From contig NZ_JAATVW010000009.1 in NCBI RefSeq assembly GCF_011947225.1, forward strand, positions 1-64,000: a DNA stretch of 64,000 bases, read 5' to 3'. Under the pieces are notes generated by a model that saw only the letters and a program-made list of their open reading frames with translations, searched no databases and was not told where the DNA came from. Source of the DNA: Planosporangium flavigriseum. GTDB lineage: Bacteria > Actinomycetota > Actinomycetes > Mycobacteriales > Micromonosporaceae. Shown here one piece after another: positions 1 to 64,000 of the stretch. The position numbers and the translations under genes are program-made. How positions within the stretch are numbered: the stretch's first letter is position 1; each line of letters begins with the position of its first letter.

Positions 1-208
1 TATCCCCGAGCACCTCCAGAAGAAGATCTTCGAGCCGTTCTTCACCACCAAGGAGGTCGGCAAGGGCACCGGACAGGGCCTCGCCCTGGCGCGGGCGGTG
101 GTCATCGACGGGCACGGGGGCACCATCCAGGTGCACTCCGCGCCCGGCGAGGGCACCGAGTTCATCCTGAGCATTCCTATCGCCGGCAAGCGGCCGGAGT
201 CGGAATGA
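1..208 (+). CDS. Sensor histidine kinase, C-terminal ATPase fragment (partial)
   Basis: The gene enters from the left edge, so only the last 68 codons are visible, read in frame from base 2 to a TGA at 206-208. The visible part is the end of a GHKL ATPase domain. [18 protein letters not shown] is the F-box/G2 region, normally GTGLGL and here GTGQGL, which forms the ATP lid, and it is followed by the closing beta strands of the fold ([16 protein letters not shown]). The architecture matches C-terminal halves of PAS-containing or hybrid kinases. The sensor, dimerisation histidine and any receiver domain lie outside the window, so signal and partner cannot be named. Confidence 0.85.
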
Positions 209-390
209 CCAGCGTATGAGGGCTCAGCTCGACAGGAGTCCGCGTAGCCATCGCAGCCGCGCGGCCCGGACGTCCCACCGTCAGCCGTCACGGGCCGAGA
301 ATCAACCGGCTCCGTTTTCCGAATTGTCCTAACGCGACATTGGGGAGGAAGGGCTGGGCGTCGTGCGTACCGGTCTGGCATCCTAGCGCC

Positions 391-1170
391 ATGATCAGTT
401 CGTGCCCGGAACCGCTCTGGCGCGGTGTCGCCGTCGCTCTGGTCACCCTGTTCGACCCGGACGGCGTCCGGGTGGATGTGGCAGCGACCGCGGCGCACGC
501 CGCTCGCCTGGTGGAGTCGGGCGTGCGGGCGGTGCTGGTGGCCGGGAGCACCGGCGAGCCGGACACGCTCACCGACACCGAGCGGGCAACCCTGGTCGCG
601 GCGGTCAAGGGGGCGTGCGCGGGCGTACCCGTCATTGCCGGTACCTCCGGCCCGTGGACCGGGACTGCTGTTGCGCGTACCGAAGCCGCGGTCAAGGCCG
701 GCGCGGACGCGGTGCTCGTCGCGCCCCCGGGCCGTTGTCTCGACGTGGCCGCCTACTACTCGGCGGTGGCAGCAGCGGCCGGACCGGCACCGGTGCTGGC
801 CTACCACTTCCCGGGCGTGGCCGGGGGAGAGGTGCCGGTGGAGGCGCTGGCCGGGCTGCCCGTCGCGGGGCTCAAGGACTCGACCGGCAACGCGGAGCGG
901 CTCCTCGCCGAGTTGGACGCGTGGGACGGCTGGACGTACGTGGGCGCTCCGGTGCTGACCGGCTACGCGGGCGCGCTTGGCGCCGCCGGAGCGATCCTCG
1001 CGGTCGCCAACGCGGTACCCGAAGACTGCCTCGCCGCATGGGACGGGGACCCGACAGCGCAGCGCCGGCTGTTCGGGGCGCACCAGGCGGCGCGCAGCCG
1101 GTTCCCGTACGGACTAAAGGAGCTTGTGGCGCAGCGGTTCGGCACCTCCACCACCGCCCGGATGGGGTAG
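391..1170 (+). CDS. DapA-superfamily aldolase/lyase (dihydrodipicolinate synthase family protein)
   Basis: This 259-residue protein has the class I aldolase signatures of the DHDPS/N-acetylneuraminate lyase family. The GSTGE substrate-carboxylate loop is at 52-56, a YHFP motif places the catalytic Tyr at 138, and GLKDST carries the Schiff-base Lys at 162. It should condense or cleave a pyruvate-type substrate in the cytoplasm. It is shorter than the usual 290-300 residues and is not in a lysine operon, so it is probably a catabolic paralogue, not the biosynthetic DapA. The ATG at 391 is chosen because the family fold starts just after it; no strong Shine-Dalgarno is visible. An upstream in-frame ATG at 340 would add an unconvincing Trp/Cys-rich leader. 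The next gene is an aromatic-type aldehyde dehydrogenase, so the pair might handle an aldehyde released by an aldolase (inference). Confidence 0.8.
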   Translation: MISSCPEPLWRGVAVALVTLFDPDGVRVDVAATAAHAARLVESGVRAVLVAGSTGEPDTLTDTERATLVAAVKGACAGVPVIAGTSGPWTGTAVARTEAAVKAGADAVLVAPPGRCLDVAAYYSAVAAAAGPAPVLAYHFPGVAGGEVPVEALAGLPVAGLKDSTGNAERLLAELDAWDGWTYVGAPVLTGYAGALGAAGAILAVANAVPEDCLAAWDGDPTAQRRLFGAHQAARSRFPYGLKELVAQRFGTSTTARMG

Positions 1171-1217
1171 CGGCGGGCGCGCCGGCGGAATGTAAGGAGC
1201 GAGACCGGCACCGGGCA

Positions 1218-1247
1218 TTGACTCGCCCCCGTGGGCCTGCCTACGCT
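1218..1247 (+). promoter_or_regulatory. Candidate sigma-70-type promoter for the aldehyde dehydrogenase
   Basis: A TTGACT hexamer at 1218-1223 and TACGCT at 1242-1247 are separated by 18 bp. They lie 29 bp upstream of the ATG at 1276, with an AAGGAG ribosome binding site at 1264-1269. The -35 box is close to consensus for a housekeeping actinobacterial sigma factor. No transcript evidence exists here. Confidence 0.45.
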
Positions 1248-1275
1248 CCGCGCCTGGCTCGACGAAGGAGACGCG

Positions 1276-2736
1276 ATGGCACTGCTCGACGACGGCACCT
1301 GGCAGGGCAAGATCTGGACCGGTTCGTGGACGGAAGCCACGGGCGGCACGTACACCGCGGTCGAGCCGGCCACCGGCGAGAGCCTGGGGGAGGTCGGCCG
1401 GGCGACGCCCGCCGACGTCTCCGCGGCGGCCGACCGGGCCGTGGCGGCGCAGCGGGCGTGGGCGGCGCTGCCGTACGCGGAGCGGGCGCGGGTCCTGCGG
1501 CGGGCCGGCCAGCTGATGGAGGAGCACGCCGACGAGATCAAGGGCTGGCTGGCCCGGGAGTCCGGCGCGATCGGACCGTTCGGCGACTTCCAGGTGCACA
1601 CCAGCGCGGCCGAGTGCTACGAGGCCTCGGCCCTGCCGAGCCACCCGTACGGGGAACTGCTGCGAACCGGCGCGCCGCGGCTGTCGTTCGCCCGGCGGGT
1701 CCCGGCGGGCGTGGTGGGCGTGATCGCGCCCTTCAACGTGCCGACCATCCTGGCGATCCGGGCGGTCGCGCCGGCGCTGGCGCTGGGCAACGCGGTGATC
1801 CTCAAGCCCGACCCGCGCACCGCGATCTCGGGCGGGGCCATGTTCGCCCGGGTGTTCGAGGAGGCCGGGCTGCCAGCCGGGGTGCTGCAGGTACTGCCGG
1901 GCGGTGCCGACGTCGGCGAGGCCCTCGTCGTGGAGCCAGCGGTACGGATCATCGCGTTCACCGGCTCGACCCGGGCCGGCCGCGCCGTCGGAGCCCTCGC
2001 GGGGCAGCACCTCAAGCGGGCGCACCTGGAGCTCGGCGGCAACTCGGCGCTGATCGTGCTGCCCGACGTCGACGTGGCGAAGGCCGCCTCCGTCGGCGCC
2101 TTCGGCACCTTCTCGCATCAGGGCCAGATCTGCATGGCCACCTCGCGGCACCTGGTGCACTCCTCGATCGCCGAGGAGTACACCCGAATCCTCACCGAGA
2201 AGGTGGAGAAGCTGCCGGTCGGCGACCCGTACCGGGAGCAGGTCGCGCTCGGCCCGCTGATCGACGCCGGCCAGCGCGACCGGGTGCACGGGCTGGTCAC
2301 CGCCAGCGTGGACGCCGGCGCCACGGTGCGCACCGGCGGCACGTTCGAGGGGCTGTTCTACCGGCCGACCGTGCTCGGCGACGTGCCGGTCGACGCCCCG
2401 GCCTACCGCGAGGAGATCTTCGGCCCGGTCGCGCCGGTCACCCCGTTCTCGTCGCTCGACGAGGTCGCCGAGCTGGCCGCGGGCACCGAGTACGGCCTCT
2501 CGCTCGGGATCCTGACCCGGGACGTCTACAAGGGGCTGGAGCTGGCCGAGCGCATCCCGTCCGGGCTGGTGCACATCAACGACCAGACGATCAACGACGA
2601 GGCGGTCGCGCCGTTCGGCGGGGTCGGTGCCTCGGGCACCGGCTCCCGGCACGGCGGCCCGCAGGCCAACATCGAGGCGTTCACCGAAACCCAGTGGGTC
2701 ACCGTGCGCGGCGACCTCCCGGCGTACCCGTTCTAG
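1276..2736 (+). CDS. Aldehyde dehydrogenase, benzaldehyde/vanillin dehydrogenase-like
   Basis: NAD(P)-dependent aldehyde dehydrogenase of 486 residues, oxidising an aldehyde to its acid in the cytoplasm. The sequence shows the cofactor-binding FNVP segment, the general-base Glu in LELGGN at about 252, the catalytic Cys in GQICMATSR at 286, and the C-terminal PFGGVGASGTG block. GQICM-type active sites and the overall pattern resemble the benzaldehyde/salicylaldehyde branch, so an aromatic substrate is likely but unproven. The ATG at 1276 is favoured over an upstream ATG at 1231 by the AAGGAG seven bases before it. The gene follows the DapA-family gene by about 100 bp and ends at a strong hairpin shared with the convergent MerR gene. 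Confidence 0.88.
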   Translation: MALLDDGTWQGKIWTGSWTEATGGTYTAVEPATGESLGEVGRATPADVSAAADRAVAAQRAWAALPYAERARVLRRAGQLMEEHADEIKGWLARESGAIGPFGDFQVHTSAAECYEASALPSHPYGELLRTGAPRLSFARRVPAGVVGVIAPFNVPTILAIRAVAPALALGNAVILKPDPRTAISGGAMFARVFEEAGLPAGVLQVLPGGADVGEALVVEPAVRIIAFTGSTRAGRAVGALAGQHLKRAHLELGGNSALIVLPDVDVAKAASVGAFGTFSHQGQICMATSRHLVHSSIAEEYTRILTEKVEKLPVGDPYREQVALGPLIDAGQRDRVHGLVTASVDAGATVRTGGTFEGLFYRPTVLGDVPVDAPAYREEIFGPVAPVTPFSSLDEVAELAAGTEYGLSLGILTRDVYKGLELAERIPSGLVHINDQTINDEAVAPFGGVGASGTGSRHGGPQANIEAFTETQWVTVRGDLPAYPF

Positions 2737-2764
2737 GGCTTCACCGGCCCGTTCTCAGGCTTCA

Positions 2765-2797
2765 CCGGCCGCCGTACCCGCCCGGTACGGCGGCCGG
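2765..2797. terminator. Bidirectional hairpin terminator between ALDH and MerR genes
   Basis: A perfect 14-bp stem (CCGGCCGCCGTACC with its complement) and a 5-nt loop lie in the 62-bp gap between two convergent genes, one base from the MerR stop codon. There is no T-run, which is usual for actinobacterial terminators. Confidence 0.65.
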
Positions 2798-2798
2798 G

Positions 2799-3206
2799 TC
2801 ACGCCGGCGGCGGCATGTTGGCGGCGATCTCCAGCGCGGTGGTGATCAGTGAGTGGGCGCGCGCGGTGATCGCGGCGAGGATGCCGTGCGCCTCGGGGCC
2901 GGCGCTGTGTGCGACCTCCTGCAGGGAGTGCAGGTCCTGGCTCAGGTTGGTGAGCAGGCCGGCGATGGCGTCGCCGGTCGGCTCGCGCCGCATCGCGGCG
3001 GCGATGTCCTGAAGGCTGACGCCGTGGGCCTCCAGCTGGCGGACGAGGCCGATGCGCTCCACGGCGTCGGGGGCGTAGAGGCGGAAGTTGCCGCCGGTGC
3101 GGCCGGCCGGGCTGAGTAGGCCCAGGTTGGTGTAGAAGTCCACGGTGCGGGTGCTCACCCCCGCACGCGCGGCCAGTTCGCCGATGCGGAGTAGTCCGTC
3201 GGACAT
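2799..3206 (-). CDS. MerR-family transcriptional regulator
   Basis: A 135-residue DNA-binding regulator. The N-terminal winged helix-turn-helix carries the MerR hallmarks RIGELAARAGVSTRTVDFY and GNFRLY (residues about 6-45). A dimerising helix with LEAHGVSLQDIAAAMRR follows, and then a short effector region. The effector region has no conserved Cys pair or large ligand domain, so a metal or drug ligand cannot be inferred. The ATG is preceded by a G-rich Shine-Dalgarno (CAGGGGGTG). It is divergent from the CNNM/HtpX operon, whose promoter it could control, since MerR proteins typically act on the adjacent divergent promoter. Confidence 0.88.
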   Translation of the reverse strand: MSDGLLRIGELAARAGVSTRTVDFYTNLGLLSPAGRTGGNFRLYAPDAVERIGLVRQLEAHGVSLQDIAAAMRREPTGDAIAGLLTNLSQDLHSLQEVAHSAGPEAHGILAAITARAHSLITTALEIAANMPPPA

Positions 3207-3236
3207 CAGTCACCCCCTGGGGTTCAGTCTTACACC

Positions 3237-3252
3237 GCAACCATACAGTTGC
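3237..3252. promoter_or_regulatory. Candidate MerR operator dyad
   Basis: GCAAC-N6-GTTGC forms a perfect 5-bp-arm dyad in the 181-bp divergent gap between the MerR gene (start 3206) and the CNNM operon (start 3388). MerR regulators bind dyads of about this size within promoter spacers. Assignment rests on position and symmetry only. Confidence 0.35.
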
Positions 3253-3387
3253 ACGTGCTAGTGTTTTTTTCGTGAGACGCTCGGCTGACAGCGAAGGCTG
3301 TAGTACCGGGCCGGGTTATGCCCGGCTGCAGATTCCAGCGGGACCGGCCCCGGCCGGCCCGGTGAAGGCCGTGGACGGTGTCCCGGC

Positions 3388-4731
3388 ATGTTGATCTTCT
3401 TTGGTTTTGTCCTGATTGTTGCCCTGACGGCTGCAACGGGGTATTTCGTGGCTCAGGAGTTCGCCTACGTCGCGGTCGACCGCGCCAAACTGCGGCAGCT
3501 GGCCGATGGCGGCGACGAGCCGGCCCGGCGGGCGCTGCGGGTGACCGGCCGGTTGTCGTTCATGCTCTCCGGCGCGCAGCTGGGGATCACCGTGACGGCG
3601 CTGCTGGTCGGCTTCGTTGCCGAGCCGTACCTGGGCGCGGGGCTCGCCAACCTTCTCGACACCGCCGGGGTACCGACGGCCGTGAGCCTTCCCCTGTCGG
3701 TGGCGGCGGCGCTGCTGTTCGCCACCGTGGTCCAGATGGTGCTCGGCGAGTTGGCGCCCAAGAACCTCGCGATCGCCCGGCCCGAAACGCTGGCCCGGGC
3801 GCTGGGCCGCTCGACGCTGGCCTACCTGGCGGTCGCCGGCCCGGTGATCCGGCTGTTCGACGTCGCCGCGACCCGGCTGCTGCGCCGCATCGGCGTCGAG
3901 CCCGTAGAAGAGCTGCCGACCGGCGCCACGGCGGAGGAGCTGGAGCGCATCGTCGCCGACGCGCGCGCCGGCGGCCACCTCGACGACGAAACGTCCCGGC
4001 TGCTCGCCCGCGGGCTGGAGTTCCGGCAGCACACCGCCGGGCAGGTCATGACCCCCCGGGTCGACGTGCACACCGTACGCGTCGACGAGCCCGCCACCCG
4101 GGTGGTGGACCTGCTCGACACCGGCCACTCGCGGTTCCCGGTCCTCGGCGACCACAGCGTGGACGACATCGTCGGCGTCATCGGGATCAACGACGTTCTC
4201 GCCCTGTCACCGGCCGAGCGTGCCGCCACCCCGGTCGCCCGGGTGGCGACGCCGGCCCTGCTGCTGCCCGAATCCCTGCCGCTGCCGGCCGTGCTCGACC
4301 GGCTGCGCGGCGAGCACCGGCAACTCGCCTGCGTGCTCGACGAGTACGGGGCGTTCGCCGGCGTGATCACGCTGGAGGACATCGCCGAGGAGCTCGTCGG
4401 CCAGATCCTCGACGAGGACGACCCCGCCGAGCCCGGCGTCCTGCGGCGCCCGGACGGGGCGTGGCTGGTTCCCGGCCGGTGGCGCGTCGACGAGGTCGCC
4501 GACGCGACCGGCGTACAGCTGCCGGAAGGCGAGCACTACGACACCATCGCCGGCCTGGTCATGACCCTGCTCGGACGCGTGCCCCAGCCCGGTGACCGGG
4601 CCGAGGTCACGCTGCCGGCGACCGGTGATGATGCGACGCCACGGGTCACGTTGGAGGTCGTCGCGGTCGCCCGGCACGTGCCCGCGTCCATCGCCGTGAT
4701 CGCGGGGGCGGACGAGGCGGTGGCGGCATGA
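3388..4731 (+). CDS. CNNM/CorC (HlyC/CorC) family membrane protein with CBS pair, long form
   Basis: A 447-residue integral membrane protein. Residues 1 to about 190 form the DUF21/CNNM transmembrane domain, with the marker segments MLSGAQLGITV and LGELAPKNLAIARPE. Two CBS domains follow (about 215-340, including VMTPRVDVHTVR and CVLDEYGAFAGVITLED). The protein ends with a CorC_HlyC transporter-associated domain (WLVPGRWRVDEV onward). Family members are linked to Mg2+/Co2+ transport or efflux, with CBS domains sensing nucleotide. It is the first gene of an apparent operon; its 3' end overlaps the next, shorter paralogue by 4 bp (ATGA). The start lacks a clear Shine-Dalgarno and could be leaderless. 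Confidence 0.9.
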   Translation: MLIFFGFVLIVALTAATGYFVAQEFAYVAVDRAKLRQLADGGDEPARRALRVTGRLSFMLSGAQLGITVTALLVGFVAEPYLGAGLANLLDTAGVPTAVSLPLSVAAALLFATVVQMVLGELAPKNLAIARPETLARALGRSTLAYLAVAGPVIRLFDVAATRLLRRIGVEPVEELPTGATAEELERIVADARAGGHLDDETSRLLARGLEFRQHTAGQVMTPRVDVHTVRVDEPATRVVDLLDTGHSRFPVLGDHSVDDIVGVIGINDVLALSPAERAATPVARVATPALLLPESLPLPAVLDRLRGEHRQLACVLDEYGAFAGVITLEDIAEELVGQILDEDDPAEPGVLRRPDGAWLVPGRWRVDEVADATGVQLPEGEHYDTIAGLVMTLLGRVPQPGDRAEVTLPATGDDATPRVTLEVVAVARHVPASIAVIAGADEAVAA

Positions 4732-5792
4732 GCACCACCTGGGCCCTGATCATCTCGCTGGTCCTGCTGGCCGCCAACGGCTTCTTCGTGGCCGCCGAGT
4801 TCGCGCTCGTGGCCAGCAAGCGCCACCGCCTCGAACAGGCGGCCGAGCACGGCAGCCGGGCCGCCGTCGCGGCACTGGCCGGCAGCCGGGAGCTGTCGCT
4901 GATGCTCGCCGGCGCGCAGCTCGGCATCACGCTGTGCTCGCTCGGGCTCGGCGCGCTCGCCGAACCGGCGATCGCCCACCTGCTCGACCCGGCGCTGGCC
5001 GCGGTCGGACTGCCCGCCGAGGTCAGTTACGCGGTCGCGTTCCTGGTCGCCCTGGCTCTGGTGGTCTTCCTGCACATGGTGGTGGGGGAGATGGCGCCGA
5101 AGTCGTGGGCGATCAGCGACCCGGAACGCTCGGCTCTGCTGCTGGCGCTGCCGTTCCGGGCCTTCGCCCGGCTGGCCCGTCCGGCGCTGTCCGTCCTCAA
5201 CGGCCTGGCGAACCTCGCCCTGCGCGCGGTACGGGTCACCGGAGTCGACACGGTCGCCCAGGCGCACGGCCCGGACGAGCTGCGCATGCTGCTCGAGCAG
5301 TCCCGCGAGCACGGGCTCCTGCCGGCCGGCGAGCACCGCCTGCTGACCCGGCTGCTGCAACTGCAGAACACGCCCCTGCACCGGGTGATGGCGCCGCGCG
5401 AGCAGATCGTCACGGTTCCCGTCGACGCGCCGGCGCACCGGGTCGAGCAGGTCAGCCAGGAGACCGGTCGGTCCCGGCTCGCCGTGGTCGACGACGGCGG
5501 CCGCATCGTCGGCCAGGTGCACGTACGCGACGCCGTCCGCGCGACCACCGCCGCCCGGCCCGCCCGGGCCGGTGACCTGATGACCAGCCCGTTCACGGCC
5601 GCCGTCGACCTGACCGTGCCGGCCGCCGTCACCGCCATGCGCCAGCACCGCGCGCAGGTCGCGTTCGTCACCGAAGCCGGACAGGTCGTCGGCCTGGTGG
5701 CGCTCGAAGACCTGCTGGAGGAGGTCATCGGCGAGTTCGATGACGAAACCGACCACACCCGGGTGGCCAACGCCCGGGTTGCACGGAAGTGA
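4728..5792 (+). CDS. CNNM/CorC family membrane protein with CBS pair, short form
   Basis: A 354-residue paralogue of the preceding gene, with the same N-terminal CNNM domain ([43 protein letters not shown]) and a CBS pair. It stops soon after [12 protein letters not shown] and so lacks the C-terminal CorC_HlyC domain of its partner. Such long/short tandem pairs recur in actinobacteria, which suggests heteromeric assembly (inference). ATGA overlap with the upstream stop implies translational coupling, and htpX begins 7 bp after its stop. Confidence 0.9.
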
Positions 5793-5799
5793 GACGACC

Positions 5800-6669
5800 A
5801 TGCACCGTCATTTCAACGGGCTGAAGACGGCCCTGCTGCTCGGCCTGCTCACCGCGCTCATCCTCGCCGCCGGTTCCTGGATCGGCGGCAGCACCGGACT
5901 GGTCATCGCCGTGGTGCTGTCGCTGGCGATGAATGCCGGCACCTACTTCTGGTCGGACAAGATCGCGCTGCGCTCGATGGCCGCCCAGCCGGTCAGCGAG
6001 GCGCAGGCGCCGGAGCTGTACGCGATGGTGCGCGAGCTGGCCACGGCCGCCGGCCAGCCGATGCCGCGGCTGTACGTCAGCCCCACCGCGCAGCCCAACG
6101 CGTTCGCCACCGGCCGCAACCCGGCCAACGCCGCGGTGTGCGTCACCGAGGGGATCCTGCGCCTGCTCGACCCGCGCGAGCTGCGCGCGGTGCTCGGCCA
6201 CGAACTGTCCCATGTGTACAACCGCGATATCCTGATCTCCAGCGTCGCGGCCGCGCTCGCCGGCATCATCACCGCCGTCGCCAACCTCGCCCTGTTCCTG
6301 CCGTTCACCTCGGACGACGAGGACGCGCCGAACCCGCTGGCGATCATGATGATGCTCATCCTCGGCCCCCTCGCCGCCGGGTTGATCCAGTTCGCGATCA
6401 GCCGCAGCCGCGAGTACCAGGCCGACGCCGACGGCGCCCGGCTGTCCGGCGACCCCCTGGGCCTCGCCAGCGCCCTGAACAAGATCGAGCACGGGGCGCG
6501 GATGCTGCCCCTGCCGGCCGATTCCCAGCACGCCGCCCACGCCCACCTGATGATCGCCAACCCGCTGACCGCCGGCGGCCTGGCTGCGATGTTCCGGACC
6601 CACCCGCCGACCGCCGACCGGATCCGCCGCCTGCAGCAGATGGCGAACGACCCCACTGTCCTGCGCTGA
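5800..6669 (+). CDS. htpX: Zinc metalloprotease HtpX homologue
   Basis: A 289-residue membrane-bound M48 protease that degrades misfolded membrane proteins. Two N-terminal transmembrane segments (about residues 8-45) precede the catalytic domain. The zinc-binding HELSH motif is at 134-138, two further hydrophobic stretches follow, and [11 protein letters not shown] carries the third zinc ligand Glu near residue 205. The length matches the family. The ATG at 5800 is used because it opens directly into the first membrane helix; an in-frame ATG at 5740 would lie inside the upstream gene. It sits between the CNNM pair and a Spo0M-like gene, so the operon looks devoted to envelope homeostasis. Confidence 0.93.
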
Positions 6670-6691
6670 TTACTACAGAGAAGGAGATCAC

Positions 6692-7675
6692 GTGGTTTTC
6701 AAGAAGATGCTCGGCGCGCTCGGCGTCGGTGGCCCGTCGGTGGACACCGTGCTGGCCGACCCGAACACCCGCCCCGGTGGGATGCTGCAGGGGCAGGTCC
6801 ACCTCGAGGGCGGCAAGAGCGACGTCGACATCGAGCACATCACCGTCGGGCTGGTCACCCGGGTCGAGACGGAGAGCGGTGACCACGAATACAACAGCAC
6901 CGTGGAGTTCCTCCGGGTGCCGGTGAGCGGCGCGCTGCGCCTGCCCGCCGGCGCCCGCCAGTCGATCCCCTTCCAGTTCGCCGTCCCGTGGGAGACCCCG
7001 GTCACCGACGTCTACGGCCAGCGCCTGCACGGCATGACCATGGGCCTGCGTACCGAGGTCGCGATCGCCCGGGCGGTCGACAAGGGCGACCTCGACCCGG
7101 TCTTCGTGCACCCGCTGCCCGCCCAGGAGGCCATCCTGGAGGCGATGGGCCGGCTGGGTTTCCGGTTCCAGAAGGCCGACCTGGAGCGCGGGTACATCCG
7201 CGGCGTGCAGCAGAGCCTGCCGTTCTACCAGGAGATCGAGTTCTGGGCGGCGCCGCAGTACGCCCGCGCCCTCAACCAACTCGAACTGACCTTTGTGGCC
7301 AACCAGCAGGGCCTCGACGTGATCATCGAGGTCGACAAGCGCGGCGGGCTGTTCACCAGTGGCCGCGATGTGTTCCACCACCTGCGCGTCGAGCACGCGA
7401 CCGCCGACCGGACGGACTGGGCCGCGCAGATCGACGGCTGGCTGCAGCAGGCCGTGCTGTCCCGTAGCGGCGGGCACTTCGGCGCGCCGCCGGCGTACGG
7501 CTACGGCCAGCCGGGCTACGGCAAGCCGGGTCACGGCCATGGTCACGGGCACCGCGGCATGGGCGCCGGAGCGGTCCTCGGTGGCCTGGCCGCCGGAATG
7601 GTGGGCGGATACGTCGCCAGCGAGATGATGGACGAGGCCTTCGGCGACGAAGGCGACTTCGGCGGCTTCGAGTAG
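6692..7675 (+). CDS. Spo0M-like sporulation-control protein (arrestin fold)
   Basis: A 327-residue cytoplasmic protein. Residues 1 to about 240 match the Spo0M/SpoOM arrestin-like beta-sandwich family (FKKMLGALGVGGPSVDTVL at the start, then paired beta-sandwich repeats). The tail is rich in Gly, Tyr and His (GYGQPGYGKPGHGHGHGH), followed by a glycine-zipper-like hydrophobic segment and an acidic end. In Bacillus the family modulates sporulation control. In this lineage the role is unknown. The GTG at 6692 follows an AAGGAG at 6681-6686, 22 bp after htpX, which indicates the same operon. The His-rich tail could bind metal, which would suit its CNNM neighbours (inference). Confidence 0.85.
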   Translation: MVFKKMLGALGVGGPSVDTVLADPNTRPGGMLQGQVHLEGGKSDVDIEHITVGLVTRVETESGDHEYNSTVEFLRVPVSGALRLPAGARQSIPFQFAVPWETPVTDVYGQRLHGMTMGLRTEVAIARAVDKGDLDPVFVHPLPAQEAILEAMGRLGFRFQKADLERGYIRGVQQSLPFYQEIEFWAAPQYARALNQLELTFVANQQGLDVIIEVDKRGGLFTSGRDVFHHLRVEHATADRTDWAAQIDGWLQQAVLSRSGGHFGAPPAYGYGQPGYGKPGHGHGHGHRGMGAGAVLGGLAAGMVGGYVASEMMDEAFGDEGDFGGFE

Positions 7676-7688
7676 CAGCCGCGATTCG

Positions 7689-7727
7689 GGTGGCCCCGCC
7701 CCGCGCTGTGCGCGGGGCGGGGCCACC
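7689..7727. terminator. Strong GC-rich bidirectional terminator
   Basis: A perfect 18-bp stem (GGTGGCCCCGCCCCGCGC and complement) with a 3-nt loop separates the Spo0M-like gene from the convergent NRAMP-family gene, ending 4 bp before the latter's stop codon. Confidence 0.8.
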
Positions 7728-7731
7728 GTCG

Positions 7732-9036
7732 TTATCCGGGCAGCAGGTGGAGTTGCTGCGCCAGGTAGACGATCGAGACGCCTGCGACCAGGGCGGTGAC
7801 CGCCCAGCCGGCGGTCAGCAGGGGCCGGCCGACGGCCTGGTGGTTCATCAGTTGGGCGTTGCCGGCGACGAGGACGAGCAGCACCAGGCCGATCGGCGTG
7901 GCGACGCCGGCGATGATGCTGGCGATGAAGAGCAGCCGGATGGGGCTGATGCCGGCCAGCGCGAGGACGCTGCCCAGCACGGCGCCGGTGGCGAGGACGG
8001 CATAGAAGGCGGGTGCCTCGCGCACGGGCAGGGACAGGCCGCAGCGCCAGGCGAAGGCCGATCCGGTGGCGTAGGCGGTGGACGCCATGATCACGGGGAG
8101 GGCCAGGGCGGCGGAGGCGAGCAGGCCGATGGCGAACAGGCCACTGGCGAAGGAGCCGGCGACCGGCCGGAGCGCCTGCGCGGCCTGTTCGGCGGTCTCC
8201 GCGTGCTGGTGGTGTACGCCCAGCGTGGCGCCGCTGGCGACGAGGATGAACCAGAACACCGCGACGGCCAGCACGGTGCCCACGACCGCATCGAGTTCGC
8301 GTACGCCCACCCAGGCGCGGCTGCACCGCTCCTCGACCTGCTCGACCGTCTGCCACACGTACATGTACGTGGTCAGGGTGGTACCCAGCAGCGCCACCGC
8401 GCCGGTGACGTACTCGGGGCTCAGGTGCACCGACGGCAGGAGGCTCCCGCGCGCCACCGAGCCCCAGTGCGGGTGCGCCAGCATCGCGGCCGCGCCGTAC
8501 GCGAACAGGCACAGCAGTACGTACTTGAGCACCCGTTCGACCTCGTCGTACTTGCCGATCATCAGCAGGCCCAGCAGCGCGAGGGCCAACGGGATGACGA
8601 ACCAGGCCCCGCCGACGCCGGTCAGGATGCTCATCGCCGCCGCACCGGCCTCCAGGTCGGCGGCGATGGTCACCACGTTGACGGTCAGGATCGACCCCAG
8701 CAGCAGCACGCTCCATCGGCGACCGTAGTTGTCAGTCACCGCCTTCTCCAGGTCGCGTCCGCTGGCCATTCCCACGCGGGTGGCGAGGGTCTGCACCACC
8801 GCCAGCAGCGGAAGTAGCAGCAGCGTCAGCCACGCCAGGCCGTAGACCGTGGTGGCGCCGACGACGACCAGCGTCGCGACCGTGGTCGGGTCGGTGTCGG
8901 CCGCGCCGGCAACCACCCCCGGCCCGACCGATTTGACGTAGTCGCGCCGGCGCGGCCGCGTCGCTGGGCCGCAGCGGTTGGCCGGATACTCCGCCGGGGC
9001 GCCGCTCGCCCAGCCCGCGTCCGGCCGATCGGCCAT
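7732..9036 (-). CDS. NRAMP-family (divalent metal) transporter, atypical metal site
   Basis: A 434-residue polytopic membrane protein of about 11 helices with the NRAMP fold. Helix 1 reads GPGVVAGAADTDPTTVAT where canonical NRAMPs have the DPGN motif, so the metal-binding Asp is kept but the Asn is replaced. Helix 6 reads GTTLTTYMYVWQT, lacking the canonical MPH with its metal-selecting Met. Such replacements are known from divergent NRAMP branches, including Mg2+-transporting NRAMP-related proteins, so Mn2+/Fe2+ selectivity should not be assumed. The start ATG is preceded by GGGAG. It is convergent with the CNNM/HtpX/Spo0M operon, and Mg2+ handling would link the two (inference). Confidence 0.8.
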   Translation of the reverse strand: MADRPDAGWASGAPAEYPANRCGPATRPRRRDYVKSVGPGVVAGAADTDPTTVATLVVVGATTVYGLAWLTLLLLPLLAVVQTLATRVGMASGRDLEKAVTDNYGRRWSVLLLGSILTVNVVTIAADLEAGAAAMSILTGVGGAWFVIPLALALLGLLMIGKYDEVERVLKYVLLCLFAYGAAAMLAHPHWGSVARGSLLPSVHLSPEYVTGAVALLGTTLTTYMYVWQTVEQVEERCSRAWVGVRELDAVVGTVLAVAVFWFILVASGATLGVHHQHAETAEQAAQALRPVAGSFASGLFAIGLLASAALALPVIMASTAYATGSAFAWRCGLSLPVREAPAFYAVLATGAVLGSVLALAGISPIRLLFIASIIAGVATPIGLVLLVLVAGNAQLMNHQAVGRPLLTAGWAVTALVAGVSIVYLAQQLHLLPG

Positions 9037-9243
9037 CTGACCCGCCAGCTCCCTTTGTTCAAGACGATGGCACCCGATCTACTTACCGGGACAGGCCATG
9101 TCGAAACGGATCGAGGCCGGCGGTGGTTCCCCGCCATACCGGGCTCGCATCCTTACCCGAGCCTTACGTGGGCTTTGTGGAAAGTAAGCATCTTGTCGGC
9201 AGGCTGGGAGTCGAGCACGCGGACTTCGAGGGAGCACCTACCC

Positions 9244-9429
9244 ATGAAACGGATCCACAAGATGCTCGCCGTGGGCGCGGTCGTGGTCGGGCTGTTCGGT
9301 CCAGGCGCCACCGCCGCCACGGCGGCCACCCCGCATCCGTCGCCGAAACCCACCAAGACCGCGACCTCCCCTGCGGCCGACGTCCAGCCCCTGACCGGGA
9401 AGACACCACACCCCAGCCCGTCGAGGTAG
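9244..9429 (+). CDS. Small secreted Pro/Ser/Thr-rich peptide, unknown function
   Basis: A 61-codon gene with a convincing ribosome binding site (GAGGGAG at 9228-9234). The product begins MKRIHKMLAVGAVVVGLFG, a classical Sec signal peptide with likely cleavage after an Ala-rich ATAATAA stretch. It leaves a mature tail of only about 33 residues dominated by Pro, Ser, Thr and Lys, in which TPHPSP occurs twice. No known domain is recognised. It lies 120 bp upstream of a two-component system in the same orientation. It could be an exported peptide sensed or regulated by that system, but nothing in the sequence proves a link. Confidence 0.6.
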   Translation: MKRIHKMLAVGAVVVGLFGPGATAATAATPHPSPKPTKTATSPAADVQPLTGKTPHPSPSR

Positions 9430-9548
9430 CGCACCTGCCACCGCGGGACATCAGGCACCGGGCCCGGCAGCACCGCGCCGGGCCCGGGCGCCCCGGAGAG
9501 TTGCCGCGGCGTGCGCACATCCCGACGCAGTAGCGGGATGATGGCAGC

Positions 9549-10247
9549 ATGGGTCCGCAAGCCCTGCGCAAGGGGCTGGTGCTCGTCGTCGAGGATGAGC
9601 GTCCGATCGCCAACCTGGTCGGGCTGTACCTGACCCGCGACGGTTTCGACGTTCACGTCGAACACGACGGCGTGGCCGGTCTCGCCGCAACACGCAAACT
9701 CCGGCCGGTCGCCTGCATTCTCGACATCGCCTTGCCGGGTATGGACGGCACGGACGTGTGCCGGCGGATGCGCGAGGACGGCGACTGGACGCCGGTCATC
9801 TTCTTGACCGTGCGCGACGGCGAGATAGATCGGGTGCTCGGGCTGGAGCTCGGCGCGGACGACTACGTCACCAAACCGTTCAGCCCCCGCGAGCTGGTCG
9901 CGCGGGTCAAGGCGCTGCTGCGCCGCGCCGCCGGGCCGCCCGAGGGCGACCGGGTACGGCAGCTCGGGCCGATCATGCTGGACCCGGGCCGGCGGGAAGT
10001 GCTCGTGGACGGCGCCCCGGTGAGCCTCACCCCGACCGAGTTCGACCTGCTCGGGCACCTCATGGCCCGGCCGGGGCGGGTGTTCAGCCGCGAGGAGCTG
10101 CTCGCTTCGGTCTGGGGGTACGCCGCGCACGCCGGCACGCGTACGGTCGACGTCCACGTGGCGCAGCTGCGCGGGAAGCTCGGCGCCGCCGCCGCCTGGA
10201 TCCGCACGGCCCGGGGCGTCGGCTACGCCGCGGAGGACCGGCATTGA
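9549..10247 (+). CDS. OmpR/PhoB-family response regulator
   Basis: A 232-residue DNA-binding response regulator. The receiver domain (about 8-125) has the acidic pair in VVEDERP, the phospho-acceptor Asp59 in ILDIALPGMDG and the conserved Lys in YVTKPFSP. The winged-helix effector domain (about 140-230) has the family pattern LTPTEFDLLGHLMARPGRVFSREELL. It is followed with a 3-bp overlap (the kinase TTG at 10244-10246 and the stop at 10245-10247) by its cognate histidine kinase, whose Shine-Dalgarno lies inside this gene. The ATG at 9549 is chosen for its fit to the receiver domain. Target genes cannot be deduced. Confidence 0.92.
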   Translation: MGPQALRKGLVLVVEDERPIANLVGLYLTRDGFDVHVEHDGVAGLAATRKLRPVACILDIALPGMDGTDVCRRMREDGDWTPVIFLTVRDGEIDRVLGLELGADDYVTKPFSPRELVARVKALLRRAAGPPEGDRVRQLGPIMLDPGRREVLVDGAPVSLTPTEFDLLGHLMARPGRVFSREELLASVWGYAAHAGTRTVDVHVAQLRGKLGAAAAWIRTARGVGYAAEDRH

Positions 10248-11323
10248 CGCGTACCTTCTCCGCCCGGGCGATCCTGGCCAACCGGCAGTCCCGGCAGGGC
10301 CGCGAGGTGTACCTGGTCCGCCAGGGCGTTGCAGCCACGAACGGCAACGGCGTCGTCCTGACCACTCCGGCGGTCACCGCGTCGGCCGCGCTGGCGTTCG
10401 GCAACCTCTGGGTCGGGCTCCTCGCCGGCCTGGGTGCCGGGATCGCCGCCGGTGTGCTGCTGAGACGGTTGGTGGTGACCCCGATCCGGGAAGCGGCAGC
10501 GGCGGCCGCGCGGTTGGGCAGCGGGGACCGTACGGTACGGCTGGCCGCCCGGCACGTGGGCGAGGTCGCTGAACTGTCCACGGCGTTCAACCAGCTCGCG
10601 GCGGACCTGGCTACGAGTGAGAGGCGCCAGCGCGACTTCCTGCTGTCGGTCTCCCACGATCTGCGTACGCCGCTGACGACCATCCGCGGCTACGCCGAGG
10701 CGCTCGCCGACGGAGTCGTCGACGCCGCCGGCGCGCCCACGGCCGGCCGGACGATCCTCGACGAGGCCGATCGGCTCGATCGCCTCGTCTCCGACCTGCT
10801 CGTACTGGCCCGGCTGGAGGCCGCGGACCTGCCGGTCGAGCTGACGCGGGTGGATCTGGTCGAGCTGATCGAAGCGGCGGACCGGGCGTGGCGACCCCGC
10901 TGCGCCGCAGCCGCCGTGGCGCTTCGTGCCGACCTGCCGGGCGGTCGCGTCGTCGTGCGTACCGATCCGGGACGTATTCGCCAGGTCGTGGATGGCCTGT
11001 GCGAGAACGCGCTGCGGGCCACGCCGCCCGGAGGTCCGCTGGTGCTGGCAGTACGGGCCGGCCCGGACGGCGGGATCGTCGAGGTACGAGACGGCGGTCC
11101 CGGCTTCACCGACGACGACCTGGTGGTCGCGTTCGAACGGGGCGCCCTCTACCAGCGCTATCACGGCGTACGCAAAGCCGGCGGCGGGTTCGGGCTGGCG
11201 CTGGCCGCGCGGCTGGTACGGCGCCTCGGCGGCGGGATCGAAGCCGGCCACGCCCCGGAGGGCGGCGCGCGGTTCGCCGTCACCCTCCCGTATGACGAAC
11301 CACTGCGGGGTGTGAGCAGATGA
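10244..11323 (+). CDS. Sensor histidine kinase with reduced sensor region
   Basis: A 359-residue membrane histidine kinase, partner of the preceding regulator. The TTG start at 10244 overlaps the regulator stop and sits 7 nt after GGAGG (10232-10236). Order: short cytoplasmic-looking N-terminus, one hydrophobic region (about 37-75), HAMP (about 73-125), DHp with the phospho-His138 in SHDLRTPL, then HATPase with CENALRATPPGG (N box), RDGGPGF (G1) and GGGFGLALA (G2). Canonical relatives have an N-terminal membrane helix and an extracytoplasmic loop before the HAMP-proximal helix. Here the corresponding stretch (about residues 14-36) is short and polar, so the external sensor is minimal or lost. 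It may sense through the membrane or be constitutive. Confidence 0.85.
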   Translation: MTRTFSARAILANRQSRQGREVYLVRQGVAATNGNGVVLTTPAVTASAALAFGNLWVGLLAGLGAGIAAGVLLRRLVVTPIREAAAAAARLGSGDRTVRLAARHVGEVAELSTAFNQLAADLATSERRQRDFLLSVSHDLRTPLTTIRGYAEALADGVVDAAGAPTAGRTILDEADRLDRLVSDLLVLARLEAADLPVELTRVDLVELIEAADRAWRPRCAAAAVALRADLPGGRVVVRTDPGRIRQVVDGLCENALRATPPGGPLVLAVRAGPDGGIVEVRDGGPGFTDDDLVVAFERGALYQRYHGVRKAGGGFGLALAARLVRRLGGGIEAGHAPEGGARFAVTLPYDEPLRGVSR

Positions 11324-11417
11324 TCGCGTTGCGCGGGCGTGCCGCCGGCCGGTGCTGGCGGGGGCCGGGTACCCTAACCGGACCCGCTTGCCCGCAGCCG
11401 TTTGGAGAGTGCCAGTC

Positions 11418-11780
11418 ATGACGTCGGACCATGGCTGGGTCGAGCCGGTCGACGCCAGCGACCCCGCCGCCCAGCGTGACGATCTTGAGCATTGGCTGCA
11501 GGGCATCCGCACCGACCTGGCCGACAGCCCAGCCGAATGGCTGGACGATGTCAGTGTCGGCGGCGGCGCCGGCATCAGCGACGGCGCTGAAGTGCTGCCC
11601 GATGTCACGGTGCCCCGCGCCTTCGATGCGCTGGCCGCGCTTGAGCCGCAGGACGAGCCCGAGCCGCGGGACGAGCCCGAGCCGCAGGACGAGCCCGAGT
11701 CGCAGGACGAGCCCGAGTCGCAGGACGAGCCCGAGCCGCAGGGCGAGCAGCCGGTCGGGCGCCACCGCGCCGCGGACTGA
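11418..11780 (+). CDS. Acidic repeat protein, unknown function
   Basis: A 120-residue protein not recognised as any family. Residues 1-75 look globular and acidic (DDLEHWLQGIRTDLADSPAEWLD region). Residues about 76-111 are six tandem hexapeptides of the type EPQDEP, encoded by 18-bp DNA repeats, and a short RHRAAD tail closes it. No signal peptide or membrane segment. The ATG at 11418 follows TTGGAGAG. An upstream in-frame ATG (11352) has no such site. A large hairpin follows the stop. It lies downstream of the two-component pair but with its own spacing of about 95 bp. Confidence 0.65.
   Translation: MTSDHGWVEPVDASDPAAQRDDLEHWLQGIRTDLADSPAEWLDDVSVGGGAGISDGAEVLPDVTVPRAFDALAALEPQDEPEPRDEPEPQDEPESQDEPESQDEPEPQGEQPVGRHRAAD
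11643..11750 (+). repeat. Six tandem 18-bp repeats inside the acidic-repeat gene
   Basis: Units of GAGCCGCAGGACGAGCCC repeat six times with few substitutions (C/T at position 4, A/G at position 9 or 11). They encode EPQDEP-type hexapeptides, so copy-number change keeps the reading frame. Confidence 0.9.
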
Positions 11781-11791
11781 ATTCTTCACTT

Positions 11792-11844
11792 CACGATCGT
11801 GGCGGCTTTTCCGTGCCAGAACACGGAAAGCCGCCACGATCGTG
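11792..11844. terminator. Long near-perfect inverted repeat, probable terminator
   Basis: Arms of 24 and 23 nt pair completely except for one bulged T, around a 6-nt loop. Each arm begins with the self-complementary decamer CACGATCGTG. It lies 12 bp after the acidic-repeat gene stop and about 110 bp before the MFS gene, so it should end transcription of the former. It may also belong to a dispersed intergenic repeat family. Confidence 0.65.
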
Positions 11845-11956
11845 GTTATGAGGATGGTTGGCGCGTCGTGGCGGGAAGCCCGTTTCACTGTTGTCGAGAG
11901 TGATGCATACTACGTGCGCGTATCTTCGCACAGAGTACGATCATGGTAGGTAGCTC

Positions 11957-13249
11957 ATGACAAGCGCGATATCGGCACAAAACCGTCAGAGGGCCTCATC
12001 CTGGGTTTTGCCGTTGTGCTGGTTAGCCGTCCTCTTGGACGGCTTCGATCTCGTCGTTCTCGGGACCGTGATGCCGTCCCTGCTCAAGTACAAACAGTGG
12101 GACCTCAACCCCGGTTCGGCTTCCCTCATCGCCACGGTCGGCCTCATCGGCATGACCATCGGCGCCGTCACCATCGGCGCGATCACCGACATCATCGGCC
12201 GTCGTAAGGCCCTGCTGATCGCGGTGGTCAGCTTCTCCGTGTTCACCCTGCTGTGCGCGGTCGCCCCGTCGCCGGAGATCTTCAGCCTGCTCCGCTTCCT
12301 CGCCGGGCTCGGCCTGGGCGGCTGCCTGCCGACCGCGATCGCGCTGGTCACCGAGTACTCCCGGCGGGAGCGCAGTGGCAGCGCCACGACCACGCTGATG
12401 ACCGGCTACCACGTGGGCGCGGTCCTCACGGCGCTGCTCGGGATCGAAGTGATCGAACGGTACGGCTGGCAGACGATGTTCGTCATCGGCGCAGCGCCGG
12501 CACTGGTGATCGTGCCGCTGATGCTGCGCTACCTGCCCGAGTCGGAGTCCTTCCTCGCGGCGCGGGCCGCGGCCGCCAACGGCACCGCCGCTCCAGCGGC
12601 GAGTACCGGCAAGCGCGCCGTGGCGACCCTGTTCCAGGGCGGGATGGCGCGGTCCACGCTGGCGTTCTGGGTGACCTCCTTCATGGGTCTGCTGCTCGTC
12701 TACGGGCTCAACACCTGGTTGCCGCAGATCATGCGATCGGCCGGTTACCAGCTGGGTGAGGCGCTGGTCCTGCTGCTCATCCTCAACGTCGGCGCGGTGA
12801 TCGGGCTCCTCGTCGCCGGTCGGGTCGCCGACCGCAACGGCATCCGCCGCTCCACGATCGCCTGGTTCGCCGCGGCGGCCGTGTTCCTCGCCGCGCTCAG
12901 CATCAAGCTGCCGACCATCGGCCTCTACATCAGCGTGCTGCTCGCCGGCATCTTCGTGTTCAGCGCCCAGGTGCTCGTGTACGCGTACGTCGGCCGGGCG
13001 TACCCGGCGGCGGGCCGCGCCACCGCGTTGGGTGGCTCCGCGGGGGTCGGCCGCATCGGCGCGATCTGCGGTCCGATCGTGGGTGGCTGGCTGCTCACCG
13101 CGGGCCTCGCGTACCCGTGGGGCTTCTACGTGTTCGGCGGGGTGGCGGCGATCGGCGCCATCGCCGTGTCCATCGCCGCCAAGCCGTCCGCCGACGACCA
13201 GGTCGGTGCGGCTGTGGACCAGCAGGGAATCGCTGAGGCCACCGCCTGA
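11957..13249 (+). CDS. MFS transporter, aromatic acid:H+ symporter (AAHS) type
   Basis: A 430-residue, 12-helix major facilitator. The first helix carries the diagnostic DGFD motif of the PcaK/BenK/MhpT branch (WLAVLLDGFDLVVLG), and loop 2-3 has GAITDIIGRRKAL. It probably imports an aromatic or related organic acid with protons. The ATG is preceded by GGTAGGTAG. Just upstream, a GTGCG-N8-CGCAC dyad at 11914-11931 could be an operator. No catabolic gene is adjacent, but the window holds an aromatic-type ALDH and a flavin monooxygenase elsewhere. A perfect terminator follows. Confidence 0.88.
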   Translation: MTSAISAQNRQRASSWVLPLCWLAVLLDGFDLVVLGTVMPSLLKYKQWDLNPGSASLIATVGLIGMTIGAVTIGAITDIIGRRKALLIAVVSFSVFTLLCAVAPSPEIFSLLRFLAGLGLGGCLPTAIALVTEYSRRERSGSATTTLMTGYHVGAVLTALLGIEVIERYGWQTMFVIGAAPALVIVPLMLRYLPESESFLAARAAAANGTAAPAASTGKRAVATLFQGGMARSTLAFWVTSFMGLLLVYGLNTWLPQIMRSAGYQLGEALVLLLILNVGAVIGLLVAGRVADRNGIRRSTIAWFAAAAVFLAALSIKLPTIGLYISVLLAGIFVFSAQVLVYAYVGRAYPAAGRATALGGSAGVGRIGAICGPIVGGWLLTAGLAYPWGFYVFGGVAAIGAIAVSIAAKPSADDQVGAAVDQQGIAEATA

Positions 13250-13259
13250 CGGACCAACA

Positions 13260-13301
13260 AGATCAGAGGGCGTACCCGTCGACGGGTACGCCCTCTGATC
13301 T
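13260..13301. terminator. Perfect 42-nt palindromic terminator
   Basis: Two 21-nt arms (AGATCAGAGGGCGTACCCGTC and complement) meet without a spacer; the hairpin is followed by TTTCTT on the plus strand. It separates the MFS gene from the convergent binding-protein gene and can serve both. Confidence 0.85.
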
Positions 13302-13321
13302 TTCTTGGAGCTCGGAAGTTG

Positions 13322-15031
13322 CTACCGCTTCCGCGGGCCCCACTCCTGCACGTTGTAGGTCGGTCCGAAACTGGTTGCGTTGTCGCGGATGTTCGCGAAG
13401 CGGCCGTTGACGGCGAGCAGCGTCGGGTTCTGGAACAGCGGCAGCACATAGGCGTCGCCGGCCATGATCTGGTCCGCCTGGTTGAGCAGGTCGGCGGCCT
13501 TGGCCGCGTCGGTCTCGGTCGCCGCCTGCCGCAGGAGCCTGTCGCTGGCGTCGTTCTGCCAGCCACCGAAGTTGCCGCCGCCGTCGCTGGCCCAGCTCTG
13601 CAGCGCGTTGCCGACCGGGAACGGGTTGCCGGTCCAGGCGAACAGGATCAGGTCGAAGTCGCCCCCGGTGAGCGCGGTGCCGAAATCGGTGACCGGCACG
13701 ATCTTGACGGTGATCCCCAGCTGGCCGAGCTGACCCTGGATCAGTTCGGCGATCTGCGCCCGCATGCTGTTACCCGCCGCATAGGTCACCCGCAGGGTGA
13801 CCGGCGCCCCGGCGGGGGTCTTCAGGGCGCTGCCGACATCGCGGTAGCCGGCGTCGGTGAGCAGCTTCCGTGCCTTGGCCACGTCGCCGGCTCCCTGGCC
13901 GGTGGGGGTGACCACGTCACGATAGCTGGGCTGGCCGGGCACGAAGTTGTGGCTTCCCAGCGCGGGGGTGTCCGCGAGGACCTGGCCGACGGTCTTGCTG
14001 ATGATCGCCTTGCGGTCGATCGCGGTGAAGACCGCCCGCCGCAGCTGACCGTCGGACAGCAGCGGGTTCTTCAGGTTGAGGTCGAGGTGCTCCCAGCTGA
14101 GGCCCTTGCCCACGGTGTACTGCACCGACGGCTCCGCCTTGACGGAGTTGACCAGATCCGCCGTGGGGCGCGGGTAGATCGCCTGGACCTCGTTGTTGCG
14201 CAGCGCGGAGAGCTCAGCGGTCTGATCGGTGATGATCCGGAACACCAGTCGGTCGAGCGCCGGCTGGACCTTCCCGTACCAGCGCGGGTTGGGCACCTCC
14301 GTCACCGCGACGTCGGGCTCGTACCCGGAGATCTTGTACGGGCCGCCGGAAAAGGTCGGCGGATTGGCGTTGAACCACTTCCAGGAGGCGGCCAGGGCGC
14401 CGTGCGCGCGCGCCACGTGCGCCGGGTACAGGCTGGTGAACAGCGACTTCCAGTCGGCGAACGTTGGCTGGAACGTGACCGTCACGGTCTTGCCCCCGTC
14501 GCTCTGGGACAGCGAGGCGATCTGGTCGTAGCCGGCGGTGGACGCCGCGGAGCAGTCCGGGCAGTCCTTGCCGTTCTGCGTCTGCCAGGCGTACGCGAAG
14601 TCGTCGCCGCTGATCGGTGTGCCGTCGTCCCAGACCGCGCGCGACTGGATGCGGTATACCACGGTCTGCGGGCTGGTCGCGGTCTGCTCGGCAGATACCA
14701 GCAGGTCGCTGTTGACCCGGACGGACAGGTCGGGGTAGGCGATGAACGCCGACGGCAGGACGCCGGCGAGCACCTGCGTGGACTCGAAGCTGTTGGCGTC
14801 GGCGTCGGCGAGATTCCAGCCGTTGATCGGTTTCTCGACGGCGTAGGTCAGGGTCCCGCCGCGGGTGGTCGGACCGCTGTTGCAGTCGTTGGGGTGCTGC
14901 ACGCATCCGGCGAAGGATGCCGATCCTCCCACGGCCGGCGCGTTGGCTTTGGCGCCTCCGCAGCCGGCTGCCGACATCAGTGCCACCGCCGTGAGCACGG
15001 CTACGCGGACCAGGTGTTTTCTTGTGGCCAT
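13322..15031 (-). CDS. ABC transporter substrate-binding lipoprotein, peptide/nickel (family 5) type
   Basis: A 569-residue exported lipoprotein. The N-terminus MATRKHLVRVAVLTAVALMS ends in the lipobox SAAGC, so it is anchored outside the membrane after lipidation. The mature part has the SBP_bac_5 pattern: RGGTLTYAVEKP at the start of the fold, VVYRIQSRAVWDDGTPISGDDFAYAW, and many Trp/Tyr-rich ligand segments. Such proteins bind oligopeptides or similar solutes. No permease or ATPase gene is next to it, so it is an orphan receptor that may feed a transporter elsewhere. The ATG at 15031 is chosen for the GGGAGGAT just before it and because it opens the signal peptide. Confidence 0.87.
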   Translation of the reverse strand: MATRKHLVRVAVLTAVALMSAAGCGGAKANAPAVGGSASFAGCVQHPNDCNSGPTTRGGTLTYAVEKPINGWNLADADANSFESTQVLAGVLPSAFIAYPDLSVRVNSDLLVSAEQTATSPQTVVYRIQSRAVWDDGTPISGDDFAYAWQTQNGKDCPDCSAASTAGYDQIASLSQSDGGKTVTVTFQPTFADWKSLFTSLYPAHVARAHGALAASWKWFNANPPTFSGGPYKISGYEPDVAVTEVPNPRWYGKVQPALDRLVFRIITDQTAELSALRNNEVQAIYPRPTADLVNSVKAEPSVQYTVGKGLSWEHLDLNLKNPLLSDGQLRRAVFTAIDRKAIISKTVGQVLADTPALGSHNFVPGQPSYRDVVTPTGQGAGDVAKARKLLTDAGYRDVGSALKTPAGAPVTLRVTYAAGNSMRAQIAELIQGQLGQLGITVKIVPVTDFGTALTGGDFDLILFAWTGNPFPVGNALQSWASDGGGNFGGWQNDASDRLLRQAATETDAAKAADLLNQADQIMAGDAYVLPLFQNPTLLAVNGRFANIRDNATSFGPTYNVQEWGPRKR

Positions 15032-15181
15032 TTCTATCCTCCCGGCACCCGTGCGGCGTAGGGGGCAGACTGCCGACAGGGGTCCATCAGTACCCATCGG
15101 GAGGGAGAGCGGTGGCCTGAGCCGCTAGGGCAGTGGTACGTGCCACAGCGACATCGACCGGCGAGGAAAGCGGCCTGCCCG

Positions 15182-16648
15182 TCATGCAGTTTGCGTGCTG
15201 GGGGCCGGCGCCCGCGCCGCCGTCTGGAGCGGCTTGTGCGGCTCCTGGAGTTCGGCGAGGGCGCTGATGTCGCGGGAGAAGAGCGCGTCGAAGATCCAGT
15301 CGGTGAGCACCCGGGCCTTGCCGGCCCCGCTCGGCAGCATGAGCCAGTGGTACACCCGGTGCAGCAGCCAGGCCGGCGTGCCGCTCAGGCGTACCCCGTA
15401 GACCTCGGCCACGCCTTGCATGCGCCCCATGCCCATCACAGAGCCGGCGTAGCGGTGTCGGTACGGCTTGGGTGGGCCGTTGCGCTGCGGGCCCCGGACG
15501 TCGGCGACGAGGTTGTCGGCCAGGCGTCGACCCTGCCGGATCGCGTGCTGGGCGGTGGGCGCGCACAGCGCTCCGGGTTCGTCGCACGTGAGGTCGGGCA
15601 CCGCGGCGCAGTCACCGCCGGTCCAGGCGCCCGGCGTTCCGCGTACCCGCAGATAGGCGTCGGCGAGCACGCGACCTTCGGGATCGCGGGGGAGGTCGGT
15701 GTGGTCGAGCATCGGATGGGGCCGGATACCGGCCGTCCACACCTTCGTGTTGGCCTCGACGACGTCGCCGGCGTGCCGGCCGTGGAACCTGACCCGTCCG
15801 CCGACGCAGGAGGCGATGCTGGTTTCGAGCCAGATCTCCACCCCTCGCGCGCGGAGCACGTTCGCGGTGTACTCACCGAGTGCGGGGCTGACCTCGGGCA
15901 GGATGCGGTCGGTGGGCTCGACCAGGATCCAGCGGACCTTTTCGTGCCGTAGTTCGGCGAACGTCTTGATGGCGTCCATCGACCGGTCCGACAGCTCGCC
16001 CACGGCCTCCACGCCGGCGTAGCCAGCGCCGAAGACCACGAACGTCAGGGCTCGGCGCCGTACGGCGGGATCGGAGGTGGAGGCCGCCAGCGCGAGCTGG
16101 ATGATCACCCGGTTGCGCAGGAAGACGGCCTCGCCGAGGGTCTCGAACCCCACGGCGAGTTCGGCGAGCCCGGGTACCGGCGCCGTCCGGGAGACCGTGC
16201 CGGGGCCGACCACGACATGGTCGTACGCGAGGTCGCGCTCTGAGCCGTCGATCAGCCGCACCCGAGCCGTCCGGTCGGCGTGCCGCAACTCGACGACCTC
16301 AGCGGTGACGACGTGGAACCGGGGCAGCGCCGGGCGCACGGGGACGGTGACGTGCCGGGGTTCGACGGTGCCGGCGGCGACCTCGGGCAGCAGCGGCTGG
16401 TAGGTCATGTGGGTCAGGGGTTCGGCGAGGATTAGTTCCGCTTCTCCCGGCGGTAAGCGTTGCTGCAGGCGCTGGGCTGCGTACAGGCCGAGATGGCCGC
16501 CTCCGATGACGAGGATGCGGGGAGGGTGGTCCGTGCCGGGCCTTGCGGCCAGCTTGCGCACGAGATAGCGCTTACCCGGCTTGTCCGCCGTTATGCCGGC
16601 TCCGGCTCGGGACGGCGCTGCGGGTGGCGCTCCGGTTGCTGCGGGCAC
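15182..16648 (-). CDS. ndh: Type II NADH dehydrogenase (NAD(P)/FAD-dependent oxidoreductase)
   Basis: A 488-residue single-subunit NADH:quinone oxidoreductase. An N-terminal FAD Rossmann motif (ILVIGGGHLGLYAAQRL, about 44-60) is followed by a second nucleotide-binding motif (FVVFGAGYAGVEAVGELSD). The FAD-contact region AWTGGDCAAVPD lies near residue 350, and an amphipathic C-terminus would dock on the membrane. It passes electrons from NADH to menaquinone without proton pumping. The GTG start at 16648 is supported by AGGAGAG upstream. A 40-residue leader before the Rossmann fold is longer than usual. The 150-bp gap downstream holds the promoter region of the binding-protein gene. Confidence 0.88.
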   Translation of the reverse strand: MPAATGAPPAAPSRAGAGITADKPGKRYLVRKLAARPGTDHPPRILVIGGGHLGLYAAQRLQQRLPPGEAELILAEPLTHMTYQPLLPEVAAGTVEPRHVTVPVRPALPRFHVVTAEVVELRHADRTARVRLIDGSERDLAYDHVVVGPGTVSRTAPVPGLAELAVGFETLGEAVFLRNRVIIQLALAASTSDPAVRRRALTFVVFGAGYAGVEAVGELSDRSMDAIKTFAELRHEKVRWILVEPTDRILPEVSPALGEYTANVLRARGVEIWLETSIASCVGGRVRFHGRHAGDVVEANTKVWTAGIRPHPMLDHTDLPRDPEGRVLADAYLRVRGTPGAWTGGDCAAVPDLTCDEPGALCAPTAQHAIRQGRRLADNLVADVRGPQRNGPPKPYRHRYAGSVMGMGRMQGVAEVYGVRLSGTPAWLLHRVYHWLMLPSGAGKARVLTDWIFDALFSRDISALAELQEPHKPLQTAARAPAPSTQTA

Positions 16649-16698
16649 CGGGCTCTCCTACCGTCGTCACAGTGGCCCTGACGCCTGGGGAGGCGGCC

Positions 16699-16995
16699 AT
16701 GACGCGAGAAGAGATCACCCAATCGGTGCTGGCGGCGAAGCTCGCGCGCGGGTTGTCCTGGCAGGATCTCGCTGACGCGATCAGCAAGCCGGTGGCGTGG
16801 GTGGTGGCGGCGCTGTTCGGCCAGCGCGCCCTGCACCCTGCCGACGCCGCGGCCTTGGCCACGAAGCTCGGGCTGCCCGAGTGTGCCGCACTGGCCATGG
16901 CGGCGCCGGCGGGCGGCGGCCCGGCCACGGCGGTATCGAAGGATCCGGCCGTTGACCGGGTTTACGAGGTGCTGTGGGTCTACGGTCCCCGATGA
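16699..16995 (+). pseudogene. cynS: Truncated cyanate hydratase (cyanase) remnant
   Basis: The 98 codons match the N-terminal DNA-binding-like helical domain of cyanase almost from the first residue (MTREEITQSVLAAKLARGLSW, then FGQRALHPADAAALATKLGL). They continue to the DRVYEVLWVYG segment, which keeps the catalytic-type Arg87 and Glu90. Reading then stops at GPR-stop. Full cyanases have about 50 more residues, including the active-site Ser and the beta domain that forms the decamer. None of these is found in any frame downstream, so this is a 3' deletion, not a frameshift. A TACCGT -10-like box lies about 35 bp upstream. It is probably non-functional. A new small DNA-binding product is possible but less likely. 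Confidence 0.8.
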
Positions 16996-17180
16996 TCGTC
17001 ACGGCCGGCAGCTATCGGCGTCGCCCGGTCGTACCGGCGCTGTAACGGCAGCCGGTGCCGATCGTTGATGCCCGTTCTTGTTCCATCTATATTCATGTAT
17101 TTAAATCTGCGCAGGGTTGGGCGACGCTGCCCGAGGTTATTGGGGTTGCCGTGCGGCGCGGGTGAACTACCGTCAGCGTG

Positions 17181-17321
17181 ATGACGAACGCAGCGGTCCA
17201 GCTCGGCGGTGTCTACGTGCCACTTGTCACCCCGTTCGACTCCGACGGATCGGTGGCGGCGGTCCGGGCCGGGCTGGACGCTATCCAGCGACTTGCACGA
17301 TGCGCAGAAACGGTCGTCTAA
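17181..17321 (+). pseudogene. N-terminal fragment of a DapA-family gene
   Basis: From the ATG at 17181, 46 codons run to a TAA. The first 32 residues are the characteristic start of a DHDPS-family enzyme (LGGVYVPLVTPFDSDGSV). The reading then passes into unrelated sequence (AIQRLARCAETVV) and stops; the GxTGE loop, catalytic Tyr and Lys are absent. It is a different copy from the intact DapA-like gene at 391. A TACCGT box 10 bp before the ATG suggests that the old promoter remains. Together with the cyanase remnant it marks a decayed stretch between ndh and the chemoreceptor gene. Confidence 0.72.
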
Positions 17322-17375
17322 ACGCTCATTGATGCCCCATCGGCGCCGATGACTACGGCAACGATCGGGGGTGTC

Positions 17376-18560
17376 ATGTACAAGCTCGTGAACTGGATTC
17401 CGGCGAAGGTCCGGAACGTGGGGGCACTGCTCAGCTACATCACGGCGATCCTCACGCTCAGCATCGTCGGGCACAACGCCGCTACGGCCGCGCTGGCCGA
17501 GCTGCCCGCCGGTTCGTCGGCCCGGGAAGGCCTGCAGACGCTCGCCACGCTCGCGATCTGGTTTCCCGCTCTGGTGCCGGTCGTCGTGTTCGTACAGCTG
17601 TCGGTTCAGTTGACGGTGGTGCGGGGGCTCCGGCACGCGGCCAAGGTCGCCATGGCCGCCGCTGAGGGCGACATGACGATCCGGATGGACGTCATGGGCA
17701 AGGACGAGCTTGCGCTGCTGGCCAGTTCGTTCAACACCATGACCATCCAGATGGGCGAGACCGTCCGCAACATGCGGGAGACCGCGAACCGGCTCGCGGC
17801 CGCCGCCCAGGGCCTGGAGTCCACGAGCAGCACGATGGAAGGCTCGGTACACGAGACGGCCAGCCAGCTGGAGACCGTGTACAGCTCGGCGGAGCGGTCC
17901 ACTCATGACCTGGCGGGGATCGCGCTCAGCACCGGGGAGTTGCAGCGCGCCATCGCCGAGATCAGTACCAACACCACCGCGGTGTCGACCGCGGCCGCCG
18001 GCGCGATCGACACCGCGGAGCTGGCGGCGACCAACGTCGACCAGTTGCGCGAGTCCAGTCGCCGCATCGGCGAGGTGGTTCGGACGATCACCGCGATCGC
18101 GGCGCAGACCAACCTGCTCGCGCTGAACGCCACCATCGAGGCGGCTCGCGCCGGTGCGGCCGGGCGCGGGTTCGCCATCGTCGCCGGCGAGGTCAAGGAC
18201 CTTGCGACCGCGACCGCGGCCGCCACCGAGGAGATCACCCAGAAGATCGGCGACATCCAGGCCGAAACCGAACGGGCCGTCGAGGCCGTCGCCAGCATCG
18301 CCTCGGTGATCGAGTCCATCAGCGCGTACCAGCACACCATCGCCTCGGTGGTGGAGGAGCAGACGACCGCCGCGCACGCCATGGCGAGCGGAGCGGGTCA
18401 CGCGTCGGAGAACTCCACGGCCGTCACGGCCGCCGTCACCGGCGTCCGGGACGCGGCCGCTCGCGCCAGCGACGCCACGACCCAGACCCGCGGCGCCGCC
18501 GCCGAGCTCGCGGCCATGTCGACCGAGCTGACCAGGCTGGCGTCCTCGTTCCGCTGTTGA
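17376..18560 (+). CDS. Methyl-accepting chemotaxis protein without periplasmic sensor
   Basis: A chemoreceptor of 394 residues from the ATG at 17376, which has GGGGG 5 nt upstream; an in-frame ATG at 17349 would add nine residues. Two hydrophobic segments (about 12-38 and 54-82) are joined by a loop of only about 15 residues, so there is no extracytoplasmic ligand domain. A HAMP-like linker ([23 protein letters not shown]) leads into a long coiled-coil signalling domain. The conserved hairpin tip is [20 protein letters not shown] and [15 protein letters not shown]. It would control a CheA kinase, probably sensing membrane state or internal signals. It lies next to two c-di-GMP genes, which fits a motility or behaviour theme. 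Confidence 0.88.
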
Positions 18561-18583
18561 CCTGTGGCGCGTGGTGCCGGCGC

Positions 18584-21211
18584 TCAGCTGGCGACGTCGG
18601 TGCTGCGGTCAGTCCCGGTCAGGCGCTTGACCACGTCGGCGAGCCTGGCCGGCGCGACGGCCGGGCTGAACAGGTAACCCTGCGCCCCGGTGCAGCCGAG
18701 GTCGCGCAGGACGGCGAGCTGTTCGGGCGTCTCCACACCCTCCGCGACCGTGATCATGCGCAGCCGACTGGCCAACCGGACCACGGAGGACGTGATCGCC
18801 AGGGCGTCGGCGTCCTCGGTGATGTGCTCGATGAAGCTGCGGTCGATCTTGAGCTTGCTGGCCGGCAGCCGGCTGAGGTAGCCCAGCGAACTGTAGCCGG
18901 TGCCGAAGTCGTCGATGGCCGACTGGATCCCATGCGCCTTGAGCCGTTCGAGGACCGCCCGCGCCTGCTCGAGGTTGGCCATCATGGCGCTCTCGGTGAC
19001 CTCCAGCATGAGCTCGTCGACCGACAGGTCGCCGGTGCGGAACACCGACAGCACCGTCTCTTCCAGACTCGGGTCGGAGAGATGGGTGGCGGAGATGTTC
19101 ACGTTGATGTGCAGGCTGGGCAGGGCGCGCCGCAGTGTGGCGGCGTCGCGGCGGACCCGGTCGAGCGCCCACCGGTCCAGGGCCGGTGCGAGGCCGGTCG
19201 CCTCGGCCACGGCCACGAACTTGGCGGGGGAGACCGGCCCGCGGGTGGGGTGGTGCCAGCGCGCGAGCGCCTCCGCCCCGAGCACTTCGCCCGTGCGCAG
19301 GTTCACCACCGGCTGGTAGTACAGGACCAGTTCGTCGCGGGCCAGGGCGTCGCGCAGGTCATTGCTGAGCGACAGGCGGTCGGCCGACTCCTCGGCGAGC
19401 GCGGCGTTGAAGACCTGGACCCGGTTGCGGCCGCGGGCCTTGGCGTCGTACATGGCCGCCTCGGCGAAGCGTACGAGATCGGGTGCCGAGTGCGGCGGGC
19501 AGATCGCGATGCCGACCGAGATCCGGGCGTGCAGCCGCTGACCGTCCAGGTCGAACGGCTCCGAGAATCCGGCCATGATCCGGTCGGCGACCTCGTGGGC
19601 ACGCTCCTCGTCGGTGTCCTCGCAGACGATGACGAACCCGTCGCCGCCGAACCGGGCGACGGTGTCCTCCGGCCGTACCGCCGAGATCAGTCGCTGCCCG
19701 ACGTGTACGAGTAGCTGATCGCCGGCTTCGTGGCCCCAGGTGTCGTTGATGAGCTTGAACTGGTCGAGGTCGACCATGATGACGGTGACCGGACTGCTGA
19801 CCCGGGCGCCGCGGGAGATCGCGCGTTCGAGCCGGTCGTTCAGCAGCGCGCGGTTGGCCAGGCCGGTCAGTTCGTCGCGCAGCGCTCGTTGCTGCAGTTC
19901 GCGCTCGGCCCGGCGGGCGCTGGTCACGTCGGCGATCATCGCGAGCGATCCGGACTGGCCGGTGTCGTCGCGCAGCGGGCTGGCGCTGATGCGCAGCACG
20001 CGGGTCCCGCCGTCGGGGTGCGGGTACGACAGTTCGTACTCCTCGGTGCCCCGCTCGGTCCGGCTGTTCAGATTGGCGATGACGGGGGCGACGTTCGCCG
20101 CGCCGACCAGCTCCGTGACCGGCCGCCGGTAGATCTCGTCGATGGGGACGCCGAGGATGGCGGCCAGCTTGTCGTTGGCGTACAGGGTGCGACCGGACCG
20201 GTCCATGGTCCAGATGCCCTCCTGCGCGGTCTCCGCGATCGCCCGGTACCGCGCCTCCGACACCCGGAGGGCCTGTTCGGCGGCGCGCAACTCGCGCAGG
20301 TCGTGCAGGAAGGCCGCGATCCCGTACGGCGTGCCGTCCGCGTCCTTGACCACGGCGGCCTGGACCAGCACCGGGACGGCAGAACCGTCCCCGGCGGCGA
20401 GGATCCGCTCCCAGGAACCGGCGTCGGCGTCACCGCGGAGCAGGGCCGCGAGGCGCTCGTTACCCGCCCCTTGGTCGCTCGGGTGGTAGAAGGCGCACAA
20501 CGGCGCCCCCTCGACCTCGTGCCGCGGCCGGCCGAGCAGCGCGCACACCGCGTCGTTGACGCTTGTCACGTACCCGGACAGGGAAACTTCCGTCTGCGGG
20601 GCGCCCACCCGTTCGAAGTGGTCCCGGAACTTCCGGTCGCTCGCGGCGAGGTCGGCCTTTGCGCGGATATCCGCGGTGAGGTCACGCGACAGCCCGCTCA
20701 CCCCGACGACCGCGCCGGCCTCGAACACCGGCGACAGGCGCACCGCCACGTTCACCAGCGAGCCGTCCTTGTGGACGGCCTTGGTGACGAAGACCTCGGG
20801 TGACTCGCCGGCCAGGACGGCAGCCCGGACCGCGCCGAGTAGCGCGCTCTCCTCCGCCGGGACCAGGAGGTCGACGTGCCGGCCGATCAACTCGCCGGGC
20901 TCGTACCCGAAGACGTCCCTGGCCGCGGGGTTGACCGCGCGGATGACGCCGTCCGGATCGGTTTCGACGATGGCGTCGTCGGAGTTCTCGACGATGACGG
21001 CGAAGTGCCGGACCTGCGTCACGTCGCGGTGGTCGGCGGGGGCGATGAGGTCAGCCAGGACCCGGCCGACGGCCTGCGACGACTCGTACCCGTACAGCTT
21101 TTCGGCGGCGGCGTTCCAGTACAGCACCCGGCCGGCGAGATCGGTGGCGATCATCGCCTGGCCGGCAGCCAGCGCGCGCTCGTGGAAGTGGGGCGGCAGG
21201 GAGGCGTTCAC
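18584..21211 (-). CDS. PAS-PAS-PAS-PAS-GGDEF-EAL protein, probable c-di-GMP phosphodiesterase with degenerate cyclase domain
   Basis: 875 residues and apparently soluble. About four PAS/PAC modules fill residues 1-430 (motifs such as GYESSQAVGRVLADLIAP, VFGYEPGELIGRHVDLL, ILGVPIDEIYRRPVTELVG). The GGDEF domain (about 435-600) carries GGDGF at about 519-523, so the catalytic Glu is replaced by Gly, but an RPED inhibitory-site motif remains. The EAL domain (about 615-865) keeps EAL, NVNIS, EVTES, DDFGTGYSSL, LKIDRSFI and AEGVE, the full set for hydrolysing c-di-GMP. The expected output is PAS-regulated phosphodiesterase activity with the GGDEF domain acting as a regulatory site. The GTG start at 21211 follows GGAGG. 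It is convergent with the chemoreceptor gene. Confidence 0.88.
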   Translation of the reverse strand: MNASLPPHFHERALAAGQAMIATDLAGRVLYWNAAAEKLYGYESSQAVGRVLADLIAPADHRDVTQVRHFAVIVENSDDAIVETDPDGVIRAVNPAARDVFGYEPGELIGRHVDLLVPAEESALLGAVRAAVLAGESPEVFVTKAVHKDGSLVNVAVRLSPVFEAGAVVGVSGLSRDLTADIRAKADLAASDRKFRDHFERVGAPQTEVSLSGYVTSVNDAVCALLGRPRHEVEGAPLCAFYHPSDQGAGNERLAALLRGDADAGSWERILAAGDGSAVPVLVQAAVVKDADGTPYGIAAFLHDLRELRAAEQALRVSEARYRAIAETAQEGIWTMDRSGRTLYANDKLAAILGVPIDEIYRRPVTELVGAANVAPVIANLNSRTERGTEEYELSYPHPDGGTRVLRISASPLRDDTGQSGSLAMIADVTSARRAERELQQRALRDELTGLANRALLNDRLERAISRGARVSSPVTVIMVDLDQFKLINDTWGHEAGDQLLVHVGQRLISAVRPEDTVARFGGDGFVIVCEDTDEERAHEVADRIMAGFSEPFDLDGQRLHARISVGIAICPPHSAPDLVRFAEAAMYDAKARGRNRVQVFNAALAEESADRLSLSNDLRDALARDELVLYYQPVVNLRTGEVLGAEALARWHHPTRGPVSPAKFVAVAEATGLAPALDRWALDRVRRDAATLRRALPSLHINVNISATHLSDPSLEETVLSVFRTGDLSVDELMLEVTESAMMANLEQARAVLERLKAHGIQSAIDDFGTGYSSLGYLSRLPASKLKIDRSFIEHITEDADALAITSSVVRLASRLRMITVAEGVETPEQLAVLRDLGCTGAQGYLFSPAVAPARLADVVKRLTGTDRSTDVAS

Positions 21212-21550
21212 GCGTCAACCTCCGATCACGTCAGTCCGGCCGGTAGCACCGGGGCGCGAAGAGCCAGGCGCTGCGGCGGGCAGCAGGATCGTCCTACCTG
21301 AAAGGGTTTGCACTCACTTCTCCGAGCCGCGTTGCACATGGATTACGACCTGCCAGATCGGTCGGAATATCGAGGCTGTGAGGTATTCCGACAAGCTCCT
21401 GCGAATATTTTGAGCTGTTGACGCCCGCTTTTCCGGGCCGGCGATACCGCGTAAAGGGCACCTCATAAAGAATACGAAAGCGATTCATTGAAGTTGGCAT
21501 TGCTGTCCGTCCATCGGCGGGGAGTGTGTGGATCCGGCCTCGCCCCCCGG
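21212..21550. other. Intergenic region of lower GC, no gene seen
   Basis: This 339-bp gap lies between two minus-strand c-di-GMP genes. Bases about 21,300-21,490 are visibly richer in A/T than the surroundings and probably hold the promoter of the PAS-GGDEF-EAL gene. A 68-codon minus-strand reading frame here has no ribosome binding site, poor codon usage and no recognisable motif, so it is not called. Confidence 0.5.
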
Positions 21551-22594
21551 CTACGGTGCGCCGAAGGGGTCGGAGCCGGTGGGCACCAGGCCCTGGCCGC
21601 GTCGTACCGGCGGGTCCACGGCGCGGTGGAGTGCCTGCTTCGCGCGGTAAAGGCGCCGGTCAGCGACCTGGATCAGGGCTTCGAGCGTAGCGCCGTCGCG
21701 CGGGGCGGTGGCCCAGCCGACGCTGACGCCGGTGGGTTCGCGGACCGCCGCGCCGATTCTGCCCGCGACCGACCGGGCGGTGGCCTCGTCGGCGTCGACC
21801 AGAACGACGACGAACTCGTCACCGCCCGTACGCGCGATCGCGTCCCCGGAGCGCAGTACCTCGCGAGCCATCGACACCGTCCGTCGCAGCAGCTCGTCGC
21901 CGGCGGCATGGCCGAGGCTGTCGTTGACCTGCTTGAATCGGTCGACGTCCAGGCAGACCACGGAGGGGCCAGGGCCGCCGCCGTTCCGGAACAGTCGGGT
22001 GGCGAGATCGGCCAGGCCGCGCCGGTTGAGCGCCCCGGTGAGCGGGTCCAGCTCGGCGAGAGCGCGCAGTTGGGCGCGTTGCCGCGCCACCAGCCGCGCC
22101 TGGGTGCCGCACACCGAGATCAGGACCAGCATTCCCGCGACGTAGATGAACAGATGGCCGGGGCGCGGCGGTGGTCCGGCCATGCCGACGACAAGAAACG
22201 CCCCGAGGCTGAGCGCCTCGAGCCCGATCATCGCGCGGAGGTGCGGAGTGTAGATGGCGAGGAACACGGAGGTGGTCACGAACCCCAGGGCGGCTGGTGA
22301 ATCCGCGCCGCCGTCCCAGTACGCGCCGATGCCGGCCACGGCGAGCGAGACCAGGAAGATCGCAAACGAGATGCGGTACACCGACGCCTTCGTGGTCACC
22401 GTCTTCGCTGCCCACGCGCCGATCGCGCCAGCCGCCATCGCGCTGCCGTAGCCGACGAGCATGAAGCCGCGGTTCGGCTCGTGCATCGTGATGAGGCAGT
22501 AGGTGAACGCGACCCCGTGCGAGACGATGTAGAGCACGGCGCCGAGCAGCATCCTGCGGCGGCGCTCGGTCACCCGGTAGTCCACTGGGCCCAC
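21551..22594 (-). CDS. Membrane-bound diguanylate cyclase (GGDEF)
   Basis: A 347-residue protein with about six transmembrane helices in residues 10-170 (no large loops) and a C-terminal GGDEF domain (about 180-330). The active-site GGDEF motif at about 256-260 is intact in ARTGGDEFVVVL, and an RSGD inhibitory site lies five residues upstream, so feedback inhibition by c-di-GMP is expected. DxLTGxxNRRG and DVDRFKQVNDSLGH are present. It makes c-di-GMP, in contrast to the neighbouring EAL enzyme that should degrade it. The GTG at 22594 is preceded by AGGAC; a second GTG nine bases in is possible. Confidence 0.9.
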   Translation of the reverse strand: MGPVDYRVTERRRRMLLGAVLYIVSHGVAFTYCLITMHEPNRGFMLVGYGSAMAAGAIGAWAAKTVTTKASVYRISFAIFLVSLAVAGIGAYWDGGADSPAALGFVTTSVFLAIYTPHLRAMIGLEALSLGAFLVVGMAGPPPRPGHLFIYVAGMLVLISVCGTQARLVARQRAQLRALAELDPLTGALNRRGLADLATRLFRNGGGPGPSVVCLDVDRFKQVNDSLGHAAGDELLRRTVSMAREVLRSGDAIARTGGDEFVVVLVDADEATARSVAGRIGAAVREPTGVSVGWATAPRDGATLEALIQVADRRLYRAKQALHRAVDPPVRRGQGLVPTGSDPFGAP

Positions 22595-22762
22595 GTCGTC
22601 CTATCGGCACTCATGGCTGAGCCATAAGCAAAACCGATCGTTGGGACCGCGCTGGTGGTCCGTGCCGAGGCCGCTTACCTGGAACATCTCACCACTGCGA
22701 CATTCAATAACGTTTCTTGAATTGCGGTCAATACCCGCACCTGGGCGCGGTGGGCGGGCGCT

Positions 22763-22806
22763 GTCCGGTCACTTTGCGGTCACTGTCCGGTCACTGTCCG
22801 GTCAGT
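22763..22806. repeat. Four tandem 11-bp repeats at the end of the LLM gene
   Basis: Units of GTCCGGTCACT (second unit TTGCGGTCACT, fourth ending AGT) run head to tail across the stop codon of the minus-strand LLM gene at 22791. The 11-bp period is not codon-neutral, so repeat-number change would alter or extend the C-terminus. The rest of the gap to the cyclase gene (22595-22762) shows nothing recognisable. Confidence 0.8.
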
Positions 22807-23717
22807 GCGGGGGCCAGTATCCGTAGGTGTTCCAGCTGCTCGCCGGCGGTGTCCGTGACGGGCTGGACGCATACGTGGTCCGCGCCGGCATCGTGGTGGG
22901 CCCGGACCCGTTCGGCGATCGTCTCCGGAGTGCCCCACACGACGATCGCGTCGACGAGGGCGTCGCTGCCGCCGTCCGCGAAGTCCTCGTCGCTCCAGCC
23001 CAGCTCCCGCAGATTGTTCAGATAGTTCGGCAGGGCGAGGTAGAACGCCATGTACGCACGGGCGGCCCGGCGTGCCCGCGCGGCGTCGACGTCGAGGACG
23101 AGCGCCTGCTCGGGGGCGAGTACCGGATCGGGCCCGAGGACTGCGCGGGCGCGTGCGGTGTGCTCGGGCGGCACGAAGTAGGAGTGGGCGCCGTGGGTGC
23201 GCTCCGCGGACAGCTCCAGCATCCGGCCGCGCAGGGCCGCGAGCATCCTCGGTGGCGCTTCCGGTAGCGGCGCGTGGTACTCAACCCGGTCCATCGCGTC
23301 CAGGTAGGCGCGCATCCTCGACAGCGGGCCGCCGTACTCCTCACCTCGCGGCTGCACGAGAGGCCGGTGACTCACCCCCAGGCCCAGCAGGAACCGGCCG
23401 CCGGACGCCTCCGCCAGAGTGTTCGCTCCGTTCGCGGCGGCGGTGGCGTCGCGGGCCCAGATGTTGGCGATACCGGTCGCGACCACCAGCCGGCGCGACC
23501 CCGAAAGGAGGATGGCCGAGTGGGTCAGCGCCTCCTTGGTCCACGGCGCCTCACCCAGCCACACCGCCCCGTAGCCGAGGTCCTCCAACTCTGCGGCGGC
23601 CGACCGCTCGAAGGACGCCGACTCGTCGCTCAGCGCGAAGCTCCACACGCCCACCCGGCCGATGCGCTGCTTGAGGGCGGCGGTGTCGACACGGCGGGGC
23701 TGCTCCTGCTGGGCCAT
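22791..23717 (-). CDS. LLM-class flavin oxidoreductase, probably F420-dependent
   Basis: A 308-residue luciferase-like TIM-barrel protein. The N-terminal segment RIGRVGVWSFALSDESASF, the GYGAVWLGEAPW strand and LGLGVSHRPLVQ loop fit the actinobacterial subfamily usually annotated as probable F420-dependent oxidoreductases (MSMEG_4141-like). The cofactor is inferred from family, not shown by a unique residue. The C-terminus ends within a repeat array. The ATG at 23717 is 38 bp from the divergent helicase gene, so the two share a very short promoter region. Confidence 0.82.
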   Translation of the reverse strand: MAQQEQPRRVDTAALKQRIGRVGVWSFALSDESASFERSAAAELEDLGYGAVWLGEAPWTKEALTHSAILLSGSRRLVVATGIANIWARDATAAANGANTLAEASGGRFLLGLGVSHRPLVQPRGEEYGGPLSRMRAYLDAMDRVEYHAPLPEAPPRMLAALRGRMLELSAERTHGAHSYFVPPEHTARARAVLGPDPVLAPEQALVLDVDAARARRAARAYMAFYLALPNYLNNLRELGWSDEDFADGGSDALVDAIVVWGTPETIAERVRAHHDAGADHVCVQPVTDTAGEQLEHLRILAPALTGQ

Positions 23718-23755
23718 GCCGGAGCCACTACCCGAATCCGGCAGAATCAGGCGTC

Positions 23756-26524
23756 ATGCACCCGCGCCGGATCTTGGCCGCGCTCGCCGACTTGGCCCCG
23801 GCCGGCGGGGAGCGCGTGCTCGACGTGTCAAAGGGCGGCCAGCCGATCCTGTGGCTACGCGACCCGGCGCGTGCACCGCGCAACCGTACGGTGGACCGGC
23901 TGGCGGCCCTCGACGAGCTGCACCGCGACGAGCGGATCCTGCGCCGGGGCTGGGCGTGGGTGGTCGGCGGTGCGGAGGTCGACGGCGTCCGGCGCAAGGT
24001 ACGCCTGCCGCTGCTCGCCGAGCCGGTCCGGCTCGAACGCGGCCTGCGCGGGTACCGCGTCGTGCCGGCCGGGGACCTGGAACTGACCTCGCTCGTCACC
24101 GACCGCGAGGCGGCCGCGGCGCTGGAAACGGCGCCGGGGCTGGGCGGCCCGGAGTGGCTGCGGGCGGCCGGGGCGGCCGACTGGATACACACCGCCGCCG
24201 CGGCGGCGGGGGTGGCGCCCGAGCGGGTCGCAGCGGTCGACGGGGCGATGCCCCGGATTTCCGACGAAGAGCTGGTCGGCTACGCCGTCGCGGCGCTGTT
24301 CGTCGTGCGCGACGTCTCCTCGACCGGGCTCCGGGACACCCTGCTGACGTGGGCCGGCCGGGACGGCCTGGAGGAGACGGCGCTCGCCCGGGTGTACGGC
24401 GAGTCAGCTGGAGTTGACCGGCCGGACCCGGAGGAGACCGTGCTCTCGCCGCTGCCGCTGAGCCGGCCGCAGCGGGAGGTGGTGCGCCGAGTACGGCACG
24501 AGCCCGTGGTCGCGGTGTCCGGACCGCCCGGTAACGGAAAGAGCCACGCGGTGGTGGCCGCGGCGCTCGACACCGTCGACCGAGGCGGATCGGTGCTGGT
24601 GGCCACCCAGTCCCGGCACGCCGCCGAGGTCCTTGGTGACCTGCTGCGCCGTTACCCGGGAGCGGTACCCGTCCTGTTCGGCGACGCCGAGCGGCGCGAG
24701 GCGATCGCGGCGGAGTTGGCGCAGGGCGCGGCTGCCGGGGTCGACGACCGCCGGACCGGCGCCGACCGCGCGGCGGTTGCGGACGCCGAGGCAAGGGTGG
24801 CGGCCATGACGAGCGGGATCGCGGCCGCGCTCACCGTCGAGCAGCGCGCGGCGCAGGTGCCGGCGTGGGAGCCGCTGATGGCCGGACTGCGGGTGGACGC
24901 GCCGCGCGGTTTCGAGCCCGGATTCGACGTCGAGGCAGCCCGTGACCTGTTGCTTCGGGCCACCCCGGCCACCGACGACGGCCGGTGGCGGCGATGGCGG
25001 CGCAAGACGGCGCTGCGGCGGTTGCGCCGGGCCACCGGCTCGGGTGAGCAGGTGAGGCTGGACCGGGTATCGGCGGCGCTCAGTGCGGCGGAGGCCACGG
25101 TGGCAGCCGCCCGGCTGGCCGCGACCGGCGGGACCGACCTTGGCCCGTCCTGGGATGCGCTGGCCGACGCGGATGCCGCCCTGGCCGAGGCGGTCGGTGT
25201 CGCGATGCGTAACCGGGCTCGCAGCGCCCGCCGCTGGTCACCGGATGCGCGCCGGGCAGTGACGGCGCTCGCGACGGCCCTGCGCGCCGGGCGCAACCGA
25301 CGCCGGGCGGCCCTCGCCGGCCTGGACGGCGCGGCGCTCGTACGCGCCCTGCCGCTGTGGGTCGGCACCGTCACCGACGTCGAGGACCTGCTGCCTCCCG
25401 TACCCGGGATGTTCGATCTCGTGATCCTCGACGAGGCGGCGCACATCGACCAGATCCGCGCGGCGCCGGTCCTCGCCCGCGCCAGGTCGGCCCTCGTGGT
25501 CGGCGACCCGCGGCAGTTGCGGTTCGTGTCGTTCGTCGCCGACGTGGACGTCGCGGTGACCCTCGCCCGGCACGGTCTGGACGGGTATGGCGACCGCCTG
25601 GACGTACGGCGGGCGAGCGCGTACGACGTGGCCGTGGGTGCGACGCCGGTGACGTACCTCGAGGAGCACTACCGCTCGATCCCGCACCTCATCGAGTTCT
25701 CCGCGAGCAGGTTCTATCGCGACCGCATCGCGCTGATGACCAGGCATCCGCGCAACGACCGCGCCGATGCCATCGACGTCGTCCCCGTCGACTCCGGCGC
25801 GGTGGACGGCGGAGTCAACCGGGCCGAGGTGGATGCCGTCGTGGCCGTGGTGAAAGACCTGGCGGAGCGCAAGGCCACCGGCATCGGTGTGATCACTCCG
25901 TTCCGCGACCAGGCCGACGCGCTCGAGTCGGCGTTGCTCGCGGCGTTCCCCGTCGAGGACATCGAACGGCTCCGCCTGCGTACCGGTACGGTCCACGCGT
26001 TCCAGGGCAGCGAGGCCGACACGGTCGTGGTGTCGCTGGGCCTGGTGGACGGGGATTCCCCGGCGCGGCAACGGTTCGCCAGCGACCCGCACCTGTTCAA
26101 CGTCATGGTGACGCGCGCCCGTGAGCGGCTGGTCGTCGTCACCTCGCTGACCCGGGGCGGCGGCATCATCGGCGACTACCTCGCGTACGGATCGGTGCCG
26201 CTGCCCGCGGTCGAACCCGCCGGGGCGGACGGGAACGACTGGACCGCGCGGCTGGCCGCGGAGTTGCGGGCCGCCGGCCTCGCCGTGCGGGTCGGTTACC
26301 CGGTCGGGCGGTGGAGCGTCGACCTGTGCGTCGGCGAGGGTGACGACGCGGTCGGGCTCATCTGCGGGGTGCACCCCGAGGGCCTCCCCGCCCACCTGGA
26401 GCGCCAACGCGCGCTGCGGCGCATGGGCTGGGCCCTGCGCGACGCGTTCGCCAGCCGCTGGTCGAACGATCCGGTGCGAGCGGCTCTGGAACTCACGTAC
26501 GACCTGCGCGGAGCCACGCCGTGA
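23756..26524 (+). CDS. UPF1/DNA2-like superfamily I helicase with degenerate nuclease-like C-terminus
   Basis: 922 residues. The N-terminal region (1 to about 235) has no recognised domain. Helicase motifs follow: Walker A GPPGNGKS at 256-263, Walker B ILDEAAH at about 557-563, motif III VVGDPRQLRF, motif IV EEHYRS, motif V TVHAFQGSEADTVVVS and motif VI NVMVTRARERLVVV. An alpha-helical insertion (about 330-540) lies between motifs I and II. The last 100 residues resemble the small restriction-endonuclease-like domain often fused to such helicases, with VDLCV and GWALRDAFASRW. However, the active-site IECDG position reads LICGV, so it is probably not catalytic. The start has a CAGAAT box 8 nt before the ATG, consistent with leaderless transcription. 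Its 3' end overlaps the convergent reductase gene by 32 bp. Confidence 0.82.
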   Translation: MHPRRILAALADLAPAGGERVLDVSKGGQPILWLRDPARAPRNRTVDRLAALDELHRDERILRRGWAWVVGGAEVDGVRRKVRLPLLAEPVRLERGLRGYRVVPAGDLELTSLVTDREAAAALETAPGLGGPEWLRAAGAADWIHTAAAAAGVAPERVAAVDGAMPRISDEELVGYAVAALFVVRDVSSTGLRDTLLTWAGRDGLEETALARVYGESAGVDRPDPEETVLSPLPLSRPQREVVRRVRHEPVVAVSGPPGNGKSHAVVAAALDTVDRGGSVLVATQSRHAAEVLGDLLRRYPGAVPVLFGDAERREAIAAELAQGAAAGVDDRRTGADRAAVADAEARVAAMTSGIAAALTVEQRAAQVPAWEPLMAGLRVDAPRGFEPGFDVEAARDLLLRATPATDDGRWRRWRRKTALRRLRRATGSGEQVRLDRVSAALSAAEATVAAARLAATGGTDLGPSWDALADADAALAEAVGVAMRNRARSARRWSPDARRAVTALATALRAGRNRRRAALAGLDGAALVRALPLWVGTVTDVEDLLPPVPGMFDLVILDEAAHIDQIRAAPVLARARSALVVGDPRQLRFVSFVADVDVAVTLARHGLDGYGDRLDVRRASAYDVAVGATPVTYLEEHYRSIPHLIEFSASRFYRDRIALMTRHPRNDRADAIDVVPVDSGAVDGGVNRAEVDAVVAVVKDLAERKATGIGVITPFRDQADALESALLAAFPVEDIERLRLRTGTVHAFQGSEADTVVVSLGLVDGDSPARQRFASDPHLFNVMVTRARERLVVVTSLTRGGGIIGDYLAYGSVPLPAVEPAGADGNDWTARLAAELRAAGLAVRVGYPVGRWSVDLCVGEGDDAVGLICGVHPEGLPAHLERQRALRRMGWALRDAFASRWSNDPVRAALELTYDLRGATP

Positions 26525-27404
26525 ACCCGTCGAGGTCGTGCCGGGGCCGCCAGCCGAGGGCGGTGGCCCGGCCGGTGTCGAGGACCATGCCGTGGGCGAG
26601 CTGGTCGACCGCGTACCGGGTCAGGGCCGGCGGCGTCCGTCGCACCCGGCCGGCGAGCCGGGCCGCCGACGCCGCGGCGTAGGCCAACCCCGCGGGTACG
26701 TGTACCAGCCGGGCCGGCGTACCCAGCGCGTCCAGTACCCGCCCGACCGCGTCGTCGCGCCGGTAGGCTGTCGCGTCCGCGATGTTGTACGCGCCGGGCG
26801 GCCAGTCCAGCGCGGCCAGGCAGGCGTCGGCGAGGTTCGCCACGGCGGTCAGGCTGAGCGTGGTGTCCGGGCCGGGCAGCAGCGCCACACCGGCGCGTAC
26901 CGCCCGGCGCAGCCGGGGCAGCAGGTGCGGGTCGCCGGGGCCGTAGACGGCCCGGGGCCGAAGGGACACCGCCCCGGCAGCCAGGGCTCGGGCCTCGCCC
27001 TCGGCCTTGGTCCGGCCGTACGCGGTGCGCTGGCCGCCGACCGGGTGCTCCTCGGTGAGCGGCTTGGAGTGCCGGCCCGGCGCGTACACGCTCGCGCTGC
27101 TGACGTACACCACCGGCCGCCCGGCGGCCGCCGCCATCAGCCGCGCCGTACCGTCCACGTTGACCCGTCGGAAGGTGGCCTCGGTCGCGGCTCCGGGCGG
27201 TGGGTCACCCACCGCGGCGGCCAGATGCACGACGGCGTCCACGCCGGTCAGGTCGGGAGCGTCCCGCGCGGCGTCCCACGGCACGTGGCGACCGACCGGG
27301 CCCGGTCGGCGGCCCAGGCACACCACCTCGAAGCCGGCTGCCGCAGCGGCCCGGGCGACCGCGGCGCCGCAGAAGCCGCTCGCACCGGTCACCGCGAGGC
27401 GCAC
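26493..27404 (-). CDS. NAD(P)-dependent epimerase/dehydratase-family reductase (OleD-like)
   Basis: A 303-residue extended short-chain dehydrogenase. The cofactor motif GASGFCG is at 7-13, the Ser of YVSSASVY at about 103, and the catalytic pair Tyr129-Lys133 in YGRTK is intact. It is the last gene of a minus-strand operon with an OleA-like thiolase and an OleC-like adenylating enzyme. By that context it resembles OleD, which reduces a 2-alkyl-3-ketoacid to the 3-hydroxyacid; sequence alone would also allow a sugar epimerase or 3-beta-hydroxysteroid-type enzyme. The GTG start at 27404 lies inside the end of the P450 gene (16-bp overlap), which implies coupled translation. Confidence 0.8.
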   Translation of the reverse strand: MRLAVTGASGFCGAAVARAAAAAGFEVVCLGRRPGPVGRHVPWDAARDAPDLTGVDAVVHLAAAVGDPPPGAATEATFRRVNVDGTARLMAAAAGRPVVYVSSASVYAPGRHSKPLTEEHPVGGQRTAYGRTKAEGEARALAAGAVSLRPRAVYGPGDPHLLPRLRRAVRAGVALLPGPDTTLSLTAVANLADACLAALDWPPGAYNIADATAYRRDDAVGRVLDALGTPARLVHVPAGLAYAAASAARLAGRVRRTPPALTRYAVDQLAHGMVLDTGRATALGWRPRHDLDGFTAWLRAGRT

Positions 27405-28477
27405 GCCGTCACCTCCAGGCTCGCCCAGCCGGGCAGCGCGGCCCGGCGATCGACGCGGGCCCGCCGCACGACCGGCCGGTGCGGTGCGAACGCGGCGAGG
27501 ACGTCGACGAGCTGGGCGCGGGCCAGCCGGGCGCCGGGGCAGGCGTGCGGCCCCGCGCCGAAGACCAGCTGAGCGGTGGCGGCCGGCGCAGCCGCGACGG
27601 CGTCGGGGTCACGGTCGTGGGCGCGGGCGGCGTGCCGGGCCACCAGGATGAGCCGGTCGCCCGCCCGCACCGGCCGGCCGGCGAGGGTCCCGTCGGCCGC
27701 CGCGACCCGGGGCAGCAGCGGCGTCGGGGCGAGCACCCGGAACAGCTCGTCGGCCAGCGCCGGGCGCGTCGCCGGGTCGGCGGCCTGCGGCCATAAACCG
27801 TCATCAGCGCACCAGGCGACGGCTCGGGGAACGGCGGCGACGATCGTGTTCACCGCCGCCACCGCGAGCATCGCGGCACGCACGTCGCCGACCAGCGCGA
27901 CCAGGTCCGTGGCGGCCGTGTGGGCGGTCCGCCGGTGGCGGGGGGCCAGCGGGCCGGGCAGGTGGGCGCGGGCTCCGGCGGCGGCCGCGACCCGGGCGGC
28001 GACGGCGAGGTCGCGCGGCGTGAGGTCGCGCGCTGCGAGGTCGACGCCCAGCAGCGCGGCGGTGACCGTGCCGGACAGTTCGAGGGCCACGTCCACGACG
28101 TCGACCCGCCGGCCGGTGGCGAGGTCCGCCAGCCGGCGGTCCAGCACCGCCCGCCCCAGCGGCCGCAGCCGCTCCACGCCGGGCGCGCTCAGCTCGTCCG
28201 CGAGCGCGCGCCGCGCTCCGCGGTGGTCGTCGCCGGCCTGGTCGAACAGCACCCCGGCGCCGCCGCTGACCTCGCGGGCGATGCCGCCGGTGGTGCCGGT
28301 CGCCGTACGGTCCAGCGGCAGCCGGGTCAGCGCCTCCCGGTACGCGTCGGTGCCGTGCACGAGCACGGTCCGTCCAATCCGGAGGGCCGCGGCCCGCCGG
28401 GTGAGGCTCAGCAACGCGAAGAGCGCCGGATGGCTACGGGTGTAGACGGCCCGGTCACGTCGTCGGGCCGGCGTCAC
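27389..28477 (-). CDS. Cytochrome P450, short form
   Basis: A 362-residue haem monooxygenase candidate. The haem-ligand motif FGAGPHACPG places the axial Cys at 313, and an ELFR segment supplies the ExxR pair of the K helix. It is shorter than the usual 400-plus residues. The I-helix, normally AGxxT with an acidic residue before the Thr, reads VAAVNTIVAA, so the usual proton-delivery acid/alcohol pair is altered. The GTG at 28477 is supported by GGGAGG seven bases upstream and by a GTGA overlap with the preceding glycosyltransferase gene. It probably oxidises the lipid or acid made by the operon. No ferredoxin gene is adjacent. Confidence 0.82.
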   Translation of the reverse strand: MTPARRRDRAVYTRSHPALFALLSLTRRAAALRIGRTVLVHGTDAYREALTRLPLDRTATGTTGGIAREVSGGAGVLFDQAGDDHRGARRALADELSAPGVERLRPLGRAVLDRRLADLATGRRVDVVDVALELSGTVTAALLGVDLAARDLTPRDLAVAARVAAAAGARAHLPGPLAPRHRRTAHTAATDLVALVGDVRAAMLAVAAVNTIVAAVPRAVAWCADDGLWPQAADPATRPALADELFRVLAPTPLLPRVAAADGTLAGRPVRAGDRLILVARHAARAHDRDPDAVAAAPAATAQLVFGAGPHACPGARLARAQLVDVLAAFAPHRPVVRRARVDRRAALPGWASLEVTACASR

Positions 28478-30060
28478 GTGGTCGCCTCCCGGATGTGTAC
28501 CGCGGCCTCGTCGGCGGGGCGGTAGCGGCGGTCCCAGTACCACAACAGGGTCCGGCGCGGTCCCCAGGCGCGTAGCCGGCGCAGGCTGTTGTAGACCACG
28601 AGCCGCTCGTCGCGCGCGATCCGGTCGCTGTGCCGGCGGGCCCGGTTGAGTAGCTCCACGTCCTCGGAGCCGGCGTGCAGGGGGGTGCCGCTGGCGCCGC
28701 CACAGCGCAGGTACAGGTCGGCGGTGATGGCCAGGTTGTGGCCGTGGCACAGCACGTACGGCGTGCGGTACTCCGGACAGCGGTGCGCGCGTCGGAACCG
28801 GCCGTACCAGGCTGCCATCCGGACGGCGGCCGGGAAGAGGTACCGCTCGGCGAGGTTCGGTTGCTCGTCGCGGCGCGGGACGCTGCGCCCGCACGCCAGC
28901 TCCGCGCCGCCGGCCAGGACCGCCTTCGCGCGGGCCGTCCAGTCGGGCGCGGGCAGGCAGTCGGCGTCGGTACGGGCCAGCAGGACCGCGCCGTGCGCGA
29001 TCGCGTACCGGAACCCGGTGTCGGCGGCGGCCCCCGGGCCGCGCTCCGTCTCGGCGAGCACGGTCACCGGGAACGGTGCGGTGATGGCGAAGCGGCGGAC
29101 CACCTCGGCGGTGCCGTCGGTGGAGGCGTTGTCGACGACCACGAGCGAGAAGTCGAGGTCGGTCTGGCCGGCGAGCGCGTCGAGGGTCGCGCCGATGCCC
29201 GCCTCTTCGTTGTACGCGGGGACGACCACCCACAGTGGACCAATCGCCGCCGCCGGCTCCGTCCGCGTGTGCGCCGCGTCGGCGGTGGAGGCCCACGCGA
29301 CCGCCCGCAGCACGATCCGGCAGGCCATGTTGCACCACACCAGCACCCCCACCACCGCGCCGGCCGACCGGTACAGCGTGGCGTGCAGCGCCCCGGCCGC
29401 GGCGAAGTACGGTCCGGCCGCGAGGGTCAGCAGGTGCAGGGCGACCGCGGCGGCGGCCGCGGCGCGCAGGGCGGCTGGCCACCGCGGGCGGCCTTCCCCG
29501 CGCCACGAGCAGCGCACCATCGCCGTGGCCAGCAGTACGGCCAGCACCGGAAGGCTGAGCAGGACTCCCCACCGGCTGCCGCCGGCGGCGAGCGCGGTGA
29601 CCACGGTCGCGGCGGCCATCGCGGCGAGCAGACCCACGCCCAGCAGCGCGTCCCGGGCGGCGTCGCGGATCGGGTTGCCGCTGCCGGCCGGCTGGCCGCA
29701 CATCGCCCGTACGCCGGTGCGCAGCGCCCGGATCAACCGCAGCGATCCCCACAGCAGGGCTGCGACGAGAACGAGCCGTAGGGCGATCGGCCCCGGCTGG
29801 ATGCTGTCGACGGCGGCCGTGACGTGGTGCGGCAGGACGACGCCGGCTGCGCGGTGCAGCGCCGCCGCGACGGTACGGCTGCTCACGCCGAGCCCGCCGA
29901 GCACCACCGTGGCCAGCGCGACGAATGGCGCCGAGCTGATCAGCAACGCGTACGTCAGCGAGCCGGCGAGCGCGTCCCCGAAGGCCTCGGTGTAGCGGCG
30001 GTGTGCCGCCATGATCCGGGTCCGTGCCCGCGCCTGGGCGCGTCGAACCGGCTCAGCCAC
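28474..30060 (-). CDS. YihY/BrkB-like membrane domain fused to a family 2 glycosyltransferase
   Basis: 528 residues with two parts. Residues 1 to about 260 are a polytopic membrane domain. It opens with RRYTEAFGDALAGSLTYALLISSAPFVAL, the pattern of YihY/virulence-factor BrkB proteins, and has about six helices. Residues about 275-528 are a GT-A glycosyltransferase with VVVPAYNEEAGI, the VVDNASTDGT nucleotide-sugar segment and a RTDADC metal-binding DxD. The glycosyltransferase half is clearly paralogous to the stand-alone GT2 two genes upstream. No frameshift or internal start was seen at the junction, so a true fusion is likely. A bound lipid handled by the membrane part may be the acceptor (inference). 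The GTG at 30060 overlaps the ligase stop by 8 bp. Confidence 0.82.
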   Translation of the reverse strand: MAEPVRRAQARARTRIMAAHRRYTEAFGDALAGSLTYALLISSAPFVALATVVLGGLGVSSRTVAAALHRAAGVVLPHHVTAAVDSIQPGPIALRLVLVAALLWGSLRLIRALRTGVRAMCGQPAGSGNPIRDAARDALLGVGLLAAMAAATVVTALAAGGSRWGVLLSLPVLAVLLATAMVRCSWRGEGRPRWPAALRAAAAAAVALHLLTLAAGPYFAAAGALHATLYRSAGAVVGVLVWCNMACRIVLRAVAWASTADAAHTRTEPAAAIGPLWVVVPAYNEEAGIGATLDALAGQTDLDFSLVVVDNASTDGTAEVVRRFAITAPFPVTVLAETERGPGAAADTGFRYAIAHGAVLLARTDADCLPAPDWTARAKAVLAGGAELACGRSVPRRDEQPNLAERYLFPAAVRMAAWYGRFRRAHRCPEYRTPYVLCHGHNLAITADLYLRCGGASGTPLHAGSEDVELLNRARRHSDRIARDERLVVYNSLRRLRAWGPRRTLLWYWDRRYRPADEAAVHIREATT

Positions 30061-31516
30061 GGCCGTCCCCGGCCGCCGTCAGCCGTGCCGCGAGCGCCGA
30101 GGCGGCAGCCCGGTCCGGCTTGCGGGAGCGGCCGGCCACGGGCACCGGGGCGAACACCACCGCGTCCGGCCGGGCCGCGCCCATCCGGGCCAGCGGCGCG
30201 GCGAGCGCGGCCCGGAGCGCGCGTTCGTCGGCGCCCGGCTGCGGCTCCACCACGGCGACGAGCTTCTCGTCGCCGTCGCCGGCCGGCACCCCCACCAGCA
30301 GGGCCAGGTTGACGCCGGGCACGTGCAGCGCCGGCTCGTACAGGCCTGGGTAGATGTTCTCGGCGCGGCGCAGGATCATGTCCTTGCACCGGCCACCGAG
30401 CACGATCCGCCCGTGCGCGTCGAGGTGGGCGACGTCGCCGGTGGCCACGTTGCGCAGCGGTTCCTCGCCGAGGTAGCGGTGCGCCGCGGACGGTCCGGAG
30501 AGCAGCAGTTGCCCGGTGTCGTCCACCGAGGCGGAGACGCCGGGCAGCGGCGCGCCGATCAGGTCGCCGTCGCCGTCGAAGGCGGCCTTCTCCGCCGCCT
30601 CCACAGCCGCGGCGGGGAACAGCTCGGTCAGCGCGTACACGCCGTAGGCGGCGGTCGCGCCGGCCGCCCGTGCGCGGTCGAGAAGCGCCGCGCTGACCGG
30701 AGCGGAGCCACTGTAGACGGAGCCGGTGAAGCGGGCACCGGCGTCGAGGGCGGCGCGTAGCTGCGGCGGGGTCAGGTAGGTGTGCTGCGGCCGCAGCCGG
30801 CCCAGTTGCGCGGCGAGCTTGCGGGATGAGCGGGCCGGCTGCGCCACCGTCGCTCCGCTGGCGAGCGCGGGTACGAGCACGAAGAAGGTCCCGCCCAGCA
30901 CGACGTCGTCCGGGCGCGGCCCGACCAGACGTGCGACCGCGGCCATCCCGGCGCTCACGCTCGCGCGGGTGTGCACGACCGCCCGGGGTCGGCTGGTGGT
31001 GCCGGAGGTGAACACGATGACCGCGTCACCGTCCATATCGGATCGGTCGGGCGCGGCGCCGCCCGCGCGGGACTCCAGAGCCGGCGCGCAGCCGGGCAGC
31101 CGGCGGCCCACCGTCACGACGGGGCCGAGCCGGTCGAGCGATGGCAGCGCCAGGCCGGCCCGCCCGGCGAGCCGCTGCGCCCAGCCCGCCACCGCTTGGG
31201 CCGCCGCGTCGGCGACCACGAGTGCGGGCTGGGCGAGCGCCAGCCGGGCGGTGAGCACGTCCGGGCCGGCCGACGGATCGAGGACGGCCACGCGCAGCCC
31301 CAGCCGGTACGCCGCGAGCATGATGGCGAGCGCCCGCGGGCCGGGCCGGACCGCCACGCCGAGGGTGTCGCCCGCGGTGAGCCCGCGGTGGTGCAGCGCG
31401 CCGGCGTACATCGTGGCCAGGTCGGCCAGGTCGCCCCGGCGGATGCCCCGGCGGCCGAGCACCGCCGGCCGGTCCGGGTGACTACGGCGCAGCGCCGTCT
31501 CCAGTCCGCCGAGCAT
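30053..31516 (-). CDS. AMP-forming adenylating enzyme, OleC (beta-lactone synthetase)-like
   Basis: A 487-residue ANL-superfamily enzyme. The ATP P-loop FTSGTTSRPR is at 169-178, with Arg in place of the usual Lys. The A5-type motif YGVYALTE is at 291-298, the ribose-binding Asp in TGD at 361, a GGRCKDMILRR hinge follows and the C-terminal Lys lies in GRSRKPDR. The segment ENIYPGLYEP after the hinge resembles OleC proteins more than acyl-CoA ligases. With an OleA-like and an OleD-like gene in the same operon, the likely reaction is ATP-dependent cyclisation of a 2-alkyl-3-hydroxy acid to a beta-lactone. A plain acyl-adenylating ligase remains possible. The ATG shares one base with the upstream stop (TGATG). 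Confidence 0.8.
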   Translation of the reverse strand: MLGGLETALRRSHPDRPAVLGRRGIRRGDLADLATMYAGALHHRGLTAGDTLGVAVRPGPRALAIMLAAYRLGLRVAVLDPSAGPDVLTARLALAQPALVVADAAAQAVAGWAQRLAGRAGLALPSLDRLGPVVTVGRRLPGCAPALESRAGGAAPDRSDMDGDAVIVFTSGTTSRPRAVVHTRASVSAGMAAVARLVGPRPDDVVLGGTFFVLVPALASGATVAQPARSSRKLAAQLGRLRPQHTYLTPPQLRAALDAGARFTGSVYSGSAPVSAALLDRARAAGATAAYGVYALTELFPAAAVEAAEKAAFDGDGDLIGAPLPGVSASVDDTGQLLLSGPSAAHRYLGEEPLRNVATGDVAHLDAHGRIVLGGRCKDMILRRAENIYPGLYEPALHVPGVNLALLVGVPAGDGDEKLVAVVEPQPGADERALRAALAAPLARMGAARPDAVVFAPVPVAGRSRKPDRAAASALAARLTAAGDGRG

Positions 31517-32253
31517 CAGCGGGGATCCGGGGTCAGGTCGCCGCTGCCGCGGTCGAGGTACCAGCGGGCGGTACGCACGACCCCGTACGCCCGCAGCCGG
31601 CGGGTGGAGTTCTCCACCACCATGTCCCTGCTGCGCGCGATCGACGCCGTGGTGCGCCGGACCCGGTTGAGGAACGTACGGTCGGTGGGGGAGGGGCGGC
31701 GGGGCATCCCACCGCAGCGCTGGTACAGCTCGGCGGTGATCGCCATGTTGTTGCCCGCGTGCATGCGGTAGGGCGCCAGGTACTCGCCGCGGTGCGCCGG
31801 GCGCAGCCAGCCGAACGCGGTGGCGACGGCGACCGCCACGGCGAACCCGGCCCGGGCGAGCGGGCCGTTCTCGTCGCGGCGGGCGGTGATCCGGCCGCAC
31901 ACCATGCCCGCGCCGCCGGTCAGGGCCGCCCGGGCGGCCGCCACCCACTCCGGGCGTGGCAGGCAGTCCGCGTCGGTACGGGCCAGCAGTGCGGCGCCGG
32001 ACTCGATGGCGTACCGGAATCCGGTGTCCACCGCGCAGCCCACACCCTTGTCCAGCTCCGTCAGCAGCGTCACCGGAATCGGCGCGGTCGCGGCGAACTC
32101 CCGTACCACGTCCGCCGTCGCGTCCACCGAAGCGTTGTCGACGACGAGCAGCGTGAAGTCCACATCGGACTGGGCGGCGAGCGCGTCCAGGGTGGCCCGA
32201 ATGCGCCGCGCCTCGTTGTACGCGGGCACGATGACCCACAGCGGTCCGCTCAC
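31516..32253 (-). CDS. Family 2 glycosyltransferase
   Basis: A soluble 245-residue GT-A enzyme with VIVPAYNEARRI, LLVVDNASVDAT and RTDADCLP (DxD). It shares most of its length with the C-terminal half of the YihY-GT2 fusion downstream, so one arose from the other by duplication around the ligase gene. The GTG at 32253 forms a GTGA overlap with the thiolase stop and is preferred over a GTG four codons earlier. The sugar donor and acceptor are unknown. In this operon it probably glycosylates the lipid product or its precursor. Confidence 0.85.
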   Translation of the reverse strand: MSGPLWVIVPAYNEARRIRATLDALAAQSDVDFTLLVVDNASVDATADVVREFAATAPIPVTLLTELDKGVGCAVDTGFRYAIESGAALLARTDADCLPRPEWVAAARAALTGGAGMVCGRITARRDENGPLARAGFAVAVAVATAFGWLRPAHRGEYLAPYRMHAGNNMAITAELYQRCGGMPRRPSPTDRTFLNRVRRTTASIARSRDMVVENSTRRLRAYGVVRTARWYLDRGSGDLTPDPR

Positions 32254-33269
32254 GAGCGTTCCCACGCGATCGTCATTACGCTGATCCCGCCGCCGAGCCC
32301 GATGAAGAGCACCCGGTCACCGGCGGCGAGGGTCGGCCACACCCGGTCGAGCTGCACGCCGAGGGTGGCGCTGGCCATGTTGCCGTGGTCGGCGACGGTG
32401 ACCTCCAGCAGGTCCCGGGGCACGCCGGTGACCTCGACGAACCGGTCCAGGTACGGCAGCGTCACCTGGTGGACCAGGACCCGGGCGTAGTCGGCCCAGT
32501 CCAGGCCGGTGCGGTAGCGCACCCGGTCCAGGATCGAGGTGCCGAGCTTCTCGAAGACGCCGCGCAGTTCCCGACCGTCGCCGGTGAAGTACGTGTACTC
32601 GTCCCCGCGCGGGTGCCGCGACCCACCGCCGGGGATCCCGCCCACGGTCCAGTGCGCGGAGTCGGTGTCGGTGTCCACGTCGAGGACCCCACCCCGGTCG
32701 ACCGCCTCGACCACCACCGCCGCGCCGGCGTCGCCGAACGTGAACCCGGCGAACGCCTCGCGGGCCTGGCTCAACGAGTCCAGCCGGGTACGCATGGCGC
32801 GGGTCGGCGTCTCGCCGGTGACGACCAGCGCCCGCCTGGCCCGGCCGGCCAGGATGAGCGCGCGTGCGGTGTCGATGCCGTTGAGGAAGCTGTTGCACGC
32901 GTTGGTCAGGTCCAGCGCGTGCGCCCGCGAGCCGAGTTCGGCCTGCACGATGTGGGCCGTCGCCGGCTCCACCAGGTCCCGGCTGGCCGAGGCGAACAGC
33001 AGCAGATCCACGTCGAGCGGGTCGACGTCCGCGGCGGCGAGGGCGCGCCGCGCGGCGTGTGCGGCCAGGGTCGAGGCGTACTCGTCGGGCCCGGCCACGT
33101 GGCGCTGGTCGATGCCGCTCACCGTCTCGAAGAGCCGCTCCGGCATCCGCAGCCCGCTCGCCCGCTCGAGGTCGCGCTGCAGTTCGGCGGTGGTGAGCGT
33201 CCGCTCCGGGAGGTACGACCCGGTGGCGGTGATGCCCACGCGGGTGGGTGGCTGTGCGCTGTTGGTCAT
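32250..33269 (-). CDS. Thiolase-superfamily 3-oxoacyl synthase III, OleA-like
   Basis: A 339-residue condensing enzyme, first gene of the operon. The catalytic triad is visible: Cys125 in LTNACNSF, His267 in VHQVTLPY and Asn297 in HGNMAS. Glu101 lies in DLVEPATAHIVQAEL, a segment that matches the second-channel glutamate of OleA, which joins two fatty acyl-CoAs head to head; FabH proteins lack this. The neighbourhood with OleC- and OleD-like genes supports that call, although a KAS III-type starter enzyme cannot be excluded. The ATG at 33269 is favoured because an earlier in-frame start at 33344 adds a disordered Ser/Pro/Gly leader. Confidence 0.84.
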   Translation of the reverse strand: MTNSAQPPTRVGITATGSYLPERTLTTAELQRDLERASGLRMPERLFETVSGIDQRHVAGPDEYASTLAAHAARRALAAADVDPLDVDLLLFASASRDLVEPATAHIVQAELGSRAHALDLTNACNSFLNGIDTARALILAGRARRALVVTGETPTRAMRTRLDSLSQAREAFAGFTFGDAGAAVVVEAVDRGGVLDVDTDTDSAHWTVGGIPGGGSRHPRGDEYTYFTGDGRELRGVFEKLGTSILDRVRYRTGLDWADYARVLVHQVTLPYLDRFVEVTGVPRDLLEVTVADHGNMASATLGVQLDRVWPTLAAGDRVLFIGLGGGISVMTIAWERS

Positions 33270-33636
33270 ACCTTCGACTTCCGGGCGGCGGGTGGTGCTA
33301 CCGGAGCCTATTGGGGCCGGCACCGACCCCTGAGCCGACGTCATCCGCCGTTCGTACCGCTGTCATGATCCGTTCGGCTACCGATCTTCTCCGGTATAGC
33401 GAACATCCAGCTCAGGTGCTGTATCAAGGTGTGCGCCGTCGATATTCAACGTGATCGCTCCGGACTATTGCGCCGCCGACAGGCCTGAAGTACGGTCACA
33501 ACCTCTGAAGCAGTGCCACACCGAGCCTCTTGGCTCGATCACTAGTGTCGCGGCGAATGCGGTGGCGTTCGTCGCTCGCGGCAGGCGAGCGGCTCGAGCC
33601 ACCCTTCGCGAACGTCTGCTCATCTCCTTGTCCTGC
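33270..33636. other. Divergent promoter region
   Basis: This stretch separates the minus-strand lipid operon from the plus-strand catabolic cluster. Parts are A/T-richer than the flanks (around 33,360-33,460). No credible gene was found. It should contain the promoter of the six-gene operon, and together with the adjacent 18-bp array the promoter of the monooxygenase gene. Confidence 0.5.
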
Positions 33637-33708
33637 CTATCGGCATACGTCGGGCTATCGAAATTCGTCGGGCTACCGGCATACCTCGGGCCATCGGCAT
33701 ACGTCGGG
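33637..33708 (+). repeat. Four tandem 18-bp repeats directly upstream of the monooxygenase ribosome binding site
   Basis: Units of CTATCGGCATACGTCGGG (second unit diverged to CTATCGAAATTCGTCGGG) run head to tail and end at the Shine-Dalgarno of the monooxygenase. The last GGG belongs to both. The placement suggests an array of protein-binding sites or a leader repeat. All three forward frames are open through it, but no start with a ribosome binding site precedes it. Confidence 0.85.
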
Positions 33709-33715
33709 AGAGTCA

Positions 33716-34858
33716 ATGGGAAGCAAAGGGCACGTGGAAATCGCCGGTGCTGGGCTCGCGGGCCTCACCACGGCGGCAGTACTGGCGCAGGATGGTTGGT
33801 CCGTGCGGGTGCACGAGCGCGGACCTGAGTTGCGGGAGATCGGGGCCGGCATCTTCCTGTGGGAGAACGCCCTCCGCGCTCTCGAGTACATCGGGGCTTT
33901 CGAGCAGGTCGCCAAGCTCGGCGAGCGGGTGGAGAGCCCGACGCTGTTCGACCACCGGCACAAGGTGGTCCAGCGAGAGTGGCTGCGCCACGGTCGGCTC
34001 TACACCGTCGTGCGCAGCAACCTGCACCGCACGCTCGCCGATACGGCCATCGCGGCGGGCGTCGAGATCGTCACCAACTCACGCGTGGTGGGCGCCACCC
34101 CGGACGGGACCCTCAAACTCGAGGACGGCACGACGGTCAAGGCCGACGTGGTGGTCGGCGCGGACGGGGTCAACTCGAAGGTCCGCGACTCGCTCGGGCT
34201 CGCCAAGGCGGTGGTCGACCTCAAGGACGGGTGTGGCCGGCACCTGATTCCGCGGAACTCCGACGATCCCGTCGGCACCACGATCGAGGAGTGGCACGGG
34301 GGACGCCGGATCGGCGTCGTGCCCTCAAGTCCGACCGAGACGTACATCTTCCTGTGCTGCCCCGAGAGCGACACGGAGGGCACGCAGCAACAGCCGTTCC
34401 GGCGGGAGACCTGGCTGAAGACGTACCCCCACTACGCGAGCCAGATCGAGCGGATTCCGGACGACACGGAGGGGCGGTGGGCGAAGTTCTACGACGTCGA
34501 GGCGCGCAGTTGGCGTGCGGGCCGGGTCGCGATCATCGGGGACGCGGCCCACGCGATGTCGCCCAACCTGGGTCAGGCCGCCTGTGTCGCCATGACCAAT
34601 GCCGTCGCGCTCGGACAGGCGCTCTCCATGAAGTCCGAAGTGGAGGACGCGCTGCGAACGTGGGAAGCCAGCGAGCGCCCTGTTGTGGACCGGATTCAGA
34701 GGTACTCCCGCTTCTACGGCTGGCTCGGCACGCACTGGCCGGACAACCTGCTCACGATGCGTTCGGGGCTGATCTGGAGCCTCGGGCGGTCGAAGACCGT
34801 CCAGCGCAGGATCAACTTCGCGGCCGATCACTTCCCGAACCTGACCACCGCCGCGTAG
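33716..34858 (+). CDS. FAD-dependent aromatic-type monooxygenase
   Basis: A 380-residue class A flavoprotein hydroxylase. The FAD-binding GAGLAG is at 11-16 with Glu34 after the second strand, the DG motif is in VVGADGVNSKVRDSL and the GD motif in AIIGDAAHAMSPNLGQA. The pattern resembles salicylate and 6-hydroxynicotinate hydroxylases, which use NAD(P)H to hydroxylate an aromatic or heteroaromatic ring. The ATG follows GGGAG at 33706-33710. It heads a run of same-strand genes for uptake (binding protein, ATPase, permease), hydrolysis (amidohydrolase) and regulation (XRE-cupin). It is therefore probably the first oxidative step on the imported compound. Confidence 0.87.
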   Translation: MGSKGHVEIAGAGLAGLTTAAVLAQDGWSVRVHERGPELREIGAGIFLWENALRALEYIGAFEQVAKLGERVESPTLFDHRHKVVQREWLRHGRLYTVVRSNLHRTLADTAIAAGVEIVTNSRVVGATPDGTLKLEDGTTVKADVVVGADGVNSKVRDSLGLAKAVVDLKDGCGRHLIPRNSDDPVGTTIEEWHGGRRIGVVPSSPTETYIFLCCPESDTEGTQQQPFRRETWLKTYPHYASQIERIPDDTEGRWAKFYDVEARSWRAGRVAIIGDAAHAMSPNLGQAACVAMTNAVALGQALSMKSEVEDALRTWEASERPVVDRIQRYSRFYGWLGTHWPDNLLTMRSGLIWSLGRSKTVQRRINFAADHFPNLTTAA

Positions 34859-34957
34859 CGGCTTCGGGCCCGCTTCGCCCGAGGGTTGTTTCGACTTCGC
34901 CACGTCACGCTCACCTCCTCATCCAACTTTCCCCCGCGTTGACAGAGAGGTCTTTCG

Positions 34958-36130
34958 ATGAAACGTAGAACTCGGCCGAGGAGATTACTCCTCGCGTCCG
35001 CTTCCGTACTGGTGCTCGGGACAGTGGCCGCCTGCGGGAACTCCGGCACCGACCAACCCGCCGCGTCCGGTAGTTCGGCAAACGACGGAAAGCCGTGGTC
35101 GGCCCCGGCGGTAATGATTGACTGCGATGCGCCGGACGTGGATCCGAAGGGCTGCGCAGGCAAGGCGACGGAGGGCACGTACACCTCCCTGGCCCGCTCC
35201 GACGTGACCAAGCCGTGGAAGATCTGCATCACGGTGCCGCACCTGAAGGACCCGATCTGGGTCGCGCAGAACTACGCGGCGGTTCAGGAGAGCCGTCGGC
35301 TCGGGGTCAACATGCAGTTCCACGACGCCGGCGGCTACACCGAGGTGACGAACCAGGCGCAGCAGGTCGAGAACTGCACCGCCCAGAAGGTCGACGCCAT
35401 CATCGTCGGGGCGGTGAGCTTCGACGCCCTGAACCCGGTCATCGAGAGCGCCATCGACAAGGGCATCGTCGTCATCGACGGCGGGAACGGCATCTCCAGC
35501 CCCAAGATCAAGACCAGGACCGTCCTCGACTACTACGAGATGGGCAAGTCCGCCGGCGCCTACCTGGCCAAGCAGGGCAAGCCGGCGAAGGTCGCGCTCC
35601 TGCCCGGCCCGGCGGGTGTGAGCTGGTCCGAGCGCTCGGCGCAGGGCTTCAAGGACGCGATCGCGGGCAGCCCGGTGCAGATCATCGACACGAAGTATGG
35701 CGACACGGCGAAGGAGGTCCAGCTCAAGCTCGTCGAAGACGTGCTCTCGGCGCACAAGGACGTCGACGTCATCGCGGGTACGGCGGTCACCATCGACGTC
35801 GCCCGTACCGTGCTGGTGGAGCGCGGCAGGGAGCAGCAGGTGAAGCTCGTCGCCACCTACCTCATCCCCACCACGCTGGATCTCATCAAGTCCGGGGCCG
35901 CGTCCTGCGCGCCCACCGAGCAGCCGGTGATCACCTACAGCATGGCCGTGGACCAGGCCGTGCGCAGGCTCGAGAAGAAGCCCCTCGACGACAAGTACGA
36001 GCGCTACGCGCCGCGGCCGCTGCTCGTCTGCGGCCCCGCCGCGGGCAAGGACAACAACCTGAGCACCTTCGACGAGAAGACCAGCTTCGCTCCCAAGGGT
36101 TACAGCCCCGTGTTCAAGGTGAGCCCGTAA
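34958..36130 (+). CDS. TorT-like periplasmic-binding lipoprotein of a sugar-type ABC transporter
   Basis: 390 residues. A basic, hydrophobic N-terminus leads to the lipobox TVAAC near residue 26, then a type I binding-protein fold (Periplasmic_binding_4 type). Segments such as WKICITVPHLKDPIWVAQNY, DAIIVGAVSFDAL and GIVVIDGGNGI fit the TorT-like branch. It should capture the substrate outside the cell and deliver it to the RbsA/RbsC-like proteins encoded downstream. AGAGAGG precedes the ATG. The amidohydrolase gene lies between it and the transporter genes, which implies that the imported solute is the enzyme's substrate or product. Confidence 0.85.
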   Translation: MKRRTRPRRLLLASASVLVLGTVAACGNSGTDQPAASGSSANDGKPWSAPAVMIDCDAPDVDPKGCAGKATEGTYTSLARSDVTKPWKICITVPHLKDPIWVAQNYAAVQESRRLGVNMQFHDAGGYTEVTNQAQQVENCTAQKVDAIIVGAVSFDALNPVIESAIDKGIVVIDGGNGISSPKIKTRTVLDYYEMGKSAGAYLAKQGKPAKVALLPGPAGVSWSERSAQGFKDAIAGSPVQIIDTKYGDTAKEVQLKLVEDVLSAHKDVDVIAGTAVTIDVARTVLVERGREQQVKLVATYLIPTTLDLIKSGAASCAPTEQPVITYSMAVDQAVRRLEKKPLDDKYERYAPRPLLVCGPAAGKDNNLSTFDEKTSFAPKGYSPVFKVSP

Positions 36131-36195
36131 CCACACGCCCTGTCAGTAGGGGGCGGCCGTACGGTCGCCCCCGCAACCTCCGAAGAGGGATGGTT

Positions 36196-37860
36196 ATGAG
36201 AAGGGAACAGGGGACCGTCGCCATCGCGGGGCGCGTCATCTCCATGGCCGGCGCCACCGACGCCGAAGCCGTCCTCATCACGGACGGCACGGTGGAGGCC
36301 GTCGGCGACCGCGGCATTCTGACCCAGGCCGAGCACCGGGGCATTCCGATCCACGACTTCGGCGACCGCGTCGTGCTCCCGGGCTTCGTCGACCCCCACA
36401 TCCATCTCGAGCACCTGGCGACCGGCCGCGCGCGCGGAGTCGACTGCCGGGTCCCGGGCTGCCGCTCCATCGCGGACGTGCTGGAGCGGCTGTTCGAGGC
36501 GCTCCCGACCGCTGAGGCGAACGGCGGCTGGCTCATCGGGTACGGAAACCTGTTCTTCGACCTGAAGCTCGCCGACCGGCGGCTGCCGACCGGTGCGGAG
36601 CTCGACAGCGTGAGCCGGACCGTCCCCATCGTGCTGCACTGCGGCGGGCACGTGTCCGTGCTCAACACCCGCGCGCTCGAACTGGCGAAGGTGGAGCGGT
36701 TCCTGCACGGGGCCCCGGGGCTGTGGGGGAGTCCGGTCGTGGAGGTGGACCGGTCCGGTCGCCCCACCGGACTGGTGGCCGAAATCAACAACTCGCTGCC
36801 GCTGCCCGCGCTCGACCCGGAGTCGCTGCGCAAGGAACTGGCGTCGACCTACTTCGACTGGTTCACCACCTACGGGGTGACCACGTTCGGCGAGATGGTC
36901 GACTCGCAATCCAGCGTCGAGCACCTCGATGCCCTCATCTCGAACGGGCAGATCCCCGCCCGCGGCGCGCTGTACCCCATGGCGCCGAGCATGCTGCCGA
37001 TCGAACAGGCGGCCGGGTGGGCCGCCGACTACCGCAGTGCCGCCGGAAGCGACTGGCTCAGCGCGCGCGGAGTCAAGATGTTCTCCGACGGCGGCTACTC
37101 GGCGCGCAACGCGGCGGCGAAGACGCCGTACGTCGACGAGCATTCGCTGCGCCCGGGGTCGATGGGCCGGCTGAACCTGACGCATCCGCGGCTGGTCCAG
37201 GCGGTGCGGCTCACCAGAGAGCACGGCGTGCAGCTCGCCGTGCACGCCAACGGTGAACGCGCCCAGGACGAGGTCGTCTCCGCGGTGCTGTCGGCCGGCG
37301 TCGACTACGACGGCCCGCTCATCCGCATCGAGCACGCTGGTAACTTCGTGTCCGACCGGTCCCGTCTCAGCAGTTGGCGGCAGGCCAACATCCTGCCGTC
37401 GCTCCAGCCGGAGTTCCTCTACAACTTCATCGGCGACTTCCTCCCCGTCGTGCTCGGGGGTGGCGGCACCAAGGGGCGGATGCCGCTGCGGACGCTGCTG
37501 GAGGAGGGCATCGTGCCCGCGGCCAGCTCGGACGTTGCGATCGGTGCGGAGGACGAGCTGTCGAACCCGCTGTTCTCGATCTGGTGCTGCGTGGAGCGGA
37601 AGAGCTTCTTCGGGCGGACCATCGAGATCTCCGAGCGCCTCACCGTCTCCGAGGCGTTGCGCCTGCACACCATCGAAGCCGCCCGGGCGCTCGGCCAGGA
37701 GGACCGGTTGGGGTCGCTCGAACCCGGCAAGCTGGGGGACGTCGTCGTGCTGGACCGGGACCCGCGTACGGTCCCCAGCGAAGAGATCCGCGACGTCCTC
37801 GTCGACGCCGTGTACGTCGCGGGGCAGCAGGTGCACGCTCGAGAAAAGGTCGGGTCATGA
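36196..37860 (+). CDS. YtcJ-like amidohydrolase (metal-dependent, family 3)
   Basis: A 554-residue cytoplasmic metallohydrolase with a TIM-barrel core inside a small beta domain. The metal-binding HxH is in VDPHIHLEHL near residue 66. Further ligands are likely in KMFSDGGYS, LAVHANGERA, IRIEHAGNF and ASSDVAIGAEDE, and the C-terminal LEPGKLGDVVVLDRDP closes the beta domain. Members cleave amide or cyclic C-N bonds in small molecules. The ATG at 36196 is preceded by AGAGGG with good spacing; another ATG two codons upstream overlaps that site. Its stop overlaps the ABC ATPase start by 4 bp (ATGA). Confidence 0.87.
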   Translation: MRREQGTVAIAGRVISMAGATDAEAVLITDGTVEAVGDRGILTQAEHRGIPIHDFGDRVVLPGFVDPHIHLEHLATGRARGVDCRVPGCRSIADVLERLFEALPTAEANGGWLIGYGNLFFDLKLADRRLPTGAELDSVSRTVPIVLHCGGHVSVLNTRALELAKVERFLHGAPGLWGSPVVEVDRSGRPTGLVAEINNSLPLPALDPESLRKELASTYFDWFTTYGVTTFGEMVDSQSSVEHLDALISNGQIPARGALYPMAPSMLPIEQAAGWAADYRSAAGSDWLSARGVKMFSDGGYSARNAAAKTPYVDEHSLRPGSMGRLNLTHPRLVQAVRLTREHGVQLAVHANGERAQDEVVSAVLSAGVDYDGPLIRIEHAGNFVSDRSRLSSWRQANILPSLQPEFLYNFIGDFLPVVLGGGGTKGRMPLRTLLEEGIVPAASSDVAIGAEDELSNPLFSIWCCVERKSFFGRTIEISERLTVSEALRLHTIEAARALGQEDRLGSLEPGKLGDVVVLDRDPRTVPSEEIRDVLVDAVYVAGQQVHAREKVGS

Positions 37861-39449
37861 CGGCGAGCGGCATCGTCGACGCCGTACCCGCTGAAGAGCC
37901 CGGCGGTGACAGTGCGGACCGCGAGGTCGTCCTGGGCCTCGAATCGGTGTCCAAACGCTTTCCCGGAGTGCTCGCTCTCGACGACGTGTCCCTGGACCTC
38001 CGGGCCGGCGAGGTCCATGTGCTCCTCGGGGAGAACGGCGCCGGGAAGTCGACGCTCATCAAGGTCGTGGCCGGCGTGTACCGGCACACGAGCGGGCGGG
38101 TGTTCATTTCCGGACGGGAAGTGCGCCACAACTCGCCCCGCGAGGCGCGGTCCGCCGGAGTGAGCACGGTCTTCCAGGAACTCAGTCTCGTACCGACGCT
38201 CACGGTCGAGGAGAACCTGTTCCTCGGCCGGATCCCGGCACACGCCGGTCTCGTGTCGCGCCGCGCGATGCGCCGCCGAGCGGGCGAGGCGCTGCGCCGC
38301 ATCGGGGTGACGCTTCCGTTGAAGGCGCGCGTCGGATCCCTTCCGCGCTCCGCACAGCAGTTGGTCGAGATCGCCAAGGCGCTGATCGACGACGCCCGGA
38401 TCCTCATCTTCGACGAGCCGACCGCCTCCCTGGGAGACCGCGAGAGCGACCGCCTGCTCGACGTGATCCGCACCCTGGCGGGCTCCGGGATCGGCATCAT
38501 CTACATCACCCACCGCATGCGGGAGGTGCGGGATCTCTCTGATCGCGTGACCGTACTGCGCGACGGGCGCCTCGTCGCGACGTTGACGGCGGCGGAGGCG
38601 GACGAGGAACGCCTGGTGCAGATGATGACGGGCCGTCAGGTCGACGCCCTGTACCCCGGAATCCCGCCGGAGCCGGGACCGGTACGCCTGGCGATGAGCA
38701 ACGTCAGCGGCCCCGGTCTCCACGACGTGTCCATCGAGGCCCGGGCGGGAGAGATAGTCGGGCTCGCCGGGCTGTTGGGTTCCGGCAAGTCGACCGTCGG
38801 GCGGGCCTGCTTCGGCCTGAGCGCGGTATCCGCCGGAACAATCACGGTCGACGGCAAGGTGTTGCGTTCGCCGAGTCCGGTGCGCTCGCTGCGGCACGGC
38901 GTCGTGTACTACCCGCCCGATCGGCGGGGCGAGGGCCTCGCGCTGTGCCGTTCGATGCTGGAGAACCTCACCCTGGGCAGCCTCCGCAAGGCGGGCGCCC
39001 AGAGGGGCGGCTTCATCCGCCGTCGGTACGAGCGGGACCTGACGCGCAAGTCGGTGTCCCGTTTGGACATCAGACCGGGACATCCGGGCCGCCTCATGCA
39101 GTTCTTCTCCGGCGGCAACCAGCAGAAGGTACTGCTGGCGCGCGGCCTGATCCGAGAGGCGGCCGTCCACATCTTCGATGAGCCCACCGTCGGCATCGAC
39201 GTGGGGGCGAAGGCGGACGTGTACCAGGTGCTCCAGCAGTTGTGCGAGAGCGGTCGGGCCGTCGTCGTCATCTCGTCGGACCTGCCCGAGGTGCTGGGCC
39301 TGTGCCATCGCGTCTACGTCATGCACGAAGGTCGGATAGCCGGTGAACTGACCGGCGACGCCGTCACGGAATCCAACGTTCTCGCGCGCTTCTTCGGTCC
39401 GCCGGCAGACCCGGCGGCTGCGCCCGATACCCTTCAGGAGCGGTCGTGA
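37857..39449 (+). CDS. RbsA-like ABC transporter ATPase with two nucleotide-binding domains
   Basis: 530 residues in two tandem ABC domains. Domain 1 has GENGAGKST near residue 60, a relaxed signature LPRSAQQLVEIAKAL, and ILIFDEPTASL. Domain 2 has LLGSGKST near 306, the signature FSGGNQQKVLLARGL and HIFDEPTVGID. The weak first signature and variant second half are normal for sugar-type importers (RbsA/MglA). It energises uptake with the permease that overlaps it by 4 bp and the TorT-like receptor upstream. The first 20 residues form a disordered acidic leader. Confidence 0.92.
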   Translation: MTASGIVDAVPAEEPGGDSADREVVLGLESVSKRFPGVLALDDVSLDLRAGEVHVLLGENGAGKSTLIKVVAGVYRHTSGRVFISGREVRHNSPREARSAGVSTVFQELSLVPTLTVEENLFLGRIPAHAGLVSRRAMRRRAGEALRRIGVTLPLKARVGSLPRSAQQLVEIAKALIDDARILIFDEPTASLGDRESDRLLDVIRTLAGSGIGIIYITHRMREVRDLSDRVTVLRDGRLVATLTAAEADEERLVQMMTGRQVDALYPGIPPEPGPVRLAMSNVSGPGLHDVSIEARAGEIVGLAGLLGSGKSTVGRACFGLSAVSAGTITVDGKVLRSPSPVRSLRHGVVYYPPDRRGEGLALCRSMLENLTLGSLRKAGAQRGGFIRRRYERDLTRKSVSRLDIRPGHPGRLMQFFSGGNQQKVLLARGLIREAAVHIFDEPTVGIDVGAKADVYQVLQQLCESGRAVVVISSDLPEVLGLCHRVYVMHEGRIAGELTGDAVTESNVLARFFGPPADPAAAPDTLQERS

Positions 39450-40456
39450 CAGCAATTGACGAAGCGACAGCAGTCCGCGTCCCCGGCGAGGTGTCGCTAC
39501 GGCACCGTATGAGTGACCTCTTCCTGCAGATCGGCCTGCTGCCCATCCTGCTGGCCGCGATGGTCGTCTTCTTCGCCGTCCGGGAGACCAGTTTCTTCTC
39601 CGGTCCCAACGTGTCGAACGTCGGCCGGCAAGCGGTCTACCTGCTACTGGTGACGCTGGGGCAGATGATCGTGCTGCTCTGCGCCCAGCTTGACCTGTCC
39701 GTCGGCGCGACCATCGCGCTGACGAGCGTCGTGACCGCGTCGACGATGTCGAACGCGGATCAGCCGACGGCGGGCACCATCATGGCCGGGATGGCGGCCG
39801 GCCTGTGCGTCGGCCTGGTCGTGGGTCTCGTCAACGGCATCGTCGTGGCGTTCCTCCGCGTGCCGTCCTTCATAGTGACGATGGGTTCGGCGTCGATCGC
39901 CACCGGCATCGCGCTCATCATGTCCCACGGGGCGCCGGTCACCGGCGTGCCGAGCGAGTTCACGTCGATGTTCGGTACCGGGCAGTGGTTCGGCGTACCG
40001 GTCCCGCTGTTCATCGGCGCGGGCGCCATCGTGGTGATGTATGTCGTGCTCTCCTGGACCACGTTCGGCAGAAACATCTATGCGATCGGCGGCAACGAGG
40101 TGGCGGCGCTGCTGGCCGGGGTACGGGTGAAGCTGCAGCTCGTGGGCGCGTTCGTGATCTGTTCCCTCCTCAGCTCACTCGCCGGAGTCCTGCTCACGGC
40201 GCGCGTGGCTTCGGGCGAGGCGACCATCGGCGGCTCGTTCGTCCTGCTCTCCGTCGCGGCCGCCGTCCTCGGAGGCACGTCGCTCTTCGGCGGAGAGGGC
40301 CGGCTCGCGTTCGTCGTCCTGGGCGTCATCTTTCTCGGGGTGCTCAGCAACGGCATGAACCTGCTGCTCATCTCGAGCTACGTGCAGCAGCTCGTACTGG
40401 GCGCGGTGCTGATCGGGGCCGTCGCGATCGACCGCATCAAGCCGCGCATCGGCTAG
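39446..40456 (+). CDS. RbsC-like ABC transporter permease
   Basis: A 336-residue inner-membrane protein with about nine or ten hydrophobic helices of the BPD_transp_2 family. LLCAQLDLSVGATIALTSV is the conserved segment after helix 2, and GRNIYAIGGNEVAALLAGV is the loop that contacts the ATPase. It forms the channel for the solute bound by the TorT-like lipoprotein. The GTG start overlaps the ATPase stop (GTGA). A single permease gene suggests a homodimer. Confidence 0.9.
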   Translation: MTAIDEATAVRVPGEVSLRHRMSDLFLQIGLLPILLAAMVVFFAVRETSFFSGPNVSNVGRQAVYLLLVTLGQMIVLLCAQLDLSVGATIALTSVVTASTMSNADQPTAGTIMAGMAAGLCVGLVVGLVNGIVVAFLRVPSFIVTMGSASIATGIALIMSHGAPVTGVPSEFTSMFGTGQWFGVPVPLFIGAGAIVVMYVVLSWTTFGRNIYAIGGNEVAALLAGVRVKLQLVGAFVICSLLSSLAGVLLTARVASGEATIGGSFVLLSVAAAVLGGTSLFGGEGRLAFVVLGVIFLGVLSNGMNLLLISSYVQQLVLGAVLIGAVAIDRIKPRIG

Positions 40457-40510
40457 GGTGAATCCAGCGCGTACGGCGGACTGAGACGCCGAAGTCGCCT
40501 CGATCCGAGA

Positions 40511-41215
40511 ATGACAGGGTCACGGTATTCGTCACGAGAGGTAGCTGCCTTGGTCGGGCCTACGCAATCGATCGGGCCGATGGCGCACACTGGCCGAACC
40601 GGAGCGGGGGCGAAGCAACGCGATCGCGTCGCGCGCCCCGCTTCCGGCGGGCCGGACGACGGCGAGGCGGACAAGGAGCTGGGCAAGCGGATCCGGCAGC
40701 TGCGTACCGGCAAACAGGTGTCGCTGCGGGAGGCGGCGGAGGCGGCTTCCGTCTCGGAGAGCTTTCTCTCGCAGGTCGAGCGGGGGATGGCCAATCCGTC
40801 CGTGGCGTCCCTGCGCCGGATCGCGGAGGCGTTGGGCGAGCCGATCGCGTCGCTCTTCGACGGTGGGCCGGTCTCCGGGATGGTGGTCCGGGTCGCGGAC
40901 CGCAGGCGGCTCGCGCAGCCGGCCGGCGCGTGGGAGGACTCGCTGCTCACTCCGCCCGTGGCTCGCCGGATCCAGCTCATCGAGTCCGTGGTCGGAGCCG
41001 GTAGGGGGTCCGGCGACGAGCCGTACACGCACGCCGGCGACGAGGAGTGCGTCGTCGTACTGAAGGGAAAGATCGAGATTTCGGTCGGCGACGACCAGTA
41101 CTGCCTGCGGGCGGGCGACACCCTGTTGCTCGATCCGTCCCTGCCGCACTCCTTCCACAACCCCACGCCCCGCCCCGCCACGGTCATGTGGGTCATCTCC
41201 CCGCCGCTCTACTGA
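40511..41215 (+). CDS. XRE-family regulator with C-terminal cupin domain
   Basis: 234 residues. After a 50-residue flexible leader, an HTH_3 domain (about 57-115) carries LGKRIRQLRTGKQVSLREAAE and SESFLSQVERGMANPSV. A small cupin (about 145-230) ends the protein, with HAGDEECVVVLKGKI and LRAGDTLLLDPSLPHSFHN. Such proteins bind a small molecule in the cupin and control adjacent catabolic or transport genes. Here the likely target is the monooxygenase-to-permease cluster, perhaps through the 18-bp array at its head (inference). A later in-frame ATG (40580) would remove most of the leader and is also possible. Confidence 0.87.
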   Translation: MTGSRYSSREVAALVGPTQSIGPMAHTGRTGAGAKQRDRVARPASGGPDDGEADKELGKRIRQLRTGKQVSLREAAEAASVSESFLSQVERGMANPSVASLRRIAEALGEPIASLFDGGPVSGMVVRVADRRRLAQPAGAWEDSLLTPPVARRIQLIESVVGAGRGSGDEPYTHAGDEECVVVLKGKIEISVGDDQYCLRAGDTLLLDPSLPHSFHNPTPRPATVMWVISPPLY

Positions 41216-41290
41216 TCCGGTCGCCGTCTGCGGCGGAAGGTGTTGCCGGCCGCAAACCGGGCAGGCGTGCGAGCGGGAAAGGGGCGAACC

Positions 41291-41551
41291 GTGGCTGGCA
41301 AGGTCGAACTGGTCATTCGATTCCACCCGGTGGGCGGTGACGACGTCTCGCTGCTGAGCGCGGACTTCAGTGGGCAGGAGGAGGCGCTGGAAGCGGTGGC
41401 GCGCGCTCTGGACGAGCGCAGCAGCCTGGTGTTGAAGCACGCGAAGGAGGGGCCCGACACCAACGAGCACGGCGTGGTCCTCAACCTCGCCAACGTCGTC
41501 TCCGTACGGGTGTCGAAGACTGACGGCGAGACGACGGGCCCGTACGTGTGA
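41291..41551 (+). CDS. Small conserved-looking protein, unknown function
   Basis: An 86-residue product starting at a GTG with AAAGGGG upstream. The sequence begins AGKVELVIRFHPVGGDD and is predicted to form an alternating alpha/beta fold with a central charged helix (QEEALEAVARALDERS). It ends in a strand pair. No motif identifies a family. Codon usage matches its neighbours. It is convergent with the DinB-like gene, 14 bp apart, with no terminator evident. Confidence 0.55.
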   Translation: MAGKVELVIRFHPVGGDDVSLLSADFSGQEEALEAVARALDERSSLVLKHAKEGPDTNEHGVVLNLANVVSVRVSKTDGETTGPYV

Positions 41552-41565
41552 CCGCTGTGGACAGC

Positions 41566-42075
41566 TCAGCTTTCGGGCAGCAGGCCGCGTACGTACGCGG
41601 CCTGGCCGACGTGCTGAGTGTCGTCGTTGGCGATGCTGACGAGCCGGACGCCGAGGGTCACCGGCGGGTCCCAGCGCTTGTCGACGACCCGGTCGAGATC
41701 CTCGGGCTTCAGGCCGCGCAGGAACTCGCGGGTCCGCCCGGCGACCGCGTCGTAGTAGTCGATGAGTACCTGGGCGCTGTCCGGACGGACCTCGGAGGTC
41801 TGCTCGGGGGAGTGGCCGTAGCCGGTGTTGTCGGGGTCGGGGTCGAGCCCGAAGTGACCGGCCCAGTCGCCGGACACCCACACCTGGTCCTGGCCGACAA
41901 GTTCGGCGACGTGGTGGTCCTGTACCCGGGTGAGGTGCCAGACGAGCCAGCCGATGGAGTTCGCTCCGGGCGTCGGCGACCACCGCAACTGCGAAGGCGT
42001 CAGGCCGTCGACGGCGGAGCGGACGAGGTCAGGAAGTCGATCGAAGTACTCGATCAGCAGGTCGCTGACGTTCAC
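41566..42075 (-). CDS. DinB/mycothiol-transferase-type four-helix protein
   Basis: A 169-residue protein of the DinB-like superfamily. Histidines in GWLVWHLTRVQDHHVAEL and DDTQHVGQAAYVRGL form the probable metal site of the four-helix bundle. In actinobacteria such proteins include mycothiol-dependent transferases that detoxify electrophiles, but many are uncharacterised. The GTG start at 42075 has GGAGG upstream and overlaps the stop of a small upstream gene (GTGA), so the two are probably translated together. Confidence 0.82.
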   Translation of the reverse strand: MNVSDLLIEYFDRLPDLVRSAVDGLTPSQLRWSPTPGANSIGWLVWHLTRVQDHHVAELVGQDQVWVSGDWAGHFGLDPDPDNTGYGHSPEQTSEVRPDSAQVLIDYYDAVAGRTREFLRGLKPEDLDRVVDKRWDPPVTLGVRLVSIANDDTQHVGQAAYVRGLLPES

Positions 42076-42287
42076 GGGTTGAGAACCTCCTCGGGCCGGA
42101 CGGTCAACAGACCCGTACCGTCGCCGCCCGCCGGATAAACCTGAACCGGCCAATTCGCCTCACGAGCTGTGATTTCCCGGATATCGCCGTGGGTGATCCG
42201 CGTCTCGGGAGCCGGTAGCTGGAATGCTTCGCATAGCAAACCAGTTGATCTCAGTGATTCACCGTCCAGTGAAAGCGATATCTGCAT
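42072..42287 (-). CDS. Small hypothetical protein coupled to the DinB-like gene
   Basis: A 71-codon frame from the ATG at 42287 to a TGA that overlaps the DinB-like GTG in a GTGA. The product has a plausible folded look (MQISLSLDGES at the start, WPVQVYPAGGDG and LTVRPEEVLNP at the end) but no known motif. Against it, codon usage is less G/C-biased than neighbours and the Shine-Dalgarno is weak. Its ATG also overlaps that of the divergent MFS gene by two bases. The coupling geometry is the main support. Confidence 0.45.
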   Translation of the reverse strand: MQISLSLDGESLRSTGLLCEAFQLPAPETRITHGDIREITAREANWPVQVYPAGGDGTGLLTVRPEEVLNP

Positions 42288-43821
42288 GACGACAACCCCG
42301 GCAGTCGACACCAAGTCGGTGACAGGCGTCGGCTTCAGGTCCGACCGCGGCCCAGTGCTCGCCGCGATCATGCTCTGCATGGCCCTGGTTGCCCTCGACT
42401 CCACGATCATCGCAACGGCGATTCCGTCCATTGTGCGCGACCTGGGCGGTTTCTCCCAGTTCCCGTGGCTGTTCTCGATCTACCTGCTCACCCAGGCGGT
42501 CACCGTGCCGCTGTACGGCAAGTTCGCCGACTCGCTGGGCCGCAAGCCCGTGATGTTCTTCGGTATCGCGCTGTTCCTGCTGGGCTCGGTCCTGTGCGGC
42601 GTCGCCTGGAGCATGCCCGTTCTGATCATCGCGCGCGCCGTCCAGGGCATCGGCGCGGGCGCGGTCCAGCCGATCAGCATGACCATGGTCGGCGACCTGT
42701 ACACCGTCGAGGAGCGTGCCCGGGTGCAGGGGTACCTGGCGAGTGTCTGGGGAATCTCCGCGGTGGTCGGCCCGACCCTCGGCGGCGTTTTCTCCGAGTA
42801 CCTGTCCTGGCGGTGGATCTTCTTCGTCAACCTGCCACTGGGTGCGGTCGCGGCGTGGGTGCTGGCCCGCCGGTTCGTCGAACGGGTGGAGCGTCGGAAG
42901 CACCGGGTGGACTTCGTCGGCGCCGCCGTGCTCACCGGCGGGCTGTCGCTGATCATTCTCGGCCTCCTCGAAGGGGGAGTGGCGTGGGGCTGGGCCTCGA
43001 CCCGGAGCCTCGTGATCTTCGTGATCGGCGCCGCCCTGCTCGTCGCGTTCGTGTTCATCGAGCGCCGCGCCGCCGAGCCCGTCATGCCGCTCTGGGTGTT
43101 CAGTCGCCGGGTCCTCACCGGGGGTAACCTCGCGTCCCTGGTCGTCGGCGCGCTGACGATCGGGCTGAGCTCGTACCTGCCCACCTTCGCCGAAGGCGTG
43201 CTCGGCACGAGCGCGCTGGTCGCCGGGTTCGCCCTGGCCGCGATGACCGTCGGCTGGCCGATCGCGGCCACCCTGTCCGGGCGCATCTATCTCCGGGTCG
43301 GCTTCCGGGACACCGCGCTCATCGGCAGTGTGTTCGTCATCGGCGGCGCCGTGCTGATCTCGCTGCTGGCGGCGGACTCGTCGGTGTTGGCGGTTGCGGG
43401 GGCGGCCTTCGTCGTCGGCGTCGGGCTCGGTCTGGCTGCCAGCCCGACCCTGGTCGCGGTCCAGTCGGTGGTCGGCTGGGACCGCCGGGGCGTGGTCACC
43501 GGCACCAACATGTTCAGCCGTTCGCTGGGCAGCGCGGTCGGCGCCGCCGTCTTCGGCGCTATCGCCAACGCCACCCTGGCCTCGCGCTTCGCCCACCCGC
43601 CTGCCGGGATCGCCGGGCGGCTGCCCAGCAACGCGGACGCGTCCAGCCTCCTGCTCAGTGGGCACACCCGCGCAGCGACGCCGGCGGTGGCCGAGTACGT
43701 CCGTAGCTCCCTGTACGCCGCCACCCACAACGTCTTCCTCGCGTTGGTCGTGGTCGGGGTGCTCGGCGTGGGTGCGCTGCTGCTGATGCCGCGCCGCAGC
43801 GAGCAGCTCACCTTCGAGTGA
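42286..43821 (+). CDS. MFS drug-efflux transporter, DHA2 (14-helix) type
   Basis: A 511-residue proton antiporter of the EmrB/QacA kind with about 14 helices. Motif D1-like LVALDSTIIATAIPSI is in helix 1, motif A GKFADSLGRKPVM in loop 2-3, motif B ARAVQGIGAGAVQP in helix 4 and motif C GISAVVGPTLGGVFSE in helix 5. It probably exports toxic organic compounds. No TetR-type regulator is adjacent. The ATG at 42286 starts immediately opposite the small minus-strand gene, so the two would share a back-to-back promoter with little room. A downstream GTG at 42316 cannot be ruled out as the true start. Confidence 0.88.
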   Translation: MTTTPAVDTKSVTGVGFRSDRGPVLAAIMLCMALVALDSTIIATAIPSIVRDLGGFSQFPWLFSIYLLTQAVTVPLYGKFADSLGRKPVMFFGIALFLLGSVLCGVAWSMPVLIIARAVQGIGAGAVQPISMTMVGDLYTVEERARVQGYLASVWGISAVVGPTLGGVFSEYLSWRWIFFVNLPLGAVAAWVLARRFVERVERRKHRVDFVGAAVLTGGLSLIILGLLEGGVAWGWASTRSLVIFVIGAALLVAFVFIERRAAEPVMPLWVFSRRVLTGGNLASLVVGALTIGLSSYLPTFAEGVLGTSALVAGFALAAMTVGWPIAATLSGRIYLRVGFRDTALIGSVFVIGGAVLISLLAADSSVLAVAGAAFVVGVGLGLAASPTLVAVQSVVGWDRRGVVTGTNMFSRSLGSAVGAAVFGAIANATLASRFAHPPAGIAGRLPSNADASSLLLSGHTRAATPAVAEYVRSSLYAATHNVFLALVVVGVLGVGALLLMPRRSEQLTFE

Positions 43822-43850
43822 GGGCTGCGACCCGGCGCTCCATTCGCTGT

Positions 43851-43864
43851 CACCCGGCCGGGTG
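43851..43864. promoter_or_regulatory. 14-bp palindrome upstream of the monooxygenase pair
   Basis: CACCCGGCCGGGTG is a perfect palindrome in the 150-bp gap between the efflux gene and the luciferase-like gene. It could be an operator or a short terminator stem. An A/T-richer stretch at about 43,898-43,920 lies between it and the gene and may hold the promoter. Confidence 0.3.
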
Positions 43865-43971
43865 TGTCGCCCGCAACACCAGCCCCCGAAATTGTTGCCG
43901 CGTCAAATATGTTGTCGATGGCAGGTTCGGGGGGACCGAGGTGGCCTCCGCTTCTGAGGCAGGAGCAAGAC

Positions 43972-45051
43972 ATGCAGTTCGGGATCTTCACGGTCAGTGA
44001 CATCACCACCGACCCCACCAACGGCCGTACGCCGGCCGAGGCGGAGCGGATCAAGGCGGTCGTCGCGATCGCGAGGAAGGCCGAGGAGGTCGGGCTCGAC
44101 GTCTTCGCCCTCGGTGAGCACCACAACCCGCCGTTCTTCTCCTCCTCGCCGACGACGACGCTGGCCTACATCGCAGGGCAGACCGACCGGCTGTTGCTCT
44201 CGACCGCGACCACGCTGATCACCACGAACGACCCGGTGAAGATCGCCGAGGACTACGCGATGCTGCAGCACCTGGCCGATGGGCGGGTCGATCTGATGAT
44301 GGGCCGAGGCAACACCGGTCCGGTGTACCCGTGGTTCGGGCAGGACATCCGTAACGGCATCGCCCTCGCCATCGAGAACTACGCCCTGCTGCGCCGGTTG
44401 TGGCGGGAGGACGTCGTGGACTGGGAGGGGCGCTTCCGGACCCCGCTGCAGTCGTTCACCTCGACGCCGCGGCCGCTCGACGGCATCCCGCCGTTCGTGT
44501 GGCACGGCTCCATCCGCAGCCCCGAGATCGCCGAGCAGGCCGCGTACTACGGCGACGGCTTCTTCGCCAACCACATCTTCTGGCCCGCTTCGCATACGCA
44601 GCGCATGGTGGCCCTCTACCGGCAGCGGTTCGAGCACTACGGCCACGGCAGCGCCGACCAGGCCATCGTGGGCCTCGGTGGGCAGGTGTTCATGCGCAAG
44701 AACTCGCAGGAAGCCGTCCGCGAGTTCCGGCCGTACTTCGACAACGCGCCGGTGTACGGCCACGGCCCGTCGCTGGAGGAGTTCACGTCGCAGACCCCGC
44801 TGACGGTCGGCAGCCCGCAGCAGGTGATCGACCGTACGCTGGGCTTCCGCGAGTACGTCGGCGACTACCAGCGGCAGCTCTTCCTGCTCGACCACGCCGG
44901 CCTGCCGCTGAAGACCGTCCTGGAACAGCTCGACCTCCTCGGCGAGGAGGTCGTGCCGGTGCTGCGCAAGGAGTTCGACGCGCTGCGCCCAGCGCACGTA
45001 CCGGAGGCGCCGACCCACGCCTCGCTGAAGCTGAAGGCGGCCGCTCGATGA
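43972..45051 (+). CDS. Luciferase-like monooxygenase, CE1758-type
   Basis: 359 residues, beginning MQFGIFTVSDITTDP, with the LLM barrel segments LDVFALGEHHNPPFF, LADGRVDLMMGRGNTGP and a long C-terminal portion. The family normally occurs with a dedicated flavin reductase of the CE1759 type, and that gene follows with a 4-bp overlap. This supports an FMNH2-dependent monooxygenase of a two-component system. The substrate is unknown. The ATG is preceded by AGGAG at 43961-43965. Confidence 0.87.
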   Translation: MQFGIFTVSDITTDPTNGRTPAEAERIKAVVAIARKAEEVGLDVFALGEHHNPPFFSSSPTTTLAYIAGQTDRLLLSTATTLITTNDPVKIAEDYAMLQHLADGRVDLMMGRGNTGPVYPWFGQDIRNGIALAIENYALLRRLWREDVVDWEGRFRTPLQSFTSTPRPLDGIPPFVWHGSIRSPEIAEQAAYYGDGFFANHIFWPASHTQRMVALYRQRFEHYGHGSADQAIVGLGGQVFMRKNSQEAVREFRPYFDNAPVYGHGPSLEEFTSQTPLTVGSPQQVIDRTLGFREYVGDYQRQLFLLDHAGLPLKTVLEQLDLLGEEVVPVLRKEFDALRPAHVPEAPTHASLKLKAAAR

Positions 45052-45728
45052 CGGGGCGCAAACTCGTCGCGGTCTCGGCCGGTCTGAGCCAGCCGTCGTC
45101 CACGCGCCTGCTCGCCGACCAGCTCGCCGCCGCGACCGGTGCGGAGGCTTCGCGGCTGGGCATCCAGCTCTCCACGTCGGCCGTCGACCTGCGTGACCAC
45201 GCCCATGATCTGACCAACCACCTGCTGACCGGCTTCCCGTCGGCCCAGCTCAAGCCGATCATCGACGCGGTGGCCGCCGCGGACGGGCTGATCGCCGTCA
45301 CGCCGATCTTCAACGCGTCGTACAGCGGCCTGTTCAAGCTGTTCTTCGACGTCATCGGAGACACCGCGCTGGTGGACAAGCCTGTCCTGATCGGCGCGAC
45401 CGGCGGAACCGCGCGGCACTCACTGGCGCTGGAACACGCGCTCCGGCCCATGTTCGCGTACCTGCGGGCGGTCGTCGTGCCCACGGCCGTCTTCGCCGCG
45501 CCGGAGGACTGGGCCGGTGGTGGCGGTCGGGGTGGCAGTGGCGCAGGCGCGGCGGCCGGCGGGGGCGCGGCGGCCGGCGGGGGCGCGGCGGCCGGCGGGG
45601 CGCTGCGCGGCCGGATCCAGCGCGCCGCGCGGGAGCTTGCCGGGCAGATCAACCTGCGCGAGCCCGCGACGGCGCCCGACCCGTTCGCGCTGTCGACGTC
45701 GTTCGAGGAGCTCCTCGCCGGGGACTAG
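45048..45728 (+). CDS. FMN reductase partner of the luciferase-like monooxygenase, CE1759-type
   Basis: A 226-residue flavodoxin-fold NAD(P)H:FMN reductase. The start KLVAVSAGLSQPSSTRLLAD gives the phosphate-binding loop, TPIFNASYSGLFKLFFD the substrate region and GATGGTARHSLAL a second flavin loop. It supplies reduced FMN to the monooxygenase, to whose stop it is coupled by ATGA. A 30-residue Gly/Ala tract encoded by an 18-bp DNA repeat is inserted near residues 160-190, before the last helix. This looks like a recent repeat expansion in a surface loop. Confidence 0.87.
   Translation: MTGRKLVAVSAGLSQPSSTRLLADQLAAATGAEASRLGIQLSTSAVDLRDHAHDLTNHLLTGFPSAQLKPIIDAVAAADGLIAVTPIFNASYSGLFKLFFDVIGDTALVDKPVLIGATGGTARHSLALEHALRPMFAYLRAVVVPTAVFAAPEDWAGGGGRGGSGAGAAAGGGAAAGGGAAAGGALRGRIQRAARELAGQINLREPATAPDPFALSTSFEELLAGD
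45549..45602 (+). repeat. Three 18-bp tandem repeats encoding a Gly/Ala tract
   Basis: Nearly three copies of GCGGCGGCCGGCGGGGGC lie inside the FMN reductase gene and encode Ala3-Gly3 hexapeptides in frame. Confidence 0.85.
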
Positions 45729-46191
45729 GTCTCCCGGGCCGGTGGCGTTGGCGCTACTTCGGGCCCCCTGGGCGCGCCCTCCGGTTCGCGGGGCGATGAC
45801 ATGAGGTGTCCCTCCCTGAGGGATCTCTTGCGGTAGGGCATATGCCCCTTTACGACTGCATGCCCGGATGCCGTGGCCGGCAACCTCCGGTGAACTATTG
45901 AATCTTGGAAGGTTTGACATCGGATTTGATGTCAAACCTTCCAAGATCCGGGAGAAGGCGTCAGTGGGTGGGGCGTTCGTGCTCGGCGGGGCCGAGGCGC
46001 TGGAGGCGGCGCCGGTCGACAGGGCGATGCGGCCGAGCGGTAGCGCTGGGCGGGGTGGACAGGGTAGAAAGTCTTTAACTCACCCCCTTCTATGGCTTGA
46101 CCCTAGCCGGGCCGGGCAGGAGAGCGCTCTCCCAGTCGCTCCGCCCGTCCGCCCGGCCCGGTCTCGCCGACCGTCGTCGATAGGTAGGTCG
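45729..46191. other. 463-bp intergenic region containing a perfect inverted repeat
   Basis: No convincing gene. It holds a 12-bp palindrome GGGCATATGCCC at 45836-45847. The striking inverted repeat at 45902-45947 is described separately, and a looser A/T-rich dyad (AGGGTAGAAAG with CTTCT and ACCCT) lies at about 46,062-46,107. The last 60 bp lead to the secreted protein gene with AGGTAGGT before its ATG. Confidence 0.5.
45902..45947. repeat. Perfect 20-bp inverted repeat, A/T-rich
   Basis: ATCTTGGAAGGTTTGACATC pairs with its exact complement across a 6-nt loop (GGATTT). The base composition is much less G/C-rich than the surroundings, and no T-run follows. It could be a terminator for the monooxygenase pair, a protein-binding site for the secreted-protein gene, or an end of a small mobile element. 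Confidence 0.75.
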
Positions 46192-48051
46192 ATGAGAACA
46201 GCCCGCAACCACGGCGTGCCAGCGCGCGCCCGTACGAGACTCGCGTTACGCCGTCTGCTCACCCTCGTTGTCACGGCGGCATCGCTCCCCGCCGTCGGCC
46301 TGCTGTCCCCCGCCGGCTCCGCCGCCGCGCACCCCGCCGCGCACCCCGCCGCGCACCCCGCCGCGCACCCCGCCGCGCACCCCGCCGGGCAGCCGGACTT
46401 GGGGCCCAACGTCCTCGTGTACGACCCGTCGACGCCGGCCGCCCAGATCCAGGCCAAGCTCGACGAGATCTTCAAGCAGCAAGAGCACAACGAGATGGGT
46501 ACGAACCGGTACGCCGTCCTGTTCAAGCCAGGCCGGTACGACGTCAACGCGAAGGTCGGCTACTACACGAGCGTCGCCGGGCTCGGCCGGTCACCGGATG
46601 ACGTCGACATCCACGGCGCGGTACGCGTCGTCGGCCAGCCCGACCCGAACTCGCCGGCCGGCATCTCCGCGCTCACCAACTTCTGGCGCTCGGCCGAGAA
46701 CCTGTCGGTGACCCCGACCGACTGGTCCAACCAGTGGGCGGTGTCGCAGGCTTCGCCCATGCGGCGGGTGCACATCCGCGGCACCCTCTGGCTCGAGCCC
46801 GGCAATGGCGGCTACTCCAGCGGCGGCTACCTCGCCGACACCAAGGTCGACGGGATCACGATCAACGGCTCGCAGCAGCAGTGGCTGACCCGCGACAGCG
46901 AACTAGGCGGCGCCTGGACCAACGGTGTCTGGAACCAGGTGTTCTCGGGCGTCGTCGGGGCGCCTGCGGAGGGCTTCCCGAACCCGCCCTACACGACGTT
47001 GCCGACCAGCCCCGTCACGCGCGAGAAGCCTTTCCTGTACCTCGACGACGCGGGCCGGTACCGCGTCTTCGTCCCCGGTCTGCGTCACGACTCGTCCGGT
47101 ACGACGTGGGCGGCCGGGCCGGGGGAGAAGGGCTCGTCCCTGCCGATCGGCGACTTCTTCATCGCCAAGCCGACCGACACCGCGCAGACGATCAACCGGG
47201 CGCTGGCGCGCGGCAAGCACCTCCTGCTCACCCCGGGCGTCTACCACCTCGACCGTGCCCTGCGCGTGACGCACAAGGACACCGTCGTCCTCGGGCTCGG
47301 CATGCCGAGCCTCACCCCGGACACGGGTGATGCCGTGCTGCGGATCGAGGACGTCGACGGCGTACGGGTCGCGGGCGTACTCGTCGACGCCGGACGGCAC
47401 GAGTCCGACGTGCTCGTCGAGGTCGGAAAGCGGAACAGCCACCGGAGCCACTCGGGCAACCCGATCTCCCTGCAGGACGTGTTCTTCCGCATCGGCGGTC
47501 CGTGGGCCGGCAGGGCGAAGACGAGCCTCGTGGTCAACAGCAATGACACGATCATCGACAACCTCTGGGCCTGGCGCGCCGACCACGGCAACGGGGTCGG
47601 CTGGGCGCAGAACACGGCCGACACCGGGGTGGTGGTGAACGGCGACGGGGTGACCGCGTACGGCCTGTTCGTCGAGCACTACCAGAAGTACCAGACCATC
47701 TGGAACGGCCAGCGCGGCCGCACGGTCTTCTACCAGAGCGAGATGCCGTACGACCCACCGAGTCAGCAGGCGTGGACCAGCCCGACCGGCAAGGGCTGGG
47801 CGTCGTACCAGGTCGGCCCGTGGGTGCGCAGTCACGAGGCGTGGGGCCTGGGCGTCTACGCGTACTTCAACCAGGGCGTGGACATCCGCGCGGACCGGGC
47901 GATCGAGGTACCGAAGGTGCCGGGCGTCCGCTTCCACAACATGATCACCGTCTTCCTGAACGGTAGCGGCGGCATCGAGCGGACGATCAACGAGGCGGGC
48001 GCTCCGGTCGTCGGCTCGTACGGGACCAGCCCCGTCGTCAGCTACCCGTGA
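46192..48051 (+). CDS. Secreted beta-helix-type protein with His-Pro-Ala linker
   Basis: 619 residues. A basic N-terminus and hydrophobic core (about 18-45) form a signal peptide ending near AGSAAA. Five AHPA tetrapeptides follow immediately, giving a His-rich linker. The remaining 550 residues carry repeated short beta segments (VLFKPGRYDVNAKVGYYTSV, LLLTPGVYHLDRALRVTH, GVVVNGDGVTAYGLFVEH) of the kind seen in right-handed parallel beta-helix carbohydrate-active proteins. No catalytic set was identified, so it may be a lyase, glycosidase or binding protein. The ATG at 46192 opens the signal peptide. A terminator hairpin follows. Confidence 0.75.
   Translation: MRTARNHGVPARARTRLALRRLLTLVVTAASLPAVGLLSPAGSAAAHPAAHPAAHPAAHPAAHPAGQPDLGPNVLVYDPSTPAAQIQAKLDEIFKQQEHNEMGTNRYAVLFKPGRYDVNAKVGYYTSVAGLGRSPDDVDIHGAVRVVGQPDPNSPAGISALTNFWRSAENLSVTPTDWSNQWAVSQASPMRRVHIRGTLWLEPGNGGYSSGGYLADTKVDGITINGSQQQWLTRDSELGGAWTNGVWNQVFSGVVGAPAEGFPNPPYTTLPTSPVTREKPFLYLDDAGRYRVFVPGLRHDSSGTTWAAGPGEKGSSLPIGDFFIAKPTDTAQTINRALARGKHLLLTPGVYHLDRALRVTHKDTVVLGLGMPSLTPDTGDAVLRIEDVDGVRVAGVLVDAGRHESDVLVEVGKRNSHRSHSGNPISLQDVFFRIGGPWAGRAKTSLVVNSNDTIIDNLWAWRADHGNGVGWAQNTADTGVVVNGDGVTAYGLFVEHYQKYQTIWNGQRGRTVFYQSEMPYDPPSQQAWTSPTGKGWASYQVGPWVRSHEAWGLGVYAYFNQGVDIRADRAIEVPKVPGVRFHNMITVFLNGSGGIERTINEAGAPVVGSYGTSPVVSYP
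46327..46386 (+). repeat. Five tandem 12-bp repeats in the secreted-protein linker
   Basis: Five exact copies of GCGCACCCCGCC encode consecutive Ala-His-Pro-Ala units directly after the signal peptide. Confidence 0.92.
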
Positions 48052-48077
48052 GCTGACCGACCCCGCGTGCGGCGAAC

Positions 48078-48114
48078 GCGGTGGCCGGCCCGGGCCGTCC
48101 GGGCCGGCCACCGC
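48078..48114. terminator. GC-rich hairpin terminator after the secreted-protein gene
   Basis: A perfect 16-bp stem (GCGGTGGCCGGCCCGG and complement) with a 5-nt loop lies 26 bp past the stop codon. Confidence 0.75.
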
Positions 48115-48197
48115 CGCGTGCCGATCGGGCGGCATCCGCGACGGTAGGCTTGATCCTGCTCTGCTCCGATCGCGGCGAGTCCGGGCAGGTGGTGTTG

Positions 48198-48587
48198 ATG
48201 ACCAGCTGGTACGAGTCGTACATCGACCGTCAGATCCGCGAGGCGTACGAGCGCGGCGACTTCGACAACTTGCCCGGTGCGGGCAAGCCGCTGCCGGGAA
48301 TCGGCGAAGAGTACGACGAGGACTGGTGGATCAAGGATCTGGTCCGCCGGGAGAACATCACCGGCGTGGTGCCTGCCTCGTTGGCGTTACGCAAAGAGGT
48401 CGAAGATCTGCCGCAGGCGGTGGCGGACAAGAGGACCGAGGCGTCGGTACGCGGGTACGTCGACGACCTGAACGAACGGATCCTCCGGGCGCGGCGCGGA
48501 CTCATCGACGGACCGCCGGTCGTGCTGCCCACCGTCGACGCCGACGAGGTCGTCCAGGCCTGGCGTCGCCTTCCCCACCGGGCGTAA
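48198..48587 (+). CDS. DUF1992 (DnaJ-associated) small protein
   Basis: A 129-residue soluble protein. The N-terminal half has the DUF1992 signature: YESYIDRQIREAYERGDFDNLPGAGKPL, followed by a charged helix and LRKEVEDLP. The family is sometimes fused to DnaJ-like domains, and its biochemical role is unknown. The ATG at 48198 is used, although a GTG two codons earlier is possible. A TAGGCT -10-like box lies at about 48,146. It converges with the RNase H gene 11 bp away. Confidence 0.82.
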   Translation: MTSWYESYIDRQIREAYERGDFDNLPGAGKPLPGIGEEYDEDWWIKDLVRRENITGVVPASLALRKEVEDLPQAVADKRTEASVRGYVDDLNERILRARRGLIDGPPVVLPTVDADEVVQAWRRLPHRA

Positions 48588-48598
48588 CCGCCCGGCGG

Positions 48599-49216
48599 CT
48601 ACTCGACCCAGCCGGGGCCCCGGTCCGGGACGCCGCCGCGCCGCATCACCTCGACCGCGGTGCCGGCGAGCCGGTCGGCCTCGTGGTTGAGCGCGTGGCC
48701 GCCGAGCTTGACCGAGACGTGCGCCTTCGCCTTCGTCCACGTCACCGTCCGGCCGGCGAGGAGGGCGTGCGTCTCGGCGATCAGTTCGGCGTTCTTCACC
48801 GGCTCCCGGGTCCGCCCGCGCCGCCACGCGGCCGGCGGCAGGGTGCCGCCGCGGCTCCAGTTCCCGATCCACTCGGTCAGGCACTTCCGGGCGTACTCGC
48901 TGTCGTAGACGATCTCCAGCGGCCGGTTCGCGGGTACCGCCTGGAGCAGGGCCTTGATCGCGGAGAGCTCACCGACGTTGTTCGTGCCTTCACCCTCGAT
49001 GGGGGCCACCCCGTAACAGGTCGGGGACACGTACCAGGCGCCGGCTGCCGTACCCGGGTTCGGCTCGCACGAGCCGTCAGTTGCGGCGACCACCAGCGCC
49101 CCGACCGGTGAACCGCCAGCCGCGACGGCTGACGGCATTGCGACGGCTGACGGCATTGCGACGGCCGACGTCGTCGGGGTCGTGGGCAGGTCGAACAGGG
49201 TCAGTTCGTCGGTCAC
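48599..49216 (-). CDS. rnhA: Ribonuclease H (type I) family protein
   Basis: A 205-residue endoribonuclease that cuts RNA in RNA/DNA hybrids. The acidic active site is visible: Asp in AATDGSCEPNPG near 47, Glu in TNNVGELSAIKAL, Asp in IVYDSEYARKC and Asp in LNHEADRLAG. The first 40 residues are an extra leader with a repeated AVAMPS unit encoded by an 18-bp DNA repeat at 49123-49165; these are not part of the fold. A GTG start at 49216 is assumed. Later starts within the leader are possible. Confidence 0.87.
   Translation of the reverse strand: MTDELTLFDLPTTPTTSAVAMPSAVAMPSAVAAGGSPVGALVVAATDGSCEPNPGTAAGAWYVSPTCYGVAPIEGEGTNNVGELSAIKALLQAVPANRPLEIVYDSEYARKCLTEWIGNWSRGGTLPPAAWRRGRTREPVKNAELIAETHALLAGRTVTWTKAKAHVSVKLGGHALNHEADRLAGTAVEVMRRGGVPDRGPGWVE
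49123..49165 (-). repeat. 18-bp tandem repeat in the RNase H leader
   Basis: Two full copies and one partial copy of CGACGGCTGACGGCATTG (plus-strand orientation) encode the AVAMPS repeat of the RNase H gene. Confidence 0.85.
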
Positions 49217-49375
49217 GACCCATTGTGGGGTGCCTGCTGCGACTCGGGCGCCTCGACGCGCCGTGCTGCCGAACGGCTTAGTTGTGTGTTGATTACCGAT
49301 TAAGTCCCTGGCGCACAGGTGGCTGGGTCGGCATGGTGGCAGTCAGGTTCGCTGTGCGAAGGAGACGATGGCGGC

Positions 49376-49759
49376 ATGTTGGATCAGGCGTCACCCACCA
49401 AGGCCGACCTCGAACGCGACGTGATCAGCATGCTCGCGTCGGGTGACCAACCGATGACCCTTGAGCAGGTACGCGAGCGGCTCGGGCGGACGGTGATGGC
49501 GACGACGGTGATGGCGGTGCTGAACCGGCTGCTGGAGCAGGGGCTGGCCCGGTGCGAGTGGGTCGGGCGGTCCTGCCTGTACACCGCCGCGCCGGACCGG
49601 GCCGAGCTTGCGGCGGGCCGGATCCGGGCAGTTCTGGACGCGGGCGGCGATCGTCGCGCCGTTCTGACGAGGTTCGTCGCGATGCTTCCGCCCGACGCGG
49701 AGCGGGTCCTCATCGACCTGCTCCGGCAGGGCCACCCCGAGCTAGCCGACGGTCGGTGA
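49376..49759 (+). CDS. BlaI/MecI/CopY-family transcriptional repressor
   Basis: A 127-residue winged-helix protein. SPTKADLERDVISMLASGDQPMTLEQVRERL and TTVMAVLNRLLEQGLARCEWVGRS match the BlaI DNA-binding domain, and a short dimerisation region follows. Classical BlaI partners are BlaR1 membrane proteases or copper genes, but neither lies next to it, so its target is unknown. AAGGAG occurs 11 bp before the ATG. It is divergent from the RNase H gene. Confidence 0.85.
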   Translation: MLDQASPTKADLERDVISMLASGDQPMTLEQVRERLGRTVMATTVMAVLNRLLEQGLARCEWVGRSCLYTAAPDRAELAAGRIRAVLDAGGDRRAVLTRFVAMLPPDAERVLIDLLRQGHPELADGR

Positions 49760-49789
49760 CCTCGGGGATACCCGTGCCGGGCCACCGGC

Positions 49790-49795
49790 TAGCTT
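49790..49795 (+). promoter_or_regulatory. Probable -10 element for a leaderless transcript
   Basis: TAGCTT lies 6 nt upstream of the ATG at 49802, with no Shine-Dalgarno between. This places the expected transcription start at the ATG itself, a common arrangement in actinobacteria. Confidence 0.45.
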
Positions 49796-49801
49796 GATCG
49801 C

Positions 49802-50404
49802 ATGCAGGCGATCGAGCTAGCCGACTACCGCGAAGCGGTGACGCGGCTGTACCTGTCTACGTCCGGACTCGCCGAGTTCCGGGCCCGGCGCGATGAGCTG
49901 TTCGCCACCCATCCCCAATCACCCATCCCGGCCGCCGAGCGGGCTGCGTTCGAAGGCCTGCGGTACTTCCCGCCGTCCGAGGACGCCATCGTGGAGGTGC
50001 CGCTGCGGGAGGAGCCCGGCCACCTCGACATCGACACCGGCGGCCCCGACGGCGTCATCCGGTACGACCGGGTCGGCGTGCTCGGCACCCCGTGGGGGCA
50101 GGTGTCGCTGTGGTGGATCGCCGCGTACGGCGGTGGCCTGTTCCTGCCGCTGCGCGACGGCACCAGCGCACGCGAGACGTACGGCGGGGGTCGCTACCTC
50201 ACCGACACGGTGAAGGGCACGTTCGGCAGGGGCGTGCAACTGCTCGGGTCCGGCCGGGTCCGGCTGGACCTCAACTACCTGTACAACCCCAGTTGCGCGT
50301 ACGACAGCAGGTGGGCCTGCCCGCTCGCGCCGCCGGAAAACCGGCTGGAGGCCGAGATCCGGGCCGGGGAGCTGGCCTACGCCCCTACAGTCCCAGTTCG
50401 CTGA
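49802..50404 (+). CDS. DUF1684 domain protein
   Basis: A 200-residue protein whose second half carries the DUF1684 hallmarks: [15 protein letters not shown], and [17 protein letters not shown] followed by [14 protein letters not shown]. These Cys/Asn/Tyr-rich motifs are strongly conserved in the family, whose function is unknown. There is no signal peptide. The 3' end overlaps the convergent DUF1348 gene by 20 bp. The start is likely leaderless. Confidence 0.87.
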
Positions 50405-50849
50405 GTCCGGGGTGGTCGTCGGGGCGCCGACCCTGCGGCCAGAAGTACAGCCGGTCGCTCTCGGCGATAGGCAGGTCGTTGATGCTGGCGATCCGTCGAC
50501 GCATCAGGCCGTCGGCGTCGAACTCCCAGTTCTCGTTGCCGTACGAGCGGAACCAGTTGCCGGAGTCGTCGTGCCACTCGTACGCGAACCGGACGGCGAT
50601 GCGGTTCTCGGTGAAGGCCCACAGCTCCTTGATGAGCCGGTACTCCAGCTCGCGGCTCCACTTGCGGGTGAGGAATTCCTGGATTGCCGGCCGGCCGGTG
50701 AGGAACTCGGACCGGTTGCGCCACTCGGAGTTCTCCGTGTAGGCGAGCGCGACCCGTTCCGGGTCCCGCGTGTTCCACGCGTCCTCGGCCATCCGCACCT
50801 TCTGCACGGCGGTCTCGTACGTGAACGGCGGCAGCGGTGGGCGAGGCAT
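50385..50849 (-). CDS. DUF1348 / NTF2-like protein
   Basis: A 154-residue protein of the SnoaL/NTF2-like cone fold. [22 protein letters not shown] and [19 protein letters not shown] form the helical start, and [27 protein letters not shown] the conserved beta sheet of DUF1348. Members are small soluble proteins of uncertain role. A GGAGAG site precedes the ATG at 50849. Confidence 0.87.
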
Positions 50850-50970
50850 GGCGCTCTCCTGTCATGACGCAGCAGAAATTCACGATCAGCGTACGCACTT
50901 CCACGGGAAGGGGATACGGGAAGGGGATGAGGCTGCGTACTGCTTGCCGAGCGGGCAAAACGGGAAAGCC

Positions 50971-51264
50971 GTGGCTGACGAGGCCTACCGCCTGTCACTG
51001 GCACCCGCCGCACGTCGCTCACTGACCGAGTCTCCTCCGGCCGGGCTGCCTCTCGCCGTGGCCGTGGCCGCGGCCGTCGGTGAGTTCATCTCTGGACCGC
51101 TGCTGGGCAACCCCCACCGAGCCGGCAAAGCGCTCACCCGCGACCTGGCCGGCTACCACTCCGCTCGTCGCGGTGCCTACCGGGTCGTCTACCGCATCGA
51201 CGACGACACCCGCACCGTCCATGTCGTGCGCATCGACCACCGCGCCGACGTCTACCACTCTTGA
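50971..51264 (+). CDS. RelE/ParE-type toxin, apparently without antitoxin
   Basis: A 97-residue product from a GTG at 50971. YRLSLAPAARRSL at the start and GAYRVVYRIDDDTRTVHVVRIDHRADVY at the end are the RelE fold strands that normally cleave mRNA at the ribosome. RelB- or Phd-type antitoxin genes usually lie directly upstream. The 121 bp upstream hold no recognisable antitoxin, only short frames, and a PucR regulator lies downstream. It may be an inactive or domesticated toxin, or be neutralised by an antitoxin elsewhere. Confidence 0.75.
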   Translation: MADEAYRLSLAPAARRSLTESPPAGLPLAVAVAAAVGEFISGPLLGNPHRAGKALTRDLAGYHSARRGAYRVVYRIDDDTRTVHVVRIDHRADVYHS

Positions 51265-51393
51265 CTCATCTCCTCCTCGGTTGCGGGGCCGGCCGGTCGA
51301 TCTTCTGACGAAACGGCGCCTTCGTCCGTACGATGTGGCCCGCACGGTGCGATGACGGGACGCGCCCGCGTACGGACAGGATGAGGAGGCTCG

Positions 51394-52842
51394 ATGGCGA
51401 TCACCGTGGGTGAGCTCGTCGGGGTGCCGTCCCTGGAGACGCGGGTCGTCGCGGGCGCTGCCGGGCTGGACCGCCGGATCTCCTGGGCGCACGTCTGCGA
51501 GCTGCCGGAGCCGTGGTTGTGGCTCGGCGACGGCGAGCTTCTCATGACGACCGGCATCGGCGTGCCCGCCGACGCGAAGAGCCAGGCGGACTACATGACC
51601 CAGCTGTCCGCCGCCGGGGTCGTCGGCATCGCCATCGGTGACCGGATGAAGTCGCCCGACCTGCAGCCCGAGATGCTCGCCGCCGCGGACGCGTGCGGCC
51701 TGCCGCTGCTGCTCACGCAGGCCGAGGTGCCGTTCGTGGCGCTGGCCCGCGCGGTGGCCAACGCCAACGCCCGCGAGGAACAGGCCCGGCTGGCGACGAC
51801 CGAACGGCTCTACCGCCACATGCGCTCGCTCTCGCAGGTCGACGGGACTCCGCAACTGCTGCGGGATCTCGGGACGGAACTCGGCGCGACCCTGACCCTG
51901 GCGTCGGCGGGCGCAAATGCGGGCGCGGGCCTACCCACCGGGGACGGCGGCGCCCCGACCAGGCTCCCGGACGGTGCGATCGCGGTACGGCTACCCGGCC
52001 CGCAGGCGGCCACCCTGGTGGCGGTGCCGACCCCCGGTCGCATGCTCGACATCGGCCTCGTCCAGCATGCCGCGGCGGTCGTGTCGGCGCAGCGGTCGGC
52101 GGCCACCGCGGAGCGGGAACGCGCCCGGCGCCTCGGGGCATCGTTGCTCGTACGCCTGCTCGACGGGAACATCGACCCGACCGTGGCCCTGGATGAGCTG
52201 GTCGAGCGGCGGCTGGGTGGCCGCCGCCTGGTGGTGGTGACCCAGGTCGACGACGAGAGCGACGCGGTCTGGGCCGACCTGCACCACCGCTTCGACGACG
52301 CGGGCGTGCCGAACGCGTTGCTGACCAGGAACCGGCTGAACATCGCGCTCCTACCCGACGAGGAGGATGCGTTGGCGATGCTCCTCGACGAGTTGCCGCC
52401 GTCGGCGCGGGTGGGGGCGAGCGCCCCCATCGACCGGGTGGTGGACACCAGGCCGGCGCTCCTGCAGGCCACCTGGGCCCTGCACCAGGTCAGGGACACC
52501 GACCGCCGGCTGGGACGTTACTCCACCGATCGGCGCTTCTCCGGCTTTCTACCGGCCAGCCTGGTCGAGTGCGAGGAGGCGGCCCGCCGCTGCCTCGGCC
52601 CGCTGCTGGAGTACGACGAGGCGAAGGGCAGCCAACTGGTCCTGTCCCTGCGCGTCTTCCTGGAGGAGAACCGCTCCTGGACGCGGGCCGCCTCGCGCCT
52701 GTTCGTGCACAAGCAGACCCTGGTGTACCGGATGGACCGGGTCGAGGAGCTCACCGGCCGGAACCTCGGCTCCACGGCGGACGTGGCCGAACTGTGGATG
52801 TCCCTGCAGGCCGCGATCGCCGCGGGGCTACACGAGGTCTAG
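51394..52842 (+). CDS. PucR-family transcriptional regulator
   Basis: 482 residues. The N-terminal PucR-like ligand domain (about 1-125, ITVGELVGVPSLETRVVAG and ISWAHVCELPEPWLWL) is followed by a central GGDEF-like region. A C-terminal HTH_30 domain (about 415-480) ends the protein, with LEENRSWTRAASRLFVHKQTLVYRMDRVEELTG. The family controls purine, amine or similar nitrogen-compound catabolism. Here it precedes a convergent aldehyde dehydrogenase and a nucleobase-type permease, its likely targets. GAGGAGG precedes the ATG. A GACGAA-N8-TTCGTC dyad at about 51,309-51,328 could be an autoregulatory site. Confidence 0.88.
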   Translation: MAITVGELVGVPSLETRVVAGAAGLDRRISWAHVCELPEPWLWLGDGELLMTTGIGVPADAKSQADYMTQLSAAGVVGIAIGDRMKSPDLQPEMLAAADACGLPLLLTQAEVPFVALARAVANANAREEQARLATTERLYRHMRSLSQVDGTPQLLRDLGTELGATLTLASAGANAGAGLPTGDGGAPTRLPDGAIAVRLPGPQAATLVAVPTPGRMLDIGLVQHAAAVVSAQRSAATAERERARRLGASLLVRLLDGNIDPTVALDELVERRLGGRRLVVVTQVDDESDAVWADLHHRFDDAGVPNALLTRNRLNIALLPDEEDALAMLLDELPPSARVGASAPIDRVVDTRPALLQATWALHQVRDTDRRLGRYSTDRRFSGFLPASLVECEEAARRCLGPLLEYDEAKGSQLVLSLRVFLEENRSWTRAASRLFVHKQTLVYRMDRVEELTGRNLGSTADVAELWMSLQAAIAAGLHEV

Positions 52843-52905
52843 CCCCGCGGTTCACGCGTCAGTGGCCCAGTACCTTCCCCATGCTGAGCTGGCGGTACTC
52901 CGCGG

Positions 52906-54414
52906 TCAGCGCTTGTTCCAGGCCTCGTCGTCGGAGTACGGGAACCACCAGAAGTCCTGCGGGTCGGCGGCGGGGTCGACCATGACGAGCTTGGTGTGCC
53001 GGAAGGTGTCGAGCCCTTCGGTACCGAGCTGGCGGCCGGTGCCGGACATCTTGCGCCCGCCGAACGGGCCGGCGTCGTTGTCGAGGATCGGGGCGTTGAT
53101 CCAGACCATGCCGGACTGGATCTCGCGGGCGGCCCGGTGGGTCTCGACCAGGTCGGTGGTGTACACGGTGGCGCCGAGGCCGAACGGCGACGCGTTGGCC
53201 AGCTCGATCGCCTCGTCGAACGAGGACACTCGGCACAGCGGCGCCAGCGGCCCGTACACCTCACCGTGCAGGACGTCCATCTCGGGCGTCACGTCCACGA
53301 GCACGGTCGGCTCGTGGAAGAAGCCGGCGGAGAAGCCCTCCGGGCGCTCTCCGCCGAACGCTACGCTCGCGCCCTGCTCCACGGCGTGGGCCAGGAGGCG
53401 CTCGAACCGGTCCCGCTCCTGGGCGTTGCCCATCGGGCCGACGTCCACCTTGTCCAGACCGTTGCCGATGCGCAGCTTCGCCGTCTCCGCCACCACGAGC
53501 CGGGCGAACTGGTCGTAGATGTCGGTGTGGACGTAGATGCGCTCGGCCGACGTGCAGACCTGGCCGCAGTTCATGAACGCGGCGAAGGTGACGGCGCGGG
53601 CGGCGATCTGGAGGGGAGCGGACGGCATGACGATGAACGGGTCGTTGCCGGACGCCTCGATCAGGTGCGGCTTGAACGTCTCCGCGCACGCCCGGGCGAT
53701 CGCCTGGCCGGTCGGGACGCTGCCGGTGAAGCCCACCATGTGGGTGTCGGAGTGCTCGACGAGCTGCCTGCCGACCTCGCCGCCGCCGGTGACGCACTGG
53801 ACCAGACCGCGGGGCAGGTCGGCGAACGCCTCCATGAACTTCAGGGTGGTCAGCGACGCGTACTCGGACGGCTTCACGATGACCGCGTTGCCGGCGGCGA
53901 GGGCGGCCGCCGCTTCCCAGACGAACAGCAGCAGCGGGAAGTTCGACGGCAGGATGACGACCACGACGCCCATGGGCTCCTTGAGCGTGTAGTGCATCTG
54001 CCCGGCCACCGCCGGGCCGAGGACCTGCCCGTGCGAGTGCCGCCCGAGTTCGGCGTAGTAGTCGGTCGCGGTGACGCTCCAGTCGACCTCGTCCGCGCTC
54101 TCCTTGTACGGCTTGCCCGTCTCGCGGGTCAGCAGCTCGGCGAGCTGCGGCTTCAGGCGGCGCATGGCGCGGGCCACCTCGTGCAGGACCTCCGAGCGGT
54201 GCAGCGCCGACTCGGCCCACCACGTCCGCTGCGCGGCGTTGGCGCGGGCGACGACCTCCTCCACCTCGGCCGGGGTGCAGTCCGCGATCTCGCCGAGTTT
54301 CAGGCCCGTCGCGGGGTCGATGACTGCCTTACGGGCGGTGGCGGTACTCGGACGGATCCCGCCGTCGACGAACAGCGCTCCGCTGAGGCGGGCGAACTCC
54401 TTGGCTGCGTCCAT
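52906..54414 (-). CDS. Aldehyde dehydrogenase family protein
   Basis: A 502-residue NAD(P)-dependent aldehyde dehydrogenase. PSNFPLLLFVWEAAAALAAGN forms the cofactor pocket, the catalytic Glu lies in LIEASGNDPF, the nucleophilic Cys in NCGQVCTSAERIY and the C-terminal block in GPFGGRKMSGTG. It would oxidise an aldehyde arising from degradation of the compound imported by the divergent NCS1 permease (inference). The ATG at 54414 is preceded by GGAGAG; upstream in-frame starts add a low-complexity leader. The 3' end faces the PucR gene. Confidence 0.88.
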   Translation of the reverse strand: MDAAKEFARLSGALFVDGGIRPSTATARKAVIDPATGLKLGEIADCTPAEVEEVVARANAAQRTWWAESALHRSEVLHEVARAMRRLKPQLAELLTRETGKPYKESADEVDWSVTATDYYAELGRHSHGQVLGPAVAGQMHYTLKEPMGVVVVILPSNFPLLLFVWEAAAALAAGNAVIVKPSEYASLTTLKFMEAFADLPRGLVQCVTGGGEVGRQLVEHSDTHMVGFTGSVPTGQAIARACAETFKPHLIEASGNDPFIVMPSAPLQIAARAVTFAAFMNCGQVCTSAERIYVHTDIYDQFARLVVAETAKLRIGNGLDKVDVGPMGNAQERDRFERLLAHAVEQGASVAFGGERPEGFSAGFFHEPTVLVDVTPEMDVLHGEVYGPLAPLCRVSSFDEAIELANASPFGLGATVYTTDLVETHRAAREIQSGMVWINAPILDNDAGPFGGRKMSGTGRQLGTEGLDTFRHTKLVMVDPAADPQDFWWFPYSDDEAWNKR

Positions 54415-54699
54415 ACTCTCCGGCTCCAAATCGAGGTCAGCGCGAGACGTGCGCGCGCTGGGCTTGCGGAGAGGATCCGCCGCGGGGCGGGGGCGCGACA
54501 ACTGTGCCGGGTTCTTAAAGGCCGGCACCGCTTTCATACGGGACAACGAAGTGGACGACCGCGTCGTCCGAAAGCACAAGGCCAGGCCAGATCTTGGTTC
54601 GCGCGCACGATAGCGGTGGCGCCGGGGCTCCTTCTACTGTCCCCGCAACCGGCCTGTCGTCACTTCCTGTCGCCGCGGGCCCACCCTTATGGAGACCCT
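54415..54699. promoter_or_regulatory. Divergent promoter region with candidate PucR operator
   Basis: This 285-bp gap lies between the aldehyde dehydrogenase and permease genes. A perfect dyad GGACGAC-N3-GTCGTCC occurs at 54553-54569, near the middle, where one regulator could control both directions. PucR binding here is an inference from position. Confidence 0.35.
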
Positions 54700-56199
54700 A
54701 TGTCGGAATTACCCAGGTCGTCGGAGCTGCGCTCGCCGCACTCCGGCTCGAGCGCCACCACGGCGACGACCGCGCCCATCCGGGGTATCGAGTCGCGCTC
54801 CATCGACTATGTGCCGGCGAGCGAGCGGCACGGTCGCCTCAGTGACCAGGCGACGATTTGGTTCGCGGGGAGCGCCCAGCTACTCAGCCTCTCGACGGGC
54901 GCCATCGGCATCTGGTCGGGGCTCAATCTCTTCTGGACGTTGATCGCGCTGGCGGTCGGCACGATCATCGGTACGATCCCGGTCGCCGCGCACGCCAGCC
55001 AGGGCCCGCACCTCGGCCTGCCGCAGATGGTGCAGTCCCGGCCGCAGTTCGGCCGCTACGGGTCCATGTTCATCTGGGCCGTGGCCGTGCTCGTGTACTG
55101 GGGTTACGTCGTGTTCGGCGTCAACACCATGGGCGCGACCGCCCACCAGTTGGGCATGGGCCCGAGCTGGCTCTGGATCGTCGTCCTGGGCATCGTCGCG
55201 ACGGTGTTCGCCATCTACGGGTACGACTGGCTGCACGTCGGCCAGCGGATCGTCACGGTCCTGCTCGTCATCGCGCTGCTGGTGTTCACGGTCGGCGCCG
55301 CCGTCGGCGGCCACATCCCGGCCGGGCAGCTCAGCGCCTCGGGGACGTTCGACCTGACGAAGTTCCTCATCGTGGCCTCGGCCGCCGCGGTGTACCAGCT
55401 GTCGTGGGCCTTCTTCGTCTCCGACTACTCGCGCTACATGCCGGCGCACACGAGCCACCGCTCGATCATCGCGTACACCGCGCTCGGCGCGGGCCTGGGC
55501 GTGTACTGGATGGAGGCGCTGGGCGCGATCGCGGCCGCCGTCTTCCCCGACGCCGGCCTCACCGGCGCGCTGCAGGACGCGTCCGACCAGGTGTTCAACG
55601 GCCTCGGCGCCATCGTGCTGATCCTGGGCGGCATCTCGCTGGCCATCTTCACCGGCATGTGCATCTACGGGGGTTCGCTGACCCTCATCAGCGCGGCGGA
55701 CAGCGTCAAGCCGGTGTCCGCGACCCGCGCCATCCGGATGGTCACGATCCTGCTGATCGCGATTACGGCGACCGTCGTGGGACTGTTCATCCCGGACGAC
55801 TTCCTCAACGGCACGTTCTACACGGTGCTGGCCGTGCTGGGGTACCTGATGGCCCCGTGGACCGCCATCAACCTGGTCGACTACTTCCTGGTCCGGAAGA
55901 ACCGGTACTCGGTCCGGGAGATCTTCAACCCGGCCGGCATGTACGGCCGGTGGAACTGGCGCGGGCTCACCGCGTACTGGATCTCCTTCGCGGTGATGAT
56001 CCCGTTCATGTACCTGAGCTTCTTCCACGGGTTCATCGCCAACGCGCTCAACGGGGTCGACCTGGCGTTCTTCGTCGGCATCCCGGTGGCCGGGGTGTTG
56101 TATTGGCTGCTGTGCCGGTCGCTGGACGTGCAGCGGGAGTGGCGGATCATCCCGGAGGCGGACCGCGACCTGGACGCGGTCGCCAAGCCGGTCGAGTAA
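54700..56199 (+). CDS. NCS1-family nucleobase:cation symporter (cytosine/purine permease type)
   Basis: A 499-residue, 12-helix transporter. The N-terminal cytoplasmic segment contains the family lead-in RGIESRSIDYVPASER. LGLPQMVQSRPQFGRYG is the conserved loop after helix 2, and the C-terminal part has VDYFLVRKNRYSVREIF. Members take up cytosine, purines, allantoin, hydantoins or vitamins with Na+ or H+. Pairing with PucR favours a purine- or ureide-like substrate. GGAG precedes the ATG at 54700. Confidence 0.88.
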   Translation: MSELPRSSELRSPHSGSSATTATTAPIRGIESRSIDYVPASERHGRLSDQATIWFAGSAQLLSLSTGAIGIWSGLNLFWTLIALAVGTIIGTIPVAAHASQGPHLGLPQMVQSRPQFGRYGSMFIWAVAVLVYWGYVVFGVNTMGATAHQLGMGPSWLWIVVLGIVATVFAIYGYDWLHVGQRIVTVLLVIALLVFTVGAAVGGHIPAGQLSASGTFDLTKFLIVASAAAVYQLSWAFFVSDYSRYMPAHTSHRSIIAYTALGAGLGVYWMEALGAIAAAVFPDAGLTGALQDASDQVFNGLGAIVLILGGISLAIFTGMCIYGGSLTLISAADSVKPVSATRAIRMVTILLIAITATVVGLFIPDDFLNGTFYTVLAVLGYLMAPWTAINLVDYFLVRKNRYSVREIFNPAGMYGRWNWRGLTAYWISFAVMIPFMYLSFFHGFIANALNGVDLAFFVGIPVAGVLYWLLCRSLDVQREWRIIPEADRDLDAVAKPVE

Positions 56200-56251
56200 A
56201 GGGCACCGCCGGGCGGTGGTTGAGCCTCAACCACCGCCCAGCCCTTGCCGT

Positions 56252-59860
<3,609 letters not shown>

Positions 59861-60022
59861 CGCGCTCCTCCGTAACCGCGTCCTCCGGCAGTCAGACCAA
59901 GAGGCGCGCGACCGTGGCGCGGGCTCTTTAGGCGTTTTTGTCCTGGTCGCCAAGCTGCCGTCAAAACTTTCCAGGTAACAGGCAGAATACCCGGCGCCGG
60001 TCCGGGGCGCGGGGGCGGTGGG

Positions 60023-60625
60023 TTACCGGACCAGCGCGACGGCGGACTGCCGTATCCGGACCGTGGCGATCACGTGCTGGACCAGGGTGATGAGCACCAG
60101 CTTGCTGGACTCGCGGTCGCGGGCGTCGCACAGCAGCAGCGGCACGTCCGGGTCGAGGTCGAGCGCCTCGCGGACCTCGTCGTCGCCGTACCGCTCAGCG
60201 TCCTGGAAGCAGTTGACCGCGACCACGAACGGTGTGCCGCGGCGCTCGAAGTAGTCGATGGACTGGAAGGAGTCCTCGAGCCGGCGGGTGTCGGCGAGCA
60301 CCACCGCACCGAGCGCGCCGAGGACCAGCTCGTCCCAGAGGAACCAGAACCGGTTCTGGCCGGGCGTGCCGAACAGGTACAGCACGACGTTGTCCTCGAA
60401 GGTGATGCGGCCGAAGTCCATGGCGACCGTGGTGGTCGTCTTCCCCTCGATGCCCGACATGTCGTCGACGCCGACGCTCGCGCTGGTCAGCACTTCTTCC
60501 GTCTGCAGTGGACGGATCTCGCTGACGGATCCGACCATCGTGGTCTTGCCGACGCCGAAGCCCCCCGCGATGAGGATCTTCACCGCGGTGGGGACCGGCG
60601 CCATGTCAGAGGGCTTGGAGACCAT
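60023..60625 (-). CDS. Conservon GTPase (CvnD-like)
   Basis: A 200-residue small GTP-binding protein. The P-loop GGFGVGKTT is near 22-30, a TTTTVAMDFGRI switch segment follows and then LFGTPGQNRFWFLWDE (G3, with the Ras-like Gly changes typical of bacterial MglA-related proteins). NCF replaces the usual NKxD. It is the last gene of a four-gene conservon and probably acts as the switch controlled by the roadblock and kinase proteins. The ATG at 60625 has AAGGCGG upstream and overlaps the DUF742 gene; an ATG at 60604 is the alternative. Confidence 0.9.
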   Translation of the reverse strand: MVSKPSDMAPVPTAVKILIAGGFGVGKTTMVGSVSEIRPLQTEEVLTSASVGVDDMSGIEGKTTTTVAMDFGRITFEDNVVLYLFGTPGQNRFWFLWDELVLGALGAVVLADTRRLEDSFQSIDYFERRGTPFVVAVNCFQDAERYGDDEVREALDLDPDVPLLLCDARDRESSKLVLITLVQHVIATVRIRQSAVALVR

Positions 60626-60986
60626 GGAGTACCGCCTTCAGGACGCGCTCGGAGGGCAGCGTGCTGACTCCGGGCGGCTCGTACGTCGATATGAGGTCCT
60701 GCTCCAGCAGGTCGCCGAGCAGGATGCGGGTCACCCCGAGGGCCAGGTCGAGGTGAGCGGCGAGCTCCGAAACGGTGATCGGCCGACGCGCGGCCGCCAG
60801 GATGGCCCGATGTTCCGGCTGTAGGCGGGACAGGTTGGCGTGTGACCCGGCGTTGGCCATCACGTACGCGACGACGTCCAGCGTGGCCGTTGGGCGTACC
60901 CGGCCGCCGGTCATCGCGTACGCTCGTACCAGCGGCCCCGCCTCGGAGTCCTCCCAGAACTCGTTGGCCGTCCTGGCGCGGCTCAT
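60606..60986 (-). CDS. Conservon DUF742 protein (CvnC-like)
   Basis: A 126-residue protein with the DUF742 pattern: GPLVRAYAMTGGRVRP near the start, LQPEHRAILAAARRPITVSELAAHLDL as a helix-turn-helix-like centre and VLHGLQAL at the end. It is a standard member of conservons, with a role in signalling to the GTPase that is not defined. ATGA overlap with the roadblock gene upstream. Confidence 0.92.
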   Translation of the reverse strand: MSRARTANEFWEDSEAGPLVRAYAMTGGRVRPTATLDVVAYVMANAGSHANLSRLQPEHRAILAAARRPITVSELAAHLDLALGVTRILLGDLLEQDLISTYEPPGVSTLPSERVLKAVLHGLQAL

Positions 60987-61396
60987 CCTGCTTCGAAGGC
61001 GGTCCGTGGCGCGGTGGAGATGTTCTGGCCCACCCGGGTCACGAGCATCGCCATCTCGTACGCGATGAGTCCGATGTCGGAGTCGGCGTCCGCCAGTACG
61101 GCCAGGCAGGCGCCGCGCCCCGCGGCGGTCACGAACAGGAACGCCGACTCCATTTCGATGATGGTCTGCCGCACCGGGCCGCCACCGAAGTGGCGCGCGG
61201 CACCGCGCGCCAGGCTCTGGAAGCCGGCGGCCACCGCGGACAGGTGCTCGGCGTCCTCCTGGCTGAGCTCGCGCGAGGCGCCCATCCGCAGTCCGTCGAC
61301 CGACAGCACGACGGCTTTCTGTACCGACGGCACCCGGTCGACCAGGTCGTCGAGCAGCCAGTTGAAGACTGTTGCGCCGGAAGTCTGCACCGTCAC
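60983..61396 (-). CDS. Conservon roadblock/LC7 protein (CvnB-like)
   Basis: A 137-residue roadblock-fold protein: FNWLLDDLVDRVPSVQKAVVLSVDGL, then EDAEHLSAVAAGFQSLARG and a central sheet with AFLFVTAAGRGACLAVLAD. In related systems this protein acts on the small GTPase as activating factor or scaffold. The GTG at 61396 overlaps the kinase stop in a GTGA. Confidence 0.92.
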   Translation of the reverse strand: MTVQTSGATVFNWLLDDLVDRVPSVQKAVVLSVDGLRMGASRELSQEDAEHLSAVAAGFQSLARGAARHFGGGPVRQTIIEMESAFLFVTAAGRGACLAVLADADSDIGLIAYEMAMLVTRVGQNISTAPRTAFEAG

Positions 61397-63930
61397 TGGT
61401 TTTCCTCCTGTCCGAGGGCGTCGCCGGCCCGGCGACCCCGGTTCGTACCCGCCTGGAACGACGACATACGGCTCCTGACCAGGTCAGGTGAGACCGCCGG
61501 GGCCTCGTCCTCTTCGGCGATGAGGGTCGGTCCGGCGGCGTTGCGCAGCTGCGGCGCGAGGCTCGCCTGCCGTACGCGGCGCGGCAGGCCGCGTGGACGG
61601 CCGAGCGGCGTCGGCGAAGTGCCCGATTCGTCCGGGCCCGCCTCCGCCCTGAAACCGACCGGTTCGGCGGCGCGCTGGAAGGGAGCGGGTTCGGCCGAGC
61701 GCTGGAAGGGAGCGGGTTCGGCCGAGCGCTGGAAGGGAGCGCTGGCGACCGGCTGCCCGGCTGGCCACTGCTGGCCGACCGACGGTGCCAGGCGCAGTGG
61801 CACCTCGAACTGCGGCGGAACCTCCGGGTGGCGGCGGAGCCACTCGAACTGCTCGGAATCGTCCGGCCGGGAGTACCCGTTGGTGCCCCGTCCGTTCGAT
61901 CCCGCGTGCTCGTCGGCGTCAGGGTGGGCGACCGATTCGGCGCCGTCGTCGGCCCGGTGCTGGCCGGGATCCATCGCCGGTAGCTGCTGGGTCACGGCGG
62001 CGCGCCCGACCGAGCCCGCTGCTTCGGCCAACTGCTCCCCGGTGGCTATCAGCTCCGTGGGGAGCAGCACGATGGCGGTGATCCCACCGAAGAGCGACGG
62101 CCGTAGCTGTACCTGCACGCCGTGCTTGGCGGCGAGCCGTGCGACCACGAACAGGCCCAGCTGGGCGCTGTCGGCCAGGTTGAAGTCCGGCGGGTTGAGG
62201 AGCTGCCGGTTGAGGACGGCCACGGCGTCAGGCGTCATGCCCAGACCGCGGTCCTCGATCTCGATCGCGAAGCCGTTGCCGACCGCCTGTCCGGTCACGT
62301 TGACCTTGGTGTGCGGAGGCGAGTAGTCGGTGCCGTTCTCGATCAGCTCGGCGAGCATGTGCACGATGTCGCCGACGGCCCGCCCGACCAGGGCGTCCTC
62401 GCCGACCACGGAGAGGTCGACCCGGTCGTAGTCCTCGATCTCGGAGATGGCGCCGCGGATGACGTCGACCATCGGTACCGGCTGGCGCCAGCCCCGGCCG
62501 GGGGCGTTGCCCGCGAGGATGACGAGGTCCTCGGCGTGGCGGCGCATGCGGGTGGCGAGGTGGTCGACCCGGAAGAGGTTGGCCAGGTCGTCCGGCTCGG
62601 TGGTGCGCCGCTCCATGCTGTCGAGCAGCGCGAGCTGCCGGTGGAGCAGGCCCTGGCTGCGGCGGGCGATGTTGACGAAGAACTGGTTGATGCCCTGGCG
62701 GAGGGTGGCCTCTTCCACCGCGGCGTCGATAGCGGTGCGGCGTACCCGGTTGAACGCCTCGCCGACCTCGCCGATCTCGTCGTTGCCCAGGTCCAGGGGA
62801 GGCGCTTCCAGAGCCGGGTCGACCCGCTCGCCCCGGCGCAGCCGGCTCACCACGCTAGGCAGGCGTACGTCGGCGAGGTCGAGCGCGGCGCCGCGCAGCC
62901 CGGCGAGGCGGATCGAGAGCGACCGGCCCAGCCGGATGGTGAGGAACAGCGACAGGACGACGGCGAGCAGACCACCGAGACCGGTCAGCGCCAGGTTCCG
63001 CAGCGCGACGTCGGCCGCGTCGTTGATGCGCCGGTCGATGTCGTCACCGAGGGCCCTGATGAACGTGTTCAACACGGCGAGGGCCGGCTGGTAGACGGCC
63101 TCCCAGGTGGTGGGGTCGGTCGGCGGGACGAAGCCGTTGAAACCCTTGGCCAGCATGGGGATGTTGTGGGCGTACACGTCCTGAGTGGACTTGGCCGCGA
63201 CGAACCGGTCAACGAGGTCCTTGAGATCGCCCGTGAACAGCGCTGACGCCTGGTTCACCTGGTTTGCCATGGCGCCGATCAGCTGCGTGAGCGCCACCGA
63301 GTCCGGAGGCGTGTACCGGCGCGCGATGCCCAGGCCGGCGATGATCGCGTCTTCCTCGCTGAGCTGGTCCTTGAGGCGGGCGGTGCCGGTCTGACCGGCC
63401 TGCTCCTTGGCGACCTCGGACGTCACGCTCTCTGGCAGCGCGTCGAACAGGGCGAAAATGGCCCAGATCGTGCTGGTGTAGAGCGACCGGGCGGTGGGGC
63501 GGTCCGGAGCGGCAGCCGCCGCCTGCCGGTTCGCGGGCATCTTGTCCAGCGCCTGGAGCGTCTCGGTGATCTTGCGCTTGGTCACTTCGTTGTTGTTGCG
63601 CAGCTCGGAGTTGCTGAGCAGCCGGCGCCACTTGGACACCGCCGTGTCGCTGGTCGCCTGGGCAGCCTGGAGCGTGGTGGGGTCGAGGCGGCCGCCGGCC
63701 AGGTACATGTCGACCGCTTTCCGCTCGGCCTGAAGCGCTGCCACGACGGCGTTGCCCGGGGTACGTACGTCCCGCTTGGCGACGTCGGCCAGGCGCAGGT
63801 CGAGCACTGGCTTGGCCACGGTGACGAGGGCGAACGTGTACAACCCGACGAGGGCTATCAGAGGCACGACGAGCATCGCGAACATTTGTCGCCGGATGGA
63901 TCTGCTGCGCTTTGGTTTGCTGCGCTTCAT
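61393..63930 (-). CDS. Conservon sensor kinase with nitrate-sensing-type domain (CvnA-like)
   Basis: 845 residues. An N-terminal membrane helix (about 18-40) leads to a large extracytoplasmic NIT-type helical sensor (about 45-305). A second membrane helix, HAMP, a DHp-like segment (FFVNIARRSQGLLHRQLALL) and a HATPase domain (about 500-640; ELIENGTDYSPP, EDRGLGMTP) follow. A 200-residue disordered tail contains 27-bp-encoded APFQRSAEP repeats. It heads the conservon and probably relays an external signal to the roadblock/GTPase module. The ATG at 63930 is chosen because GAGG lies 5 nt upstream; a GTG one codon earlier is too close to it. Confidence 0.92.
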   Translation of the reverse strand: MKRSKPKRSRSIRRQMFAMLVVPLIALVGLYTFALVTVAKPVLDLRLADVAKRDVRTPGNAVVAALQAERKAVDMYLAGGRLDPTTLQAAQATSDTAVSKWRRLLSNSELRNNNEVTKRKITETLQALDKMPANRQAAAAAPDRPTARSLYTSTIWAIFALFDALPESVTSEVAKEQAGQTGTARLKDQLSEEDAIIAGLGIARRYTPPDSVALTQLIGAMANQVNQASALFTGDLKDLVDRFVAAKSTQDVYAHNIPMLAKGFNGFVPPTDPTTWEAVYQPALAVLNTFIRALGDDIDRRINDAADVALRNLALTGLGGLLAVVLSLFLTIRLGRSLSIRLAGLRGAALDLADVRLPSVVSRLRRGERVDPALEAPPLDLGNDEIGEVGEAFNRVRRTAIDAAVEEATLRQGINQFFVNIARRSQGLLHRQLALLDSMERRTTEPDDLANLFRVDHLATRMRRHAEDLVILAGNAPGRGWRQPVPMVDVIRGAISEIEDYDRVDLSVVGEDALVGRAVGDIVHMLAELIENGTDYSPPHTKVNVTGQAVGNGFAIEIEDRGLGMTPDAVAVLNRQLLNPPDFNLADSAQLGLFVVARLAAKHGVQVQLRPSLFGGITAIVLLPTELIATGEQLAEAAGSVGRAAVTQQLPAMDPGQHRADDGAESVAHPDADEHAGSNGRGTNGYSRPDDSEQFEWLRRHPEVPPQFEVPLRLAPSVGQQWPAGQPVASAPFQRSAEPAPFQRSAEPAPFQRAAEPVGFRAEAGPDESGTSPTPLGRPRGLPRRVRQASLAPQLRNAAGPTLIAEEDEAPAVSPDLVRSRMSSFQAGTNRGRRAGDALGQEENQ
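61673..61740 (-). repeat. 27-bp tandem repeat in the kinase tail
   Basis: Two full copies and a half copy of a unit beginning CGCTGGAAGGGAGCGGG (plus-strand) encode repeated APFQRSAEP nonapeptides in the C-terminal disordered tail. Confidence 0.85.
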
Positions 63931-64000
63931 CACACCTCGTTTCGCAGGAATTGCGAGGAGTTACTGTCCCGGCGTCAAACGCGAGCGGGCGAGGCGCAAA
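63931..64000 (-). promoter_or_regulatory. Upstream region of the conservon with a small dyad
   Basis: The last 70 bases precede the kinase start. A TCGCA-N5-TGCGA dyad at 63942-63956 lies 12 bp before the ATG and could be an operator. The promoter itself may lie beyond the window edge. Confidence 0.3.

Follow-up and report, generated by a model that had tools for sequence, protein, structure and literature searches.

A recurrent six-gene module of Planosporangium flavigriseum with a predicted role in the import and opening of a hydroxylated pyridine-type ring

We analysed a 64,000-nucleotide stretch of Planosporangium flavigriseum DNA (positions 1–64,000 of contig NZ_JAATVW010000009.1, hereafter the window) and found that six genes at 33716–41215, all on the + strand, make up a module of which several variants are found in other soil bacteria. 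On the basis of gene content, homology, conserved active-site residues, a conserved neighbourhood and a shared upstream word, we propose that this module is a catabolic operon, complete in itself, that acts on a hydroxylated pyridine-type compound, a reading to which we assign a probability of about 0.6. The favoured substrate class is that of the 3-hydroxypyridines. Our search of the open-access literature, outside which most subscription journals lie, yielded no paper describing this module, and we do not claim its absence from print.

Results

Organization of the module

The encoded products are, in order, a monooxygenase (FMO), a TorT-like lipoprotein (SBP), an Amidohydro_3 enzyme (AHY), a CUT2 ATPase, a CUT2 permease and an XRE-cupin regulator. 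This gene set and order, proposed earlier in a sequence-only reading, were supported by Pfam and NCBIfam profiles. The features of the locus are as follows.

33485–33510, + strand: candidate operator, composed of CTGAAGTACGGTC (33485–33497) and a second CTGAAG (33505–33510); exact 13-mer genome search
33637–33708, + strand: 18-base tandem repeat, four copies, in the leader directly 5' of the FMO start; TRF score 102, 79% matches
33716–34858, + strand: FMO, FAD monooxygenase (group A, MHPCO branch) predicted to open a 3-hydroxypyridine-type ring by oxidation; Pfam FAD_binding_3, E 7.4e-30
34862–34884, + strand: weak terminator-like hairpin in the FMO/SBP gap; 8 pairs, T-rich tail
34958–36130, + strand: SBP, TorT-like Peripla_BP_4 lipoprotein of the importer; Peripla_BP_4, E 2e-30; NCBIfam PRK10936; lipobox VAAC
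36196–37860, + strand: AHY, Amidohydro_3 (YtcJ-like), predicted hydrolase of the N-acyl enamide made by FMO; Amidohydro_3, E 1.2e-59
37857–39449, + strand: CUT2-type double ATPase (RbsA/AraG-like); ABC_tran, two stretches
39446–40456, + strand: CUT2-type permease (RbsC/AraH-like); BPD_transp_2, E 2.1e-24
40511–41215, + strand: XRE-cupin transcriptional regulator; HTH_31/HTH_3 and Cupin_2

The stop of AHY and the start of the ATPase share 4 bases (37857–37860), an overlap that the earlier reading had noted, and the ATPase stop overlaps the GTG start of the permease (39446–39449). Terminator-like hairpins were found at four sites in the region, compared with 2.3 (sd 1.7) in shuffled sequences; the one located between the FMO and SBP genes counts against our main explanation. 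A scan for sigma-70-like promoters, which is uninformative for this kind of organism, returned no sites.

Recurrence of the module

The six genes form a recurrent module and are more than a chance neighbourhood, given that the set is found again elsewhere. Several of the 14 FMO loci compared were first fetched with SBP or AHY searches, and the co-occurrence claim was therefore based on FMO-only queries alone. Copy counts in the genome surveys are lower bounds, with further copies possible, and ORFs of unannotated loci were called by a GC-position heuristic. FMO at ≥54% identity was present in five of 200 genomes of the same order, and the same five carry both AHY (E ≤ 1e-60) and a TorT-type SBP (E ≤ 1e-40), a result that bears out the suggested coupling of import with degradation. 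At all nine FMO places at ≥54% identity in these 200 genomes, AHY lies within 4 kb, and FMO and AHY are likewise neighbours in the six plasmid records that ranked highest (among the best 30 of 234 listed); conservation of the neighbourhood, which had been put forward as a check, was thus confirmed. Plasmid-borne copies of the module include those of a laboratory Rhodococcus and of Arthrobacter crystallopoietes DSM 20117. With a threshold of E ≤ 1e-60, FMO was detected in 8 of the 200 genomes, with G034, G049 and G060 showing only 37–42% identity, and no AHY was seen within approximately 4 kb of the low-identity FMOs of G034 and G060.

A scan of genome contigs (80 of 448 relatives retained, 27 of the 80 annotated) revealed FMO and AHY together in all three loci at ≥53% identity, one AHY being 8.6 kb away. 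No AHY match was obtained at any of nine annotated MHPCO-type loci. In a survey of 396 genomes of the phylum, AHY was detected in four and FMO in three, the genome studied here being included in both counts, which are too small for statistics. Seven FMO–AHY pairs are present in one genome, and paralogues of the window FMO include those on C2 and C67.

Pairing of FMO with AHY is tighter than that of FMO with the transporter. The TorT/CUT2 transporter is swapped or absent in two of the 14 FMO loci (a second copy in the P. flavigriseum genome, on C67, and that of Hansschlegelia), and a distant TorT-type transporter (L023, SBP 38%) gave no match for FMO or AHY nearby. Conservation of the monooxygenase and transporter apart from each other had been named as an outcome that would speak against a functional link; the two keep company at the level of genomes, in the same five of 200, but not at every locus. 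Genes for aldehyde or succinate-semialdehyde dehydrogenases adjoin five of the 14 modules, and none was found adjoining the copy in the window, which also weighs against the main explanation.

The monooxygenase

The closest match of FMO among solved structures was MHPCO (2-methyl-3-hydroxypyridine-5-carboxylate oxygenase), an enzyme of the same fold and FAD family, with 230 bits compared with 91 bits for the next enzyme, and the two proteins share approximately 39% identity over 306 aligned positions. Residues R175, R198, Y210 and P283 of FMO are invariant across 20 aligned homologues including MHPCO and are the counterparts of R181, R211, Y223 and P295 of MHPCO, which we take to be active-site residues. 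Two further active-site positions of MHPCO are changed in FMO (Y82 to L77 and Y270 to F258), a difference that counts against the main explanation. In a phylogenetic tree, the module FMOs (14 rows) formed one group separate from MHPCO (7 rows), with a support of 100/100 for the split, and FMO was not placed inside the MHPCO group.

MHPCO, a vitamin-B6-degrading enzyme, opens a 3-hydroxypyridine ring to yield an N-acyl enamide that is then cut by a hydrolase (PMC3538738, PMC9838390), and a tyrosine of MHPCO forms a hydrogen bond with the substrate (PMC9838390). The earlier statement that the cluster has no obvious known pathway match thus fails for FMO, given that its nearest solved relative opens a pyridine ring. 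We predict a ring-opening activity for FMO, although homology to MHPCO is no guarantee of such activity, as KnmB1 (see below) exemplifies.

The amidohydrolase

AHY scored 203.5 bits with the Amidohydro_3 profile (curated cut-off, 29.7). Residues H68, H70, K294, H350, H380 and D446 are invariant in 12 rows and constitute a complete set (HxH, Lys, His, His, Asp) of what are presumably the amidohydrolase metal ligands. An AlphaFold2 model of AHY had a mean pLDDT of 75.2, with low-confidence segments at 299–325 and 406–427, and its best VIA match was 3igh (Z 38.0). VIA and Foldseek showed the fold to resemble those of several amide hydrolases and peptidases, and their lists contained no characterised enzyme with a clearly matching substrate.

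An AHY-only query of the 200 genomes identified at least 13 places, nine of which adjoin a module-type FMO and three of which adjoin genes for a luciferase-like monooxygenase and aldehyde dehydrogenase. At the remaining place (G000 C4), neither an FMO nor a luciferase-type partner was found, indicating that AHY can serve in other ways. Close relatives of AHY elsewhere have genes for a luciferase-like monooxygenase, flavin reductase and aldehyde dehydrogenase as neighbours, a layout of pyridine pathways and thus a ring-opening context. FMO-type and luciferase-type partners interleave in the AHY tree, with the FMO label requiring four changes, at least three of which are forced by well-supported branches.

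The importer

The module combines in one operon a Peripla_BP_4 SBP, a double ATPase and a BPD_transp_2 permease, as expected of a CUT2 importer. With regard to TorT of the TMAO system, SBP belongs to the same family by NCBIfam PRK10936 (287.1 bits; cut-off, 200), but its pairing with adjacent ABC transporter genes and its score below the cut-off of the TorT equivalog TIGR02955 (224.6 versus 310) speak against a literal TorT function. Among the NCBIfam matches listed, neither SBP nor the ATPase nor the permease reached the cut-off of a named sugar equivalog; the closest SBP family names are nevertheless those of sugar or TMAO binders, which counts against our main explanation.

The regulator and upstream elements

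The XRE gene occupies the same position in five of the 14 FMO loci, and its product scored 55.4 with the PuuR equivalog of NCBIfam, below the cut-off of 211. Exact CTGAAGTACGGTC occurs at only two sites in the 5.72-Mb genome, each upstream of an XRE-type module, and the same 13-mer is found upstream of the module copy of G020 C81; the second CTGAAG begins 20 bases after the first. The word shared by all three upstream regions is 13 bases long, compared with a maximum of 10 among 2000 dinucleotide-shuffled sets, whereas the pairwise shared words (14 and 13) are matched in length by shuffles (maxima of 14 and 15 among 150). With one mismatch allowed, CTGAAGTACGGTC has seven sites versus six for a reversed control, and the upstream regions of the Rhodococcus and Arthrobacter module copies showed no match to the motif. 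We regard the CTGAAG repeats as a candidate operator, with the XRE-cupin protein as its putative binder.

Discussion

Proposed pathway

In the pathway that we propose, the lipoprotein and CUT2 transporter would import a pyridine-type compound, and FMO would hydroxylate the ring beside its 3-hydroxy group and open it to an N-acyl (formyl or acetyl) enamide acid. AHY would strip off the acyl group, the freed enamine would shed ammonia to leave a semialdehyde, and the latter would be oxidised by an aldehyde dehydrogenase encoded next to the module or, at other loci, elsewhere. The XRE-cupin protein may control the operon through the CTGAAG repeats. For plain 3-hydroxypyridine, MHPCO-type opening between C2 and C3 would give 4-formamidobut-3-enoate, which is reportedly the substrate of the amidohydrolase in the pyridine pathway of Arthrobacter sp. 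68b and is converted there to succinic semialdehyde. Given that FMO is related to MHPCO, that the ligand set of AHY is complete and that AHY relatives lie in pyridine-pathway layouts, ring opening is probably the source of the amide, which AHY would then remove; import of the amide is the less likely course.

A broader reading, which we hold tentatively and at slightly below even odds, is that pyridine-ring opening is modular. One AHY family would provide a common second step for two unrelated flavin-dependent openers, an MHPCO-type FMO and a luciferase-like two-component system, with importer and regulator being freely swapped. The FMO version would take 3-hydroxypyridines straight to a semialdehyde, bypassing 2,5-dihydroxypyridine, and the seven diverged FMO–AHY pairs in one genome would serve different ring substrates.

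Relation to known systems

The pyr cluster on plasmid p2MP of Arthrobacter sp. 68b encodes an amidohydrolase, presumably PyrC, of the same superfamily and with the same metal-ligand pattern as AHY; its gene adjoins those for a flavin reductase and a luciferase-like monooxygenase, and genes for a succinate-semialdehyde dehydrogenase and RidA lie nearby. The ring opener of the 68b pathway is said to be the luciferase-like enzyme, in contrast to the group A FMO of the module. Gene context suggested that AHY might be an orthologue of the 68b protein, but this was not borne out, given an identity of only 26% and the placement of that protein in the tree apart from the module AHYs. AHY is therefore no demonstrated PyrC, a point against the main explanation. 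A luciferase-like gene in the window (43864–45051) was also considered as a pyridine ring opener, but this was disfavoured when the enzyme of plasmid pYKAM101 gave no match to it at E 1e-10.

The hydrolase of the Mesorhizobium loti B6 pathway, to which MHPCO belongs, is a serine-type enzyme with Ser-His-Asp residues (PMC3538738), whereas AHY is an Amidohydro_3 metalloenzyme. The kpi cluster for 4-hydroxypyridine in Arthrobacter sp. IN13 resembles the module in that an FAD monooxygenase and an amidohydrolase-superfamily protein act on a hydroxypyridine, but there the monooxygenase makes 3,4-dihydroxypyridine and the amidohydrolase-family protein KpiC opens the ring; KpiA is placed nearest a quinolone hydroxylase (PMC7356986). 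Agrobacterium sp. DW-1 degrades the candidate substrate 3-hydroxypyridine, but by way of 2,5-dihydroxypyridine and an iron dioxygenase (PMC6525221).

Alternative explanations

An unlikely special case of the proposed pathway is that the module represents a second vitamin B6 (5-pyridoxate) route, with FMO as 5-pyridoxate oxygenase and AHY as acetamidomethylene-succinate hydrolase. The kinship of FMO with MHPCO is consistent with this idea, as is the description of a second B6 route leading to 2-(hydroxymethyl)-4-oxobutanoate in Pseudomonas sp. IA and Arthrobacter Cr-7 (PMC3538738). A CUT2-type ATPase family of NCBIfam is named putative B6 transporter, but the module ATPase falls short of its cut-off (370 versus 670 bits), and inspection of the annotated loci showed neither a pyridoxine dehydrogenase nor a lactonase among their module genes. 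Moreover, a separate FMO elsewhere in the genome (C1:181673), with 63% identity to MHPCO, is a better B6 candidate, which makes it difficult to account for the seven other FMO–AHY pairs through B6 alone.

The sequence-only reading favoured an N-acylated or cyclic-amide aromatic as substrate; in this version, the amide would be imported, AHY would cut it first and FMO would hydroxylate the product. The AHY and FMO genes do lie close together, Amidohydro_3 enzymes act on many amides, and the AHY fold is like those of amide hydrolases and peptidases. This order is nonetheless distinctly unlikely, and the claim found no support as written: FMO groups with MHPCO, whose reaction itself creates the N-acyl group, so that AHY more likely acts second; the close relatives of AHY lie in a ring-opening context; and the partnerless AHY of G000 C4 indicates other uses of the enzyme.

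It is quite improbable that FMO only hydroxylates a pyridine and that AHY has a separate job. KnmB1 of karnamicin biosynthesis, 45% identical to MHPCO, hydroxylates without ring opening, and its cluster includes the amidohydrolase KnmE (PMC9838390). However, the authors report that alignment failed to reveal the conserved catalytic residues of MHPCO in KnmB1 (PMC9838390), whereas R175, R198 and Y210 are invariant in the module FMOs, and annotated loci of the module contain an importer, not assembly-line genes. Finally, a chance juxtaposition of an importer with unrelated catabolic genes, to which the hairpin between FMO and SBP and the solitary L023 transporter might point, is highly improbable given the nine of nine places and six plasmid records in which FMO and AHY stay together.

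Implications

If the proposed pathway is right, genes now labelled as oxidoreductase, TorT, amidohydrolase and sugar transporter would gain a specific role in N-heteroaromatic catabolism; the label "TMAO reductase system periplasmic protein TorT" on such SBPs is misleading. The direct route would be unlike that through 2,5-dihydroxypyridine reported for 3-hydroxypyridine (PMC6525221), and the seven FMO–AHY pairs of one genome would constitute a natural panel of ring-opening specificities.

Gene content and layout of the module

The six-gene content that the sequence-only reading had assigned to this region was confirmed in a genome of 5.72 Mb, with all six genes on the + strand, in the following order:

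33716–41215, + strand: group A FAD monooxygenase (FMO); TorT-like lipoprotein (SBP); YtcJ-like amidohydrolase (AHY); CUT2 double ATPase; CUT2 permease; XRE-cupin regulator

Overlaps of 4 bases were present at two junctions, that between the AHY stop and the ATPase start, as had been noticed previously, and that between ATPase and permease. The FMO–SBP gap of 99 bases contains a weak terminator-like hairpin. Four 18-base tandem repeats (33637–33708) lie immediately 5' of the FMO start codon. Neighbours on the - strand (28474–33344) include a ketoacyl synthase III-like gene, detected by family search, and glycosyltransferase-like and AMP-forming ligase-like ORFs judged by eye; as far as seen, these genes are unrelated to the module.

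Conservation of the FMO–AHY pair

Queries with FMO (at an identity of at least 54%), AHY or SBP alone each returned the same 5 of 200 genomes of the order. Neighbourhood conservation, the check proposed with the sequence-only reading, held for the FMO–AHY pairing: AHY was located within 4 kb of FMO at all 9 places with an FMO identity of at least 54%, and both SBP and AHY adjoin FMO in 6/6 top-ranked plasmid records (58–61% identity; four Rhodococcus, Arthrobacter crystallopoietes pLDW-10 and Sinorhizobium NGR234 pNGR234b), with identity falling to 42% at the seventh among the best 30 of 234 FMO records. The annotated Arthrobacter record and one annotated Rhodococcus plasmid record showed the identical six-gene order. 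A genome-contig scan (80 of 448 relatives kept, 27 of these annotated) revealed three loci with at least 53% FMO identity, in Micromonospora pattaloongensis, a Blastococcus MAG and Hansschlegelia quercus, the last with AHY 8.6 kb from FMO. A tyrosine recombinase-like gene just 3' of a full six-gene copy in genome G020 (L019, 14221–15468) is in line with mobility of the module.

FMO–AHY pairs in the own genome were as follows:

Close: contigs C85 (the window), C2 and C67 (two copies)
More distant (FMO 40–43%, AHY 30–33% identity): C1 (102k), C21 and C3

XRE-type genes and an SBP_bac_8 SBP accompany the C21 and C3 pairs, and an SBP_bac_3 SBP the C1 pair. Class III aminotransferase genes at the C1 (L168) and C21 (L169) pairs, with an additional alanine dehydrogenase-type gene at the latter, suggest amine-bearing ring substrates. 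A further AHY on C4 had neither an FMO nor a luciferase-like match nearby.

The FMO tree covers 14 distinct loci, of which 12 possess TorT SBP and CUT2 genes. At the second C67 copy (C67b) these are replaced by a different SBP of the Peripla_BP_4 family and by an ATPase and a permease that are more distant, and the Hansschlegelia locus has other transporters. The regulator is of the XRE type at 5 loci and a double Lrp/AsnC gene at the remaining 9, and an aldehyde or succinate-semialdehyde dehydrogenase gene lies directly 3' of the module at 5. Tight transporter coupling is also counted against by a distant TorT transporter at a locus with no FMO or AHY match (L023) and by the excess of TorT-like SBP over FMO in plasmid records (513 versus 234). 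Given these replacements and this excess, the FMO–AHY pair is the core of the module, whereas the importer, though usually present, can be exchanged.

Relation of FMO to MHPCO

The best solved relatives of FMO were all entries for 2-methyl-3-hydroxypyridine-5-carboxylate oxygenase (MHPCO; approximately 230 bits), a vitamin B6-degrading enzyme that opens the 3-hydroxypyridine ring to give an N-acyl enamide, followed by 6-hydroxynicotinate 3-monooxygenase (91 bits). Positions matching R181, R211, Y223 and P295 of MHPCO were invariant in 20 homologues, whereas Y82 and Y270 are replaced by L and F, respectively, in the window FMO. In the tree, the FMOs of the module group apart from the MHPCOs. 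Given that KnmB1, with 45% identity to MHPCO, is reported to be a hydroxylase (PMC9838390), function should be read from MHPCO homology with caution.

An eighth own-genome FMO (C1, 181.7k) showed 63% identity to MHPCO and had no AHY match in its neighbourhood; an Amidohydro_2 gene lies just upstream, and this locus (L171, 9680–10678) is a candidate for vitamin B6 degradation. A distant FMO (37%) of Alloalcanivorax marinus (L034), found with CUT2 transporter, Amidohydro_1, alpha/beta hydrolase, RidA-type and FAA hydrolase genes, probably belongs to another ring catabolism cluster.

Partners of the amidohydrolase

AHY matched the Amidohydro_3 profile, and its six putative metal ligands were invariant across 12 aligned rows. 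The predicted structure (mean pLDDT of 75) best matched 3igh, an uncharacterised Pyrococcus hydrolase (Z of 38.0, rmsd of 4.1 over 461 residues).

AHY occurred at 13 places across 5 genomes, and at 9 of them it adjoins a module FMO; at three others (G020 C37 and C23, G068 C75) AHY is adjoined by aldehyde dehydrogenase and luciferase-like monooxygenase genes, the luciferase-like match at G020 C37 being weak (21–26%). RibAB-type genes were present at these three places, and flavin reductase, Lrp and NCS1-type permease matches at two. This layout recurs on plasmid pYKAM101 and at a second site on pLDW-10 (L173), a plasmid that holds the FMO module as well as a luciferase-type cluster containing a separate AHY. 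In a tree of 29 rows, FMO- and luciferase-partnered AHYs interleave, with, for instance, C67b (FMO) pairing with G020 C37 (luciferase-like) and NGR234 (FMO) grouping with pYKAM101 and Hansschlegelia. The simplest reading of this interleaving is partner exchange at one step, with two different ring openers passing on similar N-acyl enamides.

Arthrobacter sp. 68b is a pyridine degrader whose pathway is cited in the literature. Its plasmid carries consecutive amidohydrolase, flavin reductase and luciferase-like genes, with succinate-semialdehyde dehydrogenase genes near; this amidohydrolase shares the ligand pattern of AHY, although identity is only 26%.

The pYKAM101 cluster (L028, LC623911.1) comprises luciferase-like, flavin reductase, EthD, aldehyde dehydrogenase, Lrp, RibAB, AHY and NCS1 permease genes and is likely an N-heteroaromatic catabolic cluster; a table passage in the paper on this soil plasmid gives only 'Two ISs' as its accessory content.

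Candidate operator

The motif CTGAAGTACGGTC has exactly two exact sites in the own genome and was also found in G020:

231 bases upstream of the window FMO start
148 bases upstream of the C2 FMO start
137 bases upstream of the G020 C81 FMO

A second CTGAAG follows 20–21 bases further on in all three copies. The three-way shared upstream word was 13, compared with a maximum of 10 in 2000 shuffles; pairwise sharing was less striking. With one mismatch allowed, 7 genome sites were obtained versus 6 for the control, and the motif was not found upstream of the Rhodococcus and Arthrobacter module copies.

Proposed function

An imported amide-bearing aromatic had been suggested as substrate; with MHPCO as the nearest solved relative of FMO, the amide is more likely formed within the pathway. 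The substrate, the order of the reactions and the operator are all predicted. The module is a conserved, exchangeable catabolic unit that most likely takes up a 3-hydroxypyridine-type compound and opens its ring.
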